64,000 bases of DNA from Propionibacteriales bacterium (GTDB taxonomy: Bacteria; Actinomycetota; Actinomycetes; Propionibacteriales; Nocardioidaceae): contig JAPLCB010000007.1 of the NCBI GenBank assembly GCA_026392455.1, positions 1 through 64,000 of the forward strand. Direction: 5' to 3'. The translations under genes were made by a program, and so were the position numbers. This document shows, piece after piece, positions 1 to 64,000 of this stretch. The notes under the pieces are model-generated. The model saw only the letters and a program-made list of their open reading frames with translations, ran no database searches and had not been told where the DNA came from. Position 1 is the first letter of the stretch, and the number at the start of each line of letters is the position of its first letter.

Positions 1-615
1 GACCACGAAGCCCAGGTCCTGAAGGACCAAGGCTGCGAAGCATCTCTGGACGCCAGGCGTGCGATGGCGCTCGGCCGGTTGGCCCGCGGCGAAACCTCCA
101 GCGCTCCGGGGACCGGCAGGGCGGTGACGTTGTACGTGCACCTGCCTGCCGACACCACCAACCCGACCGCGTGGCTCGAGAACGGTGGCGGGCACCTGTT
201 GACCCAGACCCAGGACGCCGGCTGGTGCGCGAACCCCGACGTGAAGGTCACCATCAAACCCGTGATCGATCTGGCCACCAAGATGACGTCGACCGGCTAT
301 GTGGTCCCCGACAGCCTCAAGGAGCACCTCGAGCTCCGCGACCGGACGTGTGTGTTCCCGCACTGCGACAAACCCGCGAGGTCCTGCCAGAAGGACCACA
401 CCCAGCCCTTCGATCAGGGTGGCCTGACAACCACGGAGAACCTCGGGTCGTTGTGTCAGCACCACCACAACCTGAAGACCCACGCCGGTTGGACCTACAC
501 CCAGATCGATACCGGGGTGTATCTCTGGCGGTCACCCCACGGCTACCAATTCCTCCGCGACCACCACGGCACCCACGACCTCATCCCCAGACCGGTCGAC
601 CCACCCGGCAGCTGA
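1..615 (+). CDS. HNH endonuclease domain protein (DUF222 type), 5' truncated
   Basis: The frame is open from base 1, so this is the C-terminal part of a longer protein that starts outside the window. The translated start (LDARRAMALGRLAR) resembles the end of the DUF222 region. The C-terminal third carries an HNH nuclease fold: CVFPHC, then KDHTQPF, a central Asn in TTTENLG, and CQHHHNLK, giving the paired Cys/His zinc ligands and the catalytic His. DUF222-HNH proteins are multicopy in actinobacteria; their function (restriction-like or mobile) is not settled. The family call is firm, the biological role unknown. The downstream neighbour is tRNA-fMet. Confidence 0.85.
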   Translation, partial: DHEAQVLKDQGCEASLDARRAMALGRLARGETSSAPGTGRAVTLYVHLPADTTNPTAWLENGGGHLLTQTQDAGWCANPDVKVTIKPVIDLATKMTSTGYVVPDSLKEHLELRDRTCVFPHCDKPARSCQKDHTQPFDQGGLTTTENLGSLCQHHHNLKTHAGWTYTQIDTGVYLWRSPHGYQFLRDHHGTHDLIPRPVDPPGS

Positions 616-682
616 GGCTGCCGCGATTTGGCACCCCGATTTGGGGGCTTCCCACCCGAGCAGGTAATGTTCGGTTCACCGA

Positions 683-756
683 CGCGGGGTGGAGCAGCTC
701 GGTAGCTCGCTGGGCTCATAACCCAGAGGTCGCAGGTTCAAATCCTGCCCCCGCTA
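683..756 (+). tRNA. Initiator tRNA-fMet (CAT anticodon)
   Basis: A cloverleaf folds from base 683. The acceptor stem CGCGGGG pairs with CCCCGCT except at the end, where C1 faces T72, the unpaired first position expected of an initiator tRNA. The anticodon stem carries the three consecutive G:C pairs (GGG...CCC) around loop CTCATAA, another initiator hallmark. The T arm is GCAGG-TTCAAAT-CCTGC. The discriminator base is A756. The full CCA is not encoded. Confidence 0.95.
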
Positions 757-763
757 CAAAGTT

Positions 764-799
764 CGAAGGGCCCGCACAGTTACCTGTGCGGGCCCTTCG
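764..799 (+). terminator. Intrinsic terminator-like hairpin after tRNA-fMet
   Basis: A perfect 16-bp stem (764-779 with 784-799) closes a 4-base loop only 7 bases after the tRNA. There is no T tract, as is usual for strong GC-rich actinobacterial terminators. It probably ends the tRNA transcript. Confidence 0.8.
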
Positions 800-843
800 G
801 CACTCAGCAGACAGGTGCTCGTCCGGGGTGGTCGCACCGGCAC

Positions 844-849
844 TACCCT
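844..849 (+). promoter_or_regulatory. -10 box (TACCCT), leaderless gene
   Basis: TACCCT ends 6 bases before the ATG at 856 and no Shine-Dalgarno sequence is present. Transcription would start at or next to the ATG. Part of a pattern seen at many genes in this window. Confidence 0.5.
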
Positions 850-855
850 CGGTTC

Positions 856-1317
856 ATGCGATCAAAGGCGCCCGGTGCCTATCGGCTCATCCGCACCTGG
901 TCGGGCCTCCCGGCCCCGGAGCTCGACGACCTCGTCGGCGTGCTGCGGGCCGAGTTCGTGGCCCCGTTGCGGCACGTCGCGCCGGCCGGACTCGGCCTGG
1001 TGGGACTGCCGCGCTGGCACGGCAAGCGGTTCGCCTGGGCTGGACCCGCTGAGCTGACCGGGGTCAACCTGATCCGTTCGACCCACGTTGGGGGTGGGTT
1101 CGAGGAGCGGCTCGCGATGCGGGCGGTCCTGGGACGGGGGTTGGCCGACGGACGGCCCGCGGTGGTGATCACGTACGCCGCCGACGCGCCGCGACCGTGG
1201 CGCTGGGTCCGTGACGAGGTCCGGGTCGGGGGCGACGGCACCCTGGTGGGGATGTCGTACGTCGACCGGCCGTTGCTCCGGCGGGGAGGCCTGCCGTTCC
1301 TGCTGCGTGGTGATTGA
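856..1317 (+). CDS. Conserved hypothetical protein
   Basis: A 153-residue soluble protein without signal peptide or membrane segment. Notable stretches are LPRWHGKRFAW, VNLIRS and the C-terminal YVDRPLLRRGGLPFLLRG. The overall pattern (a WxGKRF turn followed by a short beta-rich domain) recalls small GXWXG/DUF4334-like actinobacterial proteins, but the match is from memory and weak. It stands alone between tRNA-fMet and a saccharopine-dehydrogenase-fold gene on the same strand, and probably has its own leaderless promoter. Function unknown. Confidence 0.7.
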   Translation: MRSKAPGAYRLIRTWSGLPAPELDDLVGVLRAEFVAPLRHVAPAGLGLVGLPRWHGKRFAWAGPAELTGVNLIRSTHVGGGFEERLAMRAVLGRGLADGRPAVVITYAADAPRPWRWVRDEVRVGGDGTLVGMSYVDRPLLRRGGLPFLLRGD

Positions 1318-1361
1318 TCCGCGTGGTTCGGGACGTGGGCCGGGTCTGCCAGGATGCGTCC

Positions 1362-2453
1362 ATGACCGCACGCATCCTGCTCTTCGGAGCCACCGGGTAC
1401 ACCGGCGACCTCACTGCCCGCAGCCTGGTGCGCCAGGGCGCACGTCCTGTCCTGGTGGCGCGTAGCGCCGAGCGGGTCCAGGCGCTCGCGACCGAGCTCG
1501 GCGGGTTGGAGACGGTCGTGGCTGACGTCTCCCGGCCCGCTTCGGTGATCGATGCCGTCCAGCCCGGTGACGTCCTGATCAGCACCGTCGGCCCGTTCCT
1601 CCGGTTCGGCGAGCCCGCTGTCCGGGCCGCTGTCGAGAAGGGTGCTCACTACTTCGACTCCACCGGTGAGGGTCCGTTCATCCGCGAGGTGTTCGAGCGT
1701 TGGGGCCCGGTTGCCGCGTCCCACGGGGTCGGGCTGCTGTCGGCGTTCGGGTTCGACTACGTCCCCGGCAACCTGGCCGCCGCGCTCGCGCTGGCGCAGG
1801 CAGGACCGGAAGCGACCGCGGTCGACGTGGGCTACTTCCCGGTCGGCTTCAAGACCAGCGGCGGGACCAACGCCTCCATCGCCGGGATGATGCTCGAGGA
1901 CGGCTTCGCGCTCCGTGAGGGGCGGGTCCAGGTCGAGCGGGCTGGTCGCCGCCGACGCACCTTCGACGTCGCCGGCAAATCCTTGACCGGGGTCAGCCTC
2001 CCGGGCTCGGAGCACTTCGGCCTGGCCGCGATCCATCCGACCCTGCGGGAGGTCGGTGTGTTCCTCGGGGTGCCTCCGGCTGCGGCCCGGGTGATGGCGA
2101 CGAGTACGGCGCTCAGTACTCCGATTCGCAAGTCGGCAGCCGTGCGCGCCCTGGGCGGCAAGGCGGCCGCTCGGTTCGTGAAGGGCTCCACCGGAGGTCC
2201 CGACGCGGCCTCGCGGGCCCGCTCGACCCACACCATGGTTGCTGAGGCGCGGTCCTCGACCGGTCAGGTGCTGGCGACCGTGACGATGACGGGTCCGGAT
2301 CCCTACGACTTCACCGCGGACATCCTGGCGTGGGGAGCGATCCGTGCCGCTGGCTCCGGGATGCTCGCCAGTGGCGGTCTCGGTCCGGTCGAGGCTTTCG
2401 GGCTGGACGGGTTGACCCAGGGGTGTGCGTCGGTGGGGCTGAAACGGGTCTGA
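1362..2453 (+). CDS. Saccharopine dehydrogenase-fold / trans-acting enoyl reductase-like protein
   Basis: A 363-residue protein opening with a Rossmann dinucleotide-binding motif, ILLFGATGYTGDLTA, directly after the start. The middle has the family pattern STVGPFLRFGEPAV and HYFDSTGE, and later GFDYVPGNLA. Family members include saccharopine dehydrogenases and mycobacterial trans-acting enoyl reductases; the substrate here is unknown. I chose the ATG at 1362 because the Rossmann fold begins immediately there; an in-frame codon at 1314 would add 16 residues that fit no family pattern. The next gene begins 7 bases after the stop, suggesting co-transcription. Confidence 0.85.
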   Translation: MTARILLFGATGYTGDLTARSLVRQGARPVLVARSAERVQALATELGGLETVVADVSRPASVIDAVQPGDVLISTVGPFLRFGEPAVRAAVEKGAHYFDSTGEGPFIREVFERWGPVAASHGVGLLSAFGFDYVPGNLAAALALAQAGPEATAVDVGYFPVGFKTSGGTNASIAGMMLEDGFALREGRVQVERAGRRRRTFDVAGKSLTGVSLPGSEHFGLAAIHPTLREVGVFLGVPPAAARVMATSTALSTPIRKSAAVRALGGKAAARFVKGSTGGPDAASRARSTHTMVAEARSSTGQVLATVTMTGPDPYDFTADILAWGAIRAAGSGMLASGGLGPVEAFGLDGLTQGCASVGLKRV

Positions 2454-2460
2454 TGCGGAC

Positions 2461-4188
2461 ATGAGTGTGGTCGCGAAGCTGCGTGGGCGAATTCGCCCGC
2501 GCGCGCTGCTGGCCGCGTTCTTCTGCGTCCTCGGGGTGGCCCTGGTCGCGGCGCCGCTGGCGTTGGAGCAGGCGGTCGAGAACGTCCGCTTCACCGATCG
2601 CCTCGGCACGGTGCCGGTCGAGGTCTCGCTGTGCCACAACGGCTTCTCCCAGGTGGACACCGGGGTGCTCGGCTCGATGTACTGGGAGCAGACCGGCAGG
2701 TTCGGCTTCGGGGCCTGCGTACGGGTCACCGACCCTCCTGAGGCGGGCTCGACGTTGTCGTCGTACGTCGACCGGCAGTTCATCCAGCGCAACGCCGTCC
2801 TGATCAACGACCCGGACTCGGTGGCCGTCGCCTACGGACACGCCTTCCTGCGTGAGTTCCGGAACGAGTTCCTGCGGACCGAGGCACTCCTGACGGCCCT
2901 CGGCCTGCTGATCGTGGTCGCCGTCCGGCGCAACGGCCGCCCGGTCGGCGACGACGAGCTGCCCTGGTGGGGGCACCGGCTCGCGCGTCGGTTGACGCCG
3001 TGGCCGCGGGTGCGCGCCGTGATGTGGCCGACCCTGCTGGTGGCCACCGCGCTGACCGCGTCCACGGCCTACGCCGGGTACGCCTTCCGGGACTGGCCCG
3101 GATCGGCGGACGTCGGGGTCATCTACCCGCTGCCGCAGGTCGACGAGCTCAGCTTCAGCAGTCCGCAGACCCGGGAGATCGCCGCCCAGGTCCAACCGTT
3201 CATCGAGAAGAACACCGAGCGTCTGCGTCAGGCCGCCGACCAGTACGAGGACCAGGTCGCCGCCAGCTTCGCGATCGCGCTCGGCCAGGCCGGTCGGGAG
3301 ATCCTGCCCCGCGCTGGTGAACGCATCGTGATCGCCGAAGCCGATCCGCAGGGGAGCTTCGTCGGGACCGCCGTGCGGACCCGGATCTATCCGGCGCTGC
3401 TCCGAGCGCTGGGCGAGAAGGCGGTGGTCCTGCGGACGATCGCGGGCGACATCACCTCCAACGGCACCGTGGCCGAGGACGGTTTCGTGCAGCGCGAAGC
3501 ACAAGGCCTGCCGGGGGTCCCGACGGTGGCCGTCAAGGGCGACCACGACTCCGACAAGACCGTGGAGCAGATGATCGACCACGGGATGCTGGTGCCCGAC
3601 CAGGAAACCCGGGAGATCGCCGGCTTCCGGGTCTCGGTCGCCAACGATCCGGAGTTCAAGACCCTCTTCGGGGGGTCCGTCACGAACGAGTCCGGGACCA
3701 CCGAGCAGGAGATCGGCCAGAAGCTGCGTACCGAGGTGGTCGACGACCGGTCCTCCGGGATCGCCGTCTTCCACCAGGCGGTGGCGGCAGCGGCCTACCT
3801 CGGGATCGGCAGCCTCAACGAGCTCGACCGGACCGTGGGCCGGGAGACCACCCCGTACGACGACGGCATCCCCGACGTCCCGCCCGGCACGGTCGACGTC
3901 GGCCACAGCCACCGCTCGATCGGGCCCTTCGTCATCTGGAACACCGACACCGACAAGGTCACCTGGACGGTGGTGGATCGTCTCGGGACCTCGGGGGGAG
4001 CCGAGAACAGCCCCACCTTCAACCGGTTCTCCGCGCCGTTGTCGATCCCGCTGAAGCCGGTCTCGATCCGGCTGCAGTACTTCGACACGAAGACGGGCCT
4101 GCAGACCGGGTACGTCTCGATCACCCTGGGCACCGACGCGACTGCGGCCATCAGCGCCCGGACCGACGTCGGCCTTCCGCTGGGCTAG
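2461..4188 (+). CDS. Membrane-anchored metallophosphoesterase-like protein
   Basis: A 575-residue protein with hydrophobic segments near residues 14-34, 143-157 and 186-206, followed by a large domain predicted outside the membrane. That domain contains degenerate calcineurin-like phosphoesterase landmarks in order: GDITSNGT (for GD-x-x-x-xG), VKGDHDS (for GNHD), VFHQA and GHSHRS (for GHxH). The GNHD Asn is replaced by Asp, which could alter or reduce metal catalysis. The C-terminal about 110 residues look beta-rich. It follows the preceding oxidoreductase by 7 bases. Substrate unknown; related actinobacterial membrane phosphoesterases are mostly uncharacterised. Confidence 0.7.
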   Translation: MSVVAKLRGRIRPRALLAAFFCVLGVALVAAPLALEQAVENVRFTDRLGTVPVEVSLCHNGFSQVDTGVLGSMYWEQTGRFGFGACVRVTDPPEAGSTLSSYVDRQFIQRNAVLINDPDSVAVAYGHAFLREFRNEFLRTEALLTALGLLIVVAVRRNGRPVGDDELPWWGHRLARRLTPWPRVRAVMWPTLLVATALTASTAYAGYAFRDWPGSADVGVIYPLPQVDELSFSSPQTREIAAQVQPFIEKNTERLRQAADQYEDQVAASFAIALGQAGREILPRAGERIVIAEADPQGSFVGTAVRTRIYPALLRALGEKAVVLRTIAGDITSNGTVAEDGFVQREAQGLPGVPTVAVKGDHDSDKTVEQMIDHGMLVPDQETREIAGFRVSVANDPEFKTLFGGSVTNESGTTEQEIGQKLRTEVVDDRSSGIAVFHQAVAAAAYLGIGSLNELDRTVGRETTPYDDGIPDVPPGTVDVGHSHRSIGPFVIWNTDTDKVTWTVVDRLGTSGGAENSPTFNRFSAPLSIPLKPVSIRLQYFDTKTGLQTGYVSITLGTDATAAISARTDVGLPLG

Positions 4189-4230
4189 TCGCCGTCAGCG
4201 CGCGGCGTAGCGCCTGCCACAATCGCGGGC

Positions 4231-4734
4231 ATGGGTAGACCGATGATCGTCAGCGATTCCGTCGAAGTGGCCGCAGCTCCCGAGAAGATCTGGGCCCAGG
4301 TCTCGGATCCGGCACAGATGCCGCGCTGGAGCCCGGAGAACACCGGGGCTCCGCTCGGGGCCGGGAAGCCCCTGACCGTCGGCGACGTCTTCCACGGCAC
4401 CAACAAACGAGGGGCCGCACGCTGGACGACCCGGTGCCAGGTCACCGCCGCCGAGCCGGGGAAGGTGTTCGCGTTCGACGTCCTCGCCATCGGGGTGAAG
4501 AACCCGCGTCTGCGCGGCAAGATCGCCAGCTGGTCCTACACGTTCGAGCCGGTCGGGTCCGGGACCCGGGTCACCGAGACCTGGACCGACCTCCGCACGG
4601 GGTGGCCCGACTGGGCGGCTGCGGCGTTCGACAAGGTCGCGACCCGGGGAAACCTGTTCTCGGACTTCCAGCGCCGCAACATCGCCAAGACCCTGGCGAA
4701 CCTCAAGGCCGACTTCGAGGCCGGTCGCGGCTGA
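4231..4734 (+). CDS. SRPBCC / polyketide-cyclase-like lipid-binding fold protein
   Basis: A 167-residue protein with the classical SRPBCC start: VSDSVEVAAAPEKIWAQVSD, then MPRWSPE and GDVFHGTN, and a late SYTFEPVGSGTRVTETW strand. The fold (START/Bet v1-like) binds hydrophobic ligands; most actinobacterial members have no known substrate. A second ATG at 4243 lies closer to the conserved start, so the first four residues are uncertain. A CACAAT box 7 bases upstream may be its -10 element. Single gene on the plus strand. Confidence 0.85.
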   Translation: MGRPMIVSDSVEVAAAPEKIWAQVSDPAQMPRWSPENTGAPLGAGKPLTVGDVFHGTNKRGAARWTTRCQVTAAEPGKVFAFDVLAIGVKNPRLRGKIASWSYTFEPVGSGTRVTETWTDLRTGWPDWAAAAFDKVATRGNLFSDFQRRNIAKTLANLKADFEAGRG

Positions 4735-4944
4735 GGGAACTTCCCCCTCGATCGCCGGCACCGGGTACTATGGGTGCACGGCACTGTTGCAGTGCCCAGA
4801 CCGTCGCCCGCTCGGAAGTGAAGCGGAACGGATCGAGTTCGCCCCCTCTCGCGGTTCCGCACCGGTCGGCGATCAGTGTGCCCCTCACCGGGCACGAACC
4901 AATGCGCTCAGCGTCACCAGACTCTGTGCGGGAAGGACGGGCCC
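4735..4944 (+). other. Structured leader region of the SNF2 helicase gene
   Basis: The 210 non-coding bases hold a TACTAT box (4766-4771) that could be a -10 element. Two perfect small hairpins follow: GGCACTG-TTG-CAGTGCC (4780-4796) and GTGCCC-N6-GGGCAC (4878-4895). A ribosome-binding site GGAAGGA lies at 4931-4937, 7 bases before the GTG start. This gives a leader of about 165 bases, long for this window where many genes look leaderless. No known riboswitch class is recognised. Confidence 0.5.
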
Positions 4945-7122
4945 GTGGCTCAAGGGAGCCAGCGCCGGCAAGGCGCTCGCCGCACTGCACCCCGGAACAA
5001 CAACCAGGGACGCAACACCGCCCGGAGCAACGGCCGCGGTCGCGGTCGCGACGACAGCGGTGTCATCCCGCAGCTCGCCCGGGCGGTGCGCGAGGTCGAG
5101 GCCGCGGTCGAGCGCCGCTCGATCGACCCGGCTGTCCGGACCAAGTTCCAGGTCGTCGCCCTGCTGGCCCGCGAGGAACGGACCCGGATCAAGACCGACA
5201 CCGAGCTCACCGAGGGCAAGCGCGGCGAGGAGCTCAAGCGCCTCGACGGCATCGCCACCATCCTTGCCCAGACGGCGGCCCGTGACTCCCGGCTCTTCGA
5301 GCTGCTCGACGAGAACGCGATGATCACCGACGCCGCGAAGGCACTGATCCGTGAGCTCAAGACCAAGGGTGGGATGGACGTTCCCGAGGAGGATGTCGTC
5401 GAGGAGGCCGAGGCCGACCCCGATGCCCCGCCGGCGCCGGTCGAGAAGCGAGTCATCCCCCAGGCAGTCCGGGCCCGTCAGCTGGCCAACCCGTTCCTGG
5501 TCCCCGACTTCGCGGCCGCTGCCCACAAGAAGAGCAGGCACAGCGAGCTGGCTCGCTGGGAGCTCCTCGGCCCGCTGTTCCGCTCGTTCGAGGAGGCCGA
5601 CGGCGGTGGGATCGCCTGCATGCCGCTCCCGGCCCCGATCCCGGTCCGGGTGCCCGAAGGGCTCGAGCTGATGCAGCACCAGGCCGGCACCATCGCCGCG
5701 GCAGCAGCCGGTCACCGCAGCTTCCTGCTCGCTGACGAGCCGGGCCTCGGCAAGACCGCGCAGGCGCTGCTCGCCGCGCAGGCTGCCAACGCCTACCCGC
5801 TGCTGGTCGTCGTCCCGAACGTCGTGAAGACCAACTGGGCCCGCGAGGCAGAGCGCTGGACCCCGCGGCACCCGGCCACCGTGATCCACGGTGACGGCGA
5901 CTCGATCGACGGCTTCGCCGACATCATCATCGTGAACTACGAGATCCTGGACCGGCACGTCGGTTGGCTCAAGGAGCTCGGGTTCAAGGGCATGGTGGTC
6001 GACGAGGCCCACTTCATCAAGAACAAGACCTCCCAGCGGTCCCAGCACGTCCTGGAGATCGCGGCCAGCATCCGGGAACGGATGGCCCGACCGCTCCTGA
6101 TGGCGCTGACCGGGACGCCGTTGATCAACGACATCGACGACTTCCGGGCGATCTGGCAGTTCCTCGGCTGGATCGACGACCGCAGGCCGCTGGGTGCCCT
6201 GATGGATGCGCTCGAGGAGAAGGGGCTGACCCCGCTCGATCCCGGCTTCTTCCCGTCAGCGCGACGTGCGGTGATCGACCAGGGGATCGTCCGACGTCGC
6301 AAGATCGACGTCGCCAAGGACATTCCGCAGCGCCGGATCGCCGACATGCCGGTCGAGCTGGACGGGGAAGCGGGCCGCTCGATCCGCGCTGCCGAGCGGG
6401 AGCTCACCCGCCGGTTGGTCACCCGTTACGACAGTGCCGTGGCGACCCGCAAGCCAGGGCACCACGAGCACGACCTCTCCGGGATCGACCACGAGCTGGT
6501 CCGTCGCGTCGCCACCTGGGAGCGCGAGGACACCGAGGAATCGACCGGCGAGAACGTCTTCGGGCTGATGCGACGGATCGGTCAGGCCAAGGCGGAGCTG
6601 GCGGCGGACTACACCGCGCAGCTGGCGCGCAGCGTCGGCAAGGTGGTCTTCTTCGCCAAGCACGTCGACGTGATGGACGCGGCCCAGGAGCTGTTCGAGA
6701 AGCGCGGCATCAAGTACTCCTCGATCCGCGGCGACCAGACACCGAAGGTCCGCGAGAAGAACATCGAGGCGTTCCTGAAGGACCCGGACGTCGCCGTGAT
6801 CGTCTGCTCGCTCACCGCGGCCGGCGTCGGCATCAACCTCCAGGTCGCCTCCAACGTCGTCCTGGCCGAGCTCTCCTGGACGGCGGCCGAGCAGACCCAG
6901 GCGATCGACCGGGTGCACCGGATCGGGCAGGACCAGCCGGTCACGGCCTGGCGGGTGATCGCGGCCCAGACGATCGAGGCCCGGATCGCCGACCTGATCG
7001 ACTCCAAGGCCGGTCTGGCCGCTCGGGCGCTGGACGGTTCGGACGAGGACGCGGTGTCCTCGGCGGACCTGCAGACCGAGGCCATGGTGGGTCTGCTGAC
7101 CGCGGCCCTGGAGGCCCGGTGA
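4945..7122 (+). CDS. SNF2-family DEAD/DEAH-box helicase (ATPase)
   Basis: A 725-residue protein. The first about 30 residues are basic and disordered; a helical region follows; the two RecA lobes begin near residue 240. Motif I is ADEPGLGKTAQ (about 264-274), motif II DEAH (about 353), motif III LTGTPLIND, and the C-terminal lobe has TAAGVGINLQ and IDRVHRIGQ (about 657), the SNF2 motif VI. These ATPases translocate on double-stranded DNA in repair or transcription; no nuclease domain is fused. The GTG at 4945 is chosen for its GGAAGGA site; an upstream in-frame GTG at 4876 lies inside the hairpin leader. The stop overlaps the next gene by 4 bases. Confidence 0.9.
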   Translation: MAQGSQRRQGARRTAPRNNNQGRNTARSNGRGRGRDDSGVIPQLARAVREVEAAVERRSIDPAVRTKFQVVALLAREERTRIKTDTELTEGKRGEELKRLDGIATILAQTAARDSRLFELLDENAMITDAAKALIRELKTKGGMDVPEEDVVEEAEADPDAPPAPVEKRVIPQAVRARQLANPFLVPDFAAAAHKKSRHSELARWELLGPLFRSFEEADGGGIACMPLPAPIPVRVPEGLELMQHQAGTIAAAAAGHRSFLLADEPGLGKTAQALLAAQAANAYPLLVVVPNVVKTNWAREAERWTPRHPATVIHGDGDSIDGFADIIIVNYEILDRHVGWLKELGFKGMVVDEAHFIKNKTSQRSQHVLEIAASIRERMARPLLMALTGTPLINDIDDFRAIWQFLGWIDDRRPLGALMDALEEKGLTPLDPGFFPSARRAVIDQGIVRRRKIDVAKDIPQRRIADMPVELDGEAGRSIRAAERELTRRLVTRYDSAVATRKPGHHEHDLSGIDHELVRRVATWEREDTEESTGENVFGLMRRIGQAKAELAADYTAQLARSVGKVVFFAKHVDVMDAAQELFEKRGIKYSSIRGDQTPKVREKNIEAFLKDPDVAVIVCSLTAAGVGINLQVASNVVLAELSWTAAEQTQAIDRVHRIGQDQPVTAWRVIAAQTIEARIADLIDSKAGLAARALDGSDEDAVSSADLQTEAMVGLLTAALEAR

Positions 7123-8210
7123 CCTCTCCACTCTTCAAGCCCGTCTCCCTCGGTTCGGTCGACCTCGCCCACCGGGTGGTGATGGCGCCGTTGACCCGGA
7201 TGCGGGCGACCCCTCCGGGTGACGTCCCCAACGACCTGATGGTCGAGTACTACCGGCAGCGGGCCGGCGCTGGCCTGATCGTGTCCGAGGGCACCCAGAT
7301 CTCGCCGATCGGCAAGGGCTACATGGACACGCCCGGTATCTACAGCGCCGAGCAGGTCGAGGGCTGGCGGACGGTGACCGACGCGGTGCACGCCGAGGGT
7401 GGCCGGATCGCGGCCCAGCTGTGGCACGTCGGCCGGGTCTCGCACGAGTCGTTCCACGACGGTGGGCTGCCGGTGTCGGCGTCGGCGCTGCCCTACCGGA
7501 ACCGCGCCACCATCAAGGGCCCCGACTCCAAGCCGCTGCGGGCCGACTGCCCGACCCCGAGGGCGCTGAGCACCGACGAGATCGCCGCGACGGTCGAGGA
7601 CTACCGCCGCGCCACGGTGAACGCCCGCGAGGCCGGCTTCGACCTGGTCGAGATCCACGGTGCGCACGGCTACCTGCTGCACCAGTTCATGAGCGAGGTG
7701 AGCAACGTCCGCACCGACCAGTACGGCGGCACCCAGGAGAACCGGGCACGGTTCGCCCTCGAGGTCGTGGACGCCGTCGTCGAGGCCTGGGAACCGGGCC
7801 GGATCGGGATCAGGCTCTCGCCGCAGGGCTCGTTCAACGGTCTGGATGACGATGCCGGACTGCCGATGGGGCTGTACCTGGCGGCCGAGCTCGACCGCCG
7901 CGACGTGGCCTTCCTGCACCTCTCCGAGCCGGACTGGGCGGGTGGCCCCGCGCTGACCGACGAGTTCCGGACCGACCTGCGCCGGGCTTTCGGTGGCGCC
8001 ATCGTCGGCGCCGGCAACTACACCGTCGAGAAGGCCGAGCGTCTGCTGGAAGCCGGCCTGATCGACGCGGCTGCATTCGGCCGGGCCTACATCGCCAACC
8101 CGGACCTGGCCGAACGGTTCCGGGCCGGGGCAGCGCTCAACGAGCCGGTCGGTGCGACGTTCTACGGCGGTGGAGCCGTCGGCTACACCGACTACCCGTC
8201 ACTGGACTGA
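7119..8210 (+). CDS. Old-yellow-enzyme family alkene reductase (NADH:flavin oxidoreductase)
   Basis: A 363-residue FMN-dependent barrel enzyme of the NemA/OYE type. Visible landmarks: LFKPVSLGSVDLAHRVVMAP at the start, AQLWHVGRVSH, the substrate and FMN pocket HGAHGYLLHQFMS, RTDQYGG, RLSPQGSF, and the C-terminal GAGNYTVEKAE with AFGRAYIANPDL. Family members reduce activated C=C bonds of enones, nitro compounds or xenobiotics with NAD(P)H. The start is the GTG at 7119, overlapping the helicase stop as GTGA, so both are likely co-transcribed although functionally unrelated. Its 3' end overlaps the convergent cNMP-binding gene by 19 bases. Confidence 0.93.
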   Translation: MTSPLFKPVSLGSVDLAHRVVMAPLTRMRATPPGDVPNDLMVEYYRQRAGAGLIVSEGTQISPIGKGYMDTPGIYSAEQVEGWRTVTDAVHAEGGRIAAQLWHVGRVSHESFHDGGLPVSASALPYRNRATIKGPDSKPLRADCPTPRALSTDEIAATVEDYRRATVNAREAGFDLVEIHGAHGYLLHQFMSEVSNVRTDQYGGTQENRARFALEVVDAVVEAWEPGRIGIRLSPQGSFNGLDDDAGLPMGLYLAAELDRRDVAFLHLSEPDWAGGPALTDEFRTDLRRAFGGAIVGAGNYTVEKAERLLEAGLIDAAAFGRAYIANPDLAERFRAGAALNEPVGATFYGGGAVGYTDYPSLD

Positions 8211-8608
8211 GTGCGCTTGGCGAGGACCGCCTCGACCTTCTCGCGGATGTCGGGGGCGTCCTCCAAGAGGCGCCGGAAGGCGTGTCCCTCGATGACCAGC
8301 GCGTGCACGTCGGAGTCGGCGGTCACGCTCGCTGTCCGGGGCTGCCCGGTGACCAGGGCGATCTCGCCGAAGAAGTCGCCGGGTCCGAGGTGGTTGATCA
8401 CCTCGTCACCCTGGGTGACCGTCGCGGTGCCGTCGATGATCACCACGAATTCCTGACCGTCGGCGTGCTCGGTGGCCAGCCTCCGGCCCGCGCGCAGGTC
8501 GATCTCGTCGGCGGTCGCTGCGACCTCGGCCACCTCGGGCGGCGTGCAGTCGGCGAACAGCGGGAGGGAACGGATCAGCTCGGCCTTGGCATCCTTGTGC
8601 AACCTCAT
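8192..8608 (-). CDS. Single-domain cyclic-nucleotide-binding protein (copy 1)
   Basis: A 138-residue protein made almost entirely of one cNMP-binding beta barrel: LPLFADCTPPEV (N-terminal helix), EFVVIIDGTATV, the phosphate-binding cassette GDFFGEIALVTGQPRTASV, then C-terminal helices. The canonical cassette Arg (PRTASV) and Glu (GEIAL) are present, so cAMP or a related ligand could bind. There is no DNA-binding helix or kinase fused, so it must act on a partner. It is a tandem paralogue of the next upstream gene. Both have the same -10/start arrangement. It ends inside the convergent OYE gene. Confidence 0.92.
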   Translation of the reverse strand: MRLHKDAKAELIRSLPLFADCTPPEVAEVAATADEIDLRAGRRLATEHADGQEFVVIIDGTATVTQGDEVINHLGPGDFFGEIALVTGQPRTASVTADSDVHALVIEGHAFRRLLEDAPDIREKVEAVLAKRTQSSDG

Positions 8609-8614
8609 GGGCAG

Positions 8615-8620
8615 AACCTA
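8615..8620 (-). promoter_or_regulatory. -10 box (TAGGTT), leaderless cNMP-binding gene
   Basis: On the minus strand TAGGTT ends 6 bases before the ATG at 8608. The tandem paralogue has TACCGT in the identical position, so the duplication seems to have kept the promoter. Confidence 0.5.
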
Positions 8621-8657
8621 GACCCGGCGCGGGTCTCCTGTCTGCCCCTGAGGTGAC

Positions 8658-9071
8658 CTATCCGGCGCTGGGAAGGCGTTCGGCCAGGGCGCTCTCGACC
8701 TTGGCGCGGATCCCGGGCGAGTGCTCCAGGAGGGTCATGAACGCGTGACCCTCGATCACCAGGGCCTGGACAGCGGTGCGTGCGATCACCGTCGCCGTCC
8801 GCGGCTTTCCGGTGAGCAGGGCGATCTCACCGAAGAAGTCGCCAGGTTCCAAGGTCGCAATGGGTTCCCGCCCGCGGTGCACGGTGGCGGTGCCACTGAC
8901 GATCACGACGAACTCGCGGCCCTCGGCCGATTCCCGGGCGAGGACCCGGGCCGGCCGCAGCACGAGCTCGTCGGCGATGGCGGCCACCTCGGCGATCTCG
9001 GTGCTGGTGCAGTCGGCGAACAGCGGCAACGAGCGGATCAGCCGGGCCTTGGTGTCCTTGTGCAGCCTCAT
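8658..9071 (-). CDS. Single-domain cyclic-nucleotide-binding protein (copy 2)
   Basis: A 137-residue paralogue of the downstream gene: the first residues MRLHKDTKARLIRSLPLF match it nearly one for one, and the cassette is GDFFGEIALLTGKPRTATV with the ligand-contacting Glu and Arg kept. The ATG at 9071 is used because it aligns with the paralogue's start; the 17 extra upstream in-frame residues have no counterpart. Likely a cAMP-responsive adaptor; the membrane adenylate cyclase at 33.7-35.3 kb is a plausible source of ligand, but that link is inference. Confidence 0.9.
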   Translation of the reverse strand: MRLHKDTKARLIRSLPLFADCTSTEIAEVAAIADELVLRPARVLARESAEGREFVVIVSGTATVHRGREPIATLEPGDFFGEIALLTGKPRTATVIARTAVQALVIEGHAFMTLLEHSPGIRAKVESALAERLPSAG

Positions 9072-9077
9072 GGATCG

Positions 9078-9083
9078 ACGGTA
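9078..9083 (-). promoter_or_regulatory. -10 box (TACCGT), leaderless cNMP-binding gene
   Basis: TACCGT on the minus strand ends 6 bases before the ATG at 9071, with no ribosome-binding site between. Same geometry as the paralogue. Confidence 0.5.
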
Positions 9084-9154
9084 GGCGCACCGGACCAGCG
9101 TTGTCTGTGGTCCGGGTCTCATTTAGCCGTGCGAGCAAATATTTCTTTTATGTT

Positions 9155-10462
9155 TCAACGACTTCGGTAGTGCAGCAAGCACGACGTGTCGGCCCGCGCC
9201 ACCCCACCGATCTGCGCCGGCACCGGCCGTGGGTACGCCGACCAGCCCGGCTCCAGCGTGTAGGTCGTCAGCAGGTGCGCGACCGCCATCGACATCGCAG
9301 CCAGCGAGAACGGCTGCGCCGGGCAGGAATGCTTCCCGTGCCCGAACGCGGTGACCAGGGTCGGCGAGGCCAGGGCGCTGGTGTCGGCCAGTCGGCTCCG
9401 GTTCCAGCGCTCGGGCTTCCACTGCTCCAGGCCCGGGGCCGCGGACGTGTTCGTCAGCGGGAGCAGCGTCGCGATCGTGGCCCCCGGCCCGACCGAGTAC
9501 GTGGTGGTGCCGTCGTCGAACTCGACCGGGGCCAGCACGGTGCGACCCATGATCGAGCGCTGGGCCAGCCGGGTGGACTCCAAGGTGCACTGGTCGGTGA
9601 AGGCGCGGTCCCCGTCGACGACGCGGGCAGCGGCGGCGGGGTGCTCGACCAGGTCGACCAGGGCCCAGCCCAGCGCGGCGGCCAGGTTCGACATCGAGGC
9701 GATGTGGATCAGGGCCACGTCCCAGGCGACCCCGCGGCGGCGTACCTCCGGCGGCTCGCCGTCCCAGGCGTCGACGATCCGGGCGAAGAGCGACTGGCCG
9801 TCGGGATCCGGGGCGCTGTCCAGGCTGTCCAGCGCGGTCCCGACCACCTCGGTGATCTCGGCCAGGGCAGCGATCTCGGCCGACTTCCCGGACGCGGCCA
9901 CGGCGGCCATCGCGTCGGGGTGCACGAACGCGTCGGAGCCGTCGAGGGTGTCGAACGCAGCAACCAGGCGCTCGAACTCGGCGCCCTCCGCGCTGCCCGG
10001 TCCGGCCCAGGACGCCAGCCCCATCCGATGGCCCAGGCGCCGGGTCACCGCGAAGACGTCCACCGTCCCGGACCCGCCGAGCTCACTGGTGGTGGTGGTC
10101 AGCGCGGCCTGCAGGTTCACCAGGTAGTTGGCCACGTCGCCCTTGCGGAAGAGCGAACCCGGCAGGGTCCGCCGGCCGTCGAAGATCTCCTCGGGCAGCT
10201 TGCGGCGCAGCATCAGGTAGTCCGCGACGCCCTTGCTCGCGGCTTCCTCCGGCAGTGCGTAGAAGGACTCGACCCCGGTGGGGGAGAAGGTGAAGAGGTA
10301 CCGGTCGCGGCCGCTCTCGACGACGAAGGTGTCGCCGTACGTCGCCCTGGCCCGCGCGAGCTCGCCGACGGCGTCGTCGACGGCGACGTCCCAGGGCAGG
10401 CCGATGCCCTCGGCGAGCGGGGGGAGCGGAGTGATCTCGTTACGGGGCACGGTGGTCCTCAC
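9155..10462 (-). CDS. Cytochrome P450, divergent type
   Basis: A 435-residue P450. The heme loop is FGHGKHSCPAQPF: the Cys ligand and preceding F-G-x-G are intact, but the usual Gly two residues after the Cys is Ala. The ExxR helix is ESTRLAQRS. The I-helix (ALIHIASMSNLAAALGW) lacks the acid-alcohol (D/E-T) pair used to deliver protons for oxygen activation, which suggests isomerase/dehydratase-like or peroxide-type chemistry rather than ordinary hydroxylation (inference). The GTG start at 10462 lies within the 3' end of the upstream P450 gene (23-base overlap), so the two are translationally coupled. No ferredoxin gene is next to them. Confidence 0.88.
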   Translation of the reverse strand: MRTTVPRNEITPLPPLAEGIGLPWDVAVDDAVGELARARATYGDTFVVESGRDRYLFTFSPTGVESFYALPEEAASKGVADYLMLRRKLPEEIFDGRRTLPGSLFRKGDVANYLVNLQAALTTTTSELGGSGTVDVFAVTRRLGHRMGLASWAGPGSAEGAEFERLVAAFDTLDGSDAFVHPDAMAAVAASGKSAEIAALAEITEVVGTALDSLDSAPDPDGQSLFARIVDAWDGEPPEVRRRGVAWDVALIHIASMSNLAAALGWALVDLVEHPAAAARVVDGDRAFTDQCTLESTRLAQRSIMGRTVLAPVEFDDGTTTYSVGPGATIATLLPLTNTSAAPGLEQWKPERWNRSRLADTSALASPTLVTAFGHGKHSCPAQPFSLAAMSMAVAHLLTTYTLEPGWSAYPRPVPAQIGGVARADTSCLLHYRSR

Positions 10463-11678
10463 GACGCAGGCGCACGGGCAGGTGGTCCAGGCCGTTGTTG
10501 AAGTTCGACCAGATCTTGGTGGGTTCGCCGGCGCGCTCGATCCGCGCGAAGGTGCCGAGCAGCTCCTCGAAGAAGATCCGGCCCTCCAGGCGTGCCAGGT
10601 GGATCCCCAGGCAGAAGTGCTCGCCGAACCCGAACGCCACGTGCTTGGTCGGCGCGCGTCGTACGTCGAAGACGTCCGGGTTCTCGAAGACGGCCTCGTC
10701 CCGGTTCGCCGAGGTGTAGTAGAGGCACACCTTGTCGCCGCTGCGGATCTGCTGTCCGCCGAGCTCGGTGTCGACCATGGCGGTGCGCCGGAAGTAGTGC
10801 AGCGGTCCGGCGTACCGGACGATCTCCTCGACCGCGCCGCCGATCAGCTCGGGCTCCGCGCGCAGCAGCGCCAGCTGGTCGGGGTGCTCCAGCAGCACGT
10901 CGAGGCCGTTGGCGAGCATGCCGACGGTGGTGTCGTTGCCTGCGATGAACAGCTGCACGAACTGCAGCGCGAACTCGAGGTCGTCCATCGCGGTCCCGTT
11001 GATCTCCGAGGCGAGCATCAGCGAGGTCACGTCGTCCGGCGGCGGCTCCCCGCTCTCGACGGCACTGCGGCGGCGGGCCGCGTGGCCGATCGCGTAGACC
11101 GCGAGCTCGGAGACCGCGGCAATGCCCTCGTGGTCCGCGGACTCGCCGATGGTGCGGGCCGACAGGGCGGCCAGGTGGTGCAGGTGGTCCCAGTCCTCCT
11201 CCGGCAGCCCCAGCACCTCGCCGAGCACCCGGGTGGGCAGCGAGCTGGCGACATCGTGGACCAGGTCCACCACGGCTCCGTCGGGGCCCTCGGCGATACC
11301 CGCCAGGATGTCGCGGCAGATGTCGCGGACCCGCGTCTCCAGGGTCGCGATCTGGGGCTTGCCGAACGGGACCGTCAGCGGCTTGCGGTGGTGCTGGTGC
11401 CTCGGTGGGTCCATGGCCAGCAGCATCGAGCGCAGCTGCTGGAGCGCGGTCGGGTCCATGTCCTCCAGCAGGATGCCGCCCTGCTCGGCCGAGTAGACCT
11501 TCGGCTGCCGGGACACTGCGATCACGTCGGCGTGCCGCAGCACCGCCCAGTAGCCGGCCTGGCCCGGGATCTCCTGCCAGTGCACCGGGTCGGTGCGCCG
11601 GAGCTCGGCGAAGGTGGAGTGCGGGGCACCTCCGCGCCAGGACGCACGGTCGTACAGATCGACGGTCACGGAGGTCAT
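10440..11678 (-). CDS. Cytochrome P450, canonical monooxygenase type
   Basis: A 412-residue soluble bacterial P450. The I-helix FIAGNDTTVGML contains the acid-alcohol pair (D-T), the ExxR helix is AVEEIVRYAGP, and the heme-binding loop is FGFGEHFCLGIHLARLE, a form common in actinobacterial CYP124/125/142-like and linalool-type enzymes; I cannot assign the subfamily. The start ATG at 11678 (VTVDLYDRASW follows) is chosen over an upstream codon at 11753 that would run into the divergent DUF427 gene. First gene of a two-P450 unit; electron donors must be encoded elsewhere. Confidence 0.93.
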   Translation of the reverse strand: MTSVTVDLYDRASWRGGAPHSTFAELRRTDPVHWQEIPGQAGYWAVLRHADVIAVSRQPKVYSAEQGGILLEDMDPTALQQLRSMLLAMDPPRHQHHRKPLTVPFGKPQIATLETRVRDICRDILAGIAEGPDGAVVDLVHDVASSLPTRVLGEVLGLPEEDWDHLHHLAALSARTIGESADHEGIAAVSELAVYAIGHAARRRSAVESGEPPPDDVTSLMLASEINGTAMDDLEFALQFVQLFIAGNDTTVGMLANGLDVLLEHPDQLALLRAEPELIGGAVEEIVRYAGPLHYFRRTAMVDTELGGQQIRSGDKVCLYYTSANRDEAVFENPDVFDVRRAPTKHVAFGFGEHFCLGIHLARLEGRIFFEELLGTFARIERAGEPTKIWSNFNNGLDHLPVRLRREDHRAP

Positions 11679-11737
11679 CGTGCCATCAGGTACTGCCTCG
11701 TACGCTCGAAACCAGAACCCCCTCGAAGGAGACGACG

Positions 11738-12028
11738 ATGACGATGCGGGCAACCTGGAACGGTGCCGTGCTGGCCGAGAGCGACGACACGGTGGTGGTG
11801 GAGAACAACCACTACTTCCCGGAGAGCTCGCTGAACCGGGAGTACTTCACCGGCTCCGCGAAGAACACCGTCTGCCCGTGGAAGGGCGCAGCGTCGTACT
11901 ACTCGGTGACCGTCGACGGTCAGGTCAACGCTGACGCGGCCTGGTACTACCCGGAGCCGTACGAGAAGGCCTCGATGGTGGCCGGGCGGGTCGCCTTCTG
12001 GAAGGGCGTCCAGGTCTCCGCGGCCTGA
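11738..12028 (+). CDS. DUF427 domain protein
   Basis: A 96-residue protein with all DUF427 landmarks: ATWNGAVLAESDDTVVVE, YFPESSLNREYF, NTVCPWKGAASYYSV and AAWYYPEPYEKA. The family is a small beta-tent fold of unknown function, frequent in actinobacteria and proteobacteria. A ribosome-binding site GAAGGA at 11725-11730 supports the ATG. It is divergent from the P450 pair with a 59-base shared intergenic region, so the two promoters may be co-regulated. Confidence 0.93.
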   Translation: MTMRATWNGAVLAESDDTVVVENNHYFPESSLNREYFTGSAKNTVCPWKGAASYYSVTVDGQVNADAAWYYPEPYEKASMVAGRVAFWKGVQVSAA

Positions 12029-12044
12029 TCCCCGCGGGTCCGGA

Positions 12045-12344
12045 CTACTCCGAGATCCAGTCGGCCCGGGCGCCGATCGCGATGACCTCGCACGCCAGGG
12101 CGATCTGGTCGCGCAGGTCCGGTGACATCTCCGGCGCGCCCAGCTCGAGCAGCAGCGCGGCAGAGTTGCGGGCCCGTTGGCCGACGTGGCCGTCGGGAAG
12201 CTTCTTGCTCAGGGTCCAGCTGAAGGCGATCGCCTCGGAGCAGAGCTTCAGGATCCAGACCCGGTCCGTGCCGGTGCGCAGCAGCCGGTCGTCGAGCTTC
12301 TCGACGAGTGCGTTGATCAGCTCAGGGGCGGGAAGAGCGTGCAT
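12045..12344 (-). CDS. Hypothetical protein, small helical
   Basis: A 99-residue, mainly helical soluble protein of no family I recognise. It contains EKLDDRLLRTGTDRVWILKL and a Cys near residue 36. The ATG at 12344 has an AAAGGA site 7 bases upstream; an in-frame ATG at 12401 would add 19 residues but has no such site. It converges on the DUF427 gene (16-base gap) and diverges from the FMN oxidase gene. Confidence 0.6.
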   Translation of the reverse strand: MHALPAPELINALVEKLDDRLLRTGTDRVWILKLCSEAIAFSWTLSKKLPDGHVGQRARNSAALLLELGAPEMSPDLRDQIALACEVIAIGARADWISE

Positions 12345-12436
12345 CGCGGGGTCCTTTGTCCGTAGCGGTCCTACACCTGGTTCAACGAACGACTCGGACA
12401 TTTGTTACGAATCCAGGGTCCCGACGTCGGGATCAC

Positions 12437-12442
12437 TAGGCT
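12437..12442 (+). promoter_or_regulatory. -10 box (TAGGCT), leaderless FMN oxidase gene
   Basis: TAGGCT ends 7 bases before the GTG at 12450; no ribosome-binding site is visible. Confidence 0.5.
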
Positions 12443-12449
12443 CATCTCC

Positions 12450-13763
12450 GTGAGCACCCCAGCAGAGCAGCCCGCCAGCAACCGCGGCCCTGGCCGTACC
12501 CGGCAGGAGTCGATCTACCGTGCCGGTGTCTTCGGGCGCGTGCCGGCGGTCCCGGCGGACTTCGCGACCCTGGAGGAGCGGGCCCGGGAGGCCAGTACGC
12601 CCACCGGATGGGCGTACGTCGCGGGCGGAGCCGGCGAGGGGCGCACGATGCGCAACAACCGGGCCGCGTTCGACCGCTGGGCGATCGTGCCGCGGATGGC
12701 GCACGGCAACACCACCCGCGACCTGTCGCTGGACCTGCTGGGCTCCACGCTGCCGGCGCCGGTGCTGCTCGCGCCGATCGGGGCCGGTGCCCTGATGGCT
12801 GATGACAGCGACCTGAAGATCGCCCGCGGTGCCGCTGCCCACGGGGTCCCGTACGTCTTCTCCAACCAGGGCTGCAACCCGATGGAGGACTGCGCCGCCG
12901 CGATGGGTGACGCCCCACGCTGGGTGCAGCTGTACTGGAGCACCGACGAGGGCCTCGTCGACTCGATGATCTCCCGGGCCGAGGCGATCGGGGCCGGGGC
13001 CCTGGTGGTCACGCTGGACACCACCCTGCTGGGCTGGCGGCCGATGGACCTGAATCTCGGCTCGCTGCCGTTCAGCCGCGGCCAGGGGATCGCGCAGTAC
13101 ACGTCGGACCCGCGGTTCCTGGAGATCGTGCGGGAACGGATCGCTGCCGCTGCCGGAGCGGGTAGGGAAGCGGCCGAGGTGACCGTGGGGGCGATCAAGA
13201 CACTGCTCTCGATGACCCGGAACTACCCGGGGTCCTTCGCGGCCAACCTGCGCTCGCCCGAGCCGCGCGCCTCGGTCGAGACGTTCCTGGACATCTACTC
13301 CAACCCCGGCCTGAGCTGGGACCACCTCGCGACCTTGCGGGAGCGGACGCAGCTGCCGGTGGTCCTCAAGGGGATCCTGCACCCCGACGACGCCAAGCGG
13401 GCGTTCGACTCCGGCGTGGACGGCATCGTGGTCTCCAACCACGGCGGCCGCCAGGTCGACAACGCGATCGCCTCGCTCGACGCGCTGGTCACCATCCGCG
13501 ACGCGGTCGGGGACGACCCGACCGTCCTGCTGGACAGCGGGATCCGGACCGGGGCGGACGTCTTCACGGCGCTCGCGCTCGGTGCTGACGCGGTGCTGCT
13601 CGGTCGGCCGTACATGTACGGCCTGGCGCTGGCCGGGGAGCTCGGGGTGACCGAGGTCGTCGCCAACGTGATCGCCGAGCTCGACCTGACCATGGCGCTC
13701 TCGGGGACCGCCGATCTCGCCTCGATCACGCGGGACCGCGTGGTCGCCAACCCGTCCGCCTAG
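12450..13763 (+). CDS. FMN-dependent alpha-hydroxy-acid oxidase (lactate 2-monooxygenase-like)
   Basis: A 437-residue TIM-barrel flavoenzyme. Landmarks in order: [19 protein letters not shown] (N-terminal FMN region), [54 protein letters not shown] (FMN-binding Lys), [19 protein letters not shown] (catalytic His and substrate Arg) and [27 protein letters not shown] in the C-terminal phosphate-binding region. The family oxidises L-lactate, mandelate or related 2-hydroxy acids. Length fits lactate 2-monooxygenase-like enzymes. Substrate uncertain. The haloalkane dehalogenase gene starts 10 bases downstream, so they may share an mRNA. Confidence 0.88.
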
Positions 13764-13773
13764 GAGACGCCCG

Positions 13774-14676
13774 ATGACTCGCAAGGACTCCCTGCGTACC
13801 CCCAACGCCCGCTTCAACGACCTGCCCGACTACCCGTTCGAGCCGAACTACATCGAGGTCGACGGATTCCGGGTGCACTACGTCGACGAGGGGCCGGGTG
13901 ACGCGGCCCCGGTGCTGATGCTGCACGGCGAACCCACCTGGAGCTACCTCTACCGGTCGATGATCCCGGTCTTCGCCGAGGCCGGGATGCGCGCCGTGGC
14001 ACCCGACCTGATCGGCTTCGGCAAGTCCGACAAGCCGACCTCGCGCGGGATCTTCTCCTACCAGCAGCACATGGACTGGTTGACGGCCTGGCTCGAGGCG
14101 GTCGACCTGCGCGGCATCACCTTGATCTGCCAGGACTGGGGCTCGCTGCTCGGGCTCCGCCTTGCTGCCGAGAACCCGGACCGATTCGCCAGGATCGTGG
14201 TGGCCAACGGGTTCCTCCCGACCGGTGACCGCGACCCCGGCCCGGCGTTCAAGGTGTGGCGCGGGTTCACGGCGTACTCGCCGCTCTTCCCGATCGGCCG
14301 GATCGTCGACTTCGGCACCAAGCGGTCGTTGTCCCCGGCCGAACGGGCGGCGTACGACGCCCCGTTCCCGAGCTCGAAGTACCAGGCGGGAGCGCGGACC
14401 TTCCCGGGTCTGGTGCCGACCTCCCCGAAGGACCCCGCGGCAGCGGCCAACACCGCTGCCTGGGAGTCTCTCGGTCGCTGGGAGAAGCCGTTCCTGACCC
14501 TCTTCGGCCGGCACGACCCGATCCTCGGCAAGGCCGACAAGCCGTTGCAGGAGCACGTTCCCGGAGCGGCCGGCCAGCCCCATGACCGGCTGGACGGCAG
14601 CCACTTCGTCCAGGAGGACGTCGGCGCCGAGATCGCCCGACGTACCGTCGTGTGGATCGCCAGCGAGCGGGACTAG
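13774..14676 (+). CDS. Haloalkane dehalogenase-like alpha/beta hydrolase
   Basis: A 300-residue hydrolase closely following the haloalkane dehalogenase pattern: oxyanion motif [14 protein letters not shown], nucleophile elbow [15 protein letters not shown] (Asp nucleophile, halide-binding Trp next to it), catalytic acid region [12 protein letters not shown] and catalytic His in [12 protein letters not shown]. The E-P-T-W motif supplies the second halide-contacting Trp. These enzymes convert haloalkanes to alcohols plus halide in the cytosol. True substrates for actinobacterial genomic copies are rarely known. The gene sits 10 bases after the FMN oxidase. Confidence 0.9.
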
Positions 14677-14685
14677 GTCGGCACC

Positions 14686-14898
14686 GTGGACCGAGCACCG
14701 CGCCGACGCGCCTACTTCTGGATGATGGGCACCTGCGTGGTGCTCATCCTGCTCGCGTGGAACGTGGTGCGGTTCTGGTCCGTCCCGGTCGCGGTGGCGA
14801 TGAGCGTGGTAGCCGCGGTGATCCCGCCGGTGGCCGTCATCGTCGGTAACTGGGGAGCGATGCGCGACTCCGAGCTGCCGACGGGTCGTGACCGATGA
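14686..14898 (+). CDS. Small membrane protein, DUF3099-like
   Basis: A 70-residue protein with two predicted membrane helices (about 12-31 and 33-54) and charged ends. Shape and the basic start (RAPRRRAYFWMMGT) fit the actinobacterial DUF3099 family, whose function is unknown. The GTG start at 14686 lies 9 bases after the dehalogenase stop, and the stop overlaps the next hydrolase gene by 4 bases, so it is part of that transcription unit. Confidence 0.75.
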   Translation: MDRAPRRRAYFWMMGTCVVLILLAWNVVRFWSVPVAVAMSVVAAVIPPVAVIVGNWGAMRDSELPTGRDR

Positions 14899-15650
14899 GC
14901 CGGCCACCGCTGCTGCTCGTCCACGGTGCCTGGCACGGCGCCTGGTGCTGGCGTGAGCACGTCACCGGCTACTTCGAGGCGCTGGGTCACGAGGTGCACA
15001 CCGTGGACCTGCGGGGGCACCGCGAGGGAGCCGGTGCGCCGCGCCTGGGCTGGCACTCGGTTGCCGACTACGTCGCGGACGTCGCCGCTGCGGTCGACCG
15101 GATCGGCCGTGCGCCGGTGCTGGTCGGCCACTCCATGGGCGGGTTCGTGGTGCAGAAGTACCTCGAGGAGCACCCGGCTGCCGGTGCGGTGCTGGTCGCG
15201 TCGGTGCCGCCTCGTGGCGTCATCGGGGTCGTCGCCGGGCTCGCGCGCCGGCACCCGGGCCGCCTGCTCCGGTCGTTGTCCACCTTCGACCTGTACCCGC
15301 TGGTGCGCGGCCCCGAACGGACCCGGGAGATGTTCTACTCCGGCGCGCTCGACGACGCCGCCGTCGCGCGCTACTCGGCCGCCCTCGGCAACGAGTCGTA
15401 CCGCGCCTTCCTGGACATGATGGTGCTCTCGCTCCCGCGGCGGACGAAGATCCGCGGCCGGGCACCGATGCTCGTGCTGGGCGGCGCCGAGGACCGGATC
15501 TTCCCGCCCGCGGACGTCCGGGCGACGGCGGCGGCGTACGGGACGACTGCGCAGATCTTCGACGGGATGGCCCACAACCTGATGCTCGAGGTCGGCTGGG
15601 AGCGGGTCGCCGAGGCGATCGAGGAGTGGCTGGCTAGCCTGCCGGGCTGA
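14895..15650 (+). CDS. Alpha/beta hydrolase
   Basis: A 251-residue hydrolase with oxyanion motif LLVHGAWHGAWCW, serine nucleophile elbow LVGHSMGGFVVQK (Ser about 77), catalytic acid near GGAEDRIFPPAD and catalytic His in FDGMAHNLMLEVGW. It resembles esterases and lactonases of the alpha/beta hydrolase family; substrate unknown. It overlaps the stop of the upstream DUF3099 gene (ATGA) and its last 17 bases overlap the convergent acyl-CoA dehydrogenase gene, so no terminator fits between them. Confidence 0.9.
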   Translation: MSRPPLLLVHGAWHGAWCWREHVTGYFEALGHEVHTVDLRGHREGAGAPRLGWHSVADYVADVAAAVDRIGRAPVLVGHSMGGFVVQKYLEEHPAAGAVLVASVPPRGVIGVVAGLARRHPGRLLRSLSTFDLYPLVRGPERTREMFYSGALDDAAVARYSAALGNESYRAFLDMMVLSLPRRTKIRGRAPMLVLGGAEDRIFPPADVRATAAAYGTTAQIFDGMAHNLMLEVGWERVAEAIEEWLASLPG

Positions 15651-16815
15651 GCAGGATGCTCGCGTCCGGCCTCTCCAGCGACCGGCCGATCACCATCCGC
15701 TGGATCTGGTTGGTGCCCTCGAAGATCTGCATCACCTTCGCCTCGCGCATGTAGCGCTCGACCGGGAAGTCCCGGGTGTAGCCGGCGCCGCCGAGGACCT
15801 GGACGGCGTCGGTGGTCACCTTCATGGCGTTGTCGGTCGCGACCAGCTTGGCGATCGAGGCCTCCCGGCTGAACGGCAGCCCGGCGTCCTTGAGCCGGGC
15901 TGCGTGCAGGGTGGCTGCCCGCGCGGTCTGCACGGCAGCCTCCATGTCTGCCAGGACGAAGTTCAGGCCCTGGTGGTCGATGATCCGGCGGCCGAAGCTC
16001 TCCCTCTCCTGGGCGTAGGTGACGGCCGTGTCCAGCGCTCCCTGAGCCAGGCCGACCGCGACGGCGGCGATGCCGAGGCGGCCCGCATCCAGGCCCGCGA
16101 GGGCGATCTTCAGGCCGTCACCCTCGGCGCCGAGACGACGTTCGACCGGGACCCGGACGTTGTCGAAGAGCATCGTCGCGGTGGTCGAACCGGTGAGGCC
16201 CATCTTCTCCTCCGGGACGTCGGCGCTCAGGCCCGGCGTGTCGGCGGGGACCAGGAAGCAGCTGACCCCGGATCGGTCGCCGGGCTCTCCAGCGGTTCTG
16301 GCCATCACCTTGTAGAAGTCGGCCTGGCCGCCGTGGGTGGTCCAGGCCTTGGCGCCGTTGAGCACGTAGTGGTCGCCGTCGAGCCTGGCTGACGTCCGCA
16401 TCGCTGCCGGGTCGGAGCCGGCGTGGGCCTCCGAGAGGCAGTAGGCGCCGAGGAGCTCGCCGCCGAGCATGTCGGGCAGCCACGCCTGGCGCTGCTCGTC
16501 GGTGCCGACGGTGGCCAGGCCGAAGCAGGAGAGCGCGTGCACGCTGACGCCGACCCCGACGCTCGACCAGACCGACCCGATCTCCTCCAGGACCTGGAGG
16601 TAGACCTCGTACGGCTGGCCGCCGCCGCCGTACTCCTGGGGGTAGGGCAGTCCCAGGATGCCGGTGCGCCCGAGCAGCCGGAACACCTCCCGGGGAAACT
16701 CCTCGGCCCGCTCGGCCCCTGCCGCCAACGGCTTCAGCTCGCGGGCCGCGAGCTCGCGGACCAGGCTCAGCAGGTCGACGGCCTCGGCCGTGGGAAGGAC
16801 GCGACGTGCGGGCAT
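15634..16815 (-). CDS. Acyl-CoA dehydrogenase
   Basis: A 393-residue FAD enzyme with the standard acyl-CoA dehydrogenase layout: LGLPYPQEYGGGGQPYEVY, YCLSEAHAGSDPAAMRTSA (first family signature), FLVPADTPGLSA, FGRRIIDHQGLNFVLADM and the C-terminal MQIFEGTNQIQRMVIGR, where the Glu of FEGTNQ is the catalytic base. It introduces the alpha-beta double bond in beta-oxidation. The ATG at 16815 is chosen for its AAAGG site; an in-frame codon at 16875 would cross into the divergent regulator. The palindromic operator shared with the TetR gene sits directly upstream. Confidence 0.95.
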   Translation of the reverse strand: MPARRVLPTAEAVDLLSLVRELAARELKPLAAGAERAEEFPREVFRLLGRTGILGLPYPQEYGGGGQPYEVYLQVLEEIGSVWSSVGVGVSVHALSCFGLATVGTDEQRQAWLPDMLGGELLGAYCLSEAHAGSDPAAMRTSARLDGDHYVLNGAKAWTTHGGQADFYKVMARTAGEPGDRSGVSCFLVPADTPGLSADVPEEKMGLTGSTTATMLFDNVRVPVERRLGAEGDGLKIALAGLDAGRLGIAAVAVGLAQGALDTAVTYAQERESFGRRIIDHQGLNFVLADMEAAVQTARAATLHAARLKDAGLPFSREASIAKLVATDNAMKVTTDAVQVLGGAGYTRDFPVERYMREAKVMQIFEGTNQIQRMVIGRSLERPDASILLSPAG

Positions 16816-16838
16816 CGTGGACCTTTCGGTAATGAGAT

Positions 16839-16866
16839 GAGTACCAGAGTATCTGGTTTGGTACTC
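16839..16866. promoter_or_regulatory. Double palindromic operator between acyl-CoA dehydrogenase and TetR genes
   Basis: Outer arms GAGTACCA (16839-16846) and TGGTACTC (16859-16866) are perfect inverted repeats; an inner dyad CCAGA-N3-TCTGG lies within. The site is only 7 bases before the TetR ATG and 23 bases before the dehydrogenase ATG, so the encoded TetR protein probably binds here and represses both genes. TACTCT at 16862-16867 may be the regulator's -10 box. Confidence 0.75.
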
Positions 16867-16873
16867 TACCCGC

Positions 16874-17467
16874 ATGGCTGCCGGTCGTTCCAGTCCCGTC
16901 TCCCCGTCCCGCGGGGTCGAGCTTCTCGATGCCCTGATCGACCTGTACCTCCGTGACGGGTTCCTGGCGTTCGGGGTGGGCGAGCTCGCGGCCGAGCTGC
17001 ACTGCTCCCGTTCCTCGCTCTACCTGGTCGCGTCCAGCAAGGAGCAGATCATCCTGACCGCGGTCCGGCGCTACTTCCAGCGCGCAGCCGAGAGGATCGA
17101 GACCCGCGTGGAGGCGCAGTCGCACCCGGGACTCCGACTGCAGGCGTACCTCGCGGCGGTCGCCGACGAGCTGGCGCCGGCCTCGGAGCAGTTCTACGCC
17201 GACCTCGCCGAGTACCCACCCGCTCGGGACCTCTACCTGGAGAACACCCGGCGCGCTGCCCAGCGGGTGCAGGACATCGTCGCGACTGGGGTGGCTGCAG
17301 GCACCTTGCGCTCGGTCAACGCCCGCTTCGTCGGCGCTGCGGTGGCCGAGGTGATGGCGGCGATCCAGGCTGGCCGGATCGAGGCGGCCACCGGTCTCAC
17401 CGACGCCGCTGCCTACGCGGCGCTGGCAGACCTGGTCGGCACCGGTCTGGTCCCGGTCGATGACTGA
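16874..17467 (+). CDS. TetR-family transcriptional regulator
   Basis: A 197-residue regulator. The N-terminal helix-turn-helix spans about residues 20-65: LLDALIDLYLRDGFLAFG then VGELAAELHCSRSSLYLVAS. The C-terminal domain is all-helical and would bind an acyl-CoA or other ligand. It is divergent from the acyl-CoA dehydrogenase gene with a shared palindrome, the usual sign of local auto- and cross-repression. A fatty-acyl-CoA-type effector is likely from context but not shown. Confidence 0.9.
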   Translation: MAAGRSSPVSPSRGVELLDALIDLYLRDGFLAFGVGELAAELHCSRSSLYLVASSKEQIILTAVRRYFQRAAERIETRVEAQSHPGLRLQAYLAAVADELAPASEQFYADLAEYPPARDLYLENTRRAAQRVQDIVATGVAAGTLRSVNARFVGAAVAEVMAAIQAGRIEAATGLTDAAAYAALADLVGTGLVPVDD

Positions 17468-17539
17468 ACGCACCCCCGGTCGCGACCCCGGTCGGGCTGC
17501 CGTGAAAGATGTTGACCACCACCACTAGGAGTACTCATC

Positions 17540-18232
17540 GTGACTGACGCCTCGCCCGAGCCGACCCCTGTCGACCTCTCCACCCTGACCATCGCCGTCC
17601 TCGGCGGGACCGGGCCGCAGGGCCGCGGCCTGGCACGCCGGTTCGCCCAGGCCGGTCTCACGGTCGTCCTCGGCAGCCGGACCGCCGAGAAGGGTGAGGC
17701 TGCCGCTGCCGAGCTCTCGGCGGCCATCGGCGCGACCGTGACCGGTTCGGACAACCGCGGTGCCAGCGAGGCCGGCGACGTCGTCCTGGTGGTCGTGCCC
17801 TGGGAGGGCCACGGCGAGCTGCTGACCGAGCTCAAGCCGGTCCTGGACGGCAAGATCGTCGTCGACTGCGTCAACCCGCTCGGCTTCGACAAGCAGGGTG
17901 CCTACGCCCTGCCGGTCGCCGAAGGATCTGCCACCCAGCAGGCGGCGGCCATCCTCACCGAGAGCACCGTGGTCGGCGCTTTCCACAACGTCTCCGCGGT
18001 GCTGCTCGAGGACCCCGACGTCACCGATCTCGGCACCGACGTGCTGGTCCTCGGCGACGAGCGTGAGGCCACCGACCTGGTCCAGGCCCTGGCCGACACC
18101 ATCCCGGGGGTCCGCGGCGTGTACGGCGGTCGCCGGCGCAACGCCCACCAGGTGGAGGCGCTGACCGCGAACCTGATCAGCATGAACCGCCGTTACAAGG
18201 CGCACGCCGGGGTCCGGGTCACCGACGTCTGA
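17540..18232 (+). CDS. fno: F420H2:NADP oxidoreductase
   Basis: A 230-residue Rossmann protein: AVLGGTGPQGRGLARRFAQ binds NADP and is followed by LGSRTAEKGEAAA, where S-R-T contacts the NADP phosphate. Then VVLVVVPWEGHGELL, VDCVNPLGFDKQGA and VGAFHNVSAVLLEDP, all typical of NADPH-dependent F420 reductase. The enzyme passes hydride between NADPH and coenzyme F420 in the cytosol. Start is the GTG at 17540 with AGGAG upstream. It fits the several predicted F420 users elsewhere (35.4-38.6 kb and 46.5 kb). Confidence 0.9.
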   Translation: MTDASPEPTPVDLSTLTIAVLGGTGPQGRGLARRFAQAGLTVVLGSRTAEKGEAAAAELSAAIGATVTGSDNRGASEAGDVVLVVVPWEGHGELLTELKPVLDGKIVVDCVNPLGFDKQGAYALPVAEGSATQQAAAILTESTVVGAFHNVSAVLLEDPDVTDLGTDVLVLGDEREATDLVQALADTIPGVRGVYGGRRRNAHQVEALTANLISMNRRYKAHAGVRVTDV

Positions 18233-18246
18233 TCAACCGGGGGCGC

Positions 18247-19062
18247 TCAGCCCAGAACGTCGGGCTTGAACTGTCGGTAGAGCGCTTCCTGGGCGACGGT
18301 CGCCACCATCAGCCCGGAGCGGTCGAACAACGAGCCGGTGTACATGCCGCGGTTCCCGGCGATCGCGCGCGCGGAGTAGTCGCTGAAGATCCAGTCCTCC
18401 GCCCGCGCCGGGTGGTGGAACCAGACCGCGTGGTCCAGGCTGGCGGCCGGGATGAATCCCTGGGTGTCGAAGGCGTGCATGTCGGCGGAGACGTCCGACA
18501 GGTAGGTCAGCGCGGCGGCGTTCAGCAGGACGTCGTCACCGATCTCGGTGGTGAACCGCGACCAGAACCGCGACGGCCAGGCGGTCACGCCGTCCTCGGG
18601 CGGGATGCTCACCTCCAGCGAGAACATCCGCGGCGCGACCCAGGAGAGTCCTTCCTCGGGCGGGGTCACCGCGGGGAGCTGTGGTGCCTGACGGTCCATC
18701 TCGTTCCCCGGGCGGGCGAACGAGGAGGATGCCGAGAAGATCACCTCACCGCGCTGGATGGCGACGACGCGACGGGCCGAGAACGAGCTGCCGTCGCGGT
18801 CCCGGTCGACCTTGAACATCGTCGGACGGGACGCGTCGCCCCGACGCAGGAAGTAGCCGTGCAAGGAGTGCGGGAGGCGGTCGGCCCCGACGGTGAGTCC
18901 AGCGGCGAGCAACGCCTGGGCGGCGACCTGTCCGCCGTACAGCGGCCAGTCCTCCTCGAACACGTAGTTGGCTCGGAAGGTGTCTTCCTCGATCTGCTCG
19001 AGCTCCAGCAGGTCGCGCAGGTCGCCGCTCTGGGTCGGATCGAACTTCGACTCGGTGGTCAT
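18247..19062 (-). CDS. tesB: Acyl-CoA thioesterase II (double hot-dog)
   Basis: A 271-residue TesB-type thioesterase with two hot-dog repeats. Landmarks: WPLYGGQVAAQALLAAG, LHGYFLRRGDASRPTMF (first domain), SARRVVAIQRGEVIFSASS, and in the second domain ASLDHAVWFHHPARAEDW with DYSARAIAGNRGMYTGSLF, containing the catalytic Asp, Thr/Ser and Gln environment. It hydrolyses medium- and long-chain acyl-CoA. The ATG at 19062 is chosen because the conserved N-terminus starts soon after. It is divergent from the crotonase gene with 46 bases between starts. Confidence 0.93.
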   Translation of the reverse strand: MTTESKFDPTQSGDLRDLLELEQIEEDTFRANYVFEEDWPLYGGQVAAQALLAAGLTVGADRLPHSLHGYFLRRGDASRPTMFKVDRDRDGSSFSARRVVAIQRGEVIFSASSSFARPGNEMDRQAPQLPAVTPPEEGLSWVAPRMFSLEVSIPPEDGVTAWPSRFWSRFTTEIGDDVLLNAAALTYLSDVSADMHAFDTQGFIPAASLDHAVWFHHPARAEDWIFSDYSARAIAGNRGMYTGSLFDRSGLMVATVAQEALYRQFKPDVLG

Positions 19063-19095
19063 GGTCCCGCAGGCTATCGGTCGGTCGACGCTGTC

Positions 19096-19101
19096 TAGGC
19101 T
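19096..19101 (+). promoter_or_regulatory. -10 box (TAGGCT), leaderless crotonase gene
   Basis: TAGGCT ends 7 bases before the ATG at 19109, without a ribosome-binding site. Confidence 0.5.
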
Positions 19102-19108
19102 GCAGGCC

Positions 19109-19879
19109 ATGAGCACCTACGTCTCCTACTCCCACGCCGACGGCGTCGCCCGGATCACTTTGAACGACGGCGACCGCGGAAACCCGATCCATGCCGACCA
19201 GATCGTCGAGCTCCAGGCAGCCGTACGCCGGGCCGGCAACGACTCGGCGCGGGTGATCGTGCTCGCCTCGACCGGGCGCTTCTTCAGTGTCGGCGGTGAC
19301 CTGGCGGCGTTCGGCAGCCAGGACGACGTCGCGGCCTACATCGACGACCTGGCCGAAGGTCTGCACCGGGTGATCAGCGACCTGGTCCGCAACCCGGCGA
19401 TCGTGATCTCGGTGGTGCACGGTCCGGCGGCGGGTGCCGGGTTCCCGCTCGCGGCCTCGGCCGACGTCGTGCTCGCCGGGCGCAAGGCGAAGTTCAGTCT
19501 CGGGTACACCAAGATCGGTCTCTCGGTCGACGGTGGCACCAGCCTGCTGGTGAACACCCTCGGTCTGCACCGGGTGCTGCGGCTGACGCTGCTCAACGAC
19601 GTGATGGACGCCGAGGAGGCGCTGGCAGCGGGACTGGTCGCCCGCCTGTACGAGAACGACGAGCTGACCGAGGCCGCGGATGCCCTGGCAGCCTCGCTCG
19701 CCGCCGGGCCCGCGCTCGCCTTCGCCGCGACGAAGAAGCTGGTCCGTGATGCTGCGGAGCCTGCTCCCGAGGCGGTCCTCCGCTCCGAGAGCCTCTCGAT
19801 CAGGAACCTTGCTGCGAGTGCCGACGGTGTCGAGGGCGTCCGTTCGTTCTTGGAGAAGCGGCCCGCGTCCTTCGGTTGA
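19109..19879 (+). CDS. Enoyl-CoA hydratase/isomerase family protein
   Basis: A 256-residue crotonase-fold protein: YSHADGVARITLND at the start, oxyanion-hole region VVHGPAAGAGFPLAASADVV (the G-A-G-F pattern), and SLGYTKIGLSVDGG. The position of the hydratase second Glu is occupied by a Ser/Val-Asp-Gly-Gly stretch, closer to enoyl-CoA isomerases than to hydratases, so the reaction (hydration, isomerisation or other) is open. It lies next to the divergent thioesterase, consistent with beta-oxidation. Start at 19109 because conserved sequence begins there. Confidence 0.88.
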   Translation: MSTYVSYSHADGVARITLNDGDRGNPIHADQIVELQAAVRRAGNDSARVIVLASTGRFFSVGGDLAAFGSQDDVAAYIDDLAEGLHRVISDLVRNPAIVISVVHGPAAGAGFPLAASADVVLAGRKAKFSLGYTKIGLSVDGGTSLLVNTLGLHRVLRLTLLNDVMDAEEALAAGLVARLYENDELTEAADALAASLAAGPALAFAATKKLVRDAAEPAPEAVLRSESLSIRNLAASADGVEGVRSFLEKRPASFG

Positions 19880-19904
19880 TAGATACCCCCTAGGGGTATA
19901 TGAT
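19876..19904 (+). promoter_or_regulatory. Copper-operon promoter (TTGATA-N17-TATGAT)
   Basis: A near-consensus sigma-70 promoter: -35 TTGATA (19876-19881), 17-base spacer, -10 TATGAT (19899-19904). The expected start point falls on or beside the ATG at 19911, so the mRNA should be leaderless. The spacer is almost exactly the CsoR palindrome, which explains repression in the absence of copper. Confidence 0.85.
19883..19899. promoter_or_regulatory. CsoR operator
   Basis: ATACCCC-CTA-GGGGTAT is a perfect inverted repeat (7 bp arms, 3-base centre) of the GC-rich type bound by CsoR/RcnR-class copper repressors. It fills the -35/-10 spacer of the operon promoter. Confidence 0.88.
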
Positions 19905-19910
19905 CGGTTC

Positions 19911-20204
19911 ATGACCGAACACTCCTACCTCGCGTCCGGGAACAAGGACGCCTACCTCAAACGGCTTCGTCGGATCGAAGGCCAGGCCCGTGGTCTGCAG
20001 CGGATGGTCGACGAGGAGGCCTACTGCATCGACATCCTGACCCAGGTCTCCGCGATGACGAAGGCGCTCCAGGCGGTCTCGCTGAGTCTGCTCGAGGAGC
20101 ACCTCGGGCACTGCGTCGTCGGCGCGGTCCGGGCGGGCGGACCCGAGGGCGAGCAGAAGCTCACCGAAGCGATGGACGCGATCTCGAGGCTGGTGAAGTC
20201 GTGA
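19911..20204 (+). CDS. csoR: CsoR-type copper-sensing repressor
   Basis: A 97-residue all-helical repressor of the CsoR/RcnR family. The conserved start is AYLKRLRRIEGQARGLQRMV; copper ligands are visible as Cys in EEAYCIDIL and His and Cys in EEHLGHCVVGAV, the C-H-C set that distinguishes Cu(I) sensors from formaldehyde or nickel sensors. Copper binding releases the operator and derepresses the operon. The ATG at 19911 is positioned for leaderless translation. Its stop overlaps the copZ-like start (GTGA). Confidence 0.95.
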   Translation: MTEHSYLASGNKDAYLKRLRRIEGQARGLQRMVDEEAYCIDILTQVSAMTKALQAVSLSLLEEHLGHCVVGAVRAGGPEGEQKLTEAMDAISRLVKS

Positions 20205-20404
20205 TCACGACCAGCTACCTCGTTGCCGGGATGACCTGCGGGCACTGCGTCGCGTCGGTCACCGAGGAGATCTCCGAGATCCCCGGGGTGACCGGTGTGA
20301 CGGTGGTGCTCGACACCGGGCTCGTCACCGTGACCAGCGACGAGCCGCTCGACGACGCCGCCGTGGGCGCTGCTGTCGTCGAGGCCGGCTACGCACTCTC
20401 ATGA
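20201..20404 (+). CDS. copZ: CopZ-like copper chaperone (HMA domain)
   Basis: A 67-residue single heavy-metal-associated domain with the copper-binding loop VAGMTCGHCVASV near the N-terminus and the usual beta-alpha-beta-beta-alpha-beta pattern. It would carry Cu(I) in the cytosol to the CopA ATPase or to CsoR. The GTG at 20201 overlaps the csoR stop, and its own stop overlaps the next gene (ATGA), so translation is coupled along the operon. Confidence 0.93.
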   Translation: MITTSYLVAGMTCGHCVASVTEEISEIPGVTGVTVVLDTGLVTVTSDEPLDDAAVGAAVVEAGYALS

Positions 20405-21219
20405 CGACGCCGGTGCGGGTCGGAGCCTTCGTCGCCGGGCTGGTGGTTCTCTTCGCCGCCGGCCTCGGGCTGGGCAAGCTCGTCGAGGACGATGCCCCGG
20501 CCGACGGCGGCTACCGCCTCCGGCTGACCGCGGGCGCGGCTGTCGCGGGGTCGCCGGTGCCGATCCGGTTCGACGTGGTGGCGAACGACGACGTGGTCGT
20601 CACCGACTTCACGATCCGGCACGACAAGCCGCTGCACCTGATCGCCGTCCGGAAGGACTTCGGGTCCTACCGGCACCTGCACCCCGCGATGGATGCAGCC
20701 GGGCGCTGGGCGGTGGATGCCGATCTGGACGCTGGTTCCTGGCGGCTGTACGCCGATTTCCAGCCGGCCGGCGGTGACCTCCAGGTGCTCGATGCCGACG
20801 TCACCGTGGCGGGGACCCCGGTCGCGGCCGGGAGTGAACCGGGCGGGGAGCGTCGTACCTGGACCGAGGCCGGCTACACGGTCGAGGCCGTCGGGTCGCT
20901 GGCCGCCGGGAGCGGCTCCGACCTGGAGTTCCGGGTCTCCTCGCAGGGGCGCCCGGTCACCGACCTGGAGCCGTACCTGGGGGCGTACGGGCACCTGGTG
21001 GTGATCCGCGACAGCGACCTGGGGTACCTGCACGCCCACCCCGGGGACGGGCCGCCCGGACCGGAGATCCCGTTCGGGGTCGAGGTCCCCGCCGTGGGCG
21101 GGTACCACCTGTTCCTCGACTTCCGTCACCGCGGAGCCGTCCGCACGGCGACCTTCGTCCTGGACGCAGCGCCGGGCGGGACCGTGGAGCACGAGGAGGG
21201 CGGCCATGGCGACCACTGA
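20401..21219 (+). CDS. Membrane-anchored exported protein of copper operon, His-rich
   Basis: A 272-residue protein with one N-terminal membrane segment (about 7-25, VGAFVAGLVVLFAAGLGLGK) and an exported remainder of two beta-rich Ig-like halves. Clusters of potential copper ligands occur as DKPLHLIAV, YRHLHPAM, YGHLVVI and YLHAHPGDG, plus a His/Glu/Asp tail at the C-terminus. Similar proteins are seen in actinobacterial copper operons but have no established function. A periplasm-side copper buffer or delivery protein is the likeliest role (inference). It overlaps copA by 14 bases. Confidence 0.75.
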   Translation: MTTPVRVGAFVAGLVVLFAAGLGLGKLVEDDAPADGGYRLRLTAGAAVAGSPVPIRFDVVANDDVVVTDFTIRHDKPLHLIAVRKDFGSYRHLHPAMDAAGRWAVDADLDAGSWRLYADFQPAGGDLQVLDADVTVAGTPVAAGSEPGGERRTWTEAGYTVEAVGSLAAGSGSDLEFRVSSQGRPVTDLEPYLGAYGHLVVIRDSDLGYLHAHPGDGPPGPEIPFGVEVPAVGGYHLFLDFRHRGAVRTATFVLDAAPGGTVEHEEGGHGDH

Positions 21220-23368
21220 GCTCGAGCTCACCGGGATGACCTGCGCGTCGTGCGCCAACCGGATCGAGCGGAAGCTGAACAAGCTCGACGGTGTCAGCGC
21301 CTCGGTGAACTACGCCACCGAGACAGCCCGGGTCGACTTCCCGGACTCCGTCAGCACCGCGGACCTGATCGGAGCCGTCGAGGCGGCCGGCTACGGCGCA
21401 TCCCTCCCGGCAGCGGCCGACCAGCCACCCGCCCCGGACGCCGTCGACGAGCTGCGGCACCGACTGGTGGTGTCGACGTTGCTCAGCATCCCGGTGATCG
21501 CTCTCGCGATGGTGCCGCCGTGGCAGTTCACCAACTGGCAGTGGCTCTCGCTGACCCTGGCGGCGCCGGTCGTGGTGTGGGGCGGCGCGCAGTTCCACCG
21601 CGCTGCCTGGGTCAACGCACGTCACGGGGCCACCACCATGGACACGTTGGTCTCCGTCGGGACCCTGGCCGCGTTCGGGTGGTCGGTCTACGCCCTCTTC
21701 TGGGGGGACGCCGGCCGGCCCGGGATGACGCACCCGTTCTCGTTCGCCGTCGAGCGCGCCCACGACAGCTCCGCGATCTACCTCGAGGCCGCCGTCGGGG
21801 TGACGACCTTCCTGCTGGCCGGTCGGTTCATCGAGTCGCGGTCCAAGCGCAGCGCCGGGGCGGCCCTGCGTGCACTGCTGGACCTCGGCGCGAAGGACGT
21901 GGCTGTCCTCCGCGACGCCCCTGACGGTCAGCGCCACGAGGAGCGGGTCGGGATCGAGACGCTCGTGGTCGGTGACGTGTTCGTGGTCAGGCCCGGGGAG
22001 AAGATCGCCACCGACGGCGTCGTCGTCGACGGTGCCTCCGCGGTCGACGCGGCACTGCTGACCGGTGAGTCGGTCCCGGTGGACGTCGGACCCGGGGCCG
22101 CTGTGGTCGGCGCGACGGCCAACGTCGGCGGTCGGCTGGTGGTCCGGGCGACCCGGGTCGGCGCCGAGACCCAGCTGGCTCAGATGGCCCGTCTGGTCGC
22201 CGAGGCGCAGCACGGCAAGGCGCAGGTCCAGCGGCTCGCCGACCGGATCTCCGGGGTCTTCGTACCGGTCGTGATCGGCCTCGCGGTCGCGACCCTGGGC
22301 TTCTGGCTCGGTCTGGGCGAGGAGCCGTCGGCAGCGTTCACGGCAGCGGTAGCGGTGCTGATCATCGCCTGCCCGTGCGCACTGGGACTGGCCACGCCGA
22401 CGGCACTGATGGTCGGGACCGGTCGTGGCGCGCAGCTCGGGATCCTGCTGAAGGGTCCGGAGATCCTGGAGGCGACCCGGATGGTCGACGTCGTCGTCCT
22501 GGACAAGACCGGGACCGTGACCACCGGGGTGATGGCAGTGTCGCTGGTGCAGCCGGTCGAGGGTGTCTCGCCCGACGAGGTGGTCCGGCTGGCCGCGGCG
22601 GTCGAGCAGGCCTCCGAGCACCCGATCGCGGCCGCGATCGTGCGGATCGAACCGGAGCGCCTCGCGGCGGTCACGGAGTTCGTGAGCACGCCGGGGGTCG
22701 GGGTCCGGGGCATCGTCGAGGGCGCGGTCGTCGAGGTTCGCCGCGCCGAGGCCGCCACCCAGGGGACGACGGTGGACGTGCTCCGCGACGGGACCCGGAT
22801 CGGCAGCATCGTGGTCACCGACGAGGTCAAGCCGACCTCGGGCGAGGCCATCGCCGGACTGCGCCGCCTGGGACTGCGTCCGGTGCTGCTCACCGGCGAC
22901 AACGAGGCGGCGGCCCGGTCGGTCGCGGCGGACGTCGGGATCGGCGTGGACGACGTGATCTCCGGTGTCCTCCCGGCCGGGAAGGTCGCCGTCGTGAAGC
23001 GGCTCCAGGCCGAGGGCAACGTGGTGGCGATGGTCGGAGACGGGGTGAACGATGCCGCGGCGCTGGCCCAGGCCGACCTGGGGATCGCGATGGGGACGGG
23101 CTCGGACGTCGCCATCGAGGCGAGCGATCTCACGTTGGTCCGCGGAGACCTCCGGGTCGCGGTCGACGCGATCAGGTTGTCCCGACGGACGCTGGGAATC
23201 ATCCGCGGCAACCTCTTCTGGGCGTTCGCCTACAACGTGGCCGGCCTTCCGCTGGCGGCGGCCGGACTGCTGAACCCGATGCTCGCCGGGGGAGCGATGG
23301 CGCTGTCGTCGGTGTTCGTGGTGCTCAACAGCCAGCGGCTGCGCGGGTTCCGCTCGTCCGTTGGATGA
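21206..23368 (+). CDS. copA: Copper-exporting P1B-type ATPase
   Basis: A 720-residue ATPase. An N-terminal HMA domain carries LTGMTCASCANRIE (Cys 13 and 16). The transmembrane copper site is IIACPCALGLATPTAL (about 385-400, CPC), the actuator loop is LLTGESVPVDV, the phosphorylation motif DKTGTVTTG (Asp about 433), the nucleotide-domain motif SEHPIAAAI (about 471), and the hinge MVGDGVNDAAALAQADLGIA (about 610). The final helix keeps AYNVAGLPLAAAGLLNP, characteristic of Cu(I) pumps. It exports copper using ATP. Last gene of the csoR operon; a strong hairpin follows. Confidence 0.97.
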   Translation: MATTELELTGMTCASCANRIERKLNKLDGVSASVNYATETARVDFPDSVSTADLIGAVEAAGYGASLPAAADQPPAPDAVDELRHRLVVSTLLSIPVIALAMVPPWQFTNWQWLSLTLAAPVVVWGGAQFHRAAWVNARHGATTMDTLVSVGTLAAFGWSVYALFWGDAGRPGMTHPFSFAVERAHDSSAIYLEAAVGVTTFLLAGRFIESRSKRSAGAALRALLDLGAKDVAVLRDAPDGQRHEERVGIETLVVGDVFVVRPGEKIATDGVVVDGASAVDAALLTGESVPVDVGPGAAVVGATANVGGRLVVRATRVGAETQLAQMARLVAEAQHGKAQVQRLADRISGVFVPVVIGLAVATLGFWLGLGEEPSAAFTAAVAVLIIACPCALGLATPTALMVGTGRGAQLGILLKGPEILEATRMVDVVVLDKTGTVTTGVMAVSLVQPVEGVSPDEVVRLAAAVEQASEHPIAAAIVRIEPERLAAVTEFVSTPGVGVRGIVEGAVVEVRRAEAATQGTTVDVLRDGTRIGSIVVTDEVKPTSGEAIAGLRRLGLRPVLLTGDNEAAARSVAADVGIGVDDVISGVLPAGKVAVVKRLQAEGNVVAMVGDGVNDAAALAQADLGIAMGTGSDVAIEASDLTLVRGDLRVAVDAIRLSRRTLGIIRGNLFWAFAYNVAGLPLAAAGLLNPMLAGGAMALSSVFVVLNSQRLRGFRSSVG

Positions 23369-23375
23369 ACTGCGA

Positions 23376-23415
23376 CAACGGCGGAGGGGCTCCCGTGGGA
23401 ACCCCTCCGCCGTTG
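23376..23415. terminator. Bidirectional terminator hairpin
   Basis: A perfect 14-bp stem (23376-23389 with 23402-23415) with a 12-base loop lies between the convergent copA and SH3/M23 genes, 7 bases from one stop and 5 from the other. It can serve both transcripts. Confidence 0.85.
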
Positions 23416-23420
23416 ATGTT

Positions 23421-24434
23421 TCAGGCGCAGGCCTGGCGGGGTCCGGTCGCAACCTGGCCGCCGGTGAAGCCGAGGAAGTTCGACGGTGCGATGGCCTGCT
23501 TGTCGGCCCAGCCTCGGTTGTAGCACGCGTAGTTCGTCGACGAGTACAGCTGGAAGTGCAGGTGGGCGCCCTGCCAGCAGCCATTGACGGCTCCGCTCGC
23601 GAGCCGGTAGCGGTAGCTACCGACGGTGCCCAAGTTTGCGCCCCATCGGTTTACGGTCTGTCCTTCTGCAAGGCCTGCTGCCGGCTGGATGTGCGCGTAC
23701 GTGGCGGAGCCGATTCGCGTTGATCCCGAGTACAGGCCGACCGTGACGGCGTACCCGCCGTCAGCAACGACCCCACTGCTGCACGCCGCTCGAATCCGAT
23801 CGACCTTGGCGGTCACCGCCAGGCTCGACGACTGCGGTGCTGCGTACAAGATGGCTGCGGTGCCGGATGGCGCACCGAGGTCGACGGCCCAGTCACCGGA
23901 CGGGGCCGCGGCCGAGTTAAGCCAGTGGTGGACCGCCGGTCGCGAGCACGAAGACGGGAACTGTGCCCCGGCGCAGTCGGAGTTGATCGGTACCCAGGTG
24001 CCTCGGAACGGGGCGCCCACCCAGATCCGGGTATCGCTCGCGGTTGGGGTGGAGGTTTGGGTGCTGCAGTTCGGGATCCCGTACTTCGACGTGATCTGGG
24101 AGTTGGTGGTGTAGCTCGAGTTGTCGTAGTAGCTCGAGATGAACCCGGTGGCGCCGTAGGTGACCTTGAACCAGACGTTGACGCCGTTGATGCTCTGGCC
24201 CTCGGTCCAGCACAGGTAGGTCGGGGAGACGCCGCTCGGTACCGAGCCGATGATCGCGTAGGACGTGGACGGGCCGCTGCGCATGTTGACGGTGGCGGTG
24301 GTCGAGATGCCGTGGTCGGCGAACGCGACCGCCGGCATCGCGGCCACGACGGCGGCGGCGATCACGGCTGCCGCGCTGATGCGCTTGAGGTCGAAGTACC
24401 GGCGGAGGCGGGAACGGGAGGAGGTGGTCGACAT
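23421..24434 (-). CDS. Secreted SH3b and M23-like (LytM) protein
   Basis: A 337-residue protein with an N-terminal signal sequence (basic RSRLRRYFDLKR, hydrophobic core, cleavage after AVAFA). A bacterial SH3 domain follows (ATVNMRSGPSTSYAIIG). The C-terminal half resembles an M23/LytM metallopeptidase: HHWLNSAAAPSGDWAVDLG, YAHIQPA, and GAHLHFQLYS with the HxH zinc motif. It is likely a peptidoglycan hydrolase or an enzymatically degenerate relative; H-x(n)-D spacing is unusual. AGGAG supports the ATG at 24434. The gene is preceded by two palindromes (24511-24577). Confidence 0.8.
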   Translation of the reverse strand: MSTTSSRSRLRRYFDLKRISAAAVIAAAVVAAMPAVAFADHGISTTATVNMRSGPSTSYAIIGSVPSGVSPTYLCWTEGQSINGVNVWFKVTYGATGFISSYYDNSSYTTNSQITSKYGIPNCSTQTSTPTASDTRIWVGAPFRGTWVPINSDCAGAQFPSSCSRPAVHHWLNSAAAPSGDWAVDLGAPSGTAAILYAAPQSSSLAVTAKVDRIRAACSSGVVADGGYAVTVGLYSGSTRIGSATYAHIQPAAGLAEGQTVNRWGANLGTVGSYRYRLASGAVNGCWQGAHLHFQLYSSTNYACYNRGWADKQAIAPSNFLGFTGGQVATGPRQACA

Positions 24435-24510
24435 GGGGGGTGCTCCTTCTGAAAGACCCGGGCGGTTGCCCGTTGGATCGATGACACCAGCGGGCCGACG
24501 GGTCGACCAT

Positions 24511-24526
24511 CCTGTGGATCCACAGG
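24511..24526. promoter_or_regulatory. Perfect 16-bp palindrome upstream of the secreted SH3/M23 gene
   Basis: CCTGTGGATCCACAGG is a perfect palindrome 77 bases before the SH3/M23 start. Its CCTGTGG arm recurs in the hairpin at 24558-24577. It may be an operator for the cell-wall gene; no regulator is identified. Confidence 0.5.
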
Positions 24527-24557
24527 TACGGCGGATCCCCGCGGGAGAACCCCGAGC

Positions 24558-24577
24558 ACCCTGTGGAGGCACAGGGT
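24558..24577 (-). terminator. Hairpin after the PaaX-like gene
   Basis: ACCCTGTG-GAGG-CACAGGGT, a perfect 8-bp stem with a 4-base loop, begins 16 bases after the PaaX-like stop. Because it shares sequence with the neighbouring palindrome, it may instead be a second operator copy. Confidence 0.5.
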
Positions 24578-24593
24578 CGATGCAGGCGCCCGA

Positions 24594-25313
24594 CTAGCCG
24601 GTCGCGACCTCGACCTGGAGACCTGAGGCGATCAGCTCCTGCTGGTACGCGGCGTACGACGCCTGCAGGGCAGGGGCGATCCAGTCGGTCGGCAACAGCT
24701 CGGCGGGCAGGGCCGGGTCGGTGCGCAGGTGCCGCACCAGGGCGGCGGCCACGGTCAGGCGTTCCGCCGCCGTGCGTGCGCCGGCGATGTCGTCCAGCAG
24801 GCCCCGACCGGTGCGGTTCCAGGTGCTCAGGTCCCACAGCCGGCCGGCGAGCTCGACGGGGTTCTCTGCCGGGGTGGTGCTGAAGGTGCTGATCAGGTCG
24901 GTCGGCCATCCGGGCAGGGCGCGGCCCAGGTTCGCCGGCCGGAGCCAGGTGCCCTCGCGGAGCTCGGCCAGCCGGAGCTCGGAGAGGGTGCTGCGGAGTC
25001 CGGCGCGGTCGGCGGCGCTGCGTCCCGTGGAGGTCACCACGACCATCTCCCAGCTGCCGTCCCACGGGCCGGCCGCTGCGAGAGCGGCGTCCTGGCGACG
25101 CTGCCGGTCCAGCAGTCGGGTGCTGAGGCGGTAGGTCCGGTCGGTCCGCTCGAGGTCGCCGTGCGCCACCATCCGGGTCAGTGCCACCCGCAGCGTGGGC
25201 TCGGCGATCTCGAACATCTCGCCGGCGTCGACGATCGCCCGGACCGGCAGCTCGGGCGGGTGCGACCCGAGCAGGAGGCTCAGCACGACCGAACGGGCGC
25301 TCAGCGGGCGCAT
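24594..25313 (-). CDS. PaaX-family transcriptional regulator
   Basis: A 239-residue regulator with the PaaX layout: RPLSARSVVLSLLLGSHPPELPVRAIV winged-helix beginning (residues 2-28), APTLRVALTRMVAHGDLERT-type recognition region, a central WEMVVVTSTGRSAADRAGLRS segment, and a C-terminal helical domain. In the phenylacetate pathway PaaX responds to phenylacetyl-CoA; here the divergent genes are an AidB-like acyl-CoA dehydrogenase and a crotonase, so an acyl-CoA ligand is likely (inference). A GGGAG site precedes the ATG at 25313. Confidence 0.85.
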   Translation of the reverse strand: MRPLSARSVVLSLLLGSHPPELPVRAIVDAGEMFEIAEPTLRVALTRMVAHGDLERTDRTYRLSTRLLDRQRRQDAALAAAGPWDGSWEMVVVTSTGRSAADRAGLRSTLSELRLAELREGTWLRPANLGRALPGWPTDLISTFSTTPAENPVELAGRLWDLSTWNRTGRGLLDDIAGARTAAERLTVAAALVRHLRTDPALPAELLPTDWIAPALQASYAAYQQELIASGLQVEVATG

Positions 25314-25330
25314 GCGTCTCCCTTACACTC

Positions 25331-25359
25331 TTGTCACGGTTGTTTCGATTTGGTAATAC
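25331..25359 (+). promoter_or_regulatory. Promoter of aidB-like gene (TTGTCA-N17-TAATAC)
   Basis: -35 TTGTCA (25331-25336), 17-base spacer, -10 TAATAC (25354-25359). The predicted start point is at or beside the ATG at 25367, so the transcript should be leaderless. The region between the divergent PaaX-like gene and this gene is only 53 bases, so the regulator could easily occlude it. Confidence 0.7.
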
Positions 25360-25366
25360 TAGCGGA

Positions 25367-27028
25367 ATGACGACGAGCATCGAACGTCCCGACACGTCCC
25401 CGCACGAGGTCACCAACCAGCCGCCTCCGCTCGCTCCGTACGACGCGTCGGCCGATGCTGCGTTGATCGAGGGGCTGCACCGCGAGGGTGCCGGCTGGGC
25501 CGAGGGTGACGTCCGCCGGCTCGGACAGCTCGCCGGCAGCGAGGAAGCGCAACGCTGGGCCGAGGACGCCAACCGTTTCGAGCCCGAGCTGCGCACCGTG
25601 GACCGGTACGGCCACCGCATCGACGAGGTCGAGTTCCACCCGTCCTGGCACAACCTGATGCGGGTCTCCGTCGCCGAGGGCGGCGCCGGTGCGCCGTGGG
25701 TCGACCCGCGGCCGGGCGCTCACGTGGCCCGCACCGCTGGTGGCCTCGCCTGGCAGCACACCGAGGCCGGTCACGGATGCCCGATCACCATGACGTACGC
25801 CGTCGTCCCGGCGCTGCGGAACTCCCCGGAGCTCGCAGCGGTCTACGAGCCGGGACTGACCAGCCGGGTCTACGACCCGGGACTGCGGATCCCGACCGAG
25901 AAGCGCGGCCTGCTCGCCGGGATGGGGATGACCGAGAAGCAGGGCGGCTCGGACGTCCGGACCAACTCGACGGTGGCGGTCCCGACCGCGGAGCCGGGGG
26001 TGTTCACGCTCACCGGTCACAAGTGGTTCACCTCGGCGCCGATGTGCGACGTCTTCCTGGTCCTCGCCCAGGCGCCCGGAGGATTGTCCTGCTTCCTGGT
26101 CCCGCGGATCCTGCCCGACGGCACCCGGAACACCTTCCGGATCGTCCGGCTCAAGGACAAGCTCGGCAACCGCTCCAACGCCTCCTCGGAGCCTGAGTTC
26201 GACGGCACCGTGGCCTGGCTGGTCGGCGAGGAGGGACGCGGGGTGAAGACCATCATCGAGATGGTCAGCTGCACCCGTCTGGACTGCGTCACCGGGTCCG
26301 CCGGGATGATGCGCAAGGCGCTGGTCGAGGCCGGCCACCACGTTGCGCACCGGGCCGCCTTCGGGAAGACGCTGATCGACCAGCCGCTGATGCGCAACGT
26401 GATCGCCGACCTCGCGGTCGAGTCCGAGGCCGCCACCACGTTGGCGCTGCGGCTGGCCGGCGCTGCCGACCGCGGTATCCGAGGTGACGAGGGCGAGCAG
26501 GCGTTCCGGCGGATCGCCACCGCGATCGGGAAGTACTGGGTCACCAAGCGCGGCGCCGCCTTCACCGCCGAGGCGATGGAGTGCTTCGGTGGCAACGGGT
26601 ACGTCGAGGACTCGCCGATGCCGCGGCTCTACCGGGAGGCGCCGCTCAACTCGATCTGGGAAGGGTCGGGCAACGTCAACGCGCTCGACGTACTCCGTGC
26701 GCTGGGGCGTGAGCCGGCTTCCCTGGACGCCCTGATGGGCGAGCTGGCCCTGGCGTCCGGGAGGGACTCTCGGCTCGACGCTGCAGTCGCGCGGCTGGGC
26801 AACGAGCTCACCGACCTGGACGGAATCGAGATCCGGTCGCGGATGCTGGTCGAGCAGATGGCGCTGGTCCTGCAGGGCTCGCTCCTGGTCCGGCACTCCT
26901 CCAACGCTGTCGCCGACGCGTTCTGCGCCAGTCGGCTGGACGGGCAGGGCGGGCTCGCGTTCGGCACGCTGCCGGCCGGGTCCGACTTCGCCGGCATCCT
27001 GGACCGGGCGCTGCCCGAAGGCAGCTGA
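25367..27028 (+). CDS. AidB-like acyl-CoA dehydrogenase
   Basis: A 553-residue flavoprotein of the AidB subgroup: long N-terminal region, CPITMTYAVVPALRNSPEL, KRGLLAGMGMTEKQGGSDVR, LTGHKWFTSAPMCDVFLVL, RLKDKLGNRSNASSEPEFDG, and the C-terminal NSIWEGSGNVNALDVLRALG holding the catalytic-loop Glu. AidB in E. coli is part of the adaptive response to alkylating agents; many actinobacterial homologues are instead ordinary acyl-CoA enzymes. No Ada or AlkB gene is adjacent, and the divergent PaaX regulator and following crotonase favour a lipid or aromatic-acid role. Confidence 0.9.
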   Translation: MTTSIERPDTSPHEVTNQPPPLAPYDASADAALIEGLHREGAGWAEGDVRRLGQLAGSEEAQRWAEDANRFEPELRTVDRYGHRIDEVEFHPSWHNLMRVSVAEGGAGAPWVDPRPGAHVARTAGGLAWQHTEAGHGCPITMTYAVVPALRNSPELAAVYEPGLTSRVYDPGLRIPTEKRGLLAGMGMTEKQGGSDVRTNSTVAVPTAEPGVFTLTGHKWFTSAPMCDVFLVLAQAPGGLSCFLVPRILPDGTRNTFRIVRLKDKLGNRSNASSEPEFDGTVAWLVGEEGRGVKTIIEMVSCTRLDCVTGSAGMMRKALVEAGHHVAHRAAFGKTLIDQPLMRNVIADLAVESEAATTLALRLAGAADRGIRGDEGEQAFRRIATAIGKYWVTKRGAAFTAEAMECFGGNGYVEDSPMPRLYREAPLNSIWEGSGNVNALDVLRALGREPASLDALMGELALASGRDSRLDAAVARLGNELTDLDGIEIRSRMLVEQMALVLQGSLLVRHSSNAVADAFCASRLDGQGGLAFGTLPAGSDFAGILDRALPEGS

Positions 27029-27031
27029 CGG

Positions 27032-27925
27032 GTGAGCGAGTATCGGACCCTGACCTACGAGGTCGACGGCCGGATTGCGCGGATCACGTTCAACCGACCC
27101 GAGCAGGGCAACGCGATCACGGCGGACACTCCGGTGGAGCTGGCCGACGCCGTCGAGCGGGCCGACGTGGACCGCCGCGTGCACGTGATGCTGGTGAGCG
27201 GGCGCGGCAAGGGTTTCTGCGGCGGGTACGACCTGGGCGTCTTTGCTGAGGGGTCGATGGGGGTCGAGGGTTCTTCCGGCTCGGACTCCGTGCTCGACCC
27301 GGCGGTCCAGCTCGCGAATCACGATCCCTCCCGCACCTGGGACCCGATGGTCGACTACCAGATGATGAGCCGGTTCAACCGCGGGTACGCGAGCCTGCTG
27401 CACGCGAACAAGCCCACCATCGCCAAGCTGCACGGCTTCGCCGTCGCGGGTGGGACCGACATCGCCCTGCACTGCGACCAGATCATCTGCGCCGACGACG
27501 TCCGGATCGGCTACCCACCGACCCGGGTCTGGGGAGTCCCGGCCACCGGGCTCTGGGCGCACCGGATCGGTGACCAGCGCGCCAAGCGGCTGCTGCTCAC
27601 CGGCGACCTGATCACCGGCAAGCAGGCCGTCCAGTGGGGGCTCGCGATCGAGTCCTGCCCGGCCGACGAGCTCGACGAGCGGGCCGAGGCCCTGGCCCAG
27701 CGGATCGCGCAGATGCCGGTGAACCAGCTGATCATGGTGAAGCTCGCGCTCAACAGTGCCCTGCTCGCCCAGGGGGTCGCGACCAGCGGGATGGTGAGCA
27801 CGGTCTTCGACGGGATCGCCCGGCACACTGCCGAGGGCTACCGCTTCGTCGACCGTGCCGGCGACGTCGGGTTCCGGGAGGCGGTCCGGGAGCGCGACGA
27901 GCCGTTCGGTGACGCGAAGAGCTGA
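27032..27925 (+). CDS. Enoyl-CoA hydratase/isomerase family protein
   Basis: A 297-residue crotonase. N-terminal ARITFNRPEQGNAITADTPV, oxyanion-hole strand GRGKGFCGGYDLGVFAEG, and KLHGFAVAGGTDIALHCD are visible. The helix normally carrying the second catalytic Glu is GYPPTRVWGVPATGLW, without a Glu at the hydratase position, so another crotonase reaction is possible. The GTG start lies 3 bases after the aidB-like stop, suggesting an operon. Its TGA abuts the kinase stop on the other strand, forming TGATCA (27923-27928). Confidence 0.88.
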   Translation: MSEYRTLTYEVDGRIARITFNRPEQGNAITADTPVELADAVERADVDRRVHVMLVSGRGKGFCGGYDLGVFAEGSMGVEGSSGSDSVLDPAVQLANHDPSRTWDPMVDYQMMSRFNRGYASLLHANKPTIAKLHGFAVAGGTDIALHCDQIICADDVRIGYPPTRVWGVPATGLWAHRIGDQRAKRLLLTGDLITGKQAVQWGLAIESCPADELDERAEALAQRIAQMPVNQLIMVKLALNSALLAQGVATSGMVSTVFDGIARHTAEGYRFVDRAGDVGFREAVRERDEPFGDAKS

Positions 27926-29917
27926 TCAGGGGGTCGGGCTCGGGTCCCCGCTCGGCTCCGGGTCGGGCGGCCCGCAGGTTCCGCGCCAGCGCTGCTTGTC
28001 CAGGTCGGCGCGGGCGCAGACCGCGAGGATCTTGGCTGCGGTGTACGGATCGGCCATCCGGTAGAACTCGGGTGGGGCCAGCAGCTCGGTGATCCGCTGC
28101 ACCGCCTCGGTCCGGCTCAGGTCCGGGTTGGTGGCACGGACCTCGCGGAGTCCCTTGAACAGCAGCGAGAACACCTCGATCTGCCGGTCGCGGTAGGGCA
28201 CCGACGGGACCCCGCAGCGGACCGGTCCGCCGGAGAACGGCACGGTGTGCTGGATCGATCCTTGGATCGTCGTCCTGAATTTGCCGCGGTTCATCCGGGC
28301 GCGCAGACGCATCGGCGGGAACGTCCGCTCGTAGTAGTGCAGCGGGTCGTCGTCGAGCTGGAACCTCACGGTCATCGCGTAGTCGACGTTCGTCCGGCAG
28401 TCGTCGATGTCGATGGCCAGCTCGCTGGCTGGGCTGCACTCGTGGCCCATGACACCGAAGGGTCGGGGGTCGCGGCGCTTGACGTCTTCCTTCCAGGTGC
28501 GCCGGTCGGCGTCGGCGGCGTAGTGGGTCGTCAGCCGGTAGTGCGGCTTGGGCGGAGTGCTGGGGCACTCCCCGCCGGGTACCGGTGGCGAGACCTGGTC
28601 GATCAGGCAGGTCACGCCGAAGTTCTGCCTCAGCAGCCGGGGGCCTGGCGCCTTGACGGGTTTCGCCGTCACGCTCAGCACCTGCAGGTCGTGCTTCGAC
28701 GTAAGGCTGACGAAGAACGACGAGGACCCCCAGGTGCTCAGGGCCGGCAACGGGTCGGTGACGACGTTGCTGGCCCACGGGCCGCAGTCCGCGCTGTACT
28801 CGGCGGTGCCGCCGACCAGGTCGCCGCTCAGGAAGCGGCCGTCGTCCCGAATCAGGGTCCGGACCACCGGGGTCGGGGTCCCGCCGGGTGTCGGGCTCGC
28901 GCTCGGGGCTCTGGTGCCCTGCCCGGCCGCCCGCTGCGTGCGGGTCGGACCGGCAACGCTCGCGGTGGGACCCGACTCGGCGAGCTCCGCCGACGGCCCG
29001 CCGTCGGCGCCGAGGGCCATCGCGGAGCCGGCCAGGCCCAGGACCAGCACCAGGGGCACCGCGACCGCTGCCGCGGAGCGACCGGCGAAGACGCGGACCG
29101 GGGTCGGGGGGCGTCGTTCGGGGGACGCCGACAGGCTTCGCAGCAGCTGGCGGCGCAGGGCCGGTCGGAACCTCAGGGCGGGCTCGTTCGCGATCCGGGC
29201 CCGGGTCGCCGCCAGGTCCAGGGTGCCGTCGGCGGCCAACGGCGGGGTGAGGGCCGTCAAGGTCTCCATGGCGGTGACCGCGAACGAGAAGGTGTCGGCC
29301 TGGGGGCTGGGCGTGCTGTCCGGGTTGCGCAGCTCCGGGCTCGAGTACGCCGCGCTGTGGCCGCTCACCGGGCCGGAGCCGGTGGGGCGCAGCAGACCGA
29401 GGTCGACGACCACCGGACGGCCGGTGCGGTCGATGATCACGTTCGAGGGCTTGACGTCGCCGTGGGTGATCGAGCCCTCGGTCCCCGAACGGTGGTGCAG
29501 CGTCGAGAGGGTGCGTGCGACTCGACGCAGGATCCTGATCCGATCGCGGGCCGGCGCATCGGGATGCTCGTCGAGCCAGCTGCGCAAGGTGATCCCGTCG
29601 ACGTGGTTCATGACGACGTACCGGTGGGTGGGAGTCATCGGGTGCTCGTCGTCGAGACGGTGCCGGACCGTCCCGACGAACGCTTCCTCGATCCGGACGA
29701 GCCCCTCGACCCGCAGGGTGGCCATGGTGGCGAGCCGGGCCTCCCAGCCGCGGTCGCTGCCCTCGGGGACGGCGTCGATCTTGATGGCGACCTCGACGTC
29801 GTGGCCGGGACGGGTCGCCCGCCAGACCTCGCCCTCGCCGCCGGAACCCAGCAGGTGGGTGAGGCGGTAGCGATCGGGCTCGTCGACAGGTCCTACCCAG
29901 AAGTCGGCATCACTCAC
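27926..29917 (-). CDS. Membrane Ser/Thr protein kinase with large extracellular domain
   Basis: A 663-residue PASTA-less kinase. Kinase motifs: glycine loop LLGSGGEGEVW, ATP-Lys in VAIKID, catalytic loop HGDVKPSNVII (the HRD Arg is Gly), VDLGLL for DFG, and SSPEL for APE. A juxtamembrane Arg/Pro stretch precedes one membrane helix (about 290-315), then a Ser/Thr/Pro linker and an extracellular domain of about 300 residues with several Cys and no recognised family. The second in-frame GTG (29917) is preferred because an AAGGGGG site lies just before the first GTG (29926). It follows the pseudokinase by about 80 bases. Confidence 0.88.
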   Translation of the reverse strand: MSDADFWVGPVDEPDRYRLTHLLGSGGEGEVWRATRPGHDVEVAIKIDAVPEGSDRGWEARLATMATLRVEGLVRIEEAFVGTVRHRLDDEHPMTPTHRYVVMNHVDGITLRSWLDEHPDAPARDRIRILRRVARTLSTLHHRSGTEGSITHGDVKPSNVIIDRTGRPVVVDLGLLRPTGSGPVSGHSAAYSSPELRNPDSTPSPQADTFSFAVTAMETLTALTPPLAADGTLDLAATRARIANEPALRFRPALRRQLLRSLSASPERRPPTPVRVFAGRSAAAVAVPLVLVLGLAGSAMALGADGGPSAELAESGPTASVAGPTRTQRAAGQGTRAPSASPTPGGTPTPVVRTLIRDDGRFLSGDLVGGTAEYSADCGPWASNVVTDPLPALSTWGSSSFFVSLTSKHDLQVLSVTAKPVKAPGPRLLRQNFGVTCLIDQVSPPVPGGECPSTPPKPHYRLTTHYAADADRRTWKEDVKRRDPRPFGVMGHECSPASELAIDIDDCRTNVDYAMTVRFQLDDDPLHYYERTFPPMRLRARMNRGKFRTTIQGSIQHTVPFSGGPVRCGVPSVPYRDRQIEVFSLLFKGLREVRATNPDLSRTEAVQRITELLAPPEFYRMADPYTAAKILAVCARADLDKQRWRGTCGPPDPEPSGDPSPTP

Positions 29918-29998
29918 GACTCGCACCCCCCTTCGTCTCGACGGGGGTGATCATGGCAGCAGCCCGCTGCGAGCAGGAAGCACCGTGCTGGGGTCTGC

Positions 29999-31498
29999 CT
30001 AGTCCAGTCCGCACCGGAGGTCCTCTCCGGACGCCCCGGCCGTCAGCAGTCGTCGCGGCGCGGAGCCGTCGGTCCCGAGCTGGTAGGTCGTGAGGTTCCG
30101 GCTCTGTCCGTAGAGATAGACCGCGGGCAGGGGCCGGGTGATCTTCTGGGCGCCGTTCACCAGGTGGATCACCGGTCTCCAGAGGTAGTTCCCGCGGCAC
30201 GCGGCTGCATCGATGCCGATCACGACCGGCGTGCTGGTCAGCCTGAACGCGCCGTGCGGGGCGAACCGGCTGGACGGTCCTGGGTCGACCAGCGTCGTCC
30301 TGGTGGTGTCGAGGTCGGCCGCGTAACGCTGGTCGACGGACGGCCCGACGTCGCAGTCCTGCGCCGGCCTGGCCAGCCAGGCGGGCGGGTCGACGTCCAG
30401 CGAGACCCGCTCGATCTCGACGCTGGCCACCTGGTCCCCCACGTGGCCGGGACCGGCTGAGAGCCGGATCAGCAGCCGACCGTTGTGCCACCGTCCTGCG
30501 GCGACCTGGTCCGGGGCCGAGTCCAGGTCCACGGCCGTGAGCGGTCCGTGCAGGGCGGCGAGGTCGACGGCGCCGGCCGTGCCCGACCCCGCACCGCAGG
30601 CCGGGGCCCAGGTCGACGTGATCACGTACGGTCCCGGGTCGGCCGGGGTCGACGGGTTGGTCGCAGGCGAGCGGTCCGGGTACAGCGCAAGCCCGGCAAC
30701 GACGACCGCGGCCGCCGCAGCGGCCAGCGCGAGCACGCGTCCCCGTCGCGGGAGGGCCCGTGCCACCGTTTCCGGCACCGGGTCTGCTGGCACTGCCGCC
30801 GTACCGGTCATCTCGGTGGCCACGGTGCCGTCCGTCGCTGCCGCCAGCCAGGAGGTCAACGGGTGCGGGCGGGCTTCCGGGGGGTCGGTCAACGCACTGC
30901 CGACAGCCTTGATCAGCCGGGCCCGTCGGCGGGTGTCCGGGCTGGCGCGCAGGGCGCGGACCACTGCGGCCGGGTCCTCCGCCTCGGCCGCCTCGGCCCC
31001 GCCGAGCACCTCCGCCACCGTGCGCGCGAAGGCGTAGGAATCACCGGCCCGGGTGCTGGGCGCGCCGCTGCCCAGCTCAGGGGCGCGGAACCGGGCATCC
31101 TGCGGGAGGTCGCTGACCCAGGGCGAGAAGCCGATCACCCGGGCCGAGCCGTCGGCCGCGACCCGGATCGACGTCGTGCTGACGGCTCCGTGCGCGACGC
31201 CCGCGACGTCGGCCGTCCCGGCGTACAGGGCGTCGAGCGCGGCTGCTGCGGCGCGGAGGACGGCGAGCCGCTCGGGTACCGACGGTCGAACGCGCTCCGC
31301 CCAGTCCGCGATGCTCTCGGAGCCCCCGTCGAGCAGGGTCAGGGTCGCCGTGTCCTCGTCGCGGGTGGCGCCCTCGATGCGTGCCAGTGCCGGGTGCCGA
31401 GCTGCCAGGACGAGCGCGCTCCAGCGGTCCCAGTGGTCACGTTCGACCCCGGTCGACAACGACCAGGTCTGGGATCGGGGAGGCGGGGGACCGGACAC
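29999..31498 (-). CDS. Membrane pseudokinase (degenerate Ser/Thr kinase fold)
   Basis: A 499-residue protein built like its neighbour: kinase-like N-half, one membrane helix (about 255-275, LALAAAAAAVVVAGLALYP), Cys-containing exported C-half. Catalytic features are lost: no glycine-rich loop or AxK, the catalytic loop is AHGAVSTTSIRV without the metal-binding Asn or the catalytic Asp, and DFG is replaced by IGFSPW. The APE motif survives as FRAPELG. It is therefore probably a pseudokinase that regulates or scaffolds the active kinase encoded next to it. First gene of the two-gene unit, divergent from the FHA-like/HTH gene. Confidence 0.8.
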   Translation of the reverse strand: MSGPPPPRSQTWSLSTGVERDHWDRWSALVLAARHPALARIEGATRDEDTATLTLLDGGSESIADWAERVRPSVPERLAVLRAAAAALDALYAGTADVAGVAHGAVSTTSIRVAADGSARVIGFSPWVSDLPQDARFRAPELGSGAPSTRAGDSYAFARTVAEVLGGAEAAEAEDPAAVVRALRASPDTRRRARLIKAVGSALTDPPEARPHPLTSWLAAATDGTVATEMTGTAAVPADPVPETVARALPRRGRVLALAAAAAAVVVAGLALYPDRSPATNPSTPADPGPYVITSTWAPACGAGSGTAGAVDLAALHGPLTAVDLDSAPDQVAAGRWHNGRLLIRLSAGPGHVGDQVASVEIERVSLDVDPPAWLARPAQDCDVGPSVDQRYAADLDTTRTTLVDPGPSSRFAPHGAFRLTSTPVVIGIDAAACRGNYLWRPVIHLVNGAQKITRPLPAVYLYGQSRNLTTYQLGTDGSAPRRLLTAGASGEDLRCGLD

Positions 31499-31531
31499 GA
31501 GGCTGATCCCATCACGTCCGCTCGTTGACGA

Positions 31532-31555
31532 CCATCCTGTGGTTCAGCAGGATGG
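31532..31555. promoter_or_regulatory. Inverted repeat in the divergent kinase/FHA region
   Basis: CCATCCTG (31532-31539) and CAGGATGG (31548-31555) form a perfect 8-bp dyad with an 8-base centre, within the 87-base region between divergent starts. It may be an operator, or a leader hairpin of the FHA-like gene. Confidence 0.5.
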
Positions 31556-31585
31556 CCTTTCACGGTTCAAGGAAAGTAGGGCTCG

Positions 31586-32347
31586 ATGGTGGACGATGCT
31601 CGGTCGGCTGAGCGCCCGGTCCGGGTCGTGGTGATGACCACCGACAAGGACGGGAACCCGCTCACCGACGCCGTCGCCGCTGAGGTCCCGTTCGGTGAGC
31701 ACCTCGAGATCGGACGCGAGGGAGATCTGCTGATCGCGGACGACCCCGAGGACCCGTCGATCTCACGGGTCGCGGTCCGGCTCCGTACGACCGCGCGGGG
31801 TGCCATGGAGCTCTCCGTGAACAACCTCAACGGCGCAGCCGTGCACCCGTGGGGTGCCCGCACCCGCTACCTGCCGCCGGGGACCGAGAACCAGGTCATC
31901 GCCGGGCGGGTGGGGATCCGGGTCATCGGGGCCACCACGCTCGACGTGCCCGGTGCCCGGGTCTACTGGGTGATCGTCGAGGGTGACGCGGCCGACGGGC
32001 CACGCATCCCGGTGCAGCGTTCCGGGGTGACGGTGGCCAACGCGCTCCCGGTGCCGCTCACCGACCTGCAGCGCGAGACCGTGCAGATGGTCTTCGCCGA
32101 GCACCTTGCCTGGCCCCCGCTACCGACGCCGATGGCCCTGACGATCGACGCCGCCGCCCGCCGCCTCGGGATCTCCGCCACCGGGGTCACCGAACGACTC
32201 GTCGGTGTCCGGAAGAAGGCGCACGGCCTCGGCATGGCCCAGCAGTTCGGGGTCGCCGATCCCGAGTACGTCCACGTCCTGGCGGCGCACGGCTACCTGG
32301 AAGCGCCGACGGCCCCCCTGCTTGCGGACGACCTTGCTCTGTTCTGA
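31586..32347 (+). CDS. FHA-like domain protein with C-terminal helix-turn-helix
   Basis: A 253-residue soluble protein. The N-terminal half (about 1-130) looks like a forkhead-associated fold: EHLEIGREGDLLIAD, PSISRVAVRLRTTARG and VNNLNGAAVHPWG echo the Gly-Arg, Ser-Arg and Asn motifs of FHA domains that bind phosphothreonine. The C-terminal part (about 150-235) reads as a helix-turn-helix (DAAARRLGISATGVTERLVG). Beside a Ser/Thr kinase pair, it could be a phospho-dependent transcription factor (inference). AAGGAAAG precedes the ATG at 31586. Confidence 0.7.
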   Translation: MVDDARSAERPVRVVVMTTDKDGNPLTDAVAAEVPFGEHLEIGREGDLLIADDPEDPSISRVAVRLRTTARGAMELSVNNLNGAAVHPWGARTRYLPPGTENQVIAGRVGIRVIGATTLDVPGARVYWVIVEGDAADGPRIPVQRSGVTVANALPVPLTDLQRETVQMVFAEHLAWPPLPTPMALTIDAAARRLGISATGVTERLVGVRKKAHGLGMAQQFGVADPEYVHVLAAHGYLEAPTAPLLADDLALF

Positions 32348-32356
32348 GGTCGCCCG

Positions 32357-32932
32357 GTGACACCGGAGAACATCGCCGGCGCGCTGATCTCCCCGGCCGA
32401 ATCCCGGGAGCTGGTGCCTGAGGGGCCGCGGCCGGGCAAGGTGGACGCAGCCGTGCTGATCCCGCTCTACTGGACCGACCGCGGTCCGGTCGCCGTCTTC
32501 ACCGAGCGGGACCCCGACCTGCGCAAGCACGCAGGCGAGATCTCCTTCCCGGGCGGTCGGCAGGACCCCGGAGAGGACCTGGTGACCACCGCCGTGCGTG
32601 AGGCGGAGGAGGAGATCGGGCTTTCCCGGGAGGTCGTGCGCGTCCTGGGGGCTCTGCCGCCGCTGGGCACCTTCGTCAGCAACTTCACGATCTACCCGTT
32701 CGTGGCCGAGGTTCCCGCCGGGCTGGACTGGGTGCGGGCCGAGCGCGAGGTCGCCCAGGTGCTCGAGTTCTCGTTGGACGACCTCCGAGCCGCCCACCGG
32801 TCCGAGCGGTTGTGGTCCAAGGGCGTCCCGGTGCGCACCCCGACGTTCCGGATGGGCGAGCACCTGATCTGGGGCGCGACCGCGCGGATCCTGCACGACT
32901 TCCTGCTCAGGCTCGGTAGCCTCCGGCCATGA
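32357..32932 (+). CDS. NUDIX hydrolase, CoA-pyrophosphatase type
   Basis: A 191-residue NUDIX enzyme. The box spans residues 67-89 with the G-x5-E-x7-REUxEExGU signature complete (GRQDPGE at its start, REAEEEIGL at its end). HAGEISFPGGRQDPGED just before and inside the box, together with LPPLGTFVSNFTIYPFV after it, are typical of CoA pyrophosphatase-like members (NUDT7/YeaB). It would split CoA or acyl-CoA into phosphopantetheine and ADP. The GTG start lies 9 bases after the FHA-like gene. The stop overlaps the next gene (ATGA). Confidence 0.9.
   Translation: MTPENIAGALISPAESRELVPEGPRPGKVDAAVLIPLYWTDRGPVAVFTERDPDLRKHAGEISFPGGRQDPGEDLVTTAVREAEEEIGLSREVVRVLGALPPLGTFVSNFTIYPFVAEVPAGLDWVRAEREVAQVLEFSLDDLRAAHRSERLWSKGVPVRTPTFRMGEHLIWGATARILHDFLLRLGSLRP
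32917..32922 (+). promoter_or_regulatory. -10 box (TAGCCT) before the SHOCT protein gene
   Basis: TAGCCT ends 6 bases before the ATG at 32929, inside the 3' end of the NUDIX gene. It could give a separate leaderless transcript in addition to read-through. Confidence 0.4.
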
Positions 32933-33705
32933 AGCTGGCTGCCCTCGGCGTGATCACCGCGGTGATCGGAATCGGACTCGACCTGCCGGGCCTGCTCGGG
33001 ATCGGTGTCTACTGGGCCCTCTTGGGACCGGTCGTGCGCCGCGACGGCAGGCGTCTGCAGGAGCTGCGGCAGGCGGTGCCCGGCACCACGCCCCCGATCG
33101 ACGGTCGTACGTTCGCGTACGGCACCCTGCTCTGGGCGCTGCTCGCCGTCCCGTCCCTGCTGGTCGGCCTCCTCGACCTCGGGATCGACGCCGAGCACGC
33201 CGACTGGCGCTGGCTCCCGATCGTGGTCGGTGGGCTGGCGGCAGGAGTCGGCGGCATCGGGTCGGTGCTCTACCTGCTCGGTAGTGCCGTCCAGACGGTC
33301 GGGGACCAGCTCGGAGTTCCGGACGTGCCCGCCACCCTGCGGATCCTGTCGGTGCGCGAGACCGGCACGTTCGTCAACGAGCGCCCGCGCCTGGAGTTCG
33401 TCTTCCAGGTCGTGCCGGACCAGGCTTCGGCGTTGGCGCCGTACGAGGTGACCAAGAAGGCCACGGTTCCGTTCACCTCGATGGGGGCGCTCCGGGTCGG
33501 CGACGGGTTCCGTGCCCTGGTGGTCGGGCCGGACGACCCGACGAGGATGGAGATCGGGTGGGACCAGCCCCTGCCGGCGACCGACGTCACCGGTGCGGCC
33601 GACGTCGCGGCGCGGCTGGAGGCGCTCGAGCAGCTGCGGACCGCCGGGACGGTCACCGAGGCCGAGTACGCCGAGCAGCGCGAACGGATCCTCGGCACCC
33701 TCTGA
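32929..33705 (+). CDS. Membrane protein with C-terminal SHOCT-like domain
   Basis: A 258-residue protein. Two or three hydrophobic segments occupy the N-half (about 5-35, 64-85, 96-122). A middle soluble domain follows with VRETGTFVNERPRLEFVFQV, similar to proteins that handle short beta domains with VGDGFRALVVGPDDP. The last about 30 residues (RLEALEQLRTAGTVTEAEYA, then QRERIL) are a SHOCT helix pair. Function unknown; such proteins are common in actinobacteria. It overlaps the NUDIX gene and precedes the adenylate cyclase on the same strand by 39 bases. Confidence 0.75.
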   Translation: MKLAALGVITAVIGIGLDLPGLLGIGVYWALLGPVVRRDGRRLQELRQAVPGTTPPIDGRTFAYGTLLWALLAVPSLLVGLLDLGIDAEHADWRWLPIVVGGLAAGVGGIGSVLYLLGSAVQTVGDQLGVPDVPATLRILSVRETGTFVNERPRLEFVFQVVPDQASALAPYEVTKKATVPFTSMGALRVGDGFRALVVGPDDPTRMEIGWDQPLPATDVTGAADVAARLEALEQLRTAGTVTEAEYAEQRERILGTL

Positions 33706-33744
33706 GGCGTTGCCAACGCGAGCCGGAGCCGCCACGCTTCGACC

Positions 33745-35259
33745 ATGCGACGCCTCTACGAGCTGCACGGCATCCACGGACCTGACATCCGTGGCGTGCG
33801 CCCTTACCAGGTGATCGGGCTGATCTGGTTCGCCAACCTGGTCGGCGCCACCACGCTGATGGTCGACTACCTGCTGGTGCTGCCGTTCCCGGACGCGGTC
33901 TCGACCCCGGCGATCGAGCGGAGCAACATCGTCCTCGGCGTTGCCTGCGTGGTCGCCAGCTGGATCGTGCTGGGCGCGATCGCGACCCCGCGGGCCAAGC
34001 ACGCCCTGGACTGGACCGTGCGCGGGGCTCCGCCCGACGCCGAGGAGCGCGAGGCGACGCTGGCCCTGCCCTGGTGGCTGTTCTGGATGCAAGTGGTGAC
34101 CTGGATCGTCTCGACGGTGATCTTCTTCGCCGCGAACGTCGACGTCAGCGTCAACTACGCCGTCCAGGTCGGTGGTGCGGTGATCATCAGCGGGCTGGCG
34201 ACCGCGGCGACGGTGTACCTGCTGTGCCTGCGGCTGTTCCGGTCGGCCACCGCGCGCGTGCTGGAGCTGTCGCCGCCGTCGAGGGACCGGCTCACCAGCG
34301 GCGTCGGCGAGCGGGCGATGTTCATCTGGGGGCTGACCACCGGTGTGCCGGTGCTCGGGCTGGTGCTGATGGTGGCCTTCGCGAACGAGTCCGGGGTGTC
34401 GCTGGAGAAGCTGTCGCTCAGCACCCTGGTGATCGGCCTCGGTGCCCTGGTCACCGGGCTCTTCGCCAACCTGCTGTTCGCCAAGTCCGTCGGTGAGCCC
34501 CTGTGCGAGCTGACCGAGGCCCTGGCCGCGATCGAGGACGGTGACCTGTCGGTGCACGTCACGGTCGACGACCCCGGCGAGATCGGCCGGCTCCAGGCGG
34601 GGATCAACTCGATGGTCCGCGCCCTGAACGAGCGCGAGCAGCTGCGCGACCTCTTCGGACGGCACGTCGGCGAGGACGTCGCCCGGTTGGCCCTGGCCCA
34701 GGGGGTCGCGCTCGGTGGCGAGGAGCGCGAGTGCGCGGCCCTGTTCGTCGACGTCATCGGCTCGACGACGTTTGCTGCCGAGCGCTCGCCGGGGGAGGTG
34801 GTGGCGGCGCTGAACCGGTTCTTCGAGGTTGTCGTCTCCGTGGTCGCCGAGCACGGCGGGCTGGTCAACAAGTTCGAGGGCGACGCCGCGCTCTGCATCT
34901 TCGGCGCACCGTTGGAGCTGCACGACCCGGCGGCGTCGGCCCTGGCCGCGGCCCGGACGATGGCGAAGCGCCTGCGTGAGGAGGTCCCGGACCTGGACGC
35001 CGGGATCGGGGTGTCGCACGGTCTGGTGATCGCGGGCAACATCGGCTCGACCGAACGGCTGGAGTACACGGTCATCGGCGACCCGGTGAACGAGGCCGCG
35101 CGGCTCACCGAGCAGGCCAAGGAACGTCCCGAACGGGTCGTTGCCTCGGAGCGGATCGTCGATCGTGCCGGGTACGGCGAGCAGCGGTTGTGGCAGCTGC
35201 TGGACCCGGTCCTCCTGCGCGGACGTCTCGAGGAGACCACCCTCGCCGTCCCCCTCTGA
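33745..35259 (+). CDS. Membrane class III adenylate/guanylate cyclase with HAMP domain
   Basis: A 504-residue cyclase. About six membrane segments fill residues 20-245, a HAMP linker follows (KSVGEPLCELTEALAAIEDG), then the class III catalytic domain from about 325. Metal-binding residues appear in LFVDVIGSTTF (about 332) and NKFEGDAALCIFG (about 375-387, second Asp), and the transition-state Asn/Arg in YTVIGDPVNEAARL (about 441-454). All catalytic positions appear intact; the substrate-specifying Lys/Asp pair suggests ATP. The product would serve cNMP-binding proteins such as the two at 8.2-9.1 kb, though no physical link is shown. Confidence 0.93.
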   Translation: MRRLYELHGIHGPDIRGVRPYQVIGLIWFANLVGATTLMVDYLLVLPFPDAVSTPAIERSNIVLGVACVVASWIVLGAIATPRAKHALDWTVRGAPPDAEEREATLALPWWLFWMQVVTWIVSTVIFFAANVDVSVNYAVQVGGAVIISGLATAATVYLLCLRLFRSATARVLELSPPSRDRLTSGVGERAMFIWGLTTGVPVLGLVLMVAFANESGVSLEKLSLSTLVIGLGALVTGLFANLLFAKSVGEPLCELTEALAAIEDGDLSVHVTVDDPGEIGRLQAGINSMVRALNEREQLRDLFGRHVGEDVARLALAQGVALGGEERECAALFVDVIGSTTFAAERSPGEVVAALNRFFEVVVSVVAEHGGLVNKFEGDAALCIFGAPLELHDPAASALAAARTMAKRLREEVPDLDAGIGVSHGLVIAGNIGSTERLEYTVIGDPVNEAARLTEQAKERPERVVASERIVDRAGYGEQRLWQLLDPVLLRGRLEETTLAVPL

Positions 35260-35267
35260 CGCCGAGA

Positions 35268-35374
35268 GGGCGCAGATGTCCCGCGCAATGACGCTGAGCG
35301 GGCTGAGATGTCCCACTCAGGTGGGACATCTGCGCCCGGTCGACGTAGATCTGCGGGACATCTGCGCCCGGTCG
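35268..35374. repeat. Cluster of inverted and direct repeats (GGGACATCTGCGCCC)
   Basis: Between the convergent cyclase and F420 oxidoreductase genes, the unit GGGACATCTGCGCCC occurs twice in direct orientation as a 20-base repeat (35323-35342, 35355-35374) and once inverted (35268-35285). A perfect 11-bp hairpin AGATGTCCCAC-TCAG-GTGGGACATCT (35306-35331) lies within it. The cluster can fold into alternative long hairpins and may act as a terminator or a REP-type element. Confidence 0.8.
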
Positions 35375-35375
35375 G

Positions 35376-36407
35376 CTACTTCAGGGCGGTCGCGAGGGCC
35401 CGGATCGTCTCCGGTGGGTGGGTGCTGCCCGGGAAGTACGTGCAGATCCGGTCGGCCACGTCACCGAAGCGGCGCTTGATCTCGGTGGCGCACTCGGCGG
35501 GGGTGCCGACGACCGCGAGCGTCCTCAGCACGTCGTCGTCGATCAGGTCGATCATCGTCATGATGTCGCCGGTCTTCGACAGCGCGTTCAGCTCCGGCTG
35601 CAGGTCACCCCAGCCCTCGATGTCCAGCACCGACTTGTACGCCGGGGTGGACCCGTAGAAGGCGAGCAGGCCCTTGACCCCGAACGTCGCGGCCTCGATC
35701 TCGTCGGGGGTGTCGCCCATCGCGACGATCGCCTGGGGATACAGGTCGAACTGGCGTGCGGAGAGGGGCTCGCGGCCGCCCAGCTCGAGGCCTTCGGCGA
35801 CAGCGGGCAACGTGCGCTCCTGCACGTGCTTGTGGCTGTGGAACGGCATCACCAGCAGGCCGTCAGCGACCTCGGCCGCGGTCCTGGTCATCAACGGGCC
35901 GAGTGCGCCCAGCAGCACCGGCGGCACGCCGTACGGGTTCGGGCCGGGGACGAAGGTCGGGGGCATCAGGGTGTGTTTGGTGAACTCGCCGCGGAAGTCC
36001 AGGCGGGTTCCGTCCTGCCACGCGTTCAGGATCGCCTTCACCGCGAGCACGGTCTCGCGCATCCGCGCGGCCGGCCTGCTCCAGGTCGATCCGTACCGGT
36101 TCTCGATGTGCGGCTTGATCTGCGAACCCAGCCCGAGCCGGAACCGGCCGCCGGAGAGCAGCTGCAGGTCGTAGGCCATGTTCGCCAGGTGCATCGGGCT
36201 GCGCGGGATCGCGATCGCCACGTTGGTCATCAGGTCGGTGGGCGGCAGGAAGCCGACGGACGCCGCTGCTGCTGTCGTGATCAGCGGCAGGAACACGTCG
36301 TGCGGTCCTTCGAAGGTGAACAGGCCGTCCACCCCGGCCTCGATCAGCGTGCGCGCGCGGGTCGCCGCCTCGTCCGGGCGGCCGTCGAGCTGCAGGTCGA
36401 GCTTCAT
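35376..36407 (-). CDS. LLM-class F420-dependent oxidoreductase (TIGR03617-type)
   Basis: A 343-residue luciferase-like TIM barrel. Features: LDLQLDGRPDEAATRARTLI, GVDGLFTFEGPHDVFLPLI, TDLMTNVAIAIPRSPMHLAN, GRFRLGLGSQIKPHIENRYG and, at the end, VGTPAECATEIKRRFGDVAD. The IPRSP and GLGSQ motifs are typical of F420-using actinobacterial LLM enzymes. Reaction unknown; the family includes F420-dependent dehydrogenases and reductases. The ATG at 36407 overlaps the phosphotransferase stop by 4 bases. It is the last gene of a nine-gene operon. Confidence 0.9.
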   Translation of the reverse strand: MKLDLQLDGRPDEAATRARTLIEAGVDGLFTFEGPHDVFLPLITTAAAASVGFLPPTDLMTNVAIAIPRSPMHLANMAYDLQLLSGGRFRLGLGSQIKPHIENRYGSTWSRPAARMRETVLAVKAILNAWQDGTRLDFRGEFTKHTLMPPTFVPGPNPYGVPPVLLGALGPLMTRTAAEVADGLLVMPFHSHKHVQERTLPAVAEGLELGGREPLSARQFDLYPQAIVAMGDTPDEIEAATFGVKGLLAFYGSTPAYKSVLDIEGWGDLQPELNALSKTGDIMTMIDLIDDDVLRTLAVVGTPAECATEIKRRFGDVADRICTYFPGSTHPPETIRALATALK

Positions 36408-37474
36408 CCGATCAGCTCCAGGGTGCCGAGGTCGCGGATGGCGGCGCAGGAACGTTCGACCATGGCCGCGAACATCGCGTCCCCGCGTTCGGTCCGGGTC
36501 CCGTAGGCACACCCGAAGACGCTGACCAGAGGACCTTGCAGCATCGCGAACCGGTAGTCCTCCCAGCACGTCTCCAGCGCGTAGTCCGCCAGGGGCGAGG
36601 AACCGGTTCCGTACGCCAGCAGCGCGGCGTGGTAGTCGGCCACGATGCTGCGCTCGTGCTCGCGACGGTCGGCGACCGACAGTCCGGTCCCGAGCAGGTA
36701 GGCGAGGTCGCGCACCGGGAGGCCGAGGCTCAGCGTCTGCCAGTCGATCGCGCTGACGCTGCCGCCCGGCGACTCGTCGAAGAGCAGGTTGTCGAGGCGG
36801 TAGTCCCCGTGGACCAGGCCGAAGCGCTCGGACTGCCGCGCCAGCGACCAGGCCTCGGCGACCTGCACGCAGGCCAGCAGCGTCTCCCGGGTCTCCGGGC
36901 TCAGGGCATCGCCGAGCTGTTCGAAGAAGGTCTCCGTCGCCGGTCCGTAGACCGAGGCCAGCAGGGCAGCGTCCTCGGGACCGCTCAGGGTGATGCCGTC
37001 GATGTCGAGCAGGGTCGGGTCGCACCAGCGCGGGCCGTGCAGCCCGGCGAGGTTCACCGCAGCCTCACGGGCCTGCTCGGGGGTGCAGCCGGCGATCTGG
37101 TCGCCCTGCTCCGCCGGTGCCATGTCCTCCAGCAGCATCGCGAACCGGCCGTCCTCGGTGACCGCCGTGGTGGCGTAGCACCGAGGCGTACGGATGCCGA
37201 CCGTGCGGAGGATCTCGGTGTAGAAGCGGACCTCGGAGCGGTAGGCCCCGGCCACCATCGACCGGGCGGCGGCGTCGCCGGCCGGCAGCTTCAGCAGGGT
37301 ACTGCCGGGGAGGCCGGGAGCGCCGGTGAGCCGGATCCGGTAGCAGGACCCCATCTGCCCGGTCCCGACGACGTGGTGGTCGAAACCGGTGACCTCCTGC
37401 CCCAGCGCCTCGCTGAGCCAAGCAGCGGTGAGCTCCTCGACGGACCCGATCGGTTCCTGGGTGGTGAGAGTCAT
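36404..37474 (-). CDS. Aminoglycoside-phosphotransferase-fold kinase (ACAD10/11-like)
   Basis: A 356-residue APH/choline-kinase-fold protein. The ATP-binding Lys is in STLLKLPAGD, the catalytic loop is FGLVHGDYRLDNLLF (HGDxxxxN), and the metal Asp is in VSAIDWQTLSLG. Such phosphotransferases beside acyl-CoA enzymes resemble the N-terminal kinase of ACAD10/11, which phosphorylates 4-hydroxyacyl-CoA; an antibiotic-resistance role is less likely in this catabolic setting (inference). It sits between two LLM oxidoreductases, sharing one base with the upstream gene (TGATG) and four with the downstream one. Confidence 0.88.
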   Translation of the reverse strand: MTLTTQEPIGSVEELTAAWLSEALGQEVTGFDHHVVGTGQMGSCYRIRLTGAPGLPGSTLLKLPAGDAAARSMVAGAYRSEVRFYTEILRTVGIRTPRCYATTAVTEDGRFAMLLEDMAPAEQGDQIAGCTPEQAREAAVNLAGLHGPRWCDPTLLDIDGITLSGPEDAALLASVYGPATETFFEQLGDALSPETRETLLACVQVAEAWSLARQSERFGLVHGDYRLDNLLFDESPGGSVSAIDWQTLSLGLPVRDLAYLLGTGLSVADRREHERSIVADYHAALLAYGTGSSPLADYALETCWEDYRFAMLQGPLVSVFGCAYGTRTERGDAMFAAMVERSCAAIRDLGTLELIG

Positions 37475-38592
37475 CAGCGCAGCACTCCTGCAGGGGTCAG
37501 TCCCGGGTTCGTCGGGAGGTCGGTGAACTTCTCGGCCGGTCGGATCCCGCGCCAGGCGTCGACGACACCGGCGAGCTCGGTCGGGGTGGCACCGTGCAGG
37601 ATCACCGAGTCGGCGCCTGCATCGAACTGGTCGAGAACCCGACCGGCGCACTCGGCGGGCGTACCGGTGGCCGAGGCGGCCAACCAGTGCGCCGGCAGCA
37701 CCTCGTCGCGCAGGTAGGTCAGCTGCTCGGTGGTGCCGATCGCGTCGAAAGCGCCGGGGTACCCCTGCACCAGCGGGTCGTTGCGGAACAGTTCCAGGTC
37801 GGCGGGGTCCCAGCCGTTCGCGGTGACCAGGGCGGAGCCGTAGCCCTGCAGGTAGGTGGCCAGCCGTCCGACCAGCTTGCGCAGCCTGAGCTCCTCGGGA
37901 AGGTCGTCGGTGACCGTCGCCAGGACCGACCAGATCCGGACCGACGCCGGGTCGCGACCGGCCTGCTCGGCCGCGGTACGGACCCGGGTGACCACCCGGG
38001 CCAGGGTCTCGTCGCTGAAGAACGTGTGCAGCACGACGCCGTCGGCGATCCGCCCGGCGAGGTCGAGGCTGTTGTCGCCGATCGCCATCATCAGGACCGG
38101 GATGTCCTCGTCGAAGGAGGAGTCCTGGTTCAGGTAGGCAAACTTTCCGGCGGGCCCGTCGTGCCCGGCGACCGCTTCGCCGTGCCAGAGCCGCCGGTAG
38201 ATCCCGATCGCGTCCTCGAGCTGGGCGCTGGTGACCTTCGGGACCCCCATCAGGTCGAACAGCAGCCCGAAGCCGCGCCCGAGCCCGAGGGCGTACCGGC
38301 CGCCGGAGAGCCGGTGGGCGGTGGTCGCCATGGTCGCGGTCACCAGCGGGTGCCGGGTGTTGTGGTTGGTCGCGGCGGTGCCGATGCCCAGGGTCGTGGT
38401 CGCGGCGATCGCTGCCCCAGCCATCACCCCGGCGTCCTTGGTGTTGAAGCGTTCGGACAGGAAGATCGACCCGAGGCCGAGTCGCTCGGCCGCACGAGCT
38501 TCCTCGATCAGGTCGCGAGGGGTCGCCGAGTGGCCGGCGAGTCCGTAGCAACCGAGCTCGGGGAAGGCTTGGGCGGAGGGGGCCAGGATCAT
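37474..38592 (-). CDS. LLM-class F420-dependent oxidoreductase (TIGR03857-type)
   Basis: A 372-residue luciferase-like barrel beginning LGCYGLAGHSATPRDLIEEA, followed by LGLGSIFLSERFNTKDAGVM, GTAATNHNTRHPLVTATMA, LSGGRYALGLGRGFGLLFD and MMAIGDNSLDLAGRIADGVV. The T-N-H-N-x-R-H-P motif is typical of F420-dependent members. It is not a close copy of the other LLM enzyme in this operon, so the two probably act on different intermediates. ATG at 38592, 11 bases after the DUF3105 stop; the stop shares one base with the next start. Confidence 0.9.
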   Translation of the reverse strand: MILAPSAQAFPELGCYGLAGHSATPRDLIEEARAAERLGLGSIFLSERFNTKDAGVMAGAAIAATTTLGIGTAATNHNTRHPLVTATMATTAHRLSGGRYALGLGRGFGLLFDLMGVPKVTSAQLEDAIGIYRRLWHGEAVAGHDGPAGKFAYLNQDSSFDEDIPVLMMAIGDNSLDLAGRIADGVVLHTFFSDETLARVVTRVRTAAEQAGRDPASVRIWSVLATVTDDLPEELRLRKLVGRLATYLQGYGSALVTANGWDPADLELFRNDPLVQGYPGAFDAIGTTEQLTYLRDEVLPAHWLAASATGTPAECAGRVLDQFDAGADSVILHGATPTELAGVVDAWRGIRPAEKFTDLPTNPGLTPAGVLR

Positions 38593-38603
38593 CGTGCTCG
38601 CTC

Positions 38604-39290
38604 TCAGTACAGTCCGGGTTCGGCGGAGGCCGCGTTCGGCCAGGTCGTGAAGAAGGACGTGATGGCGTCGGGGTCGACAGCGCCGCAGTACAACCAGTTC
38701 CCCCGTTGGCTGCTCACGGCCGCCGTGTCCTCCGGGTCGGCCGACCACCGGGTCAGGGCGATGTGGGCGTCGTCCGGGAACGGTGCTCCGTCGGAGGCGA
38801 ACCAGGGTGCAGCGATGAAGCGCTCGCCCGCGGCCTGGTAGTCCGCGGCGATCCTCTCGAGGGCGGCCATCGCATCGGCGTCCGCGGCGGCGGTCTCGTC
38901 GTACCAGGCGATCGTGTAGCCGTGCTCGAGGTTGTGGACGAGGACCTCGACCGCAGGCCGGTCGGCTCCGTAGAACGGGCGCCCGAAGGTGGCTGGTGCC
39001 GGCCAGTGGTCGCCGGAGGCGGGTGGCGCGTCCGGGTAGACGACCTTCCCCGGCGGCTCGGCGTGCCGAGCCTGGCCGGCCACGGGCCGACTGATCACCG
39101 ATCCGCACCCGCCCACGAGCCGGGTGCTGCGGGGGTCCTCGTTGCCGGCGTCGGTGGCGATCAGGATGCCCGCGGCGACCAGACCACCGATCAGGACGAC
39201 GGCCAGGACCACCAGGACCAGGCGGTTGCTGGGACCGCGGTCCGGCAGGGGTACGAGATCGGGGAGTGCTGGCGGCGTCTGCTCGGTCAC
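38604..39290 (-). CDS. DUF3105 membrane-anchored protein
   Basis: A 228-residue protein with a cytosolic N-terminus, one membrane helix (about 23-46) and an exported domain. DUF3105 marks are YPDAPPASGDHWPAPATFG and VEVLVHNLEHGYTIAWY, where conserved His and Cys-Gly elements may bind metal. Function unknown. The GTG start overlaps the epimerase stop by 4 bases. Inclusion of an exported protein in a catabolic operon might hint at transport or at a secreted step, but it could be incidental. Confidence 0.85.
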   Translation of the reverse strand: MTEQTPPALPDLVPLPDRGPSNRLVLVVLAVVLIGGLVAAGILIATDAGNEDPRSTRLVGGCGSVISRPVAGQARHAEPPGKVVYPDAPPASGDHWPAPATFGRPFYGADRPAVEVLVHNLEHGYTIAWYDETAAADADAMAALERIAADYQAAGERFIAAPWFASDGAPFPDDAHIALTRWSADPEDTAAVSSQRGNWLYCGAVDPDAITSFFTTWPNAASAEPGLY

Positions 39291-40276
39291 CGGTGCAGCA
39301 TGCCATTCGCGGAGAAGAACGCGACCAGGTCCTGGATCGTCTCCTCGGTCGGCCGCGGCTCGTAACCGAGCTCGGCGCCGGCCTTGGTGCGGTCGACGAC
39401 CGGGCTCATCGTGATGTTCTCCAGGGCGGCCGGGGCGAACGACTCCGATCCGAAGCGCCGGGCGATCGGATCGACGAACGGCGCCACGGTCTCCAGCAGC
39501 CGCATCGGGATCTTGAGCCGCGGACCTCGCTGGCCGGCGTACCCGGCGGCCAGGACCTGCGCCTCGAACAGGTCGAAGCGGTGCCCGCCGAGCAGGTAGT
39601 TGTGGCCGGTGCGGCCCTTCTCGGCGGCCAGCAGGAACCCGCGCGCGACATCGCGTACGTCGACCATGTCGAACATCCCGGCCACGCTCGCCGGGAGCTT
39701 CCCGCAGGCCGCGGCGTGCAGGCTGACGTTCATCCGGGAGAGTCGTTCGGGGTGGTCGACCGGGCCGTAGATCCCGGTCGGGTTGCAGGTCAGGCCGTCG
39801 AGACCGGCGTCGACCACCTTGAGCAGCTCGACCTCGCCGTAGTACTTCGACCGGTGGTAGACCGGCAGGCCCGGGTCCGTGGACCGGCGGGAACCCTCGT
39901 GGACGGTGCCGCCCTTCTCGTAGTCGAAGGAGGCCAGCGAACCGCAGTTCACCATCCGTCGTACGCCGGCCGCGAGCGCGGCTCGGGCGACCGTGCCGAC
40001 ACCGTGGATGTTCACCTTCTCGGCAACCGGGTCCTCCTGGCGCAGGCTGATCACGGCGACCAGGTGGTGGACCACCTCGACCCCGTCCAGGGCCCGCGTC
40101 ATCGCCTTCTCGTCGAGCACGTCGACGACCTGGGAGGTCACCGAGCCACTGCTGGTCGAGCCTGTCGAGATCCAGGGCACCCGGTCGATGGCCAGGACGT
40201 CGTGCCCCTCGGCGACCAGGGCGTTGACGACGTTCAGCCCGAGGTAGCCGGCGGCCCCGGTCACGGCGACCTTCAC
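39287..40276 (-). CDS. NAD(P)-dependent epimerase / 3-beta-hydroxysteroid dehydrogenase-like
   Basis: A 329-residue extended SDR. NAD-binding motif AVTGAAGYLGLNVVNALV starts right after the GTG; active-site YxxxK is VYHRSKYYGE; NPTGIYGPVDHPERLSR and VDVRDVARGFLLAAEKG complete the extended-SDR pattern. The latter stretch is typical of the 3-beta-HSD-like subgroup that oxidises alcohols on sterols or other cyclic compounds. Operon neighbours support an oxidative catabolic role. Overlaps both adjacent genes by 4 bases. Confidence 0.88.
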   Translation of the reverse strand: MKVAVTGAAGYLGLNVVNALVAEGHDVLAIDRVPWISTGSTSSGSVTSQVVDVLDEKAMTRALDGVEVVHHLVAVISLRQEDPVAEKVNIHGVGTVARAALAAGVRRMVNCGSLASFDYEKGGTVHEGSRRSTDPGLPVYHRSKYYGEVELLKVVDAGLDGLTCNPTGIYGPVDHPERLSRMNVSLHAAACGKLPASVAGMFDMVDVRDVARGFLLAAEKGRTGHNYLLGGHRFDLFEAQVLAAGYAGQRGPRLKIPMRLLETVAPFVDPIARRFGSESFAPAALENITMSPVVDRTKAGAELGYEPRPTEETIQDLVAFFSANGMLHR

Positions 40277-41871
40277 GGGGTGCCCGTCCCCACCGTCACG
40301 GTGGTGTAGCTGCGGCCGCGCTCGGCACGTTCCCAGAGCGGGTCCGTGGTGGCGGTGCCCTGGCTCCGGAGCTCTCGCTTGAGGACCTTGTTGGTCGCCG
40401 TCGTCGGCACCTCGGTCGCGAGCCGGACGTACCGTGGCCAGGCCTTGGGGGAGAGGTCCGGCTGCTCGGCAAGGAACGTCTCGAAGGCGGAGGGCTCCAG
40501 GACGGCATCGTCGCGGAGCACCACGGTCACCATCAGCTGGTCGCCGACGTTCTCGTCCGGGACGGCGTACACGGCCGCCTGGCTGATCGCGGGGTTCCGC
40601 AGCAGCAGCGCCTCGATCGGTGCTGCGGCCAGGTTCTCGCCGTCGACCCGCAGCCAGTCGTCGGTCCGGCCGGCGAGGTAGATGAAGCCGGCCTCGTCGC
40701 GGTAGCCGAGGTCGCCGGACCAGTACATCCCGCCGTCCAAGCGGTCCGACGTCGCCTTCTCGTCGTTGTAGTAGCCGGAGAAGAACCCGGCACCCTGGGT
40801 GTTCACCAGCTCGCCGACGCAGGCGTCGAGGTTGGTGACGGCACCCGCTGCGTCGAAGGTCGCCCGCGGGCACTCGGTCCGGGACTCCCGGTCGTAGACC
40901 GCGACGCCGTCGAACGGCTGGCCGATCGACCCGAGCGGGGTGTCGTCGGTCCGGGTGATGATCACCGCGGTCTCGGTCGAACCGAAGCCGTCCCAGACGG
41001 TGCAGCCGAAGCGGCGACCGAACTCGCGGATGTCGCGGTCGGAGGCCTCGTTCCCGAACGCGGTGCGCAGCGGGTTCTCGGCGTCGTCGGGGAGTTCGGC
41101 GGTGGCGAGCACGTAGGCCAGCGGCTTGCCGACGTAGTTCATGTACGTCGCCCCGAAGTGCCGGATGTCGGCGAGGAAGTTCGTGGCGCTGAACTTCGCC
41201 GCCAGTGCGATCGTCGCGCCCCCGGCCAGGGCGGGCGCGAACGCGGCCATGATCGCGTTGGAGTGGAACAGCGGCATCGCGCAGTAGCAGGTGTCCGCCG
41301 GCGTCAGGGAGTACTTGTCCGCCAGCACGCTCCCGGACATCACCACCATGAAGTTGCTGACCTGGACCGCCTTGGGCTCACCGCTGGTGCCGGAGGTGAA
41401 GATCAGCATGAAGGTGTCCATCGCGCCGACCTCCGCGAAGCCTTCGGTGGTCCGCGGTGCCTCGGCGACCCACGCTCCCCACTCAGGGCCGCCGGTGTCG
41501 ACGACCCGGGCGCCGCCGAGGTCGAGCCCGTCCAGCAGGGGCAGGTGCTCGGCGTCGGTGAGCAGGACCTGGCAGTCGGCCCGGCGGACGTCGGCCGCGA
41601 GCGCCTCTCCCCGCCGGGTCGCGTTGATGCCGACGGTGACGTGCGCCCCGATGGCCCCGGCGAGCAGGGCGCGGATCATCTCGGGGGTGTTCTCCAGGAG
41701 GACTCCCACGTGCAGCGGGCGGCCGGGCGCCGCCCAGCCGGCGAGCACGTGGGCGCGGGCGGCCGCGTCCCCGACGGTCTCGGCCCAGGTCCAGGACTGG
41801 TCCTCGAACGCGAGACCGACCGAGCTGCTGTCAGCCAGGGCGCGGACCAGCTGCTGCACGGTCTCAGCCAC
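40273..41871 (-). CDS. Acyl-CoA synthetase (AMP-binding, FadD17-like)
   Basis: A 532-residue adenylate-forming enzyme. A5-type loop FTSGTSGEPKAVQVSN binds ATP phosphates; AMP-binding motif is WDGFGSTETAVII; the hinge and motif region are MYWSGDLGYRDEAGFIYLAGRTDDWLR-like (split between residues about 400-430); the catalytic Lys region is TNKVLKREL. It activates a carboxylate to its CoA thioester. The N-terminal sequence reminds me of FadD17 in the mycobacterial cholesterol regulon, a memory-based suggestion. It overlaps the hydrolase stop by 8 bases. Confidence 0.92.
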   Translation of the reverse strand: MAETVQQLVRALADSSSVGLAFEDQSWTWAETVGDAAARAHVLAGWAAPGRPLHVGVLLENTPEMIRALLAGAIGAHVTVGINATRRGEALAADVRRADCQVLLTDAEHLPLLDGLDLGGARVVDTGGPEWGAWVAEAPRTTEGFAEVGAMDTFMLIFTSGTSGEPKAVQVSNFMVVMSGSVLADKYSLTPADTCYCAMPLFHSNAIMAAFAPALAGGATIALAAKFSATNFLADIRHFGATYMNYVGKPLAYVLATAELPDDAENPLRTAFGNEASDRDIREFGRRFGCTVWDGFGSTETAVIITRTDDTPLGSIGQPFDGVAVYDRESRTECPRATFDAAGAVTNLDACVGELVNTQGAGFFSGYYNDEKATSDRLDGGMYWSGDLGYRDEAGFIYLAGRTDDWLRVDGENLAAAPIEALLLRNPAISQAAVYAVPDENVGDQLMVTVVLRDDAVLEPSAFETFLAEQPDLSPKAWPRYVRLATEVPTTATNKVLKRELRSQGTATTDPLWERAERGRSYTTVTVGTGTP

Positions 41872-42835
41872 GGGTCGCCTCCGCTCCTGCTGGCTGAGGT
41901 GCCGGCCCGCTGGGGCCTGCCTCGAGATCCGGGGCGAGGTGTCTGCTCAGGAACCTCACTGCGTGCCTGACGGCCGGCTCGTGGAAGGGCTTGCCCGGGA
42001 AGGTGTCGAAGTGGTCGCCGGGGTAGTGCCGGACCTCGGCCCGGGCCGCGAACGCGGCCTTGGCCGCGGCATGCGGGGGAGAGCTCTGGTCGAAGTCGCA
42101 GATCTGCACCAGCACCGGGGCGTTGATCCGGGAGGCGGCCTTCGCCGGTGCGCGGGTTCCGAGCTCCAGGGTCACGTGCGCAGCGATCTCGTTGCGCCAG
42201 GTGGGTCCGGCGATGCTGAGCATGTCCTCCAGGGCTCCGGCCACGGTGAGCGCTCCGACCTCGCCGGGGCGGGCGACGATCGGGATCATCTTCGCGTCGC
42301 GTCCACGGGCGACCGCGACCTTGCTCGCGATCCCGACGCCGGTGGCCTTGAGCAGCTCGCGGGTGGTGTGCGACCTGGTGGCGTGCAGGCCGGCCGCCAG
42401 ACCGTCGACCATCGGGACCACCGAGATCACCGCGGCGATGTCGGTGCGGTCTGCGGCGGCGCTGAGCACGTGCCCGCCGGCCAGCGACTCGCCCCACAGC
42501 ACGATCCGCTGGGCATCGACGCCGGGCAGCTTCCCCGCGGCCGCGATCGCGGCCCTCCAGTCCTCGAGCTGGCCGGGGAGCGAGACCGTCTGGCGCGGAA
42601 GGCCCTCGCTCTCGCCGAAGCCGCGGTAGTCGAAGACGAGGGCGTCCAGGCCGGCGGCGGCGAACGCCTCGGCGAACGGCGCGAGGCCGGAGTCCTTGGT
42701 GCCGCCGAGTCCGTGGGCCATCACGACGACGGGGCGTCCGGCGGCCGTGGCCAGGCGCTCGTCGGAAGCCGCGAAGTGCCAGGCCGCGCAGGTGGTGCCC
42801 TGCGACGTGAAGGTGAGGTTCTGCGGGTTCATCAC
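41864..42835 (-). CDS. Alpha/beta hydrolase (dienelactone-hydrolase/acetyl-xylan-esterase-like)
   Basis: A 323-residue hydrolase. Oxyanion HGLGGTKDSG, DALVFDYRGFGESEG, serine elbow LWGESLAGGHVLSAA (Ser about 122), acid in ICDFDQSSPPHAA, and His in YPGDHFDTFPGKPF. Length and motifs resemble peptidase_S9-like cytosolic esterases that act on small lipophilic esters. After a Baeyer-Villiger-type monooxygenase an ester or lactone hydrolase is the expected next enzyme (inference). The start ATG overlaps the TetR stop (ATGATG), with a second ATG one codon later. Confidence 0.88.
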   Translation of the reverse strand: MMNPQNLTFTSQGTTCAAWHFAASDERLATAAGRPVVVMAHGLGGTKDSGLAPFAEAFAAAGLDALVFDYRGFGESEGLPRQTVSLPGQLEDWRAAIAAAGKLPGVDAQRIVLWGESLAGGHVLSAAADRTDIAAVISVVPMVDGLAAGLHATRSHTTRELLKATGVGIASKVAVARGRDAKMIPIVARPGEVGALTVAGALEDMLSIAGPTWRNEIAAHVTLELGTRAPAKAASRINAPVLVQICDFDQSSPPHAAAKAAFAARAEVRHYPGDHFDTFPGKPFHEPAVRHAVRFLSRHLAPDLEAGPSGPAPQPAGAEATRG

Positions 42836-43500
42836 TTCTTCTTCCTGAAGGGGTGGGTCGTGGTCGTCGGCCCGTAGATGCTGCTGAGCCAGAGGAAGGT
42901 CAGGGTCTCGATGTGCTCGTCACGGGGCGGGCCCGAGCCGAGCGAGTGCCGTTCGACGGCGTGGTCGTTGAGGTCGAGCAGGACCGAGGCGAGCGCGGCG
43001 GCGGACGGCCCGTCGGTCGCGCGCCCGGCCGTGCGCTCGCGGCTGATCATCCCGGCGATCACGGCGGCGAAGTCAGCCCGCCCGGCGTCCCACATCTGCC
43101 GTACGGCGGGGCTGGAGGCGCGCGCCTCCAGCAGGGCCCGGTAGGTGTGCGGGCTGGAGTCGACGGAGTCGAAGAGTCCGGTGATCGCGGTGCGGACGCG
43201 TTCGTCCGCTTCGCCCTCCGCGTTGACCAGCAGCTCGTTGGCACGGGCCGCGGCGTCGTACAGATCCTGCATCAGCGCCATCACGGCGATCGCCTTGGAC
43301 TCGAAGTAGAAGTAGAAGGCCGACCGGGTCACGCCGGCCCGCGAGGAGATGTCGGCGACGTTGACCGCGTCCAGGCTCTGCTCGCGGAGCAGCTCGTCGA
43401 GCGCGGTCAGCAGGGCATCACGGCGGTCGTCGCCGCGGTTGGCCCCGCGCCGGTCGACCAGCCGGTTCCAGGCGCCGGCCTCGCTCATCTGCTCGCTCAT
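42832..43500 (-). CDS. TetR-family regulator of the catabolic operon (EthR-like)
   Basis: A 222-residue regulator. The helix-turn-helix is in VADISSRAGVTRSAFYFYFE (about 48-67). The C-terminal domain is EthR-like in length and helix layout. EthR represses the Baeyer-Villiger monooxygenase EthA in mycobacteria; here the regulator lies in the same operon as a flavin monooxygenase. The tandem dyads at 44883-44914 are its probable site. ATG at 43500 overlaps the monooxygenase stop by 4 bases. Confidence 0.9.
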   Translation of the reverse strand: MSEQMSEAGAWNRLVDRRGANRGDDRRDALLTALDELLREQSLDAVNVADISSRAGVTRSAFYFYFESKAIAVMALMQDLYDAAARANELLVNAEGEADERVRTAITGLFDSVDSSPHTYRALLEARASSPAVRQMWDAGRADFAAVIAGMISRERTAGRATDGPSAAALASVLLDLNDHAVERHSLGSGPPRDEHIETLTFLWLSSIYGPTTTTHPFRKKK

Positions 43501-44831
43501 CGTGCTGCGAGCGCGCGCTTCCTGCCGGCCGGGATCTCCCGGGCCCGGAGGTCGTGCTCGTAGATGAAGTAGTCGACCTGCTGGGTGTGCCGTGCGGTCT
43601 TCAGCACGTGGCCGATGTACTTCTCCTCGTCGTCCTTGATCGTCTGCTCCATCTCGGCGACGCCGGGCAGGGCGTACTGACCGATCAGGTGGGCGGCCAC
43701 CAGGCGGGACTGGCTCTCCACGAACGGGAACAACGTCGGGGTCGACTGGGCGAACCCGACGAAGCTCAGGTTCTCGATGCCGGGGGCGAAGATCCGCTTG
43801 TAGAGCGGGATGTGGTTGTCCGGCGCGCTGATGAAGTCGCGGTCGAAGAACGGGAAGGTGATGTTGTAGCCGGTGGCGTAGACGATGATGTCGAACTCGC
43901 CGCTGGTGCCGTCCTCGAAGTGCACGGTGGTGCCGTCGAGCAGCGAGATGTTCGGCTTGGGGATCACGTCGCCCGACCCGAGCCGCAGCGGCAGCTCGAC
44001 GGACTGGGTCGGGTGCGCCTCGAAGAACTTGTGGTTCGGCTCCTTGAGGCCGTACAGGGCGCCGTTCGAGCCGTTCATCGGCTGCGCCAGCTGCATCACC
44101 TTGCGCTGCCAGCGCAGCGGGAGGTACGGCGTGGTGCGGTACATCGTGTCGGCCGGCTTGCCGTAGACGTACTTCGGCACGATCCAGGCGCCGGACCGGG
44201 TGGAGAGCGTCACGTGGGTCTGCAGCGACTTGCTGGAGAGCTCCACCGCGATGTCGGCGGCGCTGTTGCCCAGCCCCACCACCAGGATCCGAGCGCCGAA
44301 GAAGTCCAGCGGGGCCTTCGGGTCGATGTAGTGGTGGGAGTGGATCGACACCCCGGTGAACTCGCCGGGGAACTCGGCGAACCGGGGGTCCCAGTGGTGG
44401 CCGTTGGCGACGACCAGGTGGTCGAAGTGGCGGGTGGTCCCGGCCTGGTCGAGGATGTCCCAACCGCCTCCTGCGTTCTCACCGATCGGGGTCGCGCTCG
44501 TGACCCCGTTCTCGAACTCGATGTTGTCCTTCAGGTCGAACGCGTCGGCGTAGGACTCGAGGTACTGCTTGATCTGGGTGTGGTGCGGGAAGTCGGGGTA
44601 CTCCGGAGGCATCGGGAAGTCCCGGAAGGAGAGTCGTTCCTTGGACGTGTCGATGTGCAGCGAGCGGTACGCGCTGCTGTGCCCGTTCGGGTTGCCGAAG
44701 GCCCAGTTGCCACCGATCCGGTCCGACGACTCGAAGCAGGTGTAGGGGACGCCGTAGTCGCTGAGCATCTTGCCGACCGTCAGGCCGCTGATGCCGGCGC
44801 CGATGACGGCTGTGCTGGGGTGGTGGGACAA
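43497..44831 (-). CDS. Flavin-containing (Baeyer-Villiger-like) monooxygenase
   Basis: A 444-residue FAD/NADPH enzyme. FAD motif TAVIGAGISGLTVGKML at the start, GGNWAFG, a loop RSLHIDTSKERLSF, NADPH motif VVGLGNSAADIAVE, and YATGYNITFPFFD near the C-terminus. It oxygenates ketones or heteroatoms. The TTG at 44831 is preferred over an earlier in-frame codon because a GGAGG site lies 6 bases before it. First gene of a nine-gene minus-strand operon. Confidence 0.9.
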   Translation of the reverse strand: MSHHPSTAVIGAGISGLTVGKMLSDYGVPYTCFESSDRIGGNWAFGNPNGHSSAYRSLHIDTSKERLSFRDFPMPPEYPDFPHHTQIKQYLESYADAFDLKDNIEFENGVTSATPIGENAGGGWDILDQAGTTRHFDHLVVANGHHWDPRFAEFPGEFTGVSIHSHHYIDPKAPLDFFGARILVVGLGNSAADIAVELSSKSLQTHVTLSTRSGAWIVPKYVYGKPADTMYRTTPYLPLRWQRKVMQLAQPMNGSNGALYGLKEPNHKFFEAHPTQSVELPLRLGSGDVIPKPNISLLDGTTVHFEDGTSGEFDIIVYATGYNITFPFFDRDFISAPDNHIPLYKRIFAPGIENLSFVGFAQSTPTLFPFVESQSRLVAAHLIGQYALPGVAEMEQTIKDDEEKYIGHVLKTARHTQQVDYFIYEHDLRAREIPAGRKRALAAR

Positions 44832-44866
44832 CGGAGCCTCCGGAATTCTGGGGGGTGACGCAGGCC

Positions 44867-44896
44867 ACATTAGGCGCTAGGTTTGACACGTGTCAA
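44867..44896 (-). promoter_or_regulatory. Promoter of the nine-gene catabolic operon (TTGACA-N18-TAATGT)
   Basis: On the minus strand -35 TTGACA (44896-44891) and -10 TAATGT (44872-44867) are 18 bases apart. The -35 box is one arm of the palindromic operator, so a bound TetR would block it. Confidence 0.65.
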
Positions 44897-44914
44897 TCAA
44901 TACCGACAAGTGTC
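44883..44914. promoter_or_regulatory. Tandem TetR operators (TGACA-N2-TGTCA dyads)
   Basis: The perfect palindrome TTGACACGTGTCAA (44883-44896) is followed by a second, imperfect copy GACAAGTGTC (44905-44914). Their centres are 20 bases apart, about two helical turns, suggesting cooperative binding of TetR dimers. They lie between the divergent monooxygenase operon and the SDR operon, and reach to within 10 bases of the SDR ATG. Confidence 0.82.
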
Positions 44915-44924
44915 AGGAGCACGC

Positions 44925-45668
44925 ATGAGCCTCACCACCGTCGTCATCGGCGGAGCGTCCGGGATCGGCCGGGCGACCGCCGAGGACCTGCGCGAGAACG
45001 GCCACACCGTCGTCGTCGCGGACCTGGCCCTGCCCGCGGACGGGCCGGAGAACGCGATCGTCGTGGACGTCACCGACGAGGCCTCGGTCGCGGCGCTCTT
45101 CGACGCCGTCGTCGAGCAGCACGGCGCTTTCACCGGGGTCGTGAACTGTGCGGGCGTCAGCACGTTGAGCCCGGTCGTCGACCACGACGCCGCGGAGTTC
45201 CGCCGGGTGCTCGACGTCTGCCTGACCGGGGCCTTCCTGGTCCTCAAGCACGCCGGGTCCCGGGTCGCTGACGGGGGTTCCCTGGTCACGCTGTCGTCCC
45301 TGAACGGACGCCAGCCCGGCGGTGGTCTGGTGGCGTACTGCGCCGCCAAGGCGGGCGTGAACATGCTGACCCAGGTGGCAGCGCTCGAGCTGGCGGCCCG
45401 CAAGGTCCGGGTCAACGCGGTCGCGCCCGGCTTGGTGATCACCCCGCTGACCGCGCCGGCGATGGACATCGCCGGGATCGAGGACGACTACCTGGAGAAC
45501 ACGCCCCTGGGTCGCAGCGGGGAGCCGTCCGAGATCGCCGCCGCGGTGCGTTTCCTGCTGTCGGCGGACTCCGCCTGGATCACCGGGGACGTCCTGGACA
45601 TCAACGGCGGGGCGCACCTGATGCGCTACCCCGACCTGCAGACCCACGTGATGAAGGCGTTCGGATGA
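44925..45668 (+). CDS. SDR-family oxidoreductase
   Basis: A 247-residue classical SDR. TVVIGGASGIGRATAEDL binds the nucleotide; VVNCAGVSTLSPV, LVTLSSLNG and the active-site VAYCAAKAGVNML (YxxxK) follow, then VNAVAPGLVITPLT and SAWITGDVLDINGGAHL. Likely an NAD(P)-dependent alcohol dehydrogenase for a ring or side-chain hydroxyl. An AGGAG site lies upstream of the ATG at 44925, immediately after the second operator copy. Overlaps the next SDR gene by 4 bases. Confidence 0.93.
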   Translation: MSLTTVVIGGASGIGRATAEDLRENGHTVVVADLALPADGPENAIVVDVTDEASVAALFDAVVEQHGAFTGVVNCAGVSTLSPVVDHDAAEFRRVLDVCLTGAFLVLKHAGSRVADGGSLVTLSSLNGRQPGGGLVAYCAAKAGVNMLTQVAALELAARKVRVNAVAPGLVITPLTAPAMDIAGIEDDYLENTPLGRSGEPSEIAAAVRFLLSADSAWITGDVLDINGGAHLMRYPDLQTHVMKAFG

Positions 45669-46477
45669 GCCGGTCGCGCGCGATCCCGCCCGGTTGGTAC
45701 GACGGCAAGGTCGCCATCGTCACCGGGGGCTCTTCGGGGATCGGCGCCGCCCTGGTCGCCGCGCTGCGGACAGCCGGTGCCACCGTGGTTGCCGCCGACC
45801 TGGCGCCGGGGCCGGGGGACAGCGCGCTCGACGTCACCGACGCCGCCGCGGTCCAGGCGCTGGTCGACAGCACCGTGGCCGAGCACGGCCGGCTCGACCT
45901 GCTGTTCAACAATGCCGGCATCACCTTCATCGGGGAGACCACCGACATCACCCTGGCGCAGTGGAACCAGATCATCGACGTCAACATCCGAGGCGTCGTG
46001 CACGGAGTGGCGGCGGCGTACCCGCAGATGATCCGCCAGGGGTCCGGGTCCATCGTCAACACCGCCTCGATGGGCGGGCTGATGGCGGCCGGGCTGATCA
46101 CGTCCTACGTGACCACGAAGCACGCCGTCGTCGGTCTCTCCGCAGCGCTGCGCTCCGAGGCCGCGGCGTACGGCGTCGGGGTGACGGTGGTGTGCCCGGC
46201 GGCGGTGGACACCCCGATCCTGGACCAGGGCGAGATCGGGCGGATCTCCGGTCGTGACTACTACCTCAAGGGCCAGGGCGTCCGGCACCCCGTAGCGCCG
46301 GCCGCGCTCGCCGCCCGGGTGCTGGCCGCGATCCCGGCGGGCGAGGCGGTCGTGATCGAGCCGTTCCAGGCCCGGATGGCCTACCGTCTCCAGCGTCTTG
46401 CCCCCGGCTTCACCCGCAACGCCTCCACCCGATTCGTGAACAAGCAGCGCAAGCGTGCTGCCGACAAGAGGACCTGA
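45665..46477 (+). CDS. SDR-family oxidoreductase
   Basis: A 270-residue classical SDR with AIVTGGSSGIGAALVAAL, LFNNAGITFIGE, NTASMGGLMAAG, active-site SYVTTKHAVVGLS (Y-V-T-T-K) and VVCPAAVDTPILD. The longer, basic C-terminal tail is unlike the preceding SDR, so it is not a recent duplicate. Likely oxidises or reduces a hydrophobic alcohol. Part of the divergent three-gene unit under the shared operator. Confidence 0.92.
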   Translation: MSRSRAIPPGWYDGKVAIVTGGSSGIGAALVAALRTAGATVVAADLAPGPGDSALDVTDAAAVQALVDSTVAEHGRLDLLFNNAGITFIGETTDITLAQWNQIIDVNIRGVVHGVAAAYPQMIRQGSGSIVNTASMGGLMAAGLITSYVTTKHAVVGLSAALRSEAAAYGVGVTVVCPAAVDTPILDQGEIGRISGRDYYLKGQGVRHPVAPAALAARVLAAIPAGEAVVIEPFQARMAYRLQRLAPGFTRNASTRFVNKQRKRAADKRT

Positions 46478-46478
46478 C

Positions 46479-46958
46479 ATGGCCACCCAGCCCCGCCCCG
46501 ACCAGCTCGACTCGCCGATCATCCCCAAGGTGCTGAAGTACGTCGGCAAGGCCCACGTCCGGGTCTACCGGCTGACCAAAGGTCGGATCGGGGGCAAGTG
46601 GCGGATCGGGGCCGGCTGGAAGAAGCCGGTCCCCACGCTGCTGCTCGACCACGTCGGCCGCAAGAGCGGCAAGCAGTTCACCACCCCGCTGCTCTACCTG
46701 CTCGACGGTCCGAACGTCGTGATCGTCGCCTCGCAGGGCGGTCTCCCGAAGAACCCGCAGTGGTACGCCAACCTGGTCGCGACACCGGCGACGAAGGTGC
46801 AGATCAAGGGCGAGGTGCGCGACGTCCTGGCGCACACCGCCGACGGGACCGAGCGGGCGGCCCTGTGGCCGAAGCTGGTCGAGCTCTACGCCGACTTCGA
46901 GAACTACCAGGCCTGGACCGAGCGCGAGATCCCGGTCGTCGTCCTCACCCCCCGTTGA
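46479..46958 (+). CDS. Ddn-type deazaflavin (F420)-dependent nitroreductase-family protein
   Basis: A 159-residue split-barrel protein. Typical Ddn features: KAHVRVYRLTKGRIGG, LLLDHVGRKSGKQFTTPLLY, VVIVASQGGLPKNPQWYANL, and DFENYQAWTEREIPVVVL. Relatives use F420H2 to reduce quinones, nitro groups or enones. Start is the ATG at 46479, immediately after the preceding SDR stop. The stop TGA is part of a GTTGAGCAGGG sequence repeated elsewhere in the window. Confidence 0.92.
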   Translation: MATQPRPDQLDSPIIPKVLKYVGKAHVRVYRLTKGRIGGKWRIGAGWKKPVPTLLLDHVGRKSGKQFTTPLLYLLDGPNVVIVASQGGLPKNPQWYANLVATPATKVQIKGEVRDVLAHTADGTERAALWPKLVELYADFENYQAWTEREIPVVVLTPR

Positions 46959-46964
46959 GCAGGG
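46954..46964 (+). repeat. GTTGAGCAGGG repeat, copy 1
   Basis: The 11-mer also occurs at 61272-61282 and 61294-61304. In this copy its TGA is the stop codon of the Ddn-type gene. Confidence 0.6.
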
Positions 46965-46983
46965 CCTGACCCGCACGCGAGTC

Positions 46984-47018
46984 GGGGGTTTCGCTGACAC
47001 GCGTCCAGCGGACCCCCC
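46984..47018. terminator. Bidirectional terminator hairpin
   Basis: GGGGGTTTCGCTG (46984-46996) pairs with CAGCGGACCCCCC (47006-47018), a 13-bp stem with one mismatch and one wobble, between the convergent Ddn-type gene and the glycosyltransferase gene. Confidence 0.8.
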
Positions 47019-47021
47019 CTC

Positions 47022-47996
47022 TCATGCGCGCGGCGGGCCCGACTCAACAGAGCCGCGGGCTACCAGTGACAGGGCGTACAGGGGGCGGTTCTGGGACTCG
47101 ACGTACACCCGTCCCAGGTAGCTCCCGATCACGCCCATCATGATCAGCTGCAGGCCGCCGAGCAGGAACATGCCGACGCCGAGGAACGCCCAGCCGGGGA
47201 CCGAGTCCTCGGGGCGGAACAGCCGGACGTAGAGCACGTACGCCGCCAGCAGCACGCTGAAGCCGGAGATGGCGATCCCGAGGCGCGAGATCATCTTCAA
47301 CGGCGTCGTCGAGAAACCGAAGATGCCGCTCGCTGCGAGGGTCAGCATCGTCCGCAGCGGGTAGCTGGAGCTGCCGGCGTAGCGGGCGTCGCGGTCGAAG
47401 AGCAGAGCCTCCTGGCGGAAGCCGACGTGCGCCACGATGCCGCGCAGGTACCGGTCGTGCTCGCGGTACCGGCCGACCTCGGCCACCACCCGACGGTCCA
47501 TCAGACGGAAGTCGCCGACGTTGCGCGGGGTCTCGATCGACGCGATCCGGTCCAGCAACCAGTAGAACCCGTACGCCGTCGCGCGCTTGAAGGCGCTGTC
47601 CTGGCGGCTGCGACGCTGGGCGTAGACCACGTCGACGCCGCCCTCCCAGAGGGTGAGCATCTCGATGCTGACCGCCGGCGGATCCTGGAGGTCGGTGTCC
47701 ATCACGATCACGGCATCGGCCTCGGTGGCGGCGTCCAGACCGGCCGTGACCGCGATCTGGTGGCCGCAGTTGCGCGCGAGGCTGAGCACGCTGACCCGGG
47801 GGTCGGCGGCGCGGAGCCCGAGGAGCTGCTCCAGCGAGCCGTCGGTGCTGCCGTCGTCGACGTACAGGAACTCGAAGTCCAGATCCGGTCGCGCGGCGGT
47901 CGCGGCCACGAGGCCGGTGTGGAAGGCGTGGATGCTGGCGGCCTCGTCGTGGACCGGGAGCACGTAGGTCACCGACCGTCGTTCGGCGGCTGTCAC
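47022..47996 (-). CDS. GT2 family glycosyltransferase with two membrane helices (GtrB/DPMS-like)
   Basis: A 324-residue enzyme. The catalytic domain has TYVLPVHDEAASIHAFH, the metal/sugar motifs YVDDGSTDGS and VIVMDTDLQDPP, and the GDFRLMDRRVV loop. Two C-terminal membrane helices follow (about 235-262 and 272-298). This layout matches polyprenyl-phosphate glucosyl- or mannosyltransferases of the GtrB/DPM type that load lipid carriers. GTG at 47996 overlaps the MOSC gene stop by 4 bases; no flippase lies beside it. Confidence 0.9.
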   Translation of the reverse strand: MTAAERRSVTYVLPVHDEAASIHAFHTGLVAATAARPDLDFEFLYVDDGSTDGSLEQLLGLRAADPRVSVLSLARNCGHQIAVTAGLDAATEADAVIVMDTDLQDPPAVSIEMLTLWEGGVDVVYAQRRSRQDSAFKRATAYGFYWLLDRIASIETPRNVGDFRLMDRRVVAEVGRYREHDRYLRGIVAHVGFRQEALLFDRDARYAGSSSYPLRTMLTLAASGIFGFSTTPLKMISRLGIAISGFSVLLAAYVLYVRLFRPEDSVPGWAFLGVGMFLLGGLQLIMMGVIGSYLGRVYVESQNRPLYALSLVARGSVESGPPRA

Positions 47997-48448
47997 GGGG
48001 TCAGGTCCAGCATCGGGTCGCCCCAGCTGACCGGGTCGCCGACCGTGACGTGACCCGACGCCAGCACCCGGCAGCAGCTGCCGGCCCGGCGGCGCAGCGC
48101 GGCCATCGCCCCGGGACCGAGGTCGTCGTCCAGCAGCCGGCACGGGGCTGCCACCCGGACCACCTCCAGCAGGACCGGGCCGATCCTGATCAGGGTGCCC
48201 GGGGCCGTCGGCACCACACCGACGTCGACGGTCAGGTTGCGGCGGGTGCCGACCGCGGGAACGGGCCGTCCCAGCGCGTGGGCCGCCAGGTCGAGCTGCT
48301 CGGCCGACTGCAGGGTCACGTGCCGGTGCTTGGCGCCGTGGTAGCGGTCGCCGACCAGCCCGCGACCGGCCTCGGCCTGGACGCTGCCGACCGACTTCAT
48401 CGGCAGTCGCCGACCGGGGGCGATGTGGATCTCGGTGATGGTGCTCAT
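47993..48448 (-). CDS. MOSC domain protein
   Basis: A 151-residue single MOSC domain: PMKSVGSVQAEAGRGLVGDRYHG at residues about 17-38, RRNLTVDVG, and APCRLLDDDLGPG with the conserved Cys thought to bind sulfur or molybdenum cofactor. Stand-alone MOSC proteins are linked to molybdenum-cofactor sulfur chemistry and to detoxification of N-hydroxylated compounds. The ATG at 48448 is preferred over one 18 bases upstream because conserved sequence begins right after it. Translationally coupled to the downstream glycosyltransferase. Confidence 0.9.
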   Translation of the reverse strand: MSTITEIHIAPGRRLPMKSVGSVQAEAGRGLVGDRYHGAKHRHVTLQSAEQLDLAAHALGRPVPAVGTRRNLTVDVGVVPTAPGTLIRIGPVLLEVVRVAAPCRLLDDDLGPGAMAALRRRAGSCCRVLASGHVTVGDPVSWGDPMLDLTP

Positions 48449-48491
48449 CGGGGTCGACGGTAACAACCCCAGTCGGCGGCGGCCGGTGCGG

Positions 48492-49214
48492 TCAGGCCCC
48501 CGTGTTCGGAACGCCGGGCCCGGACACCTCGCCCGAGCCCGCTCCGGCGGTCGACAGGACGCATCCGGCGTCGTAGTAGTCCGAGGCGACGACGGTCTCG
48601 CCGGCCGTCAGGGTGACCAGGCCGACCTGCCCGATCTCGTCGGGGGCGAAGGAGCGTTCGTAGGTCGGGGTCCCGGCGTCGAGGGTGAAGGTGTCCAGGG
48701 TGATCGGGTCGGCCAGGGCGGGGGCGACGTCGGGGTCGTCGCCGCCCGAGTCCGCGAACGGCTCGATCTTCAGCGCGAAGTCCACCGGCTGGAGATCGGC
48801 GGTGTTGCCGCCGACCGGGGCGTTGCTCGCGGTCACCCGCAGCTCGAAGCTGCAGCTCCCGGCGATGCTGCCCTTCGCGTTCGTGTAGGCCCCGACCGGT
48901 GCCGGGTCGCAGGACACGGCCCGGGTCTCGTCGGCCAGGTTCTCCGGCTCGGCCTCGCTGGCGGGCGGTACCGCGGTGTCGACCGCGATCCGGTGGTCGC
49001 CGTCGTCTAGTCCGGATTCCACGAGCTCGACGCTCTGGTTCGCCGGGACGTCGATCGGCGCGTCGCTGCCGCCGTACCCCGCGTCGTCGATCGGGACGCT
49101 GAACGCGTCCCCACCGTCCCCGGCGGTCAGGGTGATGCTCACCGAGCCGTCGCCGTCGGCGCAGGACACGCCGCTCACGCTTGCGGTGGGACCGCTGGTC
49201 GTGGAGGGCTGCAT
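48492..49214 (-). CDS. Acidic Cys-containing hypothetical protein, possibly a cell-surface remnant
   Basis: A 240-residue strongly acidic protein of no recognised family. It is rich in Asp, Gly, Thr and Ser, with several Cys (SCADGDGS, VSCDPAPVG, GSCSFEL, AGCVLST). No signal peptide is visible from the ATG at 49214. The composition and beta-rich pattern suggest an extracellular protein. It ends GPGVPNTGA, which resembles a sortase motif but has no hydrophobic tail, so the anchor would be missing. It is divergent from the ABC cassette across a region with several dyads. Confidence 0.6.
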   Translation of the reverse strand: MQPSTTSGPTASVSGVSCADGDGSVSITLTAGDGGDAFSVPIDDAGYGGSDAPIDVPANQSVELVESGLDDGDHRIAVDTAVPPASEAEPENLADETRAVSCDPAPVGAYTNAKGSIAGSCSFELRVTASNAPVGGNTADLQPVDFALKIEPFADSGGDDPDVAPALADPITLDTFTLDAGTPTYERSFAPDEIGQVGLVTLTAGETVVASDYYDAGCVLSTAGAGSGEVSGPGVPNTGA

Positions 49215-49282
49215 CGAGGACCTCTTCTCGGCGGAGGCTTCGGACCCTCGTGGGTTCGCCGGGGGCGTCGAGGCATCGCCCG

Positions 49283-49304
49283 CTTTGTCGGAATCCCGAC
49301 AAAG
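49283..49304. promoter_or_regulatory. Dyad in the ABC-cassette promoter region (CTTTGTCGG-N4-CCGACAAAG)
   Basis: A perfect 9-bp inverted repeat with a 4-base centre, between the divergent acidic-protein gene and the binding-lipoprotein gene. Candidate operator or hairpin; its regulator is unknown. Confidence 0.6.
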
Positions 49305-49354
49305 TTTGGGTCCAGGGGTTTCGGCAGGGGAGCGGGGACGGCATACTCCCGGAA

Positions 49355-49368
49355 TAGAACACGTTCCA
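49355..49368. promoter_or_regulatory. KstR-like operator (TAGAACACGTTCCA)
   Basis: The 14-mer fits TNNAACNNGTTNNA, the motif known for the KstR cholesterol regulon of mycobacteria, at every fixed position. It is 94 bases before the GTG of the binding-lipoprotein gene. The match is real; binding by a KstR-like protein is inference, and no canonical KstR is evident in this window. Confidence 0.6.
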
Positions 49369-49383
49369 GAAAGTAACTTTCTG
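49367..49383. promoter_or_regulatory. Dyad CAGAAAGT-A-ACTTTCTG
   Basis: A perfect 8-bp inverted repeat with a single central base, abutting the KstR-like site. The half-site ACTTTCTGG recurs about 30 bases downstream. Suggests a second regulator binding the same promoter. Confidence 0.6.
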
Positions 49384-49461
49384 CTCGTCGGACAGTTATG
49401 TGATGAACATCTACTTTCTGGTTTGTCCTCACCTGGAAGAACTGGCGTCAGGAGTACGGCT

Positions 49462-50937
49462 GTGCAAAGCGTTGTGGGATCCGCCCGGACCCGTCGGCTG
49501 CTGGGAATCGGAGCGATGACGATCGCGCTCGCTGTTCCCACGGCATGCGGAGGATCGGCCCTGGAGCCGGAAGCCGTGAGGTCGGCCAACGCCGGGCTCG
49601 CCGGTACCAGTGCAGGCGGAGTCGCCGGCGGAGTCGTGGATCCCGGCACCGGCGTCGTCGGTGGCACTGGTACGACGGGTGGGACCGGCACGACCGGAGG
49701 AACCGGGACGACCGGCGGAACCGGCGGCACCGGGACCACCGGTGGCACCACGGGTGGCACCGGTGGTGGCACGACCAGCCCGCCCCCGGGCGTGAAGGCG
49801 GCGTCCTGTGCCGGCTTCAAGAACTCCAAGGGCATCACCGACACCCAGATCCAGATCGGCAACTCCGCGGACATCTCCGGACCGGTGCCCGGCCTGTTCA
49901 CCTCGGCCCAGCAGGCCACCAAGGCCTACGTCGCCTACTTCAACGCCACGTCGAAGATCTGCGGCCGCTCGCTCGCGCTGACCCAGGCCCTGGACTCGCG
50001 CACCGACGCGGGTGCCGACCAGGCGTCGTACCAGAAGCTCTGCGACAGCGTCTTCGCCGCGGTCGGCTCGATGTCGGCCTTCGACTCCGGCGGCGCCGGC
50101 GTGGCCCAGGGCTGCGGCCTGCCGGACATCCGGACCTCGTCGGTCACCGGTGACCGCAACGACTGCAGTACCTGCTTCGGCGCCCAGGCGACCGGCAAGC
50201 ACGAGTTCTCCAACGCGGTCCCGGACTACTTCGTCAAGAACTACAAGGACGCCAGCCAGAACGCCGCCTTCCTCTACCTCAACGCCGGTGCCGCCGCGGA
50301 GAACGCGAAGTACCAGCAGAAGGTCGAGCAGCAGCGCGGGATGCGGTTCGTCTACACCCAGGCCATCGACGTCGCCGACTTCAACTACGGGCCCTACGTC
50401 CAGCAGATGAAGAGCAAGGGCGTGAAGTGGGTCCAGTTCATCGGCGCCTACCAGCAGTCGGTGCGGCTCGCCCAGGCGATGCAGTCCGCCGGCTTCAAGC
50501 CGCAGGTCCGGCTGTACGACCCGTCGGTCTACGACCAGGGCTTCCTCAAGACCGGCGGCAGCGCCGTCGAGGGCGTCTTCCTGTTCATCAACTTCACCCC
50601 GCTCGAGGAGAGCCAGCCCGAGCTGAACCTCTACAAGCAGTGGCTCCAGCAGGTTGCCCCGGGCGCCCAGCCGACCTTCTTCGGCGAGTTCGCCTGGTCG
50701 GCCGCCAAGCTGTTCGTCGAGGAGTCGATCAAGCTCGGTGGCAAGCTCAACCGAGCCTCGCTGATCGCCGCGATCAGGAAGCAGCGTGCCTGGACCGGTG
50801 GCGGGATGCACGGACCGATGGACGTCGGCGGCAAGCACTCGCCGTCCTGCATCCGGTTCATGCAGGTCAAGGGTGGCAAGTTCGTCCCGCTGGGATCGAC
50901 GAAGTACACCTGCAGCGGCGCCAGCGTGGGGCGGTGA
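49462..50937 (+). CDS. ABC transporter substrate-binding lipoprotein (branched-chain amino-acid-type fold)
   Basis: A 491-residue lipoprotein. A twin-basic start (RTRRLLGIG) and hydrophobic core end in AVPTACGG with the lipid-modified Cys at about residue 29 (a weak lipobox with Pro at -3). A Gly/Thr-rich linker (about 50-110) precedes the periplasmic-binding domain (ITDTQIQIGNSADISGPVPG). It has an unusually high number of Cys for the family (for example DCSTCFG, PSCIRF). The Leu/Ile/Val-binding fold in actinobacteria serves diverse ligands, so the substrate is open. AGGAG lies before the GTG at 49462. Confidence 0.88.
   Translation: MQSVVGSARTRRLLGIGAMTIALAVPTACGGSALEPEAVRSANAGLAGTSAGGVAGGVVDPGTGVVGGTGTTGGTGTTGGTGTTGGTGGTGTTGGTTGGTGGGTTSPPPGVKAASCAGFKNSKGITDTQIQIGNSADISGPVPGLFTSAQQATKAYVAYFNATSKICGRSLALTQALDSRTDAGADQASYQKLCDSVFAAVGSMSAFDSGGAGVAQGCGLPDIRTSSVTGDRNDCSTCFGAQATGKHEFSNAVPDYFVKNYKDASQNAAFLYLNAGAAAENAKYQQKVEQQRGMRFVYTQAIDVADFNYGPYVQQMKSKGVKWVQFIGAYQQSVRLAQAMQSAGFKPQVRLYDPSVYDQGFLKTGGSAVEGVFLFINFTPLEESQPELNLYKQWLQQVAPGAQPTFFGEFAWSAAKLFVEESIKLGGKLNRASLIAAIRKQRAWTGGGMHGPMDVGGKHSPSCIRFMQVKGGKFVPLGSTKYTCSGASVGR
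49654..49779 (+). repeat. Gly/Thr-coding repeat in the binding lipoprotein
   Basis: Imperfect short repeats (GGNACNACNGGNGGNACC-like) encode a (GTGTTG)n linker of about 42 residues between the lipid anchor and the binding domain. Likely a spacer across the cell wall; prone to length change. Confidence 0.75.
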
Positions 50938-50941
50938 CCGG

Positions 50942-52939
50942 ATGAGTACCTTCATCAGCTACACCCTCGAAGGGTTGTTCACCGGCGCTGCGTACGCGAT
51001 CGCCGCGAGCGGCCTGGTGCTCACCTACAGCACCACCCGGGTGTTCAACATCGCCCACGGTGCCGTCGGCATGGTCTTCGGCTTCCTCTACTGGGACTTC
51101 TCGGTCAAGCAGGGTCTCCCGGTCTGGTTCTCGCTGATCCTGGTGCTCCTGGTGGTCGCGCCGTTGCTCGGGGTGTTCTTCCAGCGGGTGCTCACCCGCG
51201 GCCTGGGTAGCGCCCCGATCGGCGTCTCGCTGGTCGTCACGGTCGGCATGCTGGTGGCGCTGATCGGTGTCGCCCAGCAGATCTGGAGCACCGAGGACGC
51301 CCGGGTGCTGCCGGAGTTCTTCGTCGGCAAGTCGATCAGCATCGGCGACGACATCAACCTCAGCTACCACCGGGCGATCACCATCGTGCTGTCCGGGATC
51401 GTCGCGGCCGGACTGTACGTGCTGCTGACCCGGACCCGGGTCGGTACCGCGATGCGCGCCAGCGTCGACAACCCCGACCTGCTCGAGCTGTACGGCGGCA
51501 AGCCCAAGACCGTCGCCGCGCTCTCCTGGGCGGTCGGCACCTCGCTGGGCGCACTGTCCGGCATCCTGCTGGCCCCGATCGTCGGGCTGGAGTACTTCGG
51601 CCTCACCCTGCTGGTGATCTCGGCGTACGCAGCGGCGATGCTCGGCAAGCTGACCAGCCTCCCGCTGACCTACGTCGGTGCGCTGCTGCTCGGCCTGGCG
51701 TCGTCGTACCTGGTCGGCTACCTGCAGTACCTGCCCGGCGACAAGTACCTCACCGGTCTGCCGGCCGTCGTCCCGGCACTGTTCCTCGCCCTGATCCTGG
51801 TGCTGCTGCCCCAGGCCCCGTTGCGGATCGGTCAGGTGAAGGGCCTGGTCGCTGCACCGGTGCCGAGCCTGACCAAGAGCCTCGGTTGGGGGGCCGGCCT
51901 GCTGGTCGTGGTCTTCGTGGCGTCCAGCGGGATGTCGAACGCCAACCTGCTCCTGGTCGGCACGGCCGCCACCTACGGCATCGTGATGCTCTCGCTGGTG
52001 CTGCTGACCGGGTACGGCGGCGTCGTGTCGCTGGCGCAGTTCACCTTCGCCGGGGTCGGCGCTATCGCCTACTGCAAGATCGACCAGCCGAACCTCTTCG
52101 GCTTGCTGCTGGTGGTCCTGATCTCGGCGGGGGTCGGTGCGCTGGTGGCGTTCCCGGTGCTCCGGCTGACGGGGCTCTACCTGGCTCTGGCGACGCTGGC
52201 GTTCGCGCAGCTGATGGAGAAGCTGATCTTCGTGCAGCCGTTCGCGTTCGAGTTCGCCAACCTGCTCCAGGCCAAGCGCCTGTCGATCCTGGGCTACCAG
52301 TTCAACACCAACCGTCAGTACGTCGTGATGATGGCGGTGTTCTTCGTCCTGGTCGCGGTCCTGGTCCTCGCCCTGCGTCGGGGCCCGCTGGGCCGGATCC
52401 TGATCGCGATGCGCGACAGCCAGGCCGCCTGCGGAACCCTGGGGCTGGACCAGCGCTGGTTCCGGGTGGCGCTGTTCGCCGGTTCGGCCGGGATCGCCGG
52501 TCTCGGCGGTGCCCTCTTCGCGGGTCTGCGTCAGGCCGTCGGCTCGGCCGACTTCATCTACTTCCAGAGCCTGCTGCTGCTGCTCTTCGCGGTGATCTGG
52601 GGCGTCACGTCGGTCACCGGTGCGCTGCTCGGCGGGGTCTTCATGATGTACCTGCCCGAGGCCCAGGCCACCTACCCCGACGTCGCCGGTCTGCTCTTCG
52701 TGCTGATCGGGATCGGCGCGGTGGTGATCGGTCGCGACCCGAACGGTCTGGCCAACAAGCTGTTCGGCTTCCCGCGCTGGATCCAGACCACGGTCTACCC
52801 GTTCCTGGCCGGGCGCTATCCCGGCCTCGCCCTGAAGTCCCGCGAGCCGCGGGCCGCCGAGGACGAGGACGAACCCATCGCACCCGGACCCGTCGAGACC
52901 AACCAGGAGGTGGACTCGGATGCCGTTGCTGCACGTTGA
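50942..52939 (+). CDS. Fused ABC permease (LivH-LivM)
   Basis: A 665-residue membrane protein joining two permease domains normally encoded separately. The LivH half (about 1-300) has LVLTYSTTRVFNIAHGAVGM and the permease loop AMRASVDNPDLLELYGG. The LivM half (about 325-620) has LLTGYGGVVSLAQFTFAGVG and AMRDSQAACGTLGLD, the EAA-type loop. About 18 membrane segments, then an acidic cytosolic tail. The fusion fixes a 1:1 stoichiometry. ATG at 50942 is 4 bases after the lipoprotein stop. Confidence 0.93.
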   Translation: MSTFISYTLEGLFTGAAYAIAASGLVLTYSTTRVFNIAHGAVGMVFGFLYWDFSVKQGLPVWFSLILVLLVVAPLLGVFFQRVLTRGLGSAPIGVSLVVTVGMLVALIGVAQQIWSTEDARVLPEFFVGKSISIGDDINLSYHRAITIVLSGIVAAGLYVLLTRTRVGTAMRASVDNPDLLELYGGKPKTVAALSWAVGTSLGALSGILLAPIVGLEYFGLTLLVISAYAAAMLGKLTSLPLTYVGALLLGLASSYLVGYLQYLPGDKYLTGLPAVVPALFLALILVLLPQAPLRIGQVKGLVAAPVPSLTKSLGWGAGLLVVVFVASSGMSNANLLLVGTAATYGIVMLSLVLLTGYGGVVSLAQFTFAGVGAIAYCKIDQPNLFGLLLVVLISAGVGALVAFPVLRLTGLYLALATLAFAQLMEKLIFVQPFAFEFANLLQAKRLSILGYQFNTNRQYVVMMAVFFVLVAVLVLALRRGPLGRILIAMRDSQAACGTLGLDQRWFRVALFAGSAGIAGLGGALFAGLRQAVGSADFIYFQSLLLLLFAVIWGVTSVTGALLGGVFMMYLPEAQATYPDVAGLLFVLIGIGAVVIGRDPNGLANKLFGFPRWIQTTVYPFLAGRYPGLALKSREPRAAEDEDEPIAPGPVETNQEVDSDAVAAR

Positions 52940-53732
52940 CGACGTCGTCGTCCAGTTCGGCGGCGTGACCGCCGTCAACCACGCGAACTTCCAGGTCGAG
53001 GCCGGCACCATCACCGGTCTGATCGGCCCGAACGGTGCCGGGAAGACCACCACGTTCAACGTGGTCACGGGTCTCCAGACGCCGACCTCGGGCCGGGTCA
53101 TGTTCGACGGCAAGAACATCAACCGGCTGCCGGTGAACCGGCGGTCCAAGCGCGGGATCGGCCGGACCTTCCAGCGGTTGGAGGCCTTCGGGTCGCTGAC
53201 CGTGGCCGACAACGTCCGGGTCGCCCTGGACATCAAGCGCGGGCTGCGCGGGATGTTCGCCTCGACCGGGAACCAGGTCCACGACCTGCTGGAGCTGGTC
53301 GGTATCTCCAGCTACGCAGGCGACCGGGCCGACTCGATCCCGACCGGCACCGCCCGGTTGCTCGAGCTCGCCCGGGCGCTGGCCTGCGAGCCGCGGCTGC
53401 TGCTGCTCGACGAGCCCTCCTCGGGCCTGGACGAGTCCGAGACCGAGGACTTCGGTCGGCTGCTGCAGAAGCTCGCCGGCGAAGGCGTCACGATCCTGAT
53501 GGTCGAGCACGACATGGACCTGGTGATGAGCGTCTGCAACGAGATCCACGTCCTGGACTTCGGCTCGATCATCGCCTACGGCACGCCGGCGGAGATCCGG
53601 GAGAACCCGGTGGTCCAGAAGGCCTACCTGGGCTACTCCGACGAGGGGCCGGTCGACCCGGACGGCCCGACGAACGACAGCAACCACGACACCGCGGTCC
53701 TGGATGCCGTCACCGAAGGAGCAGCGCAGTGA
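52920..53732 (+). CDS. ABC transporter ATPase (LivG-like)
   Basis: A 270-residue ATPase. Walker A GLIGPNGAGKTTTFN, Q-loop in GRTFQRLEAFGSLTV, Walker B LLLLDEPSSGLDESE and H-loop MVEHDMDL are intact. The signature motif is DSIPTGTARLLELARAL instead of the usual LSGGQ/LPYGQ-type sequence, a departure also found in some actinobacterial homologues. The acidic C-terminal extension is longer than in classical LivG. It overlaps the permease gene by 20 bases and the next ATPase by 4. Confidence 0.93.
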   Translation: MPLLHVDDVVVQFGGVTAVNHANFQVEAGTITGLIGPNGAGKTTTFNVVTGLQTPTSGRVMFDGKNINRLPVNRRSKRGIGRTFQRLEAFGSLTVADNVRVALDIKRGLRGMFASTGNQVHDLLELVGISSYAGDRADSIPTGTARLLELARALACEPRLLLLDEPSSGLDESETEDFGRLLQKLAGEGVTILMVEHDMDLVMSVCNEIHVLDFGSIIAYGTPAEIRENPVVQKAYLGYSDEGPVDPDGPTNDSNHDTAVLDAVTEGAAQ

Positions 53733-54436
53733 GTGTCCCGATCCTCGATGTCATCGACATCCACGCGGCGTACGGTCGGATCGAGGTCCTCCGCGGAGTC
53801 AACCTGACCATCCCGAAGGGGTCCGTGCTGGCGCTGCTGGGACCCAACGGTGCCGGCAAGTCCACCTTGCTCAAGGTCATCTCGGGCCAGATGGAGCAGA
53901 CCTCGGGCGACATCCACCTCGCCGGTGTCCACGTCACCGGCGCGAAGCCCGACGACCTCGCGCGGGCCGGTCTGACCACGATCCCCGAGGGTCGCAGCGT
54001 CTTCCCGAACCTGACGGTCGAGGAGAACCTGCTGCTGATGTCGTACGCCGGTGTCGCCGCCGACAAGGTGTTCGACACCGCGTACTCCTACTTCCCGCGG
54101 CTGCACGAGCGCCGCTACCAGCTGGCCGGCACCATGTCCGGCGGCGAGCAGCAGATGCTCGCGATGGCCCGCGCACTGTCGTCGGACCCGGCGCTGCTGC
54201 TGCTCGACGAGCTCTCGATGGGCCTCGCCCCGTTGATCGTCGACGACCTGTACGAGACCGTCGGGAGGATTGCCCAGTCCGGGGTCTCGATCCTGGTGGT
54301 CGAGCAATTTGCCCGGACGGCACTGCGGGTGTCCGATTACGCTGCTGTGATGACGGGTGGCCGGGTCGTCGCGACCGGCGAGCCTGACGAGATCGGCGAG
54401 ATCATGGCCGACGTAATACTGGGGGGTGCCGCATGA
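53729..54436 (+). CDS. ABC transporter ATPase (LivF-like)
   Basis: A 235-residue ATPase with Walker A LLGPNGAGKSTLLK, TTIPEGRSVFPNLTVEENL (a LivF hallmark), signature MSGGEQQMLAMARALSS, Walker B LLLLDELSMGLAP and H-loop VVEQFART, where the usual His is replaced by Gln-Phe as in other LivF proteins. Pairs with the LivG-like subunit, possibly providing the consensus signature for one of the two ATP sites. GTG at 53729; 4-base overlaps at both ends. Confidence 0.94.
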   Translation: MSVPILDVIDIHAAYGRIEVLRGVNLTIPKGSVLALLGPNGAGKSTLLKVISGQMEQTSGDIHLAGVHVTGAKPDDLARAGLTTIPEGRSVFPNLTVEENLLLMSYAGVAADKVFDTAYSYFPRLHERRYQLAGTMSGGEQQMLAMARALSSDPALLLLDELSMGLAPLIVDDLYETVGRIAQSGVSILVVEQFARTALRVSDYAAVMTGGRVVATGEPDEIGEIMADVILGGAA

Positions 54437-56079
54437 CCTGCGTGCAATGCAACGAGAAGTCCGAGAAGACCCTGTACGACAAGACGGTTGCCCGTCGGGT
54501 CGCTACGGCGAGCCGTCGTACCAAGCGCTCGCTGGCGGCCCTGGCGGTGATGGGGTTGTTCGTCGGCGGTAGCGCCGCCTCCCTGCAGCCGGCGGTGGCA
54601 GCGTCCGACTTCGCCGGGTTCACCACCTTCGCCCAGGCGACGCCGCTGCGGGTCGAGATCTACGAGGCTGCCATCCCGATCCCGGCGTCGCCGCAGATCG
54701 AGTTCAACTTCTCCTACACCAAGGTGGCCGGTGCGACCGGCCCGATCGGCACTGCTCGCGCTTCGGCGATGTGGCCGGGCGACGGTGTCGGTGAGGGTCT
54801 CAAGACGTTCGGTGAGCAGCTCGGCCTTCCCGGTCAGCTCACCGACGGCGGTTACCCGGCCCAGGTCAACGCCCAGTCCCCCGGGGACACCGCGACCGCC
54901 AGCCAGGAGTTCCTGCCGGGCAGCGTCGGGCGGGTCAGCACCAGCGACAAGAAGGCGGTCGCCAAGGTCGGCTACGGCACCACGGGTGACGTGACCGAGG
55001 GCGGCACCAACGGCGACGCCAAGCCGCCGAACCTGCTCGACATCCTGCAGGGCGACCCGACGGCACTGGCCGGGCTGCTGCTCGGGACCGCCACCGGCAA
55101 GCCCGGTGACGCGGCGCCGAGCTCGAGCCCGTTGGGAGCCTTGGGCGTGATCGTGGCGGCCGGCGGCATGGAGAGCATCTCCACGACCACCTACGAGGCC
55201 GACGCCGACCGCGTGGTGGCCACCGCGACCGCTCGGCTGGGCAGCGTCGCGCTGCTGGCCGGTCTGGTGAAGCTGGACGGCGTGGAGGTCGTCACCAAGA
55301 CGACCAGCAACGTCACCGGCGGCGCGAAGACCACCAAGTCGATCACCATCGGCGCGATGACCGTGGCCGGGAACAAGTTCGGCTACACCGGAACCGGTTT
55401 CGAGGCGATGGGCAACCAGACCCCGATCCCCGGGCTGCCCGACGACCCGGTCAAGGCGCTCGCCGCGCTCGGCATCAAGTTCGAGATGGGCAAGTCGGTC
55501 GCCTCCAAGGACGGCGCCGTCGGCGCGATCTCGGCCGAGGGGCTGCGGATCAGCATCGACACCACGCCGCTGACCGCGCTGCTGCCGAAGCTCCCGCTCG
55601 CCGACCTGGTCAACGGGCTGCCCGACCTGCCGGGTCAGGCCGCGATTCTCAAGGGTCTGATCGTGGCGCTCGGTGAGGCACACCCGCGGATCGACCTGGT
55701 CCTCGGCTCGGCGATCACCAACGCCCAGACCGTCAAGGCGCTGCCGTTCCCGGAGACCCCGACGACCCCGACCGACACCCCGGAAGCTCCGGTGGTCGCG
55801 CCGTTGGCGCCGACCGACGCGACCGGCTCGATCGTCGACCCGGGTGCTCCGGAGGCGACCCCGCCGGTGGTCAACCCGTTGCCGCCGGTCACCAACGTCG
55901 CCGACATCCCGGGCCTGCCGCCGCTGGGGAGCATCCCGATGGCCCTGATCGTCGGGGGCCTGCTGCTGGCCAGCGCCCTGGGCTGGTACATCACCACTGC
56001 TGGGAACCTGTTGTTCGGCGGAGCCGCCGCCTGTGCACACGGCCTCAAGGCCGGCATCCCTGACCTGAGGAAGGTATGA
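54433..56079 (+). CDS. Large exported protein with C-terminal membrane anchor, ABC-cassette component
   Basis: A 548-residue protein with no family I recognise. The first 17 residues carry a CxxC (TCVQC) before a basic stretch and a hydrophobic signal segment ending AVAA (about 57). The mature part is beta-rich and Gly/Ala/Thr/Pro-rich, followed by a Pro/Thr linker (about 435-490), a C-terminal membrane helix (PMALIVGGLLLASALGWYIT) and a short tail. It overlaps the LivF-like gene by 4 bases, so it is a fixed part of the transporter. A wall-spanning or outer receptor that hands substrate to the lipoprotein is one possibility (inference). Confidence 0.7.
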   Translation: MTCVQCNEKSEKTLYDKTVARRVATASRRTKRSLAALAVMGLFVGGSAASLQPAVAASDFAGFTTFAQATPLRVEIYEAAIPIPASPQIEFNFSYTKVAGATGPIGTARASAMWPGDGVGEGLKTFGEQLGLPGQLTDGGYPAQVNAQSPGDTATASQEFLPGSVGRVSTSDKKAVAKVGYGTTGDVTEGGTNGDAKPPNLLDILQGDPTALAGLLLGTATGKPGDAAPSSSPLGALGVIVAAGGMESISTTTYEADADRVVATATARLGSVALLAGLVKLDGVEVVTKTTSNVTGGAKTTKSITIGAMTVAGNKFGYTGTGFEAMGNQTPIPGLPDDPVKALAALGIKFEMGKSVASKDGAVGAISAEGLRISIDTTPLTALLPKLPLADLVNGLPDLPGQAAILKGLIVALGEAHPRIDLVLGSAITNAQTVKALPFPETPTTPTDTPEAPVVAPLAPTDATGSIVDPGAPEATPPVVNPLPPVTNVADIPGLPPLGSIPMALIVGGLLLASALGWYITTAGNLLFGGAAACAHGLKAGIPDLRKV

Positions 56080-56080
56080 G

Positions 56081-56749
56081 ATGACCACCATCAACGCTGA
56101 AGCCCCTGTCGTCGCTGCGAAGCGGGACACGATGCCGCGTGCAGCCAGCCGGGACGGGGTCGCCCCGCTGAAGGGCAACGCCGCCCAGAAGCTGCACCAG
56201 GTGCTCTTCATCGCCGGCGCGGTCCTGCTGCCGGGCGGCCTGATCGTGATCGGCCTCGGCTGGTACGGCGTGGCCAACACGCCCTACGAGTACGACCAGA
56301 CCTCCTACCTGGTCTCCGGCGGCATCCTCGGTCTGGGTATCACCTTCGCCGGTGGCTTCCTGTACTTCGGGTCCTGGCTGGCCCGGATCGCCGCGGACCA
56401 GCGGGAGTCGGCCGACAAGCTGGCCGAGACCCTGATGCTGCTGGCCGAGTCCGCTGCCCGCAACGAGGCCCCGGCTGCCCTGGCTGCCCCGGCTGCCCCG
56501 GCGGCGCACGCTGCTCCGGCCGAGGTGGCCTCGGTGGTCGCTCCGGCCGCTGCCGCGACGGCCACGGTCACCCGACCGGTCCCGACTCCGGCCCGTGCCA
56601 AGGACGCCGCCGCGGCCACCCTGGTGGTTGCCGGGCGCGGCAAGACCGTGCACCGGACGGACTGCGACCTGATCGCTGGTCGTGAGGACCTCAAGCCGGC
56701 CGGCTCGGACATCACGGACCTGATCCCGTGCAGGCTCTGCCAGTCCTGA
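56081..56749 (+). CDS. Membrane protein with Ala/Pro linker and Ada-like C-terminal Cys motif
   Basis: A 222-residue protein. Two membrane helices (about 38-58 and 76-98) precede a short amphipathic helix, an Ala/Pro-rich linker of repeated APAA-type units (about 125-175) and a C-terminal motif VHRTDCDLIAGRED...PCRLCQS. The H-R-x-x-C-x-L and C-x-x-C pattern resembles the zinc-binding N-terminal domain of Ada and related short Cys modules. Likely faces the cytosol, possibly sensing metal or redox state, or binding DNA or a regulator (inference). ATG is 1 base after the preceding stop. Confidence 0.7.
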   Translation: MTTINAEAPVVAAKRDTMPRAASRDGVAPLKGNAAQKLHQVLFIAGAVLLPGGLIVIGLGWYGVANTPYEYDQTSYLVSGGILGLGITFAGGFLYFGSWLARIAADQRESADKLAETLMLLAESAARNEAPAALAAPAAPAAHAAPAEVASVVAPAAAATATVTRPVPTPARAKDAAAATLVVAGRGKTVHRTDCDLIAGREDLKPAGSDITDLIPCRLCQS

Positions 56750-57429
56750 CGAGCGACCAGGTCGACCGGGCATCCGTCCCGGCCCAGGCCGGGCCCGGAT
56801 CGAAGGCCCGGCGCACCCAGGCGGAGCGTCGGGCCGAGAGCGACCAGCGGCTGCTGCGGGCCACCGCCGAGCTGATCGTCGAGCGCGGGATCGAAGGCAC
56901 GTCCCTGGCAGCGATCGGTCGACGTGCCGGGTACAGCCACGGGCTCGTGCACGCACGGTTCGGCTCGAAGGACGCCCTGGTCGAGCGGGTGAACGACGAG
57001 GCCGTCCGGATGTTCACCGACACCACCGTCACCCAGGTCGGCGAGCACCAGGGCCTCAACGCGCTGCGGATCGTGGTCGAGACGTACCTGCGGTTGGTGC
57101 TCGGCCCCGACCCGGTGGCCCGGGTCCACCTGCTGGTGTGGAGCGAGACCCTCGCCCACGGGTCCGGCAGGCGCCCGTACCGCGCCGAGTGGGACCGGGT
57201 CTTCCGGTCCGCGTTGGTCGCGATGATCGCGACCGGGATCGAGGACGGCAGCATCCGACGGGGGATCGACCCCGAGGCTGCCGCGATGGTGCTGGTCGGG
57301 ATGATCCGCGGCGTCGCCCTGCAGCTGATCCTGGACCCGTCAGCCGGCTCCGCGGAAACCGTCACCCAGGTCGTCCTGGGGCACCTGGACCGGACGCTGA
57401 GGTCCGCGCCGGTCGTTCACGCTCTCTAG
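56728..57429 (+). CDS. TetR-family regulator (cassette copy 1)
   Basis: A 233-residue regulator with a helix-turn-helix in SLAAIGRRAGYSHGLVHARFG (about 60-80). The preceding ARRTQAERRAESDQRLL is shared almost exactly with the convergent TetR gene. It starts at the GTG at 56728 inside the previous gene (22-base overlap), so it belongs to the cassette operon and is a natural candidate for controlling it. Its stop overlaps the other TetR's stop by 4 bases. Confidence 0.9.
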   Translation: MQALPVLTSDQVDRASVPAQAGPGSKARRTQAERRAESDQRLLRATAELIVERGIEGTSLAAIGRRAGYSHGLVHARFGSKDALVERVNDEAVRMFTDTTVTQVGEHQGLNALRIVVETYLRLVLGPDPVARVHLLVWSETLAHGSGRRPYRAEWDRVFRSALVAMIATGIEDGSIRRGIDPEAAAMVLVGMIRGVALQLILDPSAGSAETVTQVVLGHLDRTLRSAPVVHAL

Positions 57430-58049
57430 GCGCTCGGGCGGAGCTCAGCCAGGACGAACGACCGCACCAGGTCCTTCGCCCCGGCGAGGCTGATCCCTTC
57501 GTCGAGCATCAGCTGCATCGCGATCCCGCGCAGGATGCCGACGATCGTCAGGGCGGTCTCCGAGACCGCGACGTCCGGGCGGATCCTGCCGTCGTCGATA
57601 CCGCGCTGGATCAGCCCGGTCAGGAAGTCCCGGAACTGGCGGTCCCACTCCATCTGGGAACCGCGGCGCCCGGCGGAGTTGGCGATCGCCTCGCTCCAGA
57701 GGATCACGTGCACCCGTCCCAACGGGTTGGCCCCGACGACGAGGTCGAGGTAGACGTCCCCGATCTCCAGGACGGCATCGAGCCCCCGGAGCCGCCCGAC
57801 CCGATCCTCGGCCATCCGGGCGTAGTACTCGGTCGCAACCTCGATGATCCGGGCCGCGAGATCGTCCTTGGAGCCGAAACGGTGGTTCACCAGCGCGTGG
57901 CTGGCGCCGGCGCGGCGGCCGATGTCGGCCAGCGAGGTGTTCTCCAGGCCCTGCTCGACGATCAGCTCGACGGACGCCTGGATCAGCCGCTGCTCGCTGT
58001 CGGCACGGCGCTCCGCCTGGGTGCGGCGAGAGCTGTCCGAGGTGGGCAC
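57426..58049 (-). CDS. TetR-family regulator (cassette copy 2, convergent paralogue)
   Basis: A 207-residue TetR with SLADIGRRAGASHALVNHRFG, a near-duplicate of the recognition region in the convergent regulator, and the same arrangement of C-terminal helices. The two genes probably derive from an inverted duplication and may recognise similar operators. ATG at 58049; a CRP-like site lies 35 bases upstream. Which of the two binds the cassette promoter is unknown. Confidence 0.9.
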   Translation of the reverse strand: MPTSDSSRRTQAERRADSEQRLIQASVELIVEQGLENTSLADIGRRAGASHALVNHRFGSKDDLAARIIEVATEYYARMAEDRVGRLRGLDAVLEIGDVYLDLVVGANPLGRVHVILWSEAIANSAGRRGSQMEWDRQFRDFLTGLIQRGIDDGRIRPDVAVSETALTIVGILRGIAMQLMLDEGISLAGAKDLVRSFVLAELRPSA

Positions 58050-58083
58050 GGGCTGACGGTATCCGGTCGACCGGCGGCCGTTG

Positions 58084-58099
58084 GGTGACCTGGATCACA
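58084..58099. promoter_or_regulatory. CRP/GlxR-like site (GTGA-N6-TCAC)
   Basis: GGTGACCTGGATCACA fits the TGTGA-N6-TCACA consensus in 9 of 10 fixed positions. It sits between the divergent TetR and the small membrane-protein gene. Binding by a cAMP-CRP/GlxR protein is inference. Confidence 0.6.
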
Positions 58100-58129
58100 T
58101 CCGGATCGGCCGCCGCTCCGAATACCTCA

Positions 58130-58154
58130 GTGACGGCCCGCCCAGGGCCGTCAC
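58130..58154. promoter_or_regulatory. Hairpin GTGACGGCCC-N5-GGGCCGTCAC
   Basis: A perfect 10-bp stem with a 5-base loop ends 5 bases before the ribosome-binding site of the small membrane-protein gene, so it could block or expose that site, or serve as an operator. Confidence 0.6.
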
Positions 58155-58175
58155 CGAGCAGGAAGAAGGTTCGCC

Positions 58176-58334
58176 ATGGTTGCCATGTTCATCTTCGGAA
58201 GTCTGATGGCAGTGGCATTCGTCGCTGCGCTGGTGATCGCCGCCTTCGCCGACCGGCGGCGAGCGATCCAGGTCGACTCCGACGGCACCCGGTTCGCGGC
58301 AGCGCCCCTCAACCCGAAGCTGCCCTGGTTGTGA
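58176..58334 (+). CDS. Small single-helix membrane protein (52 residues)
   Basis: A 52-residue protein read from the ATG at 58176, with an AGGAAGAAGG ribosome-binding region 7-16 bases upstream. One membrane helix fills about residues 3-25 (MFIFGSLMAVAFVAALVIAA), followed by a basic ADRRRA stop-transfer and a short soluble tail ending NPKLPWL. No family recognised. A CRP-like site and a strong hairpin upstream suggest it is regulated. The strong start signals and hydropathy make it a likely real gene despite its size. Confidence 0.7.
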   Translation: MVAMFIFGSLMAVAFVAALVIAAFADRRRAIQVDSDGTRFAAAPLNPKLPWL

Positions 58335-58344
58335 CCCGCTGGGG

Positions 58345-59223
58345 TCAGCCGGCGAGGTAGTCCAGGATCAGGTGGTTGACCAGGTCCGGCTGCTCGAGCT
58401 GGAGGAAGTGCCCGGCGTCGGGAACCAGCTCGACCACGCTCCCGGCCGGCAGGTGCGGTTCGGCCAGCGCGACCAGCCGCGGATCCAGGCAGCCGTCGTC
58501 AGCGCCGTGCAGGTAGAGCAGTGGAACCAGCGGGAGGCGCCGCTCGGCCCCCTTCCAGCGCCGGTACTGCGCCGGCGGTCCGAACGGGCTGGCGAAGGCG
58601 CGGTAGTAGCCGATCACCGCGCTGCGGTTCGCCGGACCGGCCATCGCGGCGAGGACGTCGGGGAGATCGGCGCTGGCGTCGTACCCGGGTGACCAGTCGC
58701 GCCAGAGCTTGCGGACCAGACGCTCGTGGTGGCGCTCCGGCAGCCGGGGGACCTGGTTGAAGAAGATGTACCAGCTGTTGCGGACCTGCCGGGGAAGGAT
58801 CCTCAGGACGCCGGCGCTCCCCGGCCCGGCCATCGCGGCCAGGGGCGGCACCGAGAGCACGACGACCTTGGCGAACGGGGAGTCCTCGTGCGCCGCCAGC
58901 GCGTTGGCGGTGATCGCTCCCCAGTCGTGGCCGACCAGGACGGCGTCCGGCCCGCCTCCCAGGGCGGTGTGCACGCCGAGCACGTCGCTGACCAGTGCGG
59001 CGACGTCCCCGCGACCGTCCGCCGGGACCTCGGACGGCGCGTACCCGCGGAGGAAGGGTGCCACCACCCGCCAGCCCTCGGCGGCGAGCGCGGGCCCGAG
59101 GTGCCGCCAGGTGTGGGCGGTGTCGGGGAAACCGTGCAGCAGGACCGCCAGCGGGCCGTCGACCGGACCCCAGGTCAGGGCTGCGAGCGACACGGCGGGG
59201 AGGTCGATCCGGATCTGCTGCAT
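58345..59223 (-). CDS. Alpha/beta hydrolase, epoxide-hydrolase-like
   Basis: A 292-residue hydrolase. LLHGFPDTAHTWRHL gives the oxyanion loop and VLVGHDWGAITANAL the nucleophile elbow, with Asp as nucleophile as in epoxide hydrolases and haloalkane dehalogenases. DGCLDPRL and VPDAGHFLQLEQPD supply acid and His. The cap region has a Tyr in IGYYRAFASP, where epoxide-opening tyrosines sit. ATG at 59223 chosen because conserved sequence begins there. It converges on the 52-residue gene with 10 bases between stops. Confidence 0.9.
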   Translation of the reverse strand: MQQIRIDLPAVSLAALTWGPVDGPLAVLLHGFPDTAHTWRHLGPALAAEGWRVVAPFLRGYAPSEVPADGRGDVAALVSDVLGVHTALGGGPDAVLVGHDWGAITANALAAHEDSPFAKVVVLSVPPLAAMAGPGSAGVLRILPRQVRNSWYIFFNQVPRLPERHHERLVRKLWRDWSPGYDASADLPDVLAAMAGPANRSAVIGYYRAFASPFGPPAQYRRWKGAERRLPLVPLLYLHGADDGCLDPRLVALAEPHLPAGSVVELVPDAGHFLQLEQPDLVNHLILDYLAG

Positions 59224-59305
59224 CGGCCCATCGTGGCAGGTTCGTCCAGGGTGATTCCACCCACAGGGCCGGGTCGGACCGAGCGGGCGCGCGGCGCAGG
59301 TCATC

Positions 59306-59311
59306 TAGAGT
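59306..59311 (+). promoter_or_regulatory. -10 box (TAGAGT), leaderless Ppm1-like gene
   Basis: TAGAGT ends 7 bases before the ATG at 59319; no ribosome-binding site is present. Confidence 0.5.
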
Positions 59312-59318
59312 GCAGCCC

Positions 59319-60098
59319 ATGACTTCTGCCCCCCAAGGTTCGACGCCGCCGCGTCGGATCGTCGTCATCCCGACGTACAACGAGGCTGCCAACGTGCTGC
59401 GCGCCATCGACGCCGTCCTGGCCGCTGCGCCGGAGTGCCACGTCCTGGTCGTCGACGACAACAGCCCTGACGGCACCGGTGCCCTGGTCCAGGGGCACCC
59501 GCACTTCGGCCACGGCGTGCACCTGCTGACCCGGCCGGGACGCAGCGGTCTCGGCGGCGCCTACCGGGCCGGGTTCGCCTGGGCGCTCGACGCCGGGTAC
59601 GACCAGATCGCGCAGATGGACGCCGACCTGTCGCACCCGCCCGAGCGGTTGCCGGCCCTGTTCGCCGCCCTCGCCGGACCGGACCGGGCGGGCGCTGACA
59701 TTGCGGTCGGGTCCCGCTACGTCAAGGGTGGCGGCGTGAAGCACTGGGGCTGGCACCGCCGGTTCATCTCCAAGGGGGGCAACCTCTACGTCCGACTGCT
59801 GCTGGGCACCAGCGTCCGGGACACGACGGCCGGCTTCAAGGCGTTCAACCGCGCCTCGCTGGAGGCGATCGACGTCCTGGACTCCGAGTCCAACGGCTAC
59901 TCGTTCCAGATCGAGAACACCTGGAAGGCCACCAAGCGGGGTCTGAAGGTCACCGAGGTGCCGATCACGTTCACCGACCGGACCGAGGGAACCTCGAAGA
60001 TGTCCGGCTCGATCGCCCGGGAGGCGCTCAGTCTGGTGCTCGCCTGGCGGGTCGCCGAGTGGCGCGAGCGCCGGGCGGCCCGTCGTACCACGGCCTGA
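59319..60098 (+). CDS. Polyprenol-phosphate mannosyltransferase (Ppm1/DPM1-like)
   Basis: A 259-residue GT2 enzyme without membrane helices. RIVVIPTYNEAANVLRAI, VVDDNSPDGTGALV (metal/sugar motif), QMDADLSHPPERLP, GSRYVKGGGVKHWGWHR and YSFQIENTWKATKRG are characteristic of actinobacterial Ppm1 C-domains. It transfers mannose from GDP-mannose to polyprenyl phosphate, which feeds lipoglycan and protein mannosylation. In mycobacteria a membrane Lnt domain is often fused or adjacent; none is visible here. Confidence 0.92.
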   Translation: MTSAPQGSTPPRRIVVIPTYNEAANVLRAIDAVLAAAPECHVLVVDDNSPDGTGALVQGHPHFGHGVHLLTRPGRSGLGGAYRAGFAWALDAGYDQIAQMDADLSHPPERLPALFAALAGPDRAGADIAVGSRYVKGGGVKHWGWHRRFISKGGNLYVRLLLGTSVRDTTAGFKAFNRASLEAIDVLDSESNGYSFQIENTWKATKRGLKVTEVPITFTDRTEGTSKMSGSIAREALSLVLAWRVAEWRERRAARRTTA

Positions 60099-60229
60099 GC
60101 GACAGATCCAGGGTTCCCGCCGGAAATATTCTCGACGGAATTCCCTTACGTAGATAGCGGATCTGCCGAATTCTTGGTCAGCGTGCCGGTACGTTTCGGT
60201 GGTTGGCCGGTGTCGGAGAAGGGTCGCTG

Positions 60230-61276
60230 ATGAGCATGGTTTCGCAGGCAACGGTGCCGTTGCGTCTGGTCTCTGACCTCGACGTCGTGGAGGTGGCCCC
60301 TACCCGGGTCCCGCGGACCGAGTTCGGGGGCGGGAGCTACCGCTCGGCTCTGCTTGCCGGTGTCCTGTCCCGCACGGTCAAGCCGTTCATCTCGGTCTGG
60401 GCCTGGGTGCCGTTGGCGCCGTGGCCGTACTTCCTCGCCGACTACGCGGGTCTGGCCCTGCGGCCCGTTCCCGGGACGACGTTCGAGCCGATGGAGCTGC
60501 CGACCTGCACCGCCGAGGTTCTCCGGACGCCGTCGGTGGAGGACCGGGTCATCGTCTACCTGCACGGTGGTGCCTTCGTCGTCGGCGGTCGCTTCCTGCA
60601 CCGCCAGCTGATGTCCCGGATCGCCGAGGACACCCGTGCCAGCGTCGTCGCCGTCAACTACCGCCAGCTCCCCAAGCACCCGGTCAGTGCCTCGATCGCC
60701 GACGGTCTCGAGGCCTACCGCTACGTACTGGAGTCCGGCGTCCCGGCGTCCCAGGTCGTGATCATGGGTGACTCGGCCGGTGGGTACCTGACGTTCCAGG
60801 TCGCGCTCGCCGCTCAGGCGGCCGGCCTGCCGCTGCCGGCCGGACTGGTGGCGCTCTCGCCCCTGATCGACTTCGACGGGACCGCCAAGGTCGCGGCGGA
60901 CTCGGCCGAGACCTGCGCGCTGTTCCCCAAGCACTGCTTCGAGGGCCTCGCCGAGGTGGTGCTGCGCGCCTCCCGCCGGGCCGGCGAGCCGCACGCGCTC
61001 CCCGCGAGCCCGAGCGCGGCGGCCCTGCACGGACTCCCGCCGTCGTTGATCCAGGCCAGCTCGGCCGAGATGGTCTTCCCCGACGCCGAGGCGATGGCCG
61101 CGTCGCTGCTCGCTGCCGGTGTCGACGTCGAGCTGCAGGTCTGGGACCACCAGGTGCACGTCTTCCAGGCTGCCGCCGGGGTGGTCCCCGAGGCCGCCCA
61201 GGCGTTGGAGGAGATCGTCGCGTTCGTCGACCAGGTCATCCCCGACCAGCTCTGGGACGCCGCTCACCCCTGTTGA
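60230..61276 (+). CDS. Alpha/beta hydrolase, hormone-sensitive-lipase family
   Basis: A 348-residue esterase or lipase. Oxyanion motif YLHGGAFVVGGR (HGG), nucleophile elbow VIMGDSAGGYLTFQVA (GDSAG, Ser about 184), catalytic acid region near SAEMVFPDAE and His in WDHQVHVFQAA. An N-terminal extension of about 100 residues includes a hydrophobic stretch (VWAWVPLAPWPYFLADYAG). Start at the ATG 60230 with GGAGAAGGG upstream. The stop TGA belongs to a GTTGAGCAGGG repeat. About 130 bases before it show no clear gene or promoter. Confidence 0.9.
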   Translation: MSMVSQATVPLRLVSDLDVVEVAPTRVPRTEFGGGSYRSALLAGVLSRTVKPFISVWAWVPLAPWPYFLADYAGLALRPVPGTTFEPMELPTCTAEVLRTPSVEDRVIVYLHGGAFVVGGRFLHRQLMSRIAEDTRASVVAVNYRQLPKHPVSASIADGLEAYRYVLESGVPASQVVIMGDSAGGYLTFQVALAAQAAGLPLPAGLVALSPLIDFDGTAKVAADSAETCALFPKHCFEGLAEVVLRASRRAGEPHALPASPSAAALHGLPPSLIQASSAEMVFPDAEAMAASLLAAGVDVELQVWDHQVHVFQAAAGVVPEAAQALEEIVAFVDQVIPDQLWDAAHPC

Positions 61277-61304
61277 GCAGGGGCCGACACTCGGTTGAGC
61301 AGGG
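61272..61304 (+). repeat. GTTGAGCAGGG repeat, copies 2 and 3
   Basis: Two copies (61272-61282 and 61294-61304), 22 bases apart. The first provides the stop codon of the lipase-like gene, as another copy does for the Ddn-type gene at 46.95 kb. Probably part of a dispersed genomic repeat. Confidence 0.6.
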
Positions 61305-61454
61305 CTTGGTGCTCGCCCGCTAGGGTCTCTCCGTGATCGTCGCTTCGCTCCTCAACGGGTTCTCGGCCACTCGGTCACGAGCACGCTCGGGCACTCGGTG
61401 TTCGTCGCTCCGCTGGCACTGGAGCAAGCTCCGTGCCGACTCCACTCGTTCGCG
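61305..61454 (+). other. Repeat-rich non-coding stretch before gpgS
   Basis: This stretch holds a TAGGGT box (61321-61326) 6 bases before a GTG that opens a 45-codon frame ending at 61470. The encoded peptide is Arg/Ser-rich with no hydrophobic or family feature, and codon use is poor for this genome, so I regard it as non-coding or degraded. Confidence 0.4.
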
Positions 61455-61460
61455 TAGCCT
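61455..61460 (+). promoter_or_regulatory. -10 box (TAGCCT), leaderless gpgS gene
   Basis: TAGCCT ends 6 bases before the GTG at 61467. Confidence 0.5.
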
Positions 61461-61466
61461 CGACCC

Positions 61467-62414
61467 GTGAGTCCCGTCGACGCTTGGTTCGCCGCCAACA
61501 CCAGCTCCTGGTGCGACCAGGCGCTGACCGACCTGGTCGCGGCCAAGGCGGCCAGCGGCACCAGGGTGAGCCTGGTCGTCCCGGCGCGCAACGAGGCCGC
61601 CACGGTGGGCGACGTGGTCACCCGGGTCCGGGAGGCGTTGATGGAGACCACCGCCCTGCTCGACGAGATCGTCGTCATCGACTCCGACTCGACCGACGAC
61701 ACCTTCGCCGTGGCCGAGGGAGCGGGCGCCGCGGTCTACCGGGCCGGGGAGATCCGGCCCGAGCTCGGGGTGGCCACCGGCAAGGGCGAGGCGATGTGGA
61801 AGTCGCTCTTCGTCACCACCGGGGACGTCCTGGTCTTCATGGACGCTGACCTCCTCGACTGGGACACCCACTTCGTTCCAGGACTGCTCGGCCCGCTGCT
61901 GCTGCGGCCCGAGATCGAGCTCGTCAAGGGCTACTACGAACGTCCGTTGGCCGATGGCTCCGAGGATGACGGTGCGTACGAGGGCGGGCGGGTCACCGAG
62001 CTGGTCGCCCGTCCGCTGCTGAACTTCTTGTTCCCCGAGCTCGCCGGCCTGGTCCAGCCGCTGGCCGGTGAGTGGGCCGTGCGGCGGTCGTTGTTCAGCC
62101 GGCTGTCGGTGCCGACCGGGTACGCCGTCGAGACGGCCGCGCTGATCGACACCGTCGGGCTCGTCGGGGTCGACGCGATCGCCCAGGTCGACCTGGGGCG
62201 CCGTGCGCACCGTCACCAGGCGCTGCGTGACCTCGGGGCGATGAGCACCCAGATCCTGACAGCGGTGTGGAGCCGCACCCACCCGCACGGAGCCGGTGAC
62301 CTCCCGCTGCCGCTGCGCCAGTACCTCCCGGTCGACGGCGTGATCGCTCCGCGCACCCGGTACGTCGACATCAGCGAGCGCCCGCCGGCCAACACCTACC
62401 TGGAGCAGGCATGA
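61467..62414 (+). CDS. gpgS: Glucosyl-3-phosphoglycerate synthase
   Basis: A 315-residue GT-A enzyme of family GT81. SLVVPARNEAATVGDVV, VIDSDSTDDTFAVAEGAGA, GKGEAMWKSLFVTTGDVLVF, MDADLLDWDTHFV (metal D-x-D), GGRVTELVARPLLN and AQVDLGRRAHRHQALRDLG match mycobacterial GpgS. It makes glucosyl-3-phosphoglycerate from NDP-glucose and 3-phosphoglycerate, the first step of methylglucose lipopolysaccharide or glucosylglycerate synthesis. The 4-base overlap with folP2 mirrors the gpgS-folP2 order in mycobacteria. Confidence 0.95.
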   Translation: MSPVDAWFAANTSSWCDQALTDLVAAKAASGTRVSLVVPARNEAATVGDVVTRVREALMETTALLDEIVVIDSDSTDDTFAVAEGAGAAVYRAGEIRPELGVATGKGEAMWKSLFVTTGDVLVFMDADLLDWDTHFVPGLLGPLLLRPEIELVKGYYERPLADGSEDDGAYEGGRVTELVARPLLNFLFPELAGLVQPLAGEWAVRRSLFSRLSVPTGYAVETAALIDTVGLVGVDAIAQVDLGRRAHRHQALRDLGAMSTQILTAVWSRTHPHGAGDLPLPLRQYLPVDGVIAPRTRYVDISERPPANTYLEQA

Positions 62415-63274
62415 CCCTCAAGCTCGGCCGGCAGTCGTTCGCCGATGACGCCACCTTGATGATGGCGATCGTCAACCGGACCCCGGACTCCTTCTACGAC
62501 AAGGGAGCGACCTGGGCGGAGGACAAGGCCTTCGACCGGGTGGTCCGGGTGGTCGACGAGGGTGCCGAGATCGTCGACATCGGCGGGATCAAGGCCGCGC
62601 CCGGGGTCTTCATCGATGCTGACGAGGAGAAGGCCCGGGTGGTCGGGTTCGTCGCCCGGGTCCGCGACGCCTTCCCGGACCTGGTGATCTCGGTGGACAC
62701 CTGGCGCGCCAGCGTCGGCCGCGCGGTCTGCGAGGTCGGCGCGGACGTCCTCAACGACGCCTGGGGAGGGGCCGACCCCGCCCTGGTCGACGTCGCGGCC
62801 GAGTTCGACGCCGCGATCATCTGCACCCACACCGGCGGTGCCACCCCCCGGACCCGTCCGTTCCGGGTCGAGTACGACGACGTGGTTGCCGCCGCGATCA
62901 CCGACACCACGGCCTACGCCGCTCGCGCTCTGGCGGCCGGCGTCGCCCGCGACAGCATCGTGATCGACCCCGCGCACGACTTCGGCAAGAACACCTTCCA
63001 CTCCCTCGAGCTCACCCGTCGGCTGCACGAGATGGTCGCCACCGGGTGGCCGGTCCTGGTCTCGTTGTCGAACAAGGACTTCGTCGGTGAGAGCCTCGAC
63101 CTGCCGGTCGGCGAACGCCTGACCGGCACCTTGGCGGCCACCGCGATCAGTGCCCTGGCGGGAGCCCGGATCTACCGGGTGCACGAGGTCGTCGAGACCC
63201 GGCAGGTGGTCGACATGGTCAACACGATTGCCGGTCGGCGGCCGCCGCAGCGCGCGATCCGGGGGTTGGCATGA
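62411..63274 (+). CDS. folP2: Dihydropteroate synthase homologue (FolP2-like)
   Basis: A 287-residue TIM barrel of the DHPS family: MAIVNRTPDSFYDKGATW, EGAEIVDIGGIKAAPG, SVDTWRASVGRAVCEVG and VLNDAWGG are visible. In true FolP the loop after NRTPDSF and the DIGGES region bind pterin and pABA; here the latter reads DIGGIKAAPG, an altered form characteristic of FolP2. In mycobacteria FolP2 adjoins gpgS and does not complement folP, so another role beside GpgS is likely. Overlaps both neighbours by 4 bases. Confidence 0.9.
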   Translation: MTLKLGRQSFADDATLMMAIVNRTPDSFYDKGATWAEDKAFDRVVRVVDEGAEIVDIGGIKAAPGVFIDADEEKARVVGFVARVRDAFPDLVISVDTWRASVGRAVCEVGADVLNDAWGGADPALVDVAAEFDAAIICTHTGGATPRTRPFRVEYDDVVAAAITDTTAYAARALAAGVARDSIVIDPAHDFGKNTFHSLELTRRLHEMVATGWPVLVSLSNKDFVGESLDLPVGERLTGTLAATAISALAGARIYRVHEVVETRQVVDMVNTIAGRRPPQRAIRGLA

Positions 63275-63762
63275 GAGTCGTCCTGGTCCCCTCGACCCTG
63301 GCCCTGCTGCCCGACTACACCAGCATCGAGGACCCGATCGCCGACCTGCGGGCTTCGGTGGATGCTGCTGTCGCCTGGCTGCTGGCCGACGGGCCGGCGG
63401 CGGTGCGCGGCGCGACCCCCGCCGCGAAACGCATCGGCGACGAGCTGCTCGGGGACTACCGCGGCAGCGGCCCTGGGCTGCTGGTCGTCGCCAACGGGAC
63501 TGCGACCCGGACCGAGAAGGCGCCGGGACACTTCGACGAGCGGGCCGAGGGCTTCGACGCCCTGGTGGGCGCAGCGCTGCGTACCGGGGACTTCGGGCCG
63601 CTGGCCGACCTCGACCTGGACCTGGCCGGGGAGCTCTGGGCTCCGGACGCGTCGGCCCTCGTCGCGTTGGCAGGCCTGGTGACGACGAGCGCGGAGACCG
63701 ACTACGACGCGGCGCCCTACGGCGTCCAGTACTGGGTGACGAGGTACACGTGCGCGTCCTGA
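63271..63762 (+). CDS. LigB-like (class III extradiol dioxygenase subunit B-like) protein, short
   Basis: A 163-residue protein with KRIGDELLGDYRGSGPGLLVVANGTATRTEKAPG (residues about 52-85, seen in two parts) and AAPYGVQYWV at the end, a pattern I associate with small actinobacterial proteins annotated class III extradiol dioxygenase subunit B-like. Known relatives are often longer, so this copy may be shortened. The metal ligands of true extradiol enzymes are not evident. It overlaps folP2 by 4 bases and the next gene by 13. Confidence 0.65.
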   Translation: MRVVLVPSTLALLPDYTSIEDPIADLRASVDAAVAWLLADGPAAVRGATPAAKRIGDELLGDYRGSGPGLLVVANGTATRTEKAPGHFDERAEGFDALVGAALRTGDFGPLADLDLDLAGELWAPDASALVALAGLVTTSAETDYDAAPYGVQYWVTRYTCAS

Positions 63763-64000
63763 TCGACACCACGTCCGCCCCCAGCGAGAGTCTCGTCGAC
63801 CTCTACCGGCCGCCGCGGCTGCCGTGGTTGCGGGTGAACATGGTGAGCACCGTGGACGGCGCCGCCAACGGGGAGTCCGGCACGAGCGGGTCGATCAACA
63901 ACGAGGCCGACAAGGCAGTGTTCGACGCGCTGCGGGCGCAGGCGGATGCCATCGTGGTGGGTGCGGGGACAGCTCGGACCGAGGGGTACCGGGTCGCTGA
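63750..64000 (+). CDS. RibD-C / dihydrofolate-reductase-fold protein, 3' truncated
   Basis: Open from the GTG at 63750 to the window end (about 83 residues). LPWLRVNMVSTVDGAANGES and GSINNEADKAVFDALRAQAD, followed by IVVGAGTARTEGY, match the N-terminal half of the RibD C-terminal (pyrimidine reductase) family. It uses NADPH to reduce a pteridine-like or pyrimidine substrate; stand-alone copies are of varied function. A GAGG sequence lies 5 bases upstream. The C-terminal half is outside the window. Confidence 0.85.
   Translation, partial: MRVLIDTTSAPSESLVDLYRPPRLPWLRVNMVSTVDGAANGESGTSGSINNEADKAVFDALRAQADAIVVGAGTARTEGYRVA

Follow-up and report, generated by a model that had tools for sequence, protein, structure and literature searches.

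The DNA analyzed here, referred to as the window, is a 64,000-nucleotide stretch of contig JAPLCB010000007.1 from a Propionibacteriales bacterium, and it holds a Liv-type ABC transporter operon that raises two connected questions: what the transporter carries, and whether two membrane proteins encoded in the same run, P5 and P6, are a part of it. A previous reading of this stretch from its letters (the sequence-only reading) listed six plus-strand genes from 49462 to 57429; all genes are indeed found at the places and on the strand given there, and the count becomes seven when TetRa is included, in the order SBP, permease, LivG, LivF, P5, P6, TetRa. The features relevant to both questions are as follows.

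49355–49368, no strand assigned: KstR-like operator motif TAGAACACGTTCCA, upstream of the SBP gene
49367–49420, no strand assigned: second promoter element, with CAGAAAGTAACTTTCTG at 49367–49383, ACTTTCTG at 49413–49420 and ATGTGATG(A/C)ACAT between them
49462–50937, plus strand: substrate-binding lipoprotein (SBP), Peripla_BP_6, with a Gly/Thr linker
50942–52939, plus strand: fused LivH-LivM permease, ATG at 50942, BPD_transp_2 in two stretches
52920–53732, plus strand: LivG-type ATPase, ABC_tran and BCA_ABC_TP_C, 20-base overlap with the permease gene
53729–54436, plus strand: LivF-type ATPase, ABC_tran, 4-base overlap with LivG
54433–56079, plus strand: P5, 548 residues, exported, C-terminal anchor, 4-base overlap with LivF
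56081–56749, plus strand: P6, 222 residues, two membrane helices, 1-base gap after P5
56728–57429, plus strand: TetRa, TetR_N, 22-base overlap with P6
57426–58049, minus strand: TetRb, TetR_N, tail to tail with TetRa

The transporter core is of recognizable type. The SBP, an exported protein with a signal and Cys evident from its sequence, matches Peripla_BP_6 with 126.2 bits (cut-off 31.7) over residues 129–473, the permease carries two PF02653 (BPD_transp_2) stretches, and both ATPases match ABC_tran, with BCA_ABC_TP_C also present in LivG (all Pfam). None of the NCBIfam equivalog models for LivG, LivF, LivH, LivM and UrtB–E was passed (for each ATPase, among the best 25 of 198 matches), and the best scores were 207.4 vs. 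a cut-off of 362 for LivG, 202.1 vs. 285.8 for UrtE and 85 vs. 250.3 for UrtB. The nearest solved structure to the SBP is 3hut (E 3.7e-7), an entry whose own name is only putative.

P5 and P6 are fixed, conserved parts of this operon, as the sequence-only reading had supposed from their placement. This conservation answers the first refutation set out there, an absence of the two genes from this locus in related genomes. P5, P6 and permease orthologues of at least 64% identity are found in an identical set of 19 out of 148 relatives. Among 80 named loci found with P6, a P5 match is present in all 80 and the full set in 72 (a count that includes L109, where the SBP is a 21-bit scrap at the contig edge), while the remaining eight sit on cut contigs. 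P5 consists of a beta-rich exported part (approximately residues 60–435), a Pro/Thr-rich linker and a C-terminal membrane helix (502–527), followed by a conserved tail, CxHGLxxG(I/L)PDLRK, whose GxPDLR portion is shared by 75 of the 77 named P5 frames. P6 is built of helix 31–66 and the first part of a long helix 71–134, an Ala-rich linker and a small HxxxC...CxxC end. This end, described previously as Ada-like, is real, since 67 of the 80 named P6 frames carry it; the frames without it are all 12 from Lentzea and one cut by its contig, and its absence throughout Lentzea makes it dispensable for the family.

Profile searches with both proteins, proposed along with the sequence-only reading, yielded no established name for either. 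The window's P5 matches no Pfam family at E up to 1, and a comparison of 39 P5 members with Pfam gave only two single-member matches (E 0.04–0.08); the solved-structure profile search gave no match for P5. A Foldseek similarity of P5 to porins and FadL was rejected as not credible (among the best 50 matches, probability at most 0.25 and query TM at most 0.15, despite E values down to 6.9e-4). Likewise, the window's P6 matches no Pfam family at E up to 1, PF03334 included, the solved-structure profile search gave nothing under E 0.09, and Foldseek gave no match at E under 0.2.

Regulation lends support to a steroid cargo. The KstR-like site noted previously is confirmed as TAGAACACGTTCCA at 49355–49368, and a loose version of the KstR pattern occurs upstream of the SBP gene in 12 of 17 relatives' SBP-holding loci (one of the 17 being cut there). 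Across 71 testable promoters of the operon, the operator motif was found in 36 and was lacking from the stretch tested in the other 35, vs. none of the 71 for each of 11 control palindromes; its core, GAACNNGTTC, was found in 25, the six shorter controls giving zero except for one with four. All tested Lentzea promoters carry a KstR-type operator. In the window's own genome, a tighter motif gave 53 strand hits (31 places) vs. 11 strand hits for the reversed control, with seven motif places in C3:572–642 kb. There the motif stands at hsaA (HsaA 625 bits, cut-off 450), at CYP125 (E 4.5e-159 to 3ivy), where it overlaps the start as called, and at the gene of a Rv3520c-type F420 enzyme, and the same stretch includes a KstR2 orthologue. 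A frame near hsaA, L191:11639–12241, was tried as KstR and rejected, its translation being an exported anchored protein that matches no solved structure.

The twin TetR regulators of the sequence-only reading are both present in the window, and they lie outside the wider module, being confined to close relatives: the pair is present at 7 of 18 P5 loci from relatives (at least two of the other loci are cut at the TetR position), and all seven are of the window's own genus. The second promoter element follows the same distribution. ACTTTCTG has three copies in the 64-kb window, all at this promoter (0.21 expected), and both arms of the element are found together in the window and in five named loci, the ones that bear the TetR genes and whose promoter can be read; the remaining 65 regions give no such pair. 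The element is probably an operator of TetRa or TetRb, and because the twin genes are found only in close relatives, exactly where the element occurs, they probably add a local, second layer of control via ACTTTCTG. Two other frames considered as genes, dn2 and dn3, were discarded as antisense to plus-strand glycosyltransferase and hydrolase genes.

A link to steroid breakdown is also apparent from genome content. HsaA is present in 18 of 19 operon-bearing relatives vs. 9 of 129 without the operon (Fisher p 1.3e-15, with the caveat that related species are not independent) and in all 49 named cassette-bearing genomes searched, and the co-occurrence extends over Nocardioidaceae, Lentzea and Haloechinothrix. 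In Haloechinothrix, genes for a P450, an SDR, an F420-dependent LLM oxidoreductase and a FAD-binding protein whose role is uncertain come after the operon. Across the phylum, the link to HsaA does not hold: among 396 genomes, 30 had P6-like genes and 15 had HsaA (E 1e-120 or better), and both were found together only in the window's own genome. The earlier guess of a steroid cargo gains support from the KstR regulon and from family-level co-occurrence with steroid ring degradation. A published expression result was considered and set aside. The gene of N. simplex most induced by phytosterol is reported to be KR76_25195, an “ABC amino acid transporter” (59-fold; PMC7807495), which probably belongs to a Liv cassette other than this one, close to fadD3. 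The operon of P. simplex ATCC 6946 (L061) is on NZ_FOUK01000002.1 (1,030,196 bases), and FadD3 is on a separate contig, G542:C2 (1,555,435 bases), where it maps to 259 kb and a further Liv cassette to 246–249 kb. The placement of KR76_25195 in the fadD3 cluster fits that further cassette; a profile search of 54 kb around that FadD3 region gave no P5, P6 or SBP match.

A cassette combined with two membrane proteins of unnamed type and a control site of steroid genes makes a good candidate for a steroid importer, and we consider it reasonably probable that the operon encodes a KstR-repressed Liv-type ABC importer for a steroid or for a product of steroid breakdown, with P5 and P6 as its dedicated membrane partners. 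This reading has to be weighed against other potential functions. Approximately six groups of Mce genes are present in the window's genome, one of them adjoining the steroid cluster, and the cassette, therefore, need not be the main sterol importer; no Mce match was found on the window's contig, and no Mce-domain proteins or YrbE permeases were found among the operon products (Pfam and NCBIfam; for each ATPase, among the best 25 of 198 NCBIfam matches). Binding proteins of the Liv type generally accept small polar ligands. The Mce groups and this ligand preference would suit a cassette that takes back more polar steroid intermediates (aromatised A-ring or indane acids) once they have been excreted, with sterols entering via Mce; such recapture is reported for CamABCD and CamM of Rhodococcus jostii (PMC8399759), and for N. 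simplex the induction of Mce genes by cholesterol and lithocholate is reported (PMC7593942). We regard recapture as unlikely, given that the site here is of the KstR type, and uptake, the side chain and rings A/B are described as being under KstR control, with rings C/D assigned to KstR2 (PMC9782250), and that a soluble cargo would leave P5 and P6 with no obvious use.

The Pfam family membership of the core and its similarity, below the NCBIfam cut-offs, to LivH, LivM, LivG, LivF and Urt proteins would also be compatible with an ordinary importer of amino acids or short branched acids, placed under KstR since side-chain breakdown yields propionate and branched acids, and with P5 and P6 as envelope proteins sharing the operon by chance. 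The strict co-occurrence of P5, P6 and the permease, as well as the HsaA tie in cassette-bearing families, renders this quite improbable. We would give even less credence to an operator serving some other TetR protein with a similar site, e.g., TetRa or TetRb. Two TetR genes do lie next to the operon, both in the window and at those 7 of 18 loci from relatives, and kstR itself was not located in the window's genome; nevertheless, Lentzea and Nocardioides loci without TetRa and TetRb genes retain the KstR-like site, the same motif marks steroid genes elsewhere in the genome, and the TetR genes are tracked by another element, ACTTTCTG.

For the favored steroid importer, the components suggest the following scheme. 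KstR would bind the operator and be released by a steroid-derived ligand; the lipoprotein SBP would bind the cargo; P5, membrane-anchored and facing the wall, may collect or hand over a poorly soluble ligand, while its conserved tail, cytosolic by predicted topology, could dock on the ATPases or on P6, the latter presumably located beside the permease. A bolder proposal, which we put forward as tentative and rather less than probable, is that P5 and P6 represent two undescribed families that turn a Liv-type importer into a carrier of hydrophobic steroids across the thick wall of those actinobacteria that lack mycolic acids, with P5 serving as a steroid receptor that faces the wall and its PDLRK tail as the link from receptor to ATPase. 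If true, this would be a steroid uptake system of a type said to be lacking beyond the mycolic-acid group, and the P6-like proteins that adjoin other Liv cassettes in the phylum would point to a broader class of Liv importers that depend on partners.

Overall, this analysis defines two conserved membrane families, linked to one transporter, for which Pfam offers no convincing name, and provides a concrete steroid-importer candidate in cultured Nocardioides, Pimelobacter and Lentzea. Such an importer could have practical value, since Pimelobacter (Nocardioides) simplex attracts interest for converting steroids (PMC7807495). No described steroid importer of this type was found in the open-licence literature. 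Residues 206–316 of P5 resemble choice-of-anchor P proteins (NF040603) in one segment, at 26.3 bits and thus below the cut-off of 27; no open-licence literature was found under that family name. The helix hairpin of P6 resembles Mrp antiporter subunit G (MnhG), with PF03334 weakly matching 29 of the 40 members compared (Pfam, E limit 0.1; best E 0.002) and Foldseek probabilities of 0.90 for 7d3u_G and 0.80 for 6z16_G, a weak likeness (E 1.3 and 3.6, respectively) in a common two-helix shape, and no Mrp genes were seen in the operon. CamABCD of Rhodococcus jostii RHA1, which takes up cholate metabolites, is likewise an ABC importer in steroid catabolism, likened here by its description only; the review account, where it treats this system, mentions no accessory proteins (PMC8399759), vs. 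P5 and P6 here. Mce4, the steroid importer of mycolic-acid actinobacteria, is similarly an ABC system with a link to the steroid regulon of KstR, whereas the cassette has an SBP-type core and no Mce protein was found among its products. The Liv/HAAT importers of branched-chain amino acids (LivKHMGF) and the urea importers (UrtABCDE) share with the cassette a Peripla_BP_6 lipoprotein, two BPD_transp_2 stretches and two ATPases; the cassette differs from these in its fused permeases and in missing the Liv and Urt equivalog cut-offs of NCBIfam, and it adds two conserved membrane proteins and a KstR-type operator.

We consider it rather likely that the operon encodes a KstR-controlled Liv-type importer of a steroid or a steroid breakdown product, with P5 and P6 as dedicated partners. 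The gene positions of the sequence-only reading held, while its count of six plus-strand genes becomes seven with TetRa included. Adjacent genes of the operon share 4 to 22 bases or leave gaps of 1 to 4 bases:

49355-49368: KstR-like site
49367-49420: second promoter element
49462-57429, plus strand: seven genes, in the order binding lipoprotein (SBP), fused LivH-LivM permease (LivHM), ATPases LivG and LivF, P5, P6 and regulator TetRa
50942, plus strand: ATG of LivHM
54433-56079, plus strand: P5, exported anchored protein of 548 residues
56081-56749, plus strand: P6, two-helix protein of 222 residues
56728-57429, plus strand: TetRa
57426-58049, minus strand: TetRb, a regulator tail to tail with TetRa

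In Pfam, all four ABC components and both TetR proteins were recognised by their domains, and P5 and P6 of the window had no match at E up to 1. Shortly upstream (40273-46958) lie genes for an acyl-CoA ligase, a hydrolase, an FMO-type monooxygenase, two SDRs and an F420H2-dependent reductase, likely a catabolic cluster.

Among 148 relatives (at most 9, 22 and 8 candidates scored per genome for P5, P6 and permease, respectively), P5 is present in 19, P6 in the identical 19, and the fused permease, at a minimum of 64% identity, also in the identical 19; the next permease matches at E 1e-60 show at most 41% identity (genomes G050, G056, G035, G015 and G011). P5 adjoins P6 in all 18 loci of other relatives' genomes, and the order from SBP to P6 is kept in 17 of 17 relatives' loci with enough contig (SBP cut in one). 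Searching named genomes for P6 yielded 87 relatives, the best 80 of which were analysed: mostly Nocardioides and other Nocardioidaceae, with Pimelobacter, Haloechinothrix, an Actinophytocola MAG, 12 Lentzea and others. P5 is matched at each of the 80 loci (weakly in L082, L109 and L113, with 45-90 bits), and 72 have all five partners (L109 by a 21-bit SBP scrap), the other eight being on contigs that end within the operon. The SBP is divergent in L051, L054 and L113, and in every named locus the genes from LivHM to P6 run on one strand throughout. P5 and P6 thus belong to this cassette, as had been proposed from their overlapping genes. Many Nocardioides loci (L056, L057, L058, L062, L063, L072 and others) have two tandem SBP matches before the permease, perhaps serving two cargoes.

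P6-like genes occur in 30 of 396 genomes of the phylum. Outside the window's own genome (GCA_026392455.1) there are 46 matches, and the regions around 20 of them were inspected. LivHM was matched in 19 of these regions, the remaining one being a 4.7-kb contig with a strong LivF, and P5 in nine, with none in 11. The corresponding figure for SBP or LivHM in 20 other own-genome regions, a rough background picked for KstR-like sites, was 0/20, though several contain other ABC ATPases. On this comparison, P6-like proteins would seem to partner Liv cassettes in general, with P5 as the mark of the sub-type found in the window. In other actinobacterial families (L160-L171), P6-like two-helix proteins adjoin Liv cassettes, in some between SBP and permease, and 11 of these 12 regions lack a P5 match. 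In one relative (G015:C3:72632-75287), a further fused permease, distant at 34% identity, is immediately preceded by P6-like matches, another hint of such proteins accompanying Liv cassettes.

P5 has a signal-like N terminus followed by a beta-rich exported part, a Pro/Thr-rich linker, a membrane helix (502-527, predicted with moderate confidence) and a short tail; its predicted structure (mean pLDDT 72.8) is mostly of good confidence over about 60-440, except 181-240. The tail, CxHGLxxGIPDLRK, which by topology would be cytosolic, is among the best-conserved P5 stretches: of the 77 named P5 frames with scores of at least 100 bits, 75 contain GxPDLR, one reads GVPNLR, and the remaining one comes from a locus with P5 split over two frames. 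In P6 (mean pLDDT 76.6), a pair of membrane helices is joined by a linker to a small HxxxC...CxxC end, which is missing from all 12 Lentzea frames; one more P6 is cut by its contig. Member-by-member Pfam searches (E up to 0.1) of 39 P5 proteins returned two matches, each from one member only (best 0.038); the 40 P6 proteins searched matched 16 families (best single match E 0.0005), with PF03334 (Mrp antiporter subunit G) recurring weakly in 29 (best E 0.002). Foldseek likewise gave a weak likeness of the P6 hairpin to Mrp subunit G (7d3u_G, probability 0.90 but E 1.3), and P5 scores just below the cut-off of NF040603, choice-of-anchor P (26.3 vs. 27 bits); profile searches of solved structures and Foldseek returned no convincing solved relative of either protein.

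The link to steroid degradation is seen in the distribution of HsaA, above cut-off in 27 of the 148 relatives: 18/19 with the operon vs. 9/129 without (Fisher p 1.3e-15), namely 12/13 vs. 4/11 inside the genus (p 0.008) and 6/6 vs. 5/61 in the rest of the family (p 4.6e-6), where p values are guides since species are not independent. The single operon carrier without HsaA, G005, is a 92% complete genome. HsaA is also above cut-off in all 49 named operon genomes searched (from 50 of the 80 loci: of the 54 whose title does not say MAG, all but L058, L082, L091 and L115), the Lentzea among them being operon carriers only. Phylum-wide the link breaks: among the 396 genomes, HsaA reaches E 1e-120 in 15, of which 14 lack P6, and at that threshold it is missing from 29 of the 30 P6 genomes.

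Promoters of 71 regions were compared, from the window and 70 named loci; 10 further loci were omitted for a truncated SBP start or for lack of an SBP of 150 bits. In 36 of the 71, the operator motif TNNAACNNGTTNNA lies no more than 350 bases upstream of the first SBP start, a count that may miss a few sites, e.g., in L061, because the SBP start was an estimate; each of 11 control palindromes built from those letters gave 0/71. Its core GAACNNGTTC is found in 25 regions, with five of six shorter controls giving 0 and one giving 4. All 11 Lentzea promoters tested carry the motif, nine as TAGAACGCGTTCTA, each with a second core. In the own genome, a tighter motif gave 53 strand hits at 31 places vs. 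11 for the reversed control, which means that chance accounts for some places; flanks were fetched for 25 of the other 30, and the 22 flanking genes named include some without a known steroid role (folC, cysD, a potassium/proton antiporter). A single 70-kb stretch accounts for seven places and also contains hsaA (625 bits vs. cut-off 450), an Rv3520c-type F420 enzyme and a FadD8 ligase (both above cut-off), two double-length acyl-CoA dehydrogenases, CYP125 (E 4.5e-159 to 3ivy), whose called start overlaps a motif site, and a KstR2 orthologue (E 5.9e-63 to 4w97). KstR was not located in this genome. A small exported anchored protein without a family match (L191:11639-12241, minus strand) is divergent from hsaA, with the KstR-like site in between.

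TetRa and TetRb occur together in 7 of 18 relatives' loci, all from the window's genus, and in 6 of the 80 named loci (some genomes being common to both sets). Beside the KstR-like site, the second element has AGAAAGT and ACTTTCTG arms around ATGTGATG(A/C)ACAT. Both arms are present in the window and five named loci, exactly the TetR loci with a readable promoter, and in 0/65 other regions; the 64-kb window has three copies of ACTTTCTG (0.21 expected), all of them in the operon promoter. This confinement and clustering suggest that TetRa or TetRb probably binds the element. An alpha/beta hydrolase gene near TetRb (58345-59304, minus strand) is found in 7/7 relatives' TetR-pair loci and in L031, which lacks the pair.

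PMC7593942 suggests Mce genes, and perhaps the permease KR76_18015, as steroid carriers in N. simplex. Mce matches of the own genome fall into about six groups, one beside the steroid cluster (C3:559-565 kb), and 17 of the 19 operon relatives have 12 to 14 among the matches listed, of which there are at most 14 per genome (G005 has 6, G056 has 1); the cassette thus seems to add to Mce rather than replace it. The N. simplex gene most induced by phytosterol, according to passages of PMC7807495, is the ABC amino acid transporter KR76_25195, which probably belongs to another Liv cassette than this operon. A separate Liv cassette, which looks unfused, lies some 10 kb from fadD3 in P. simplex ATCC 6946 (L214; G542:C2, about 246-249 kb) and probably contains KR76_25195. 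CamABCD is described in passages of PMC8399759, and the open-licence literature yielded no paper on the present operon. The cassette is a real, conserved and partly new transporter type: its core is of a known kind, and new, as far as the literature search showed, are the two partners P5 and P6 and its place in the steroid regulon.
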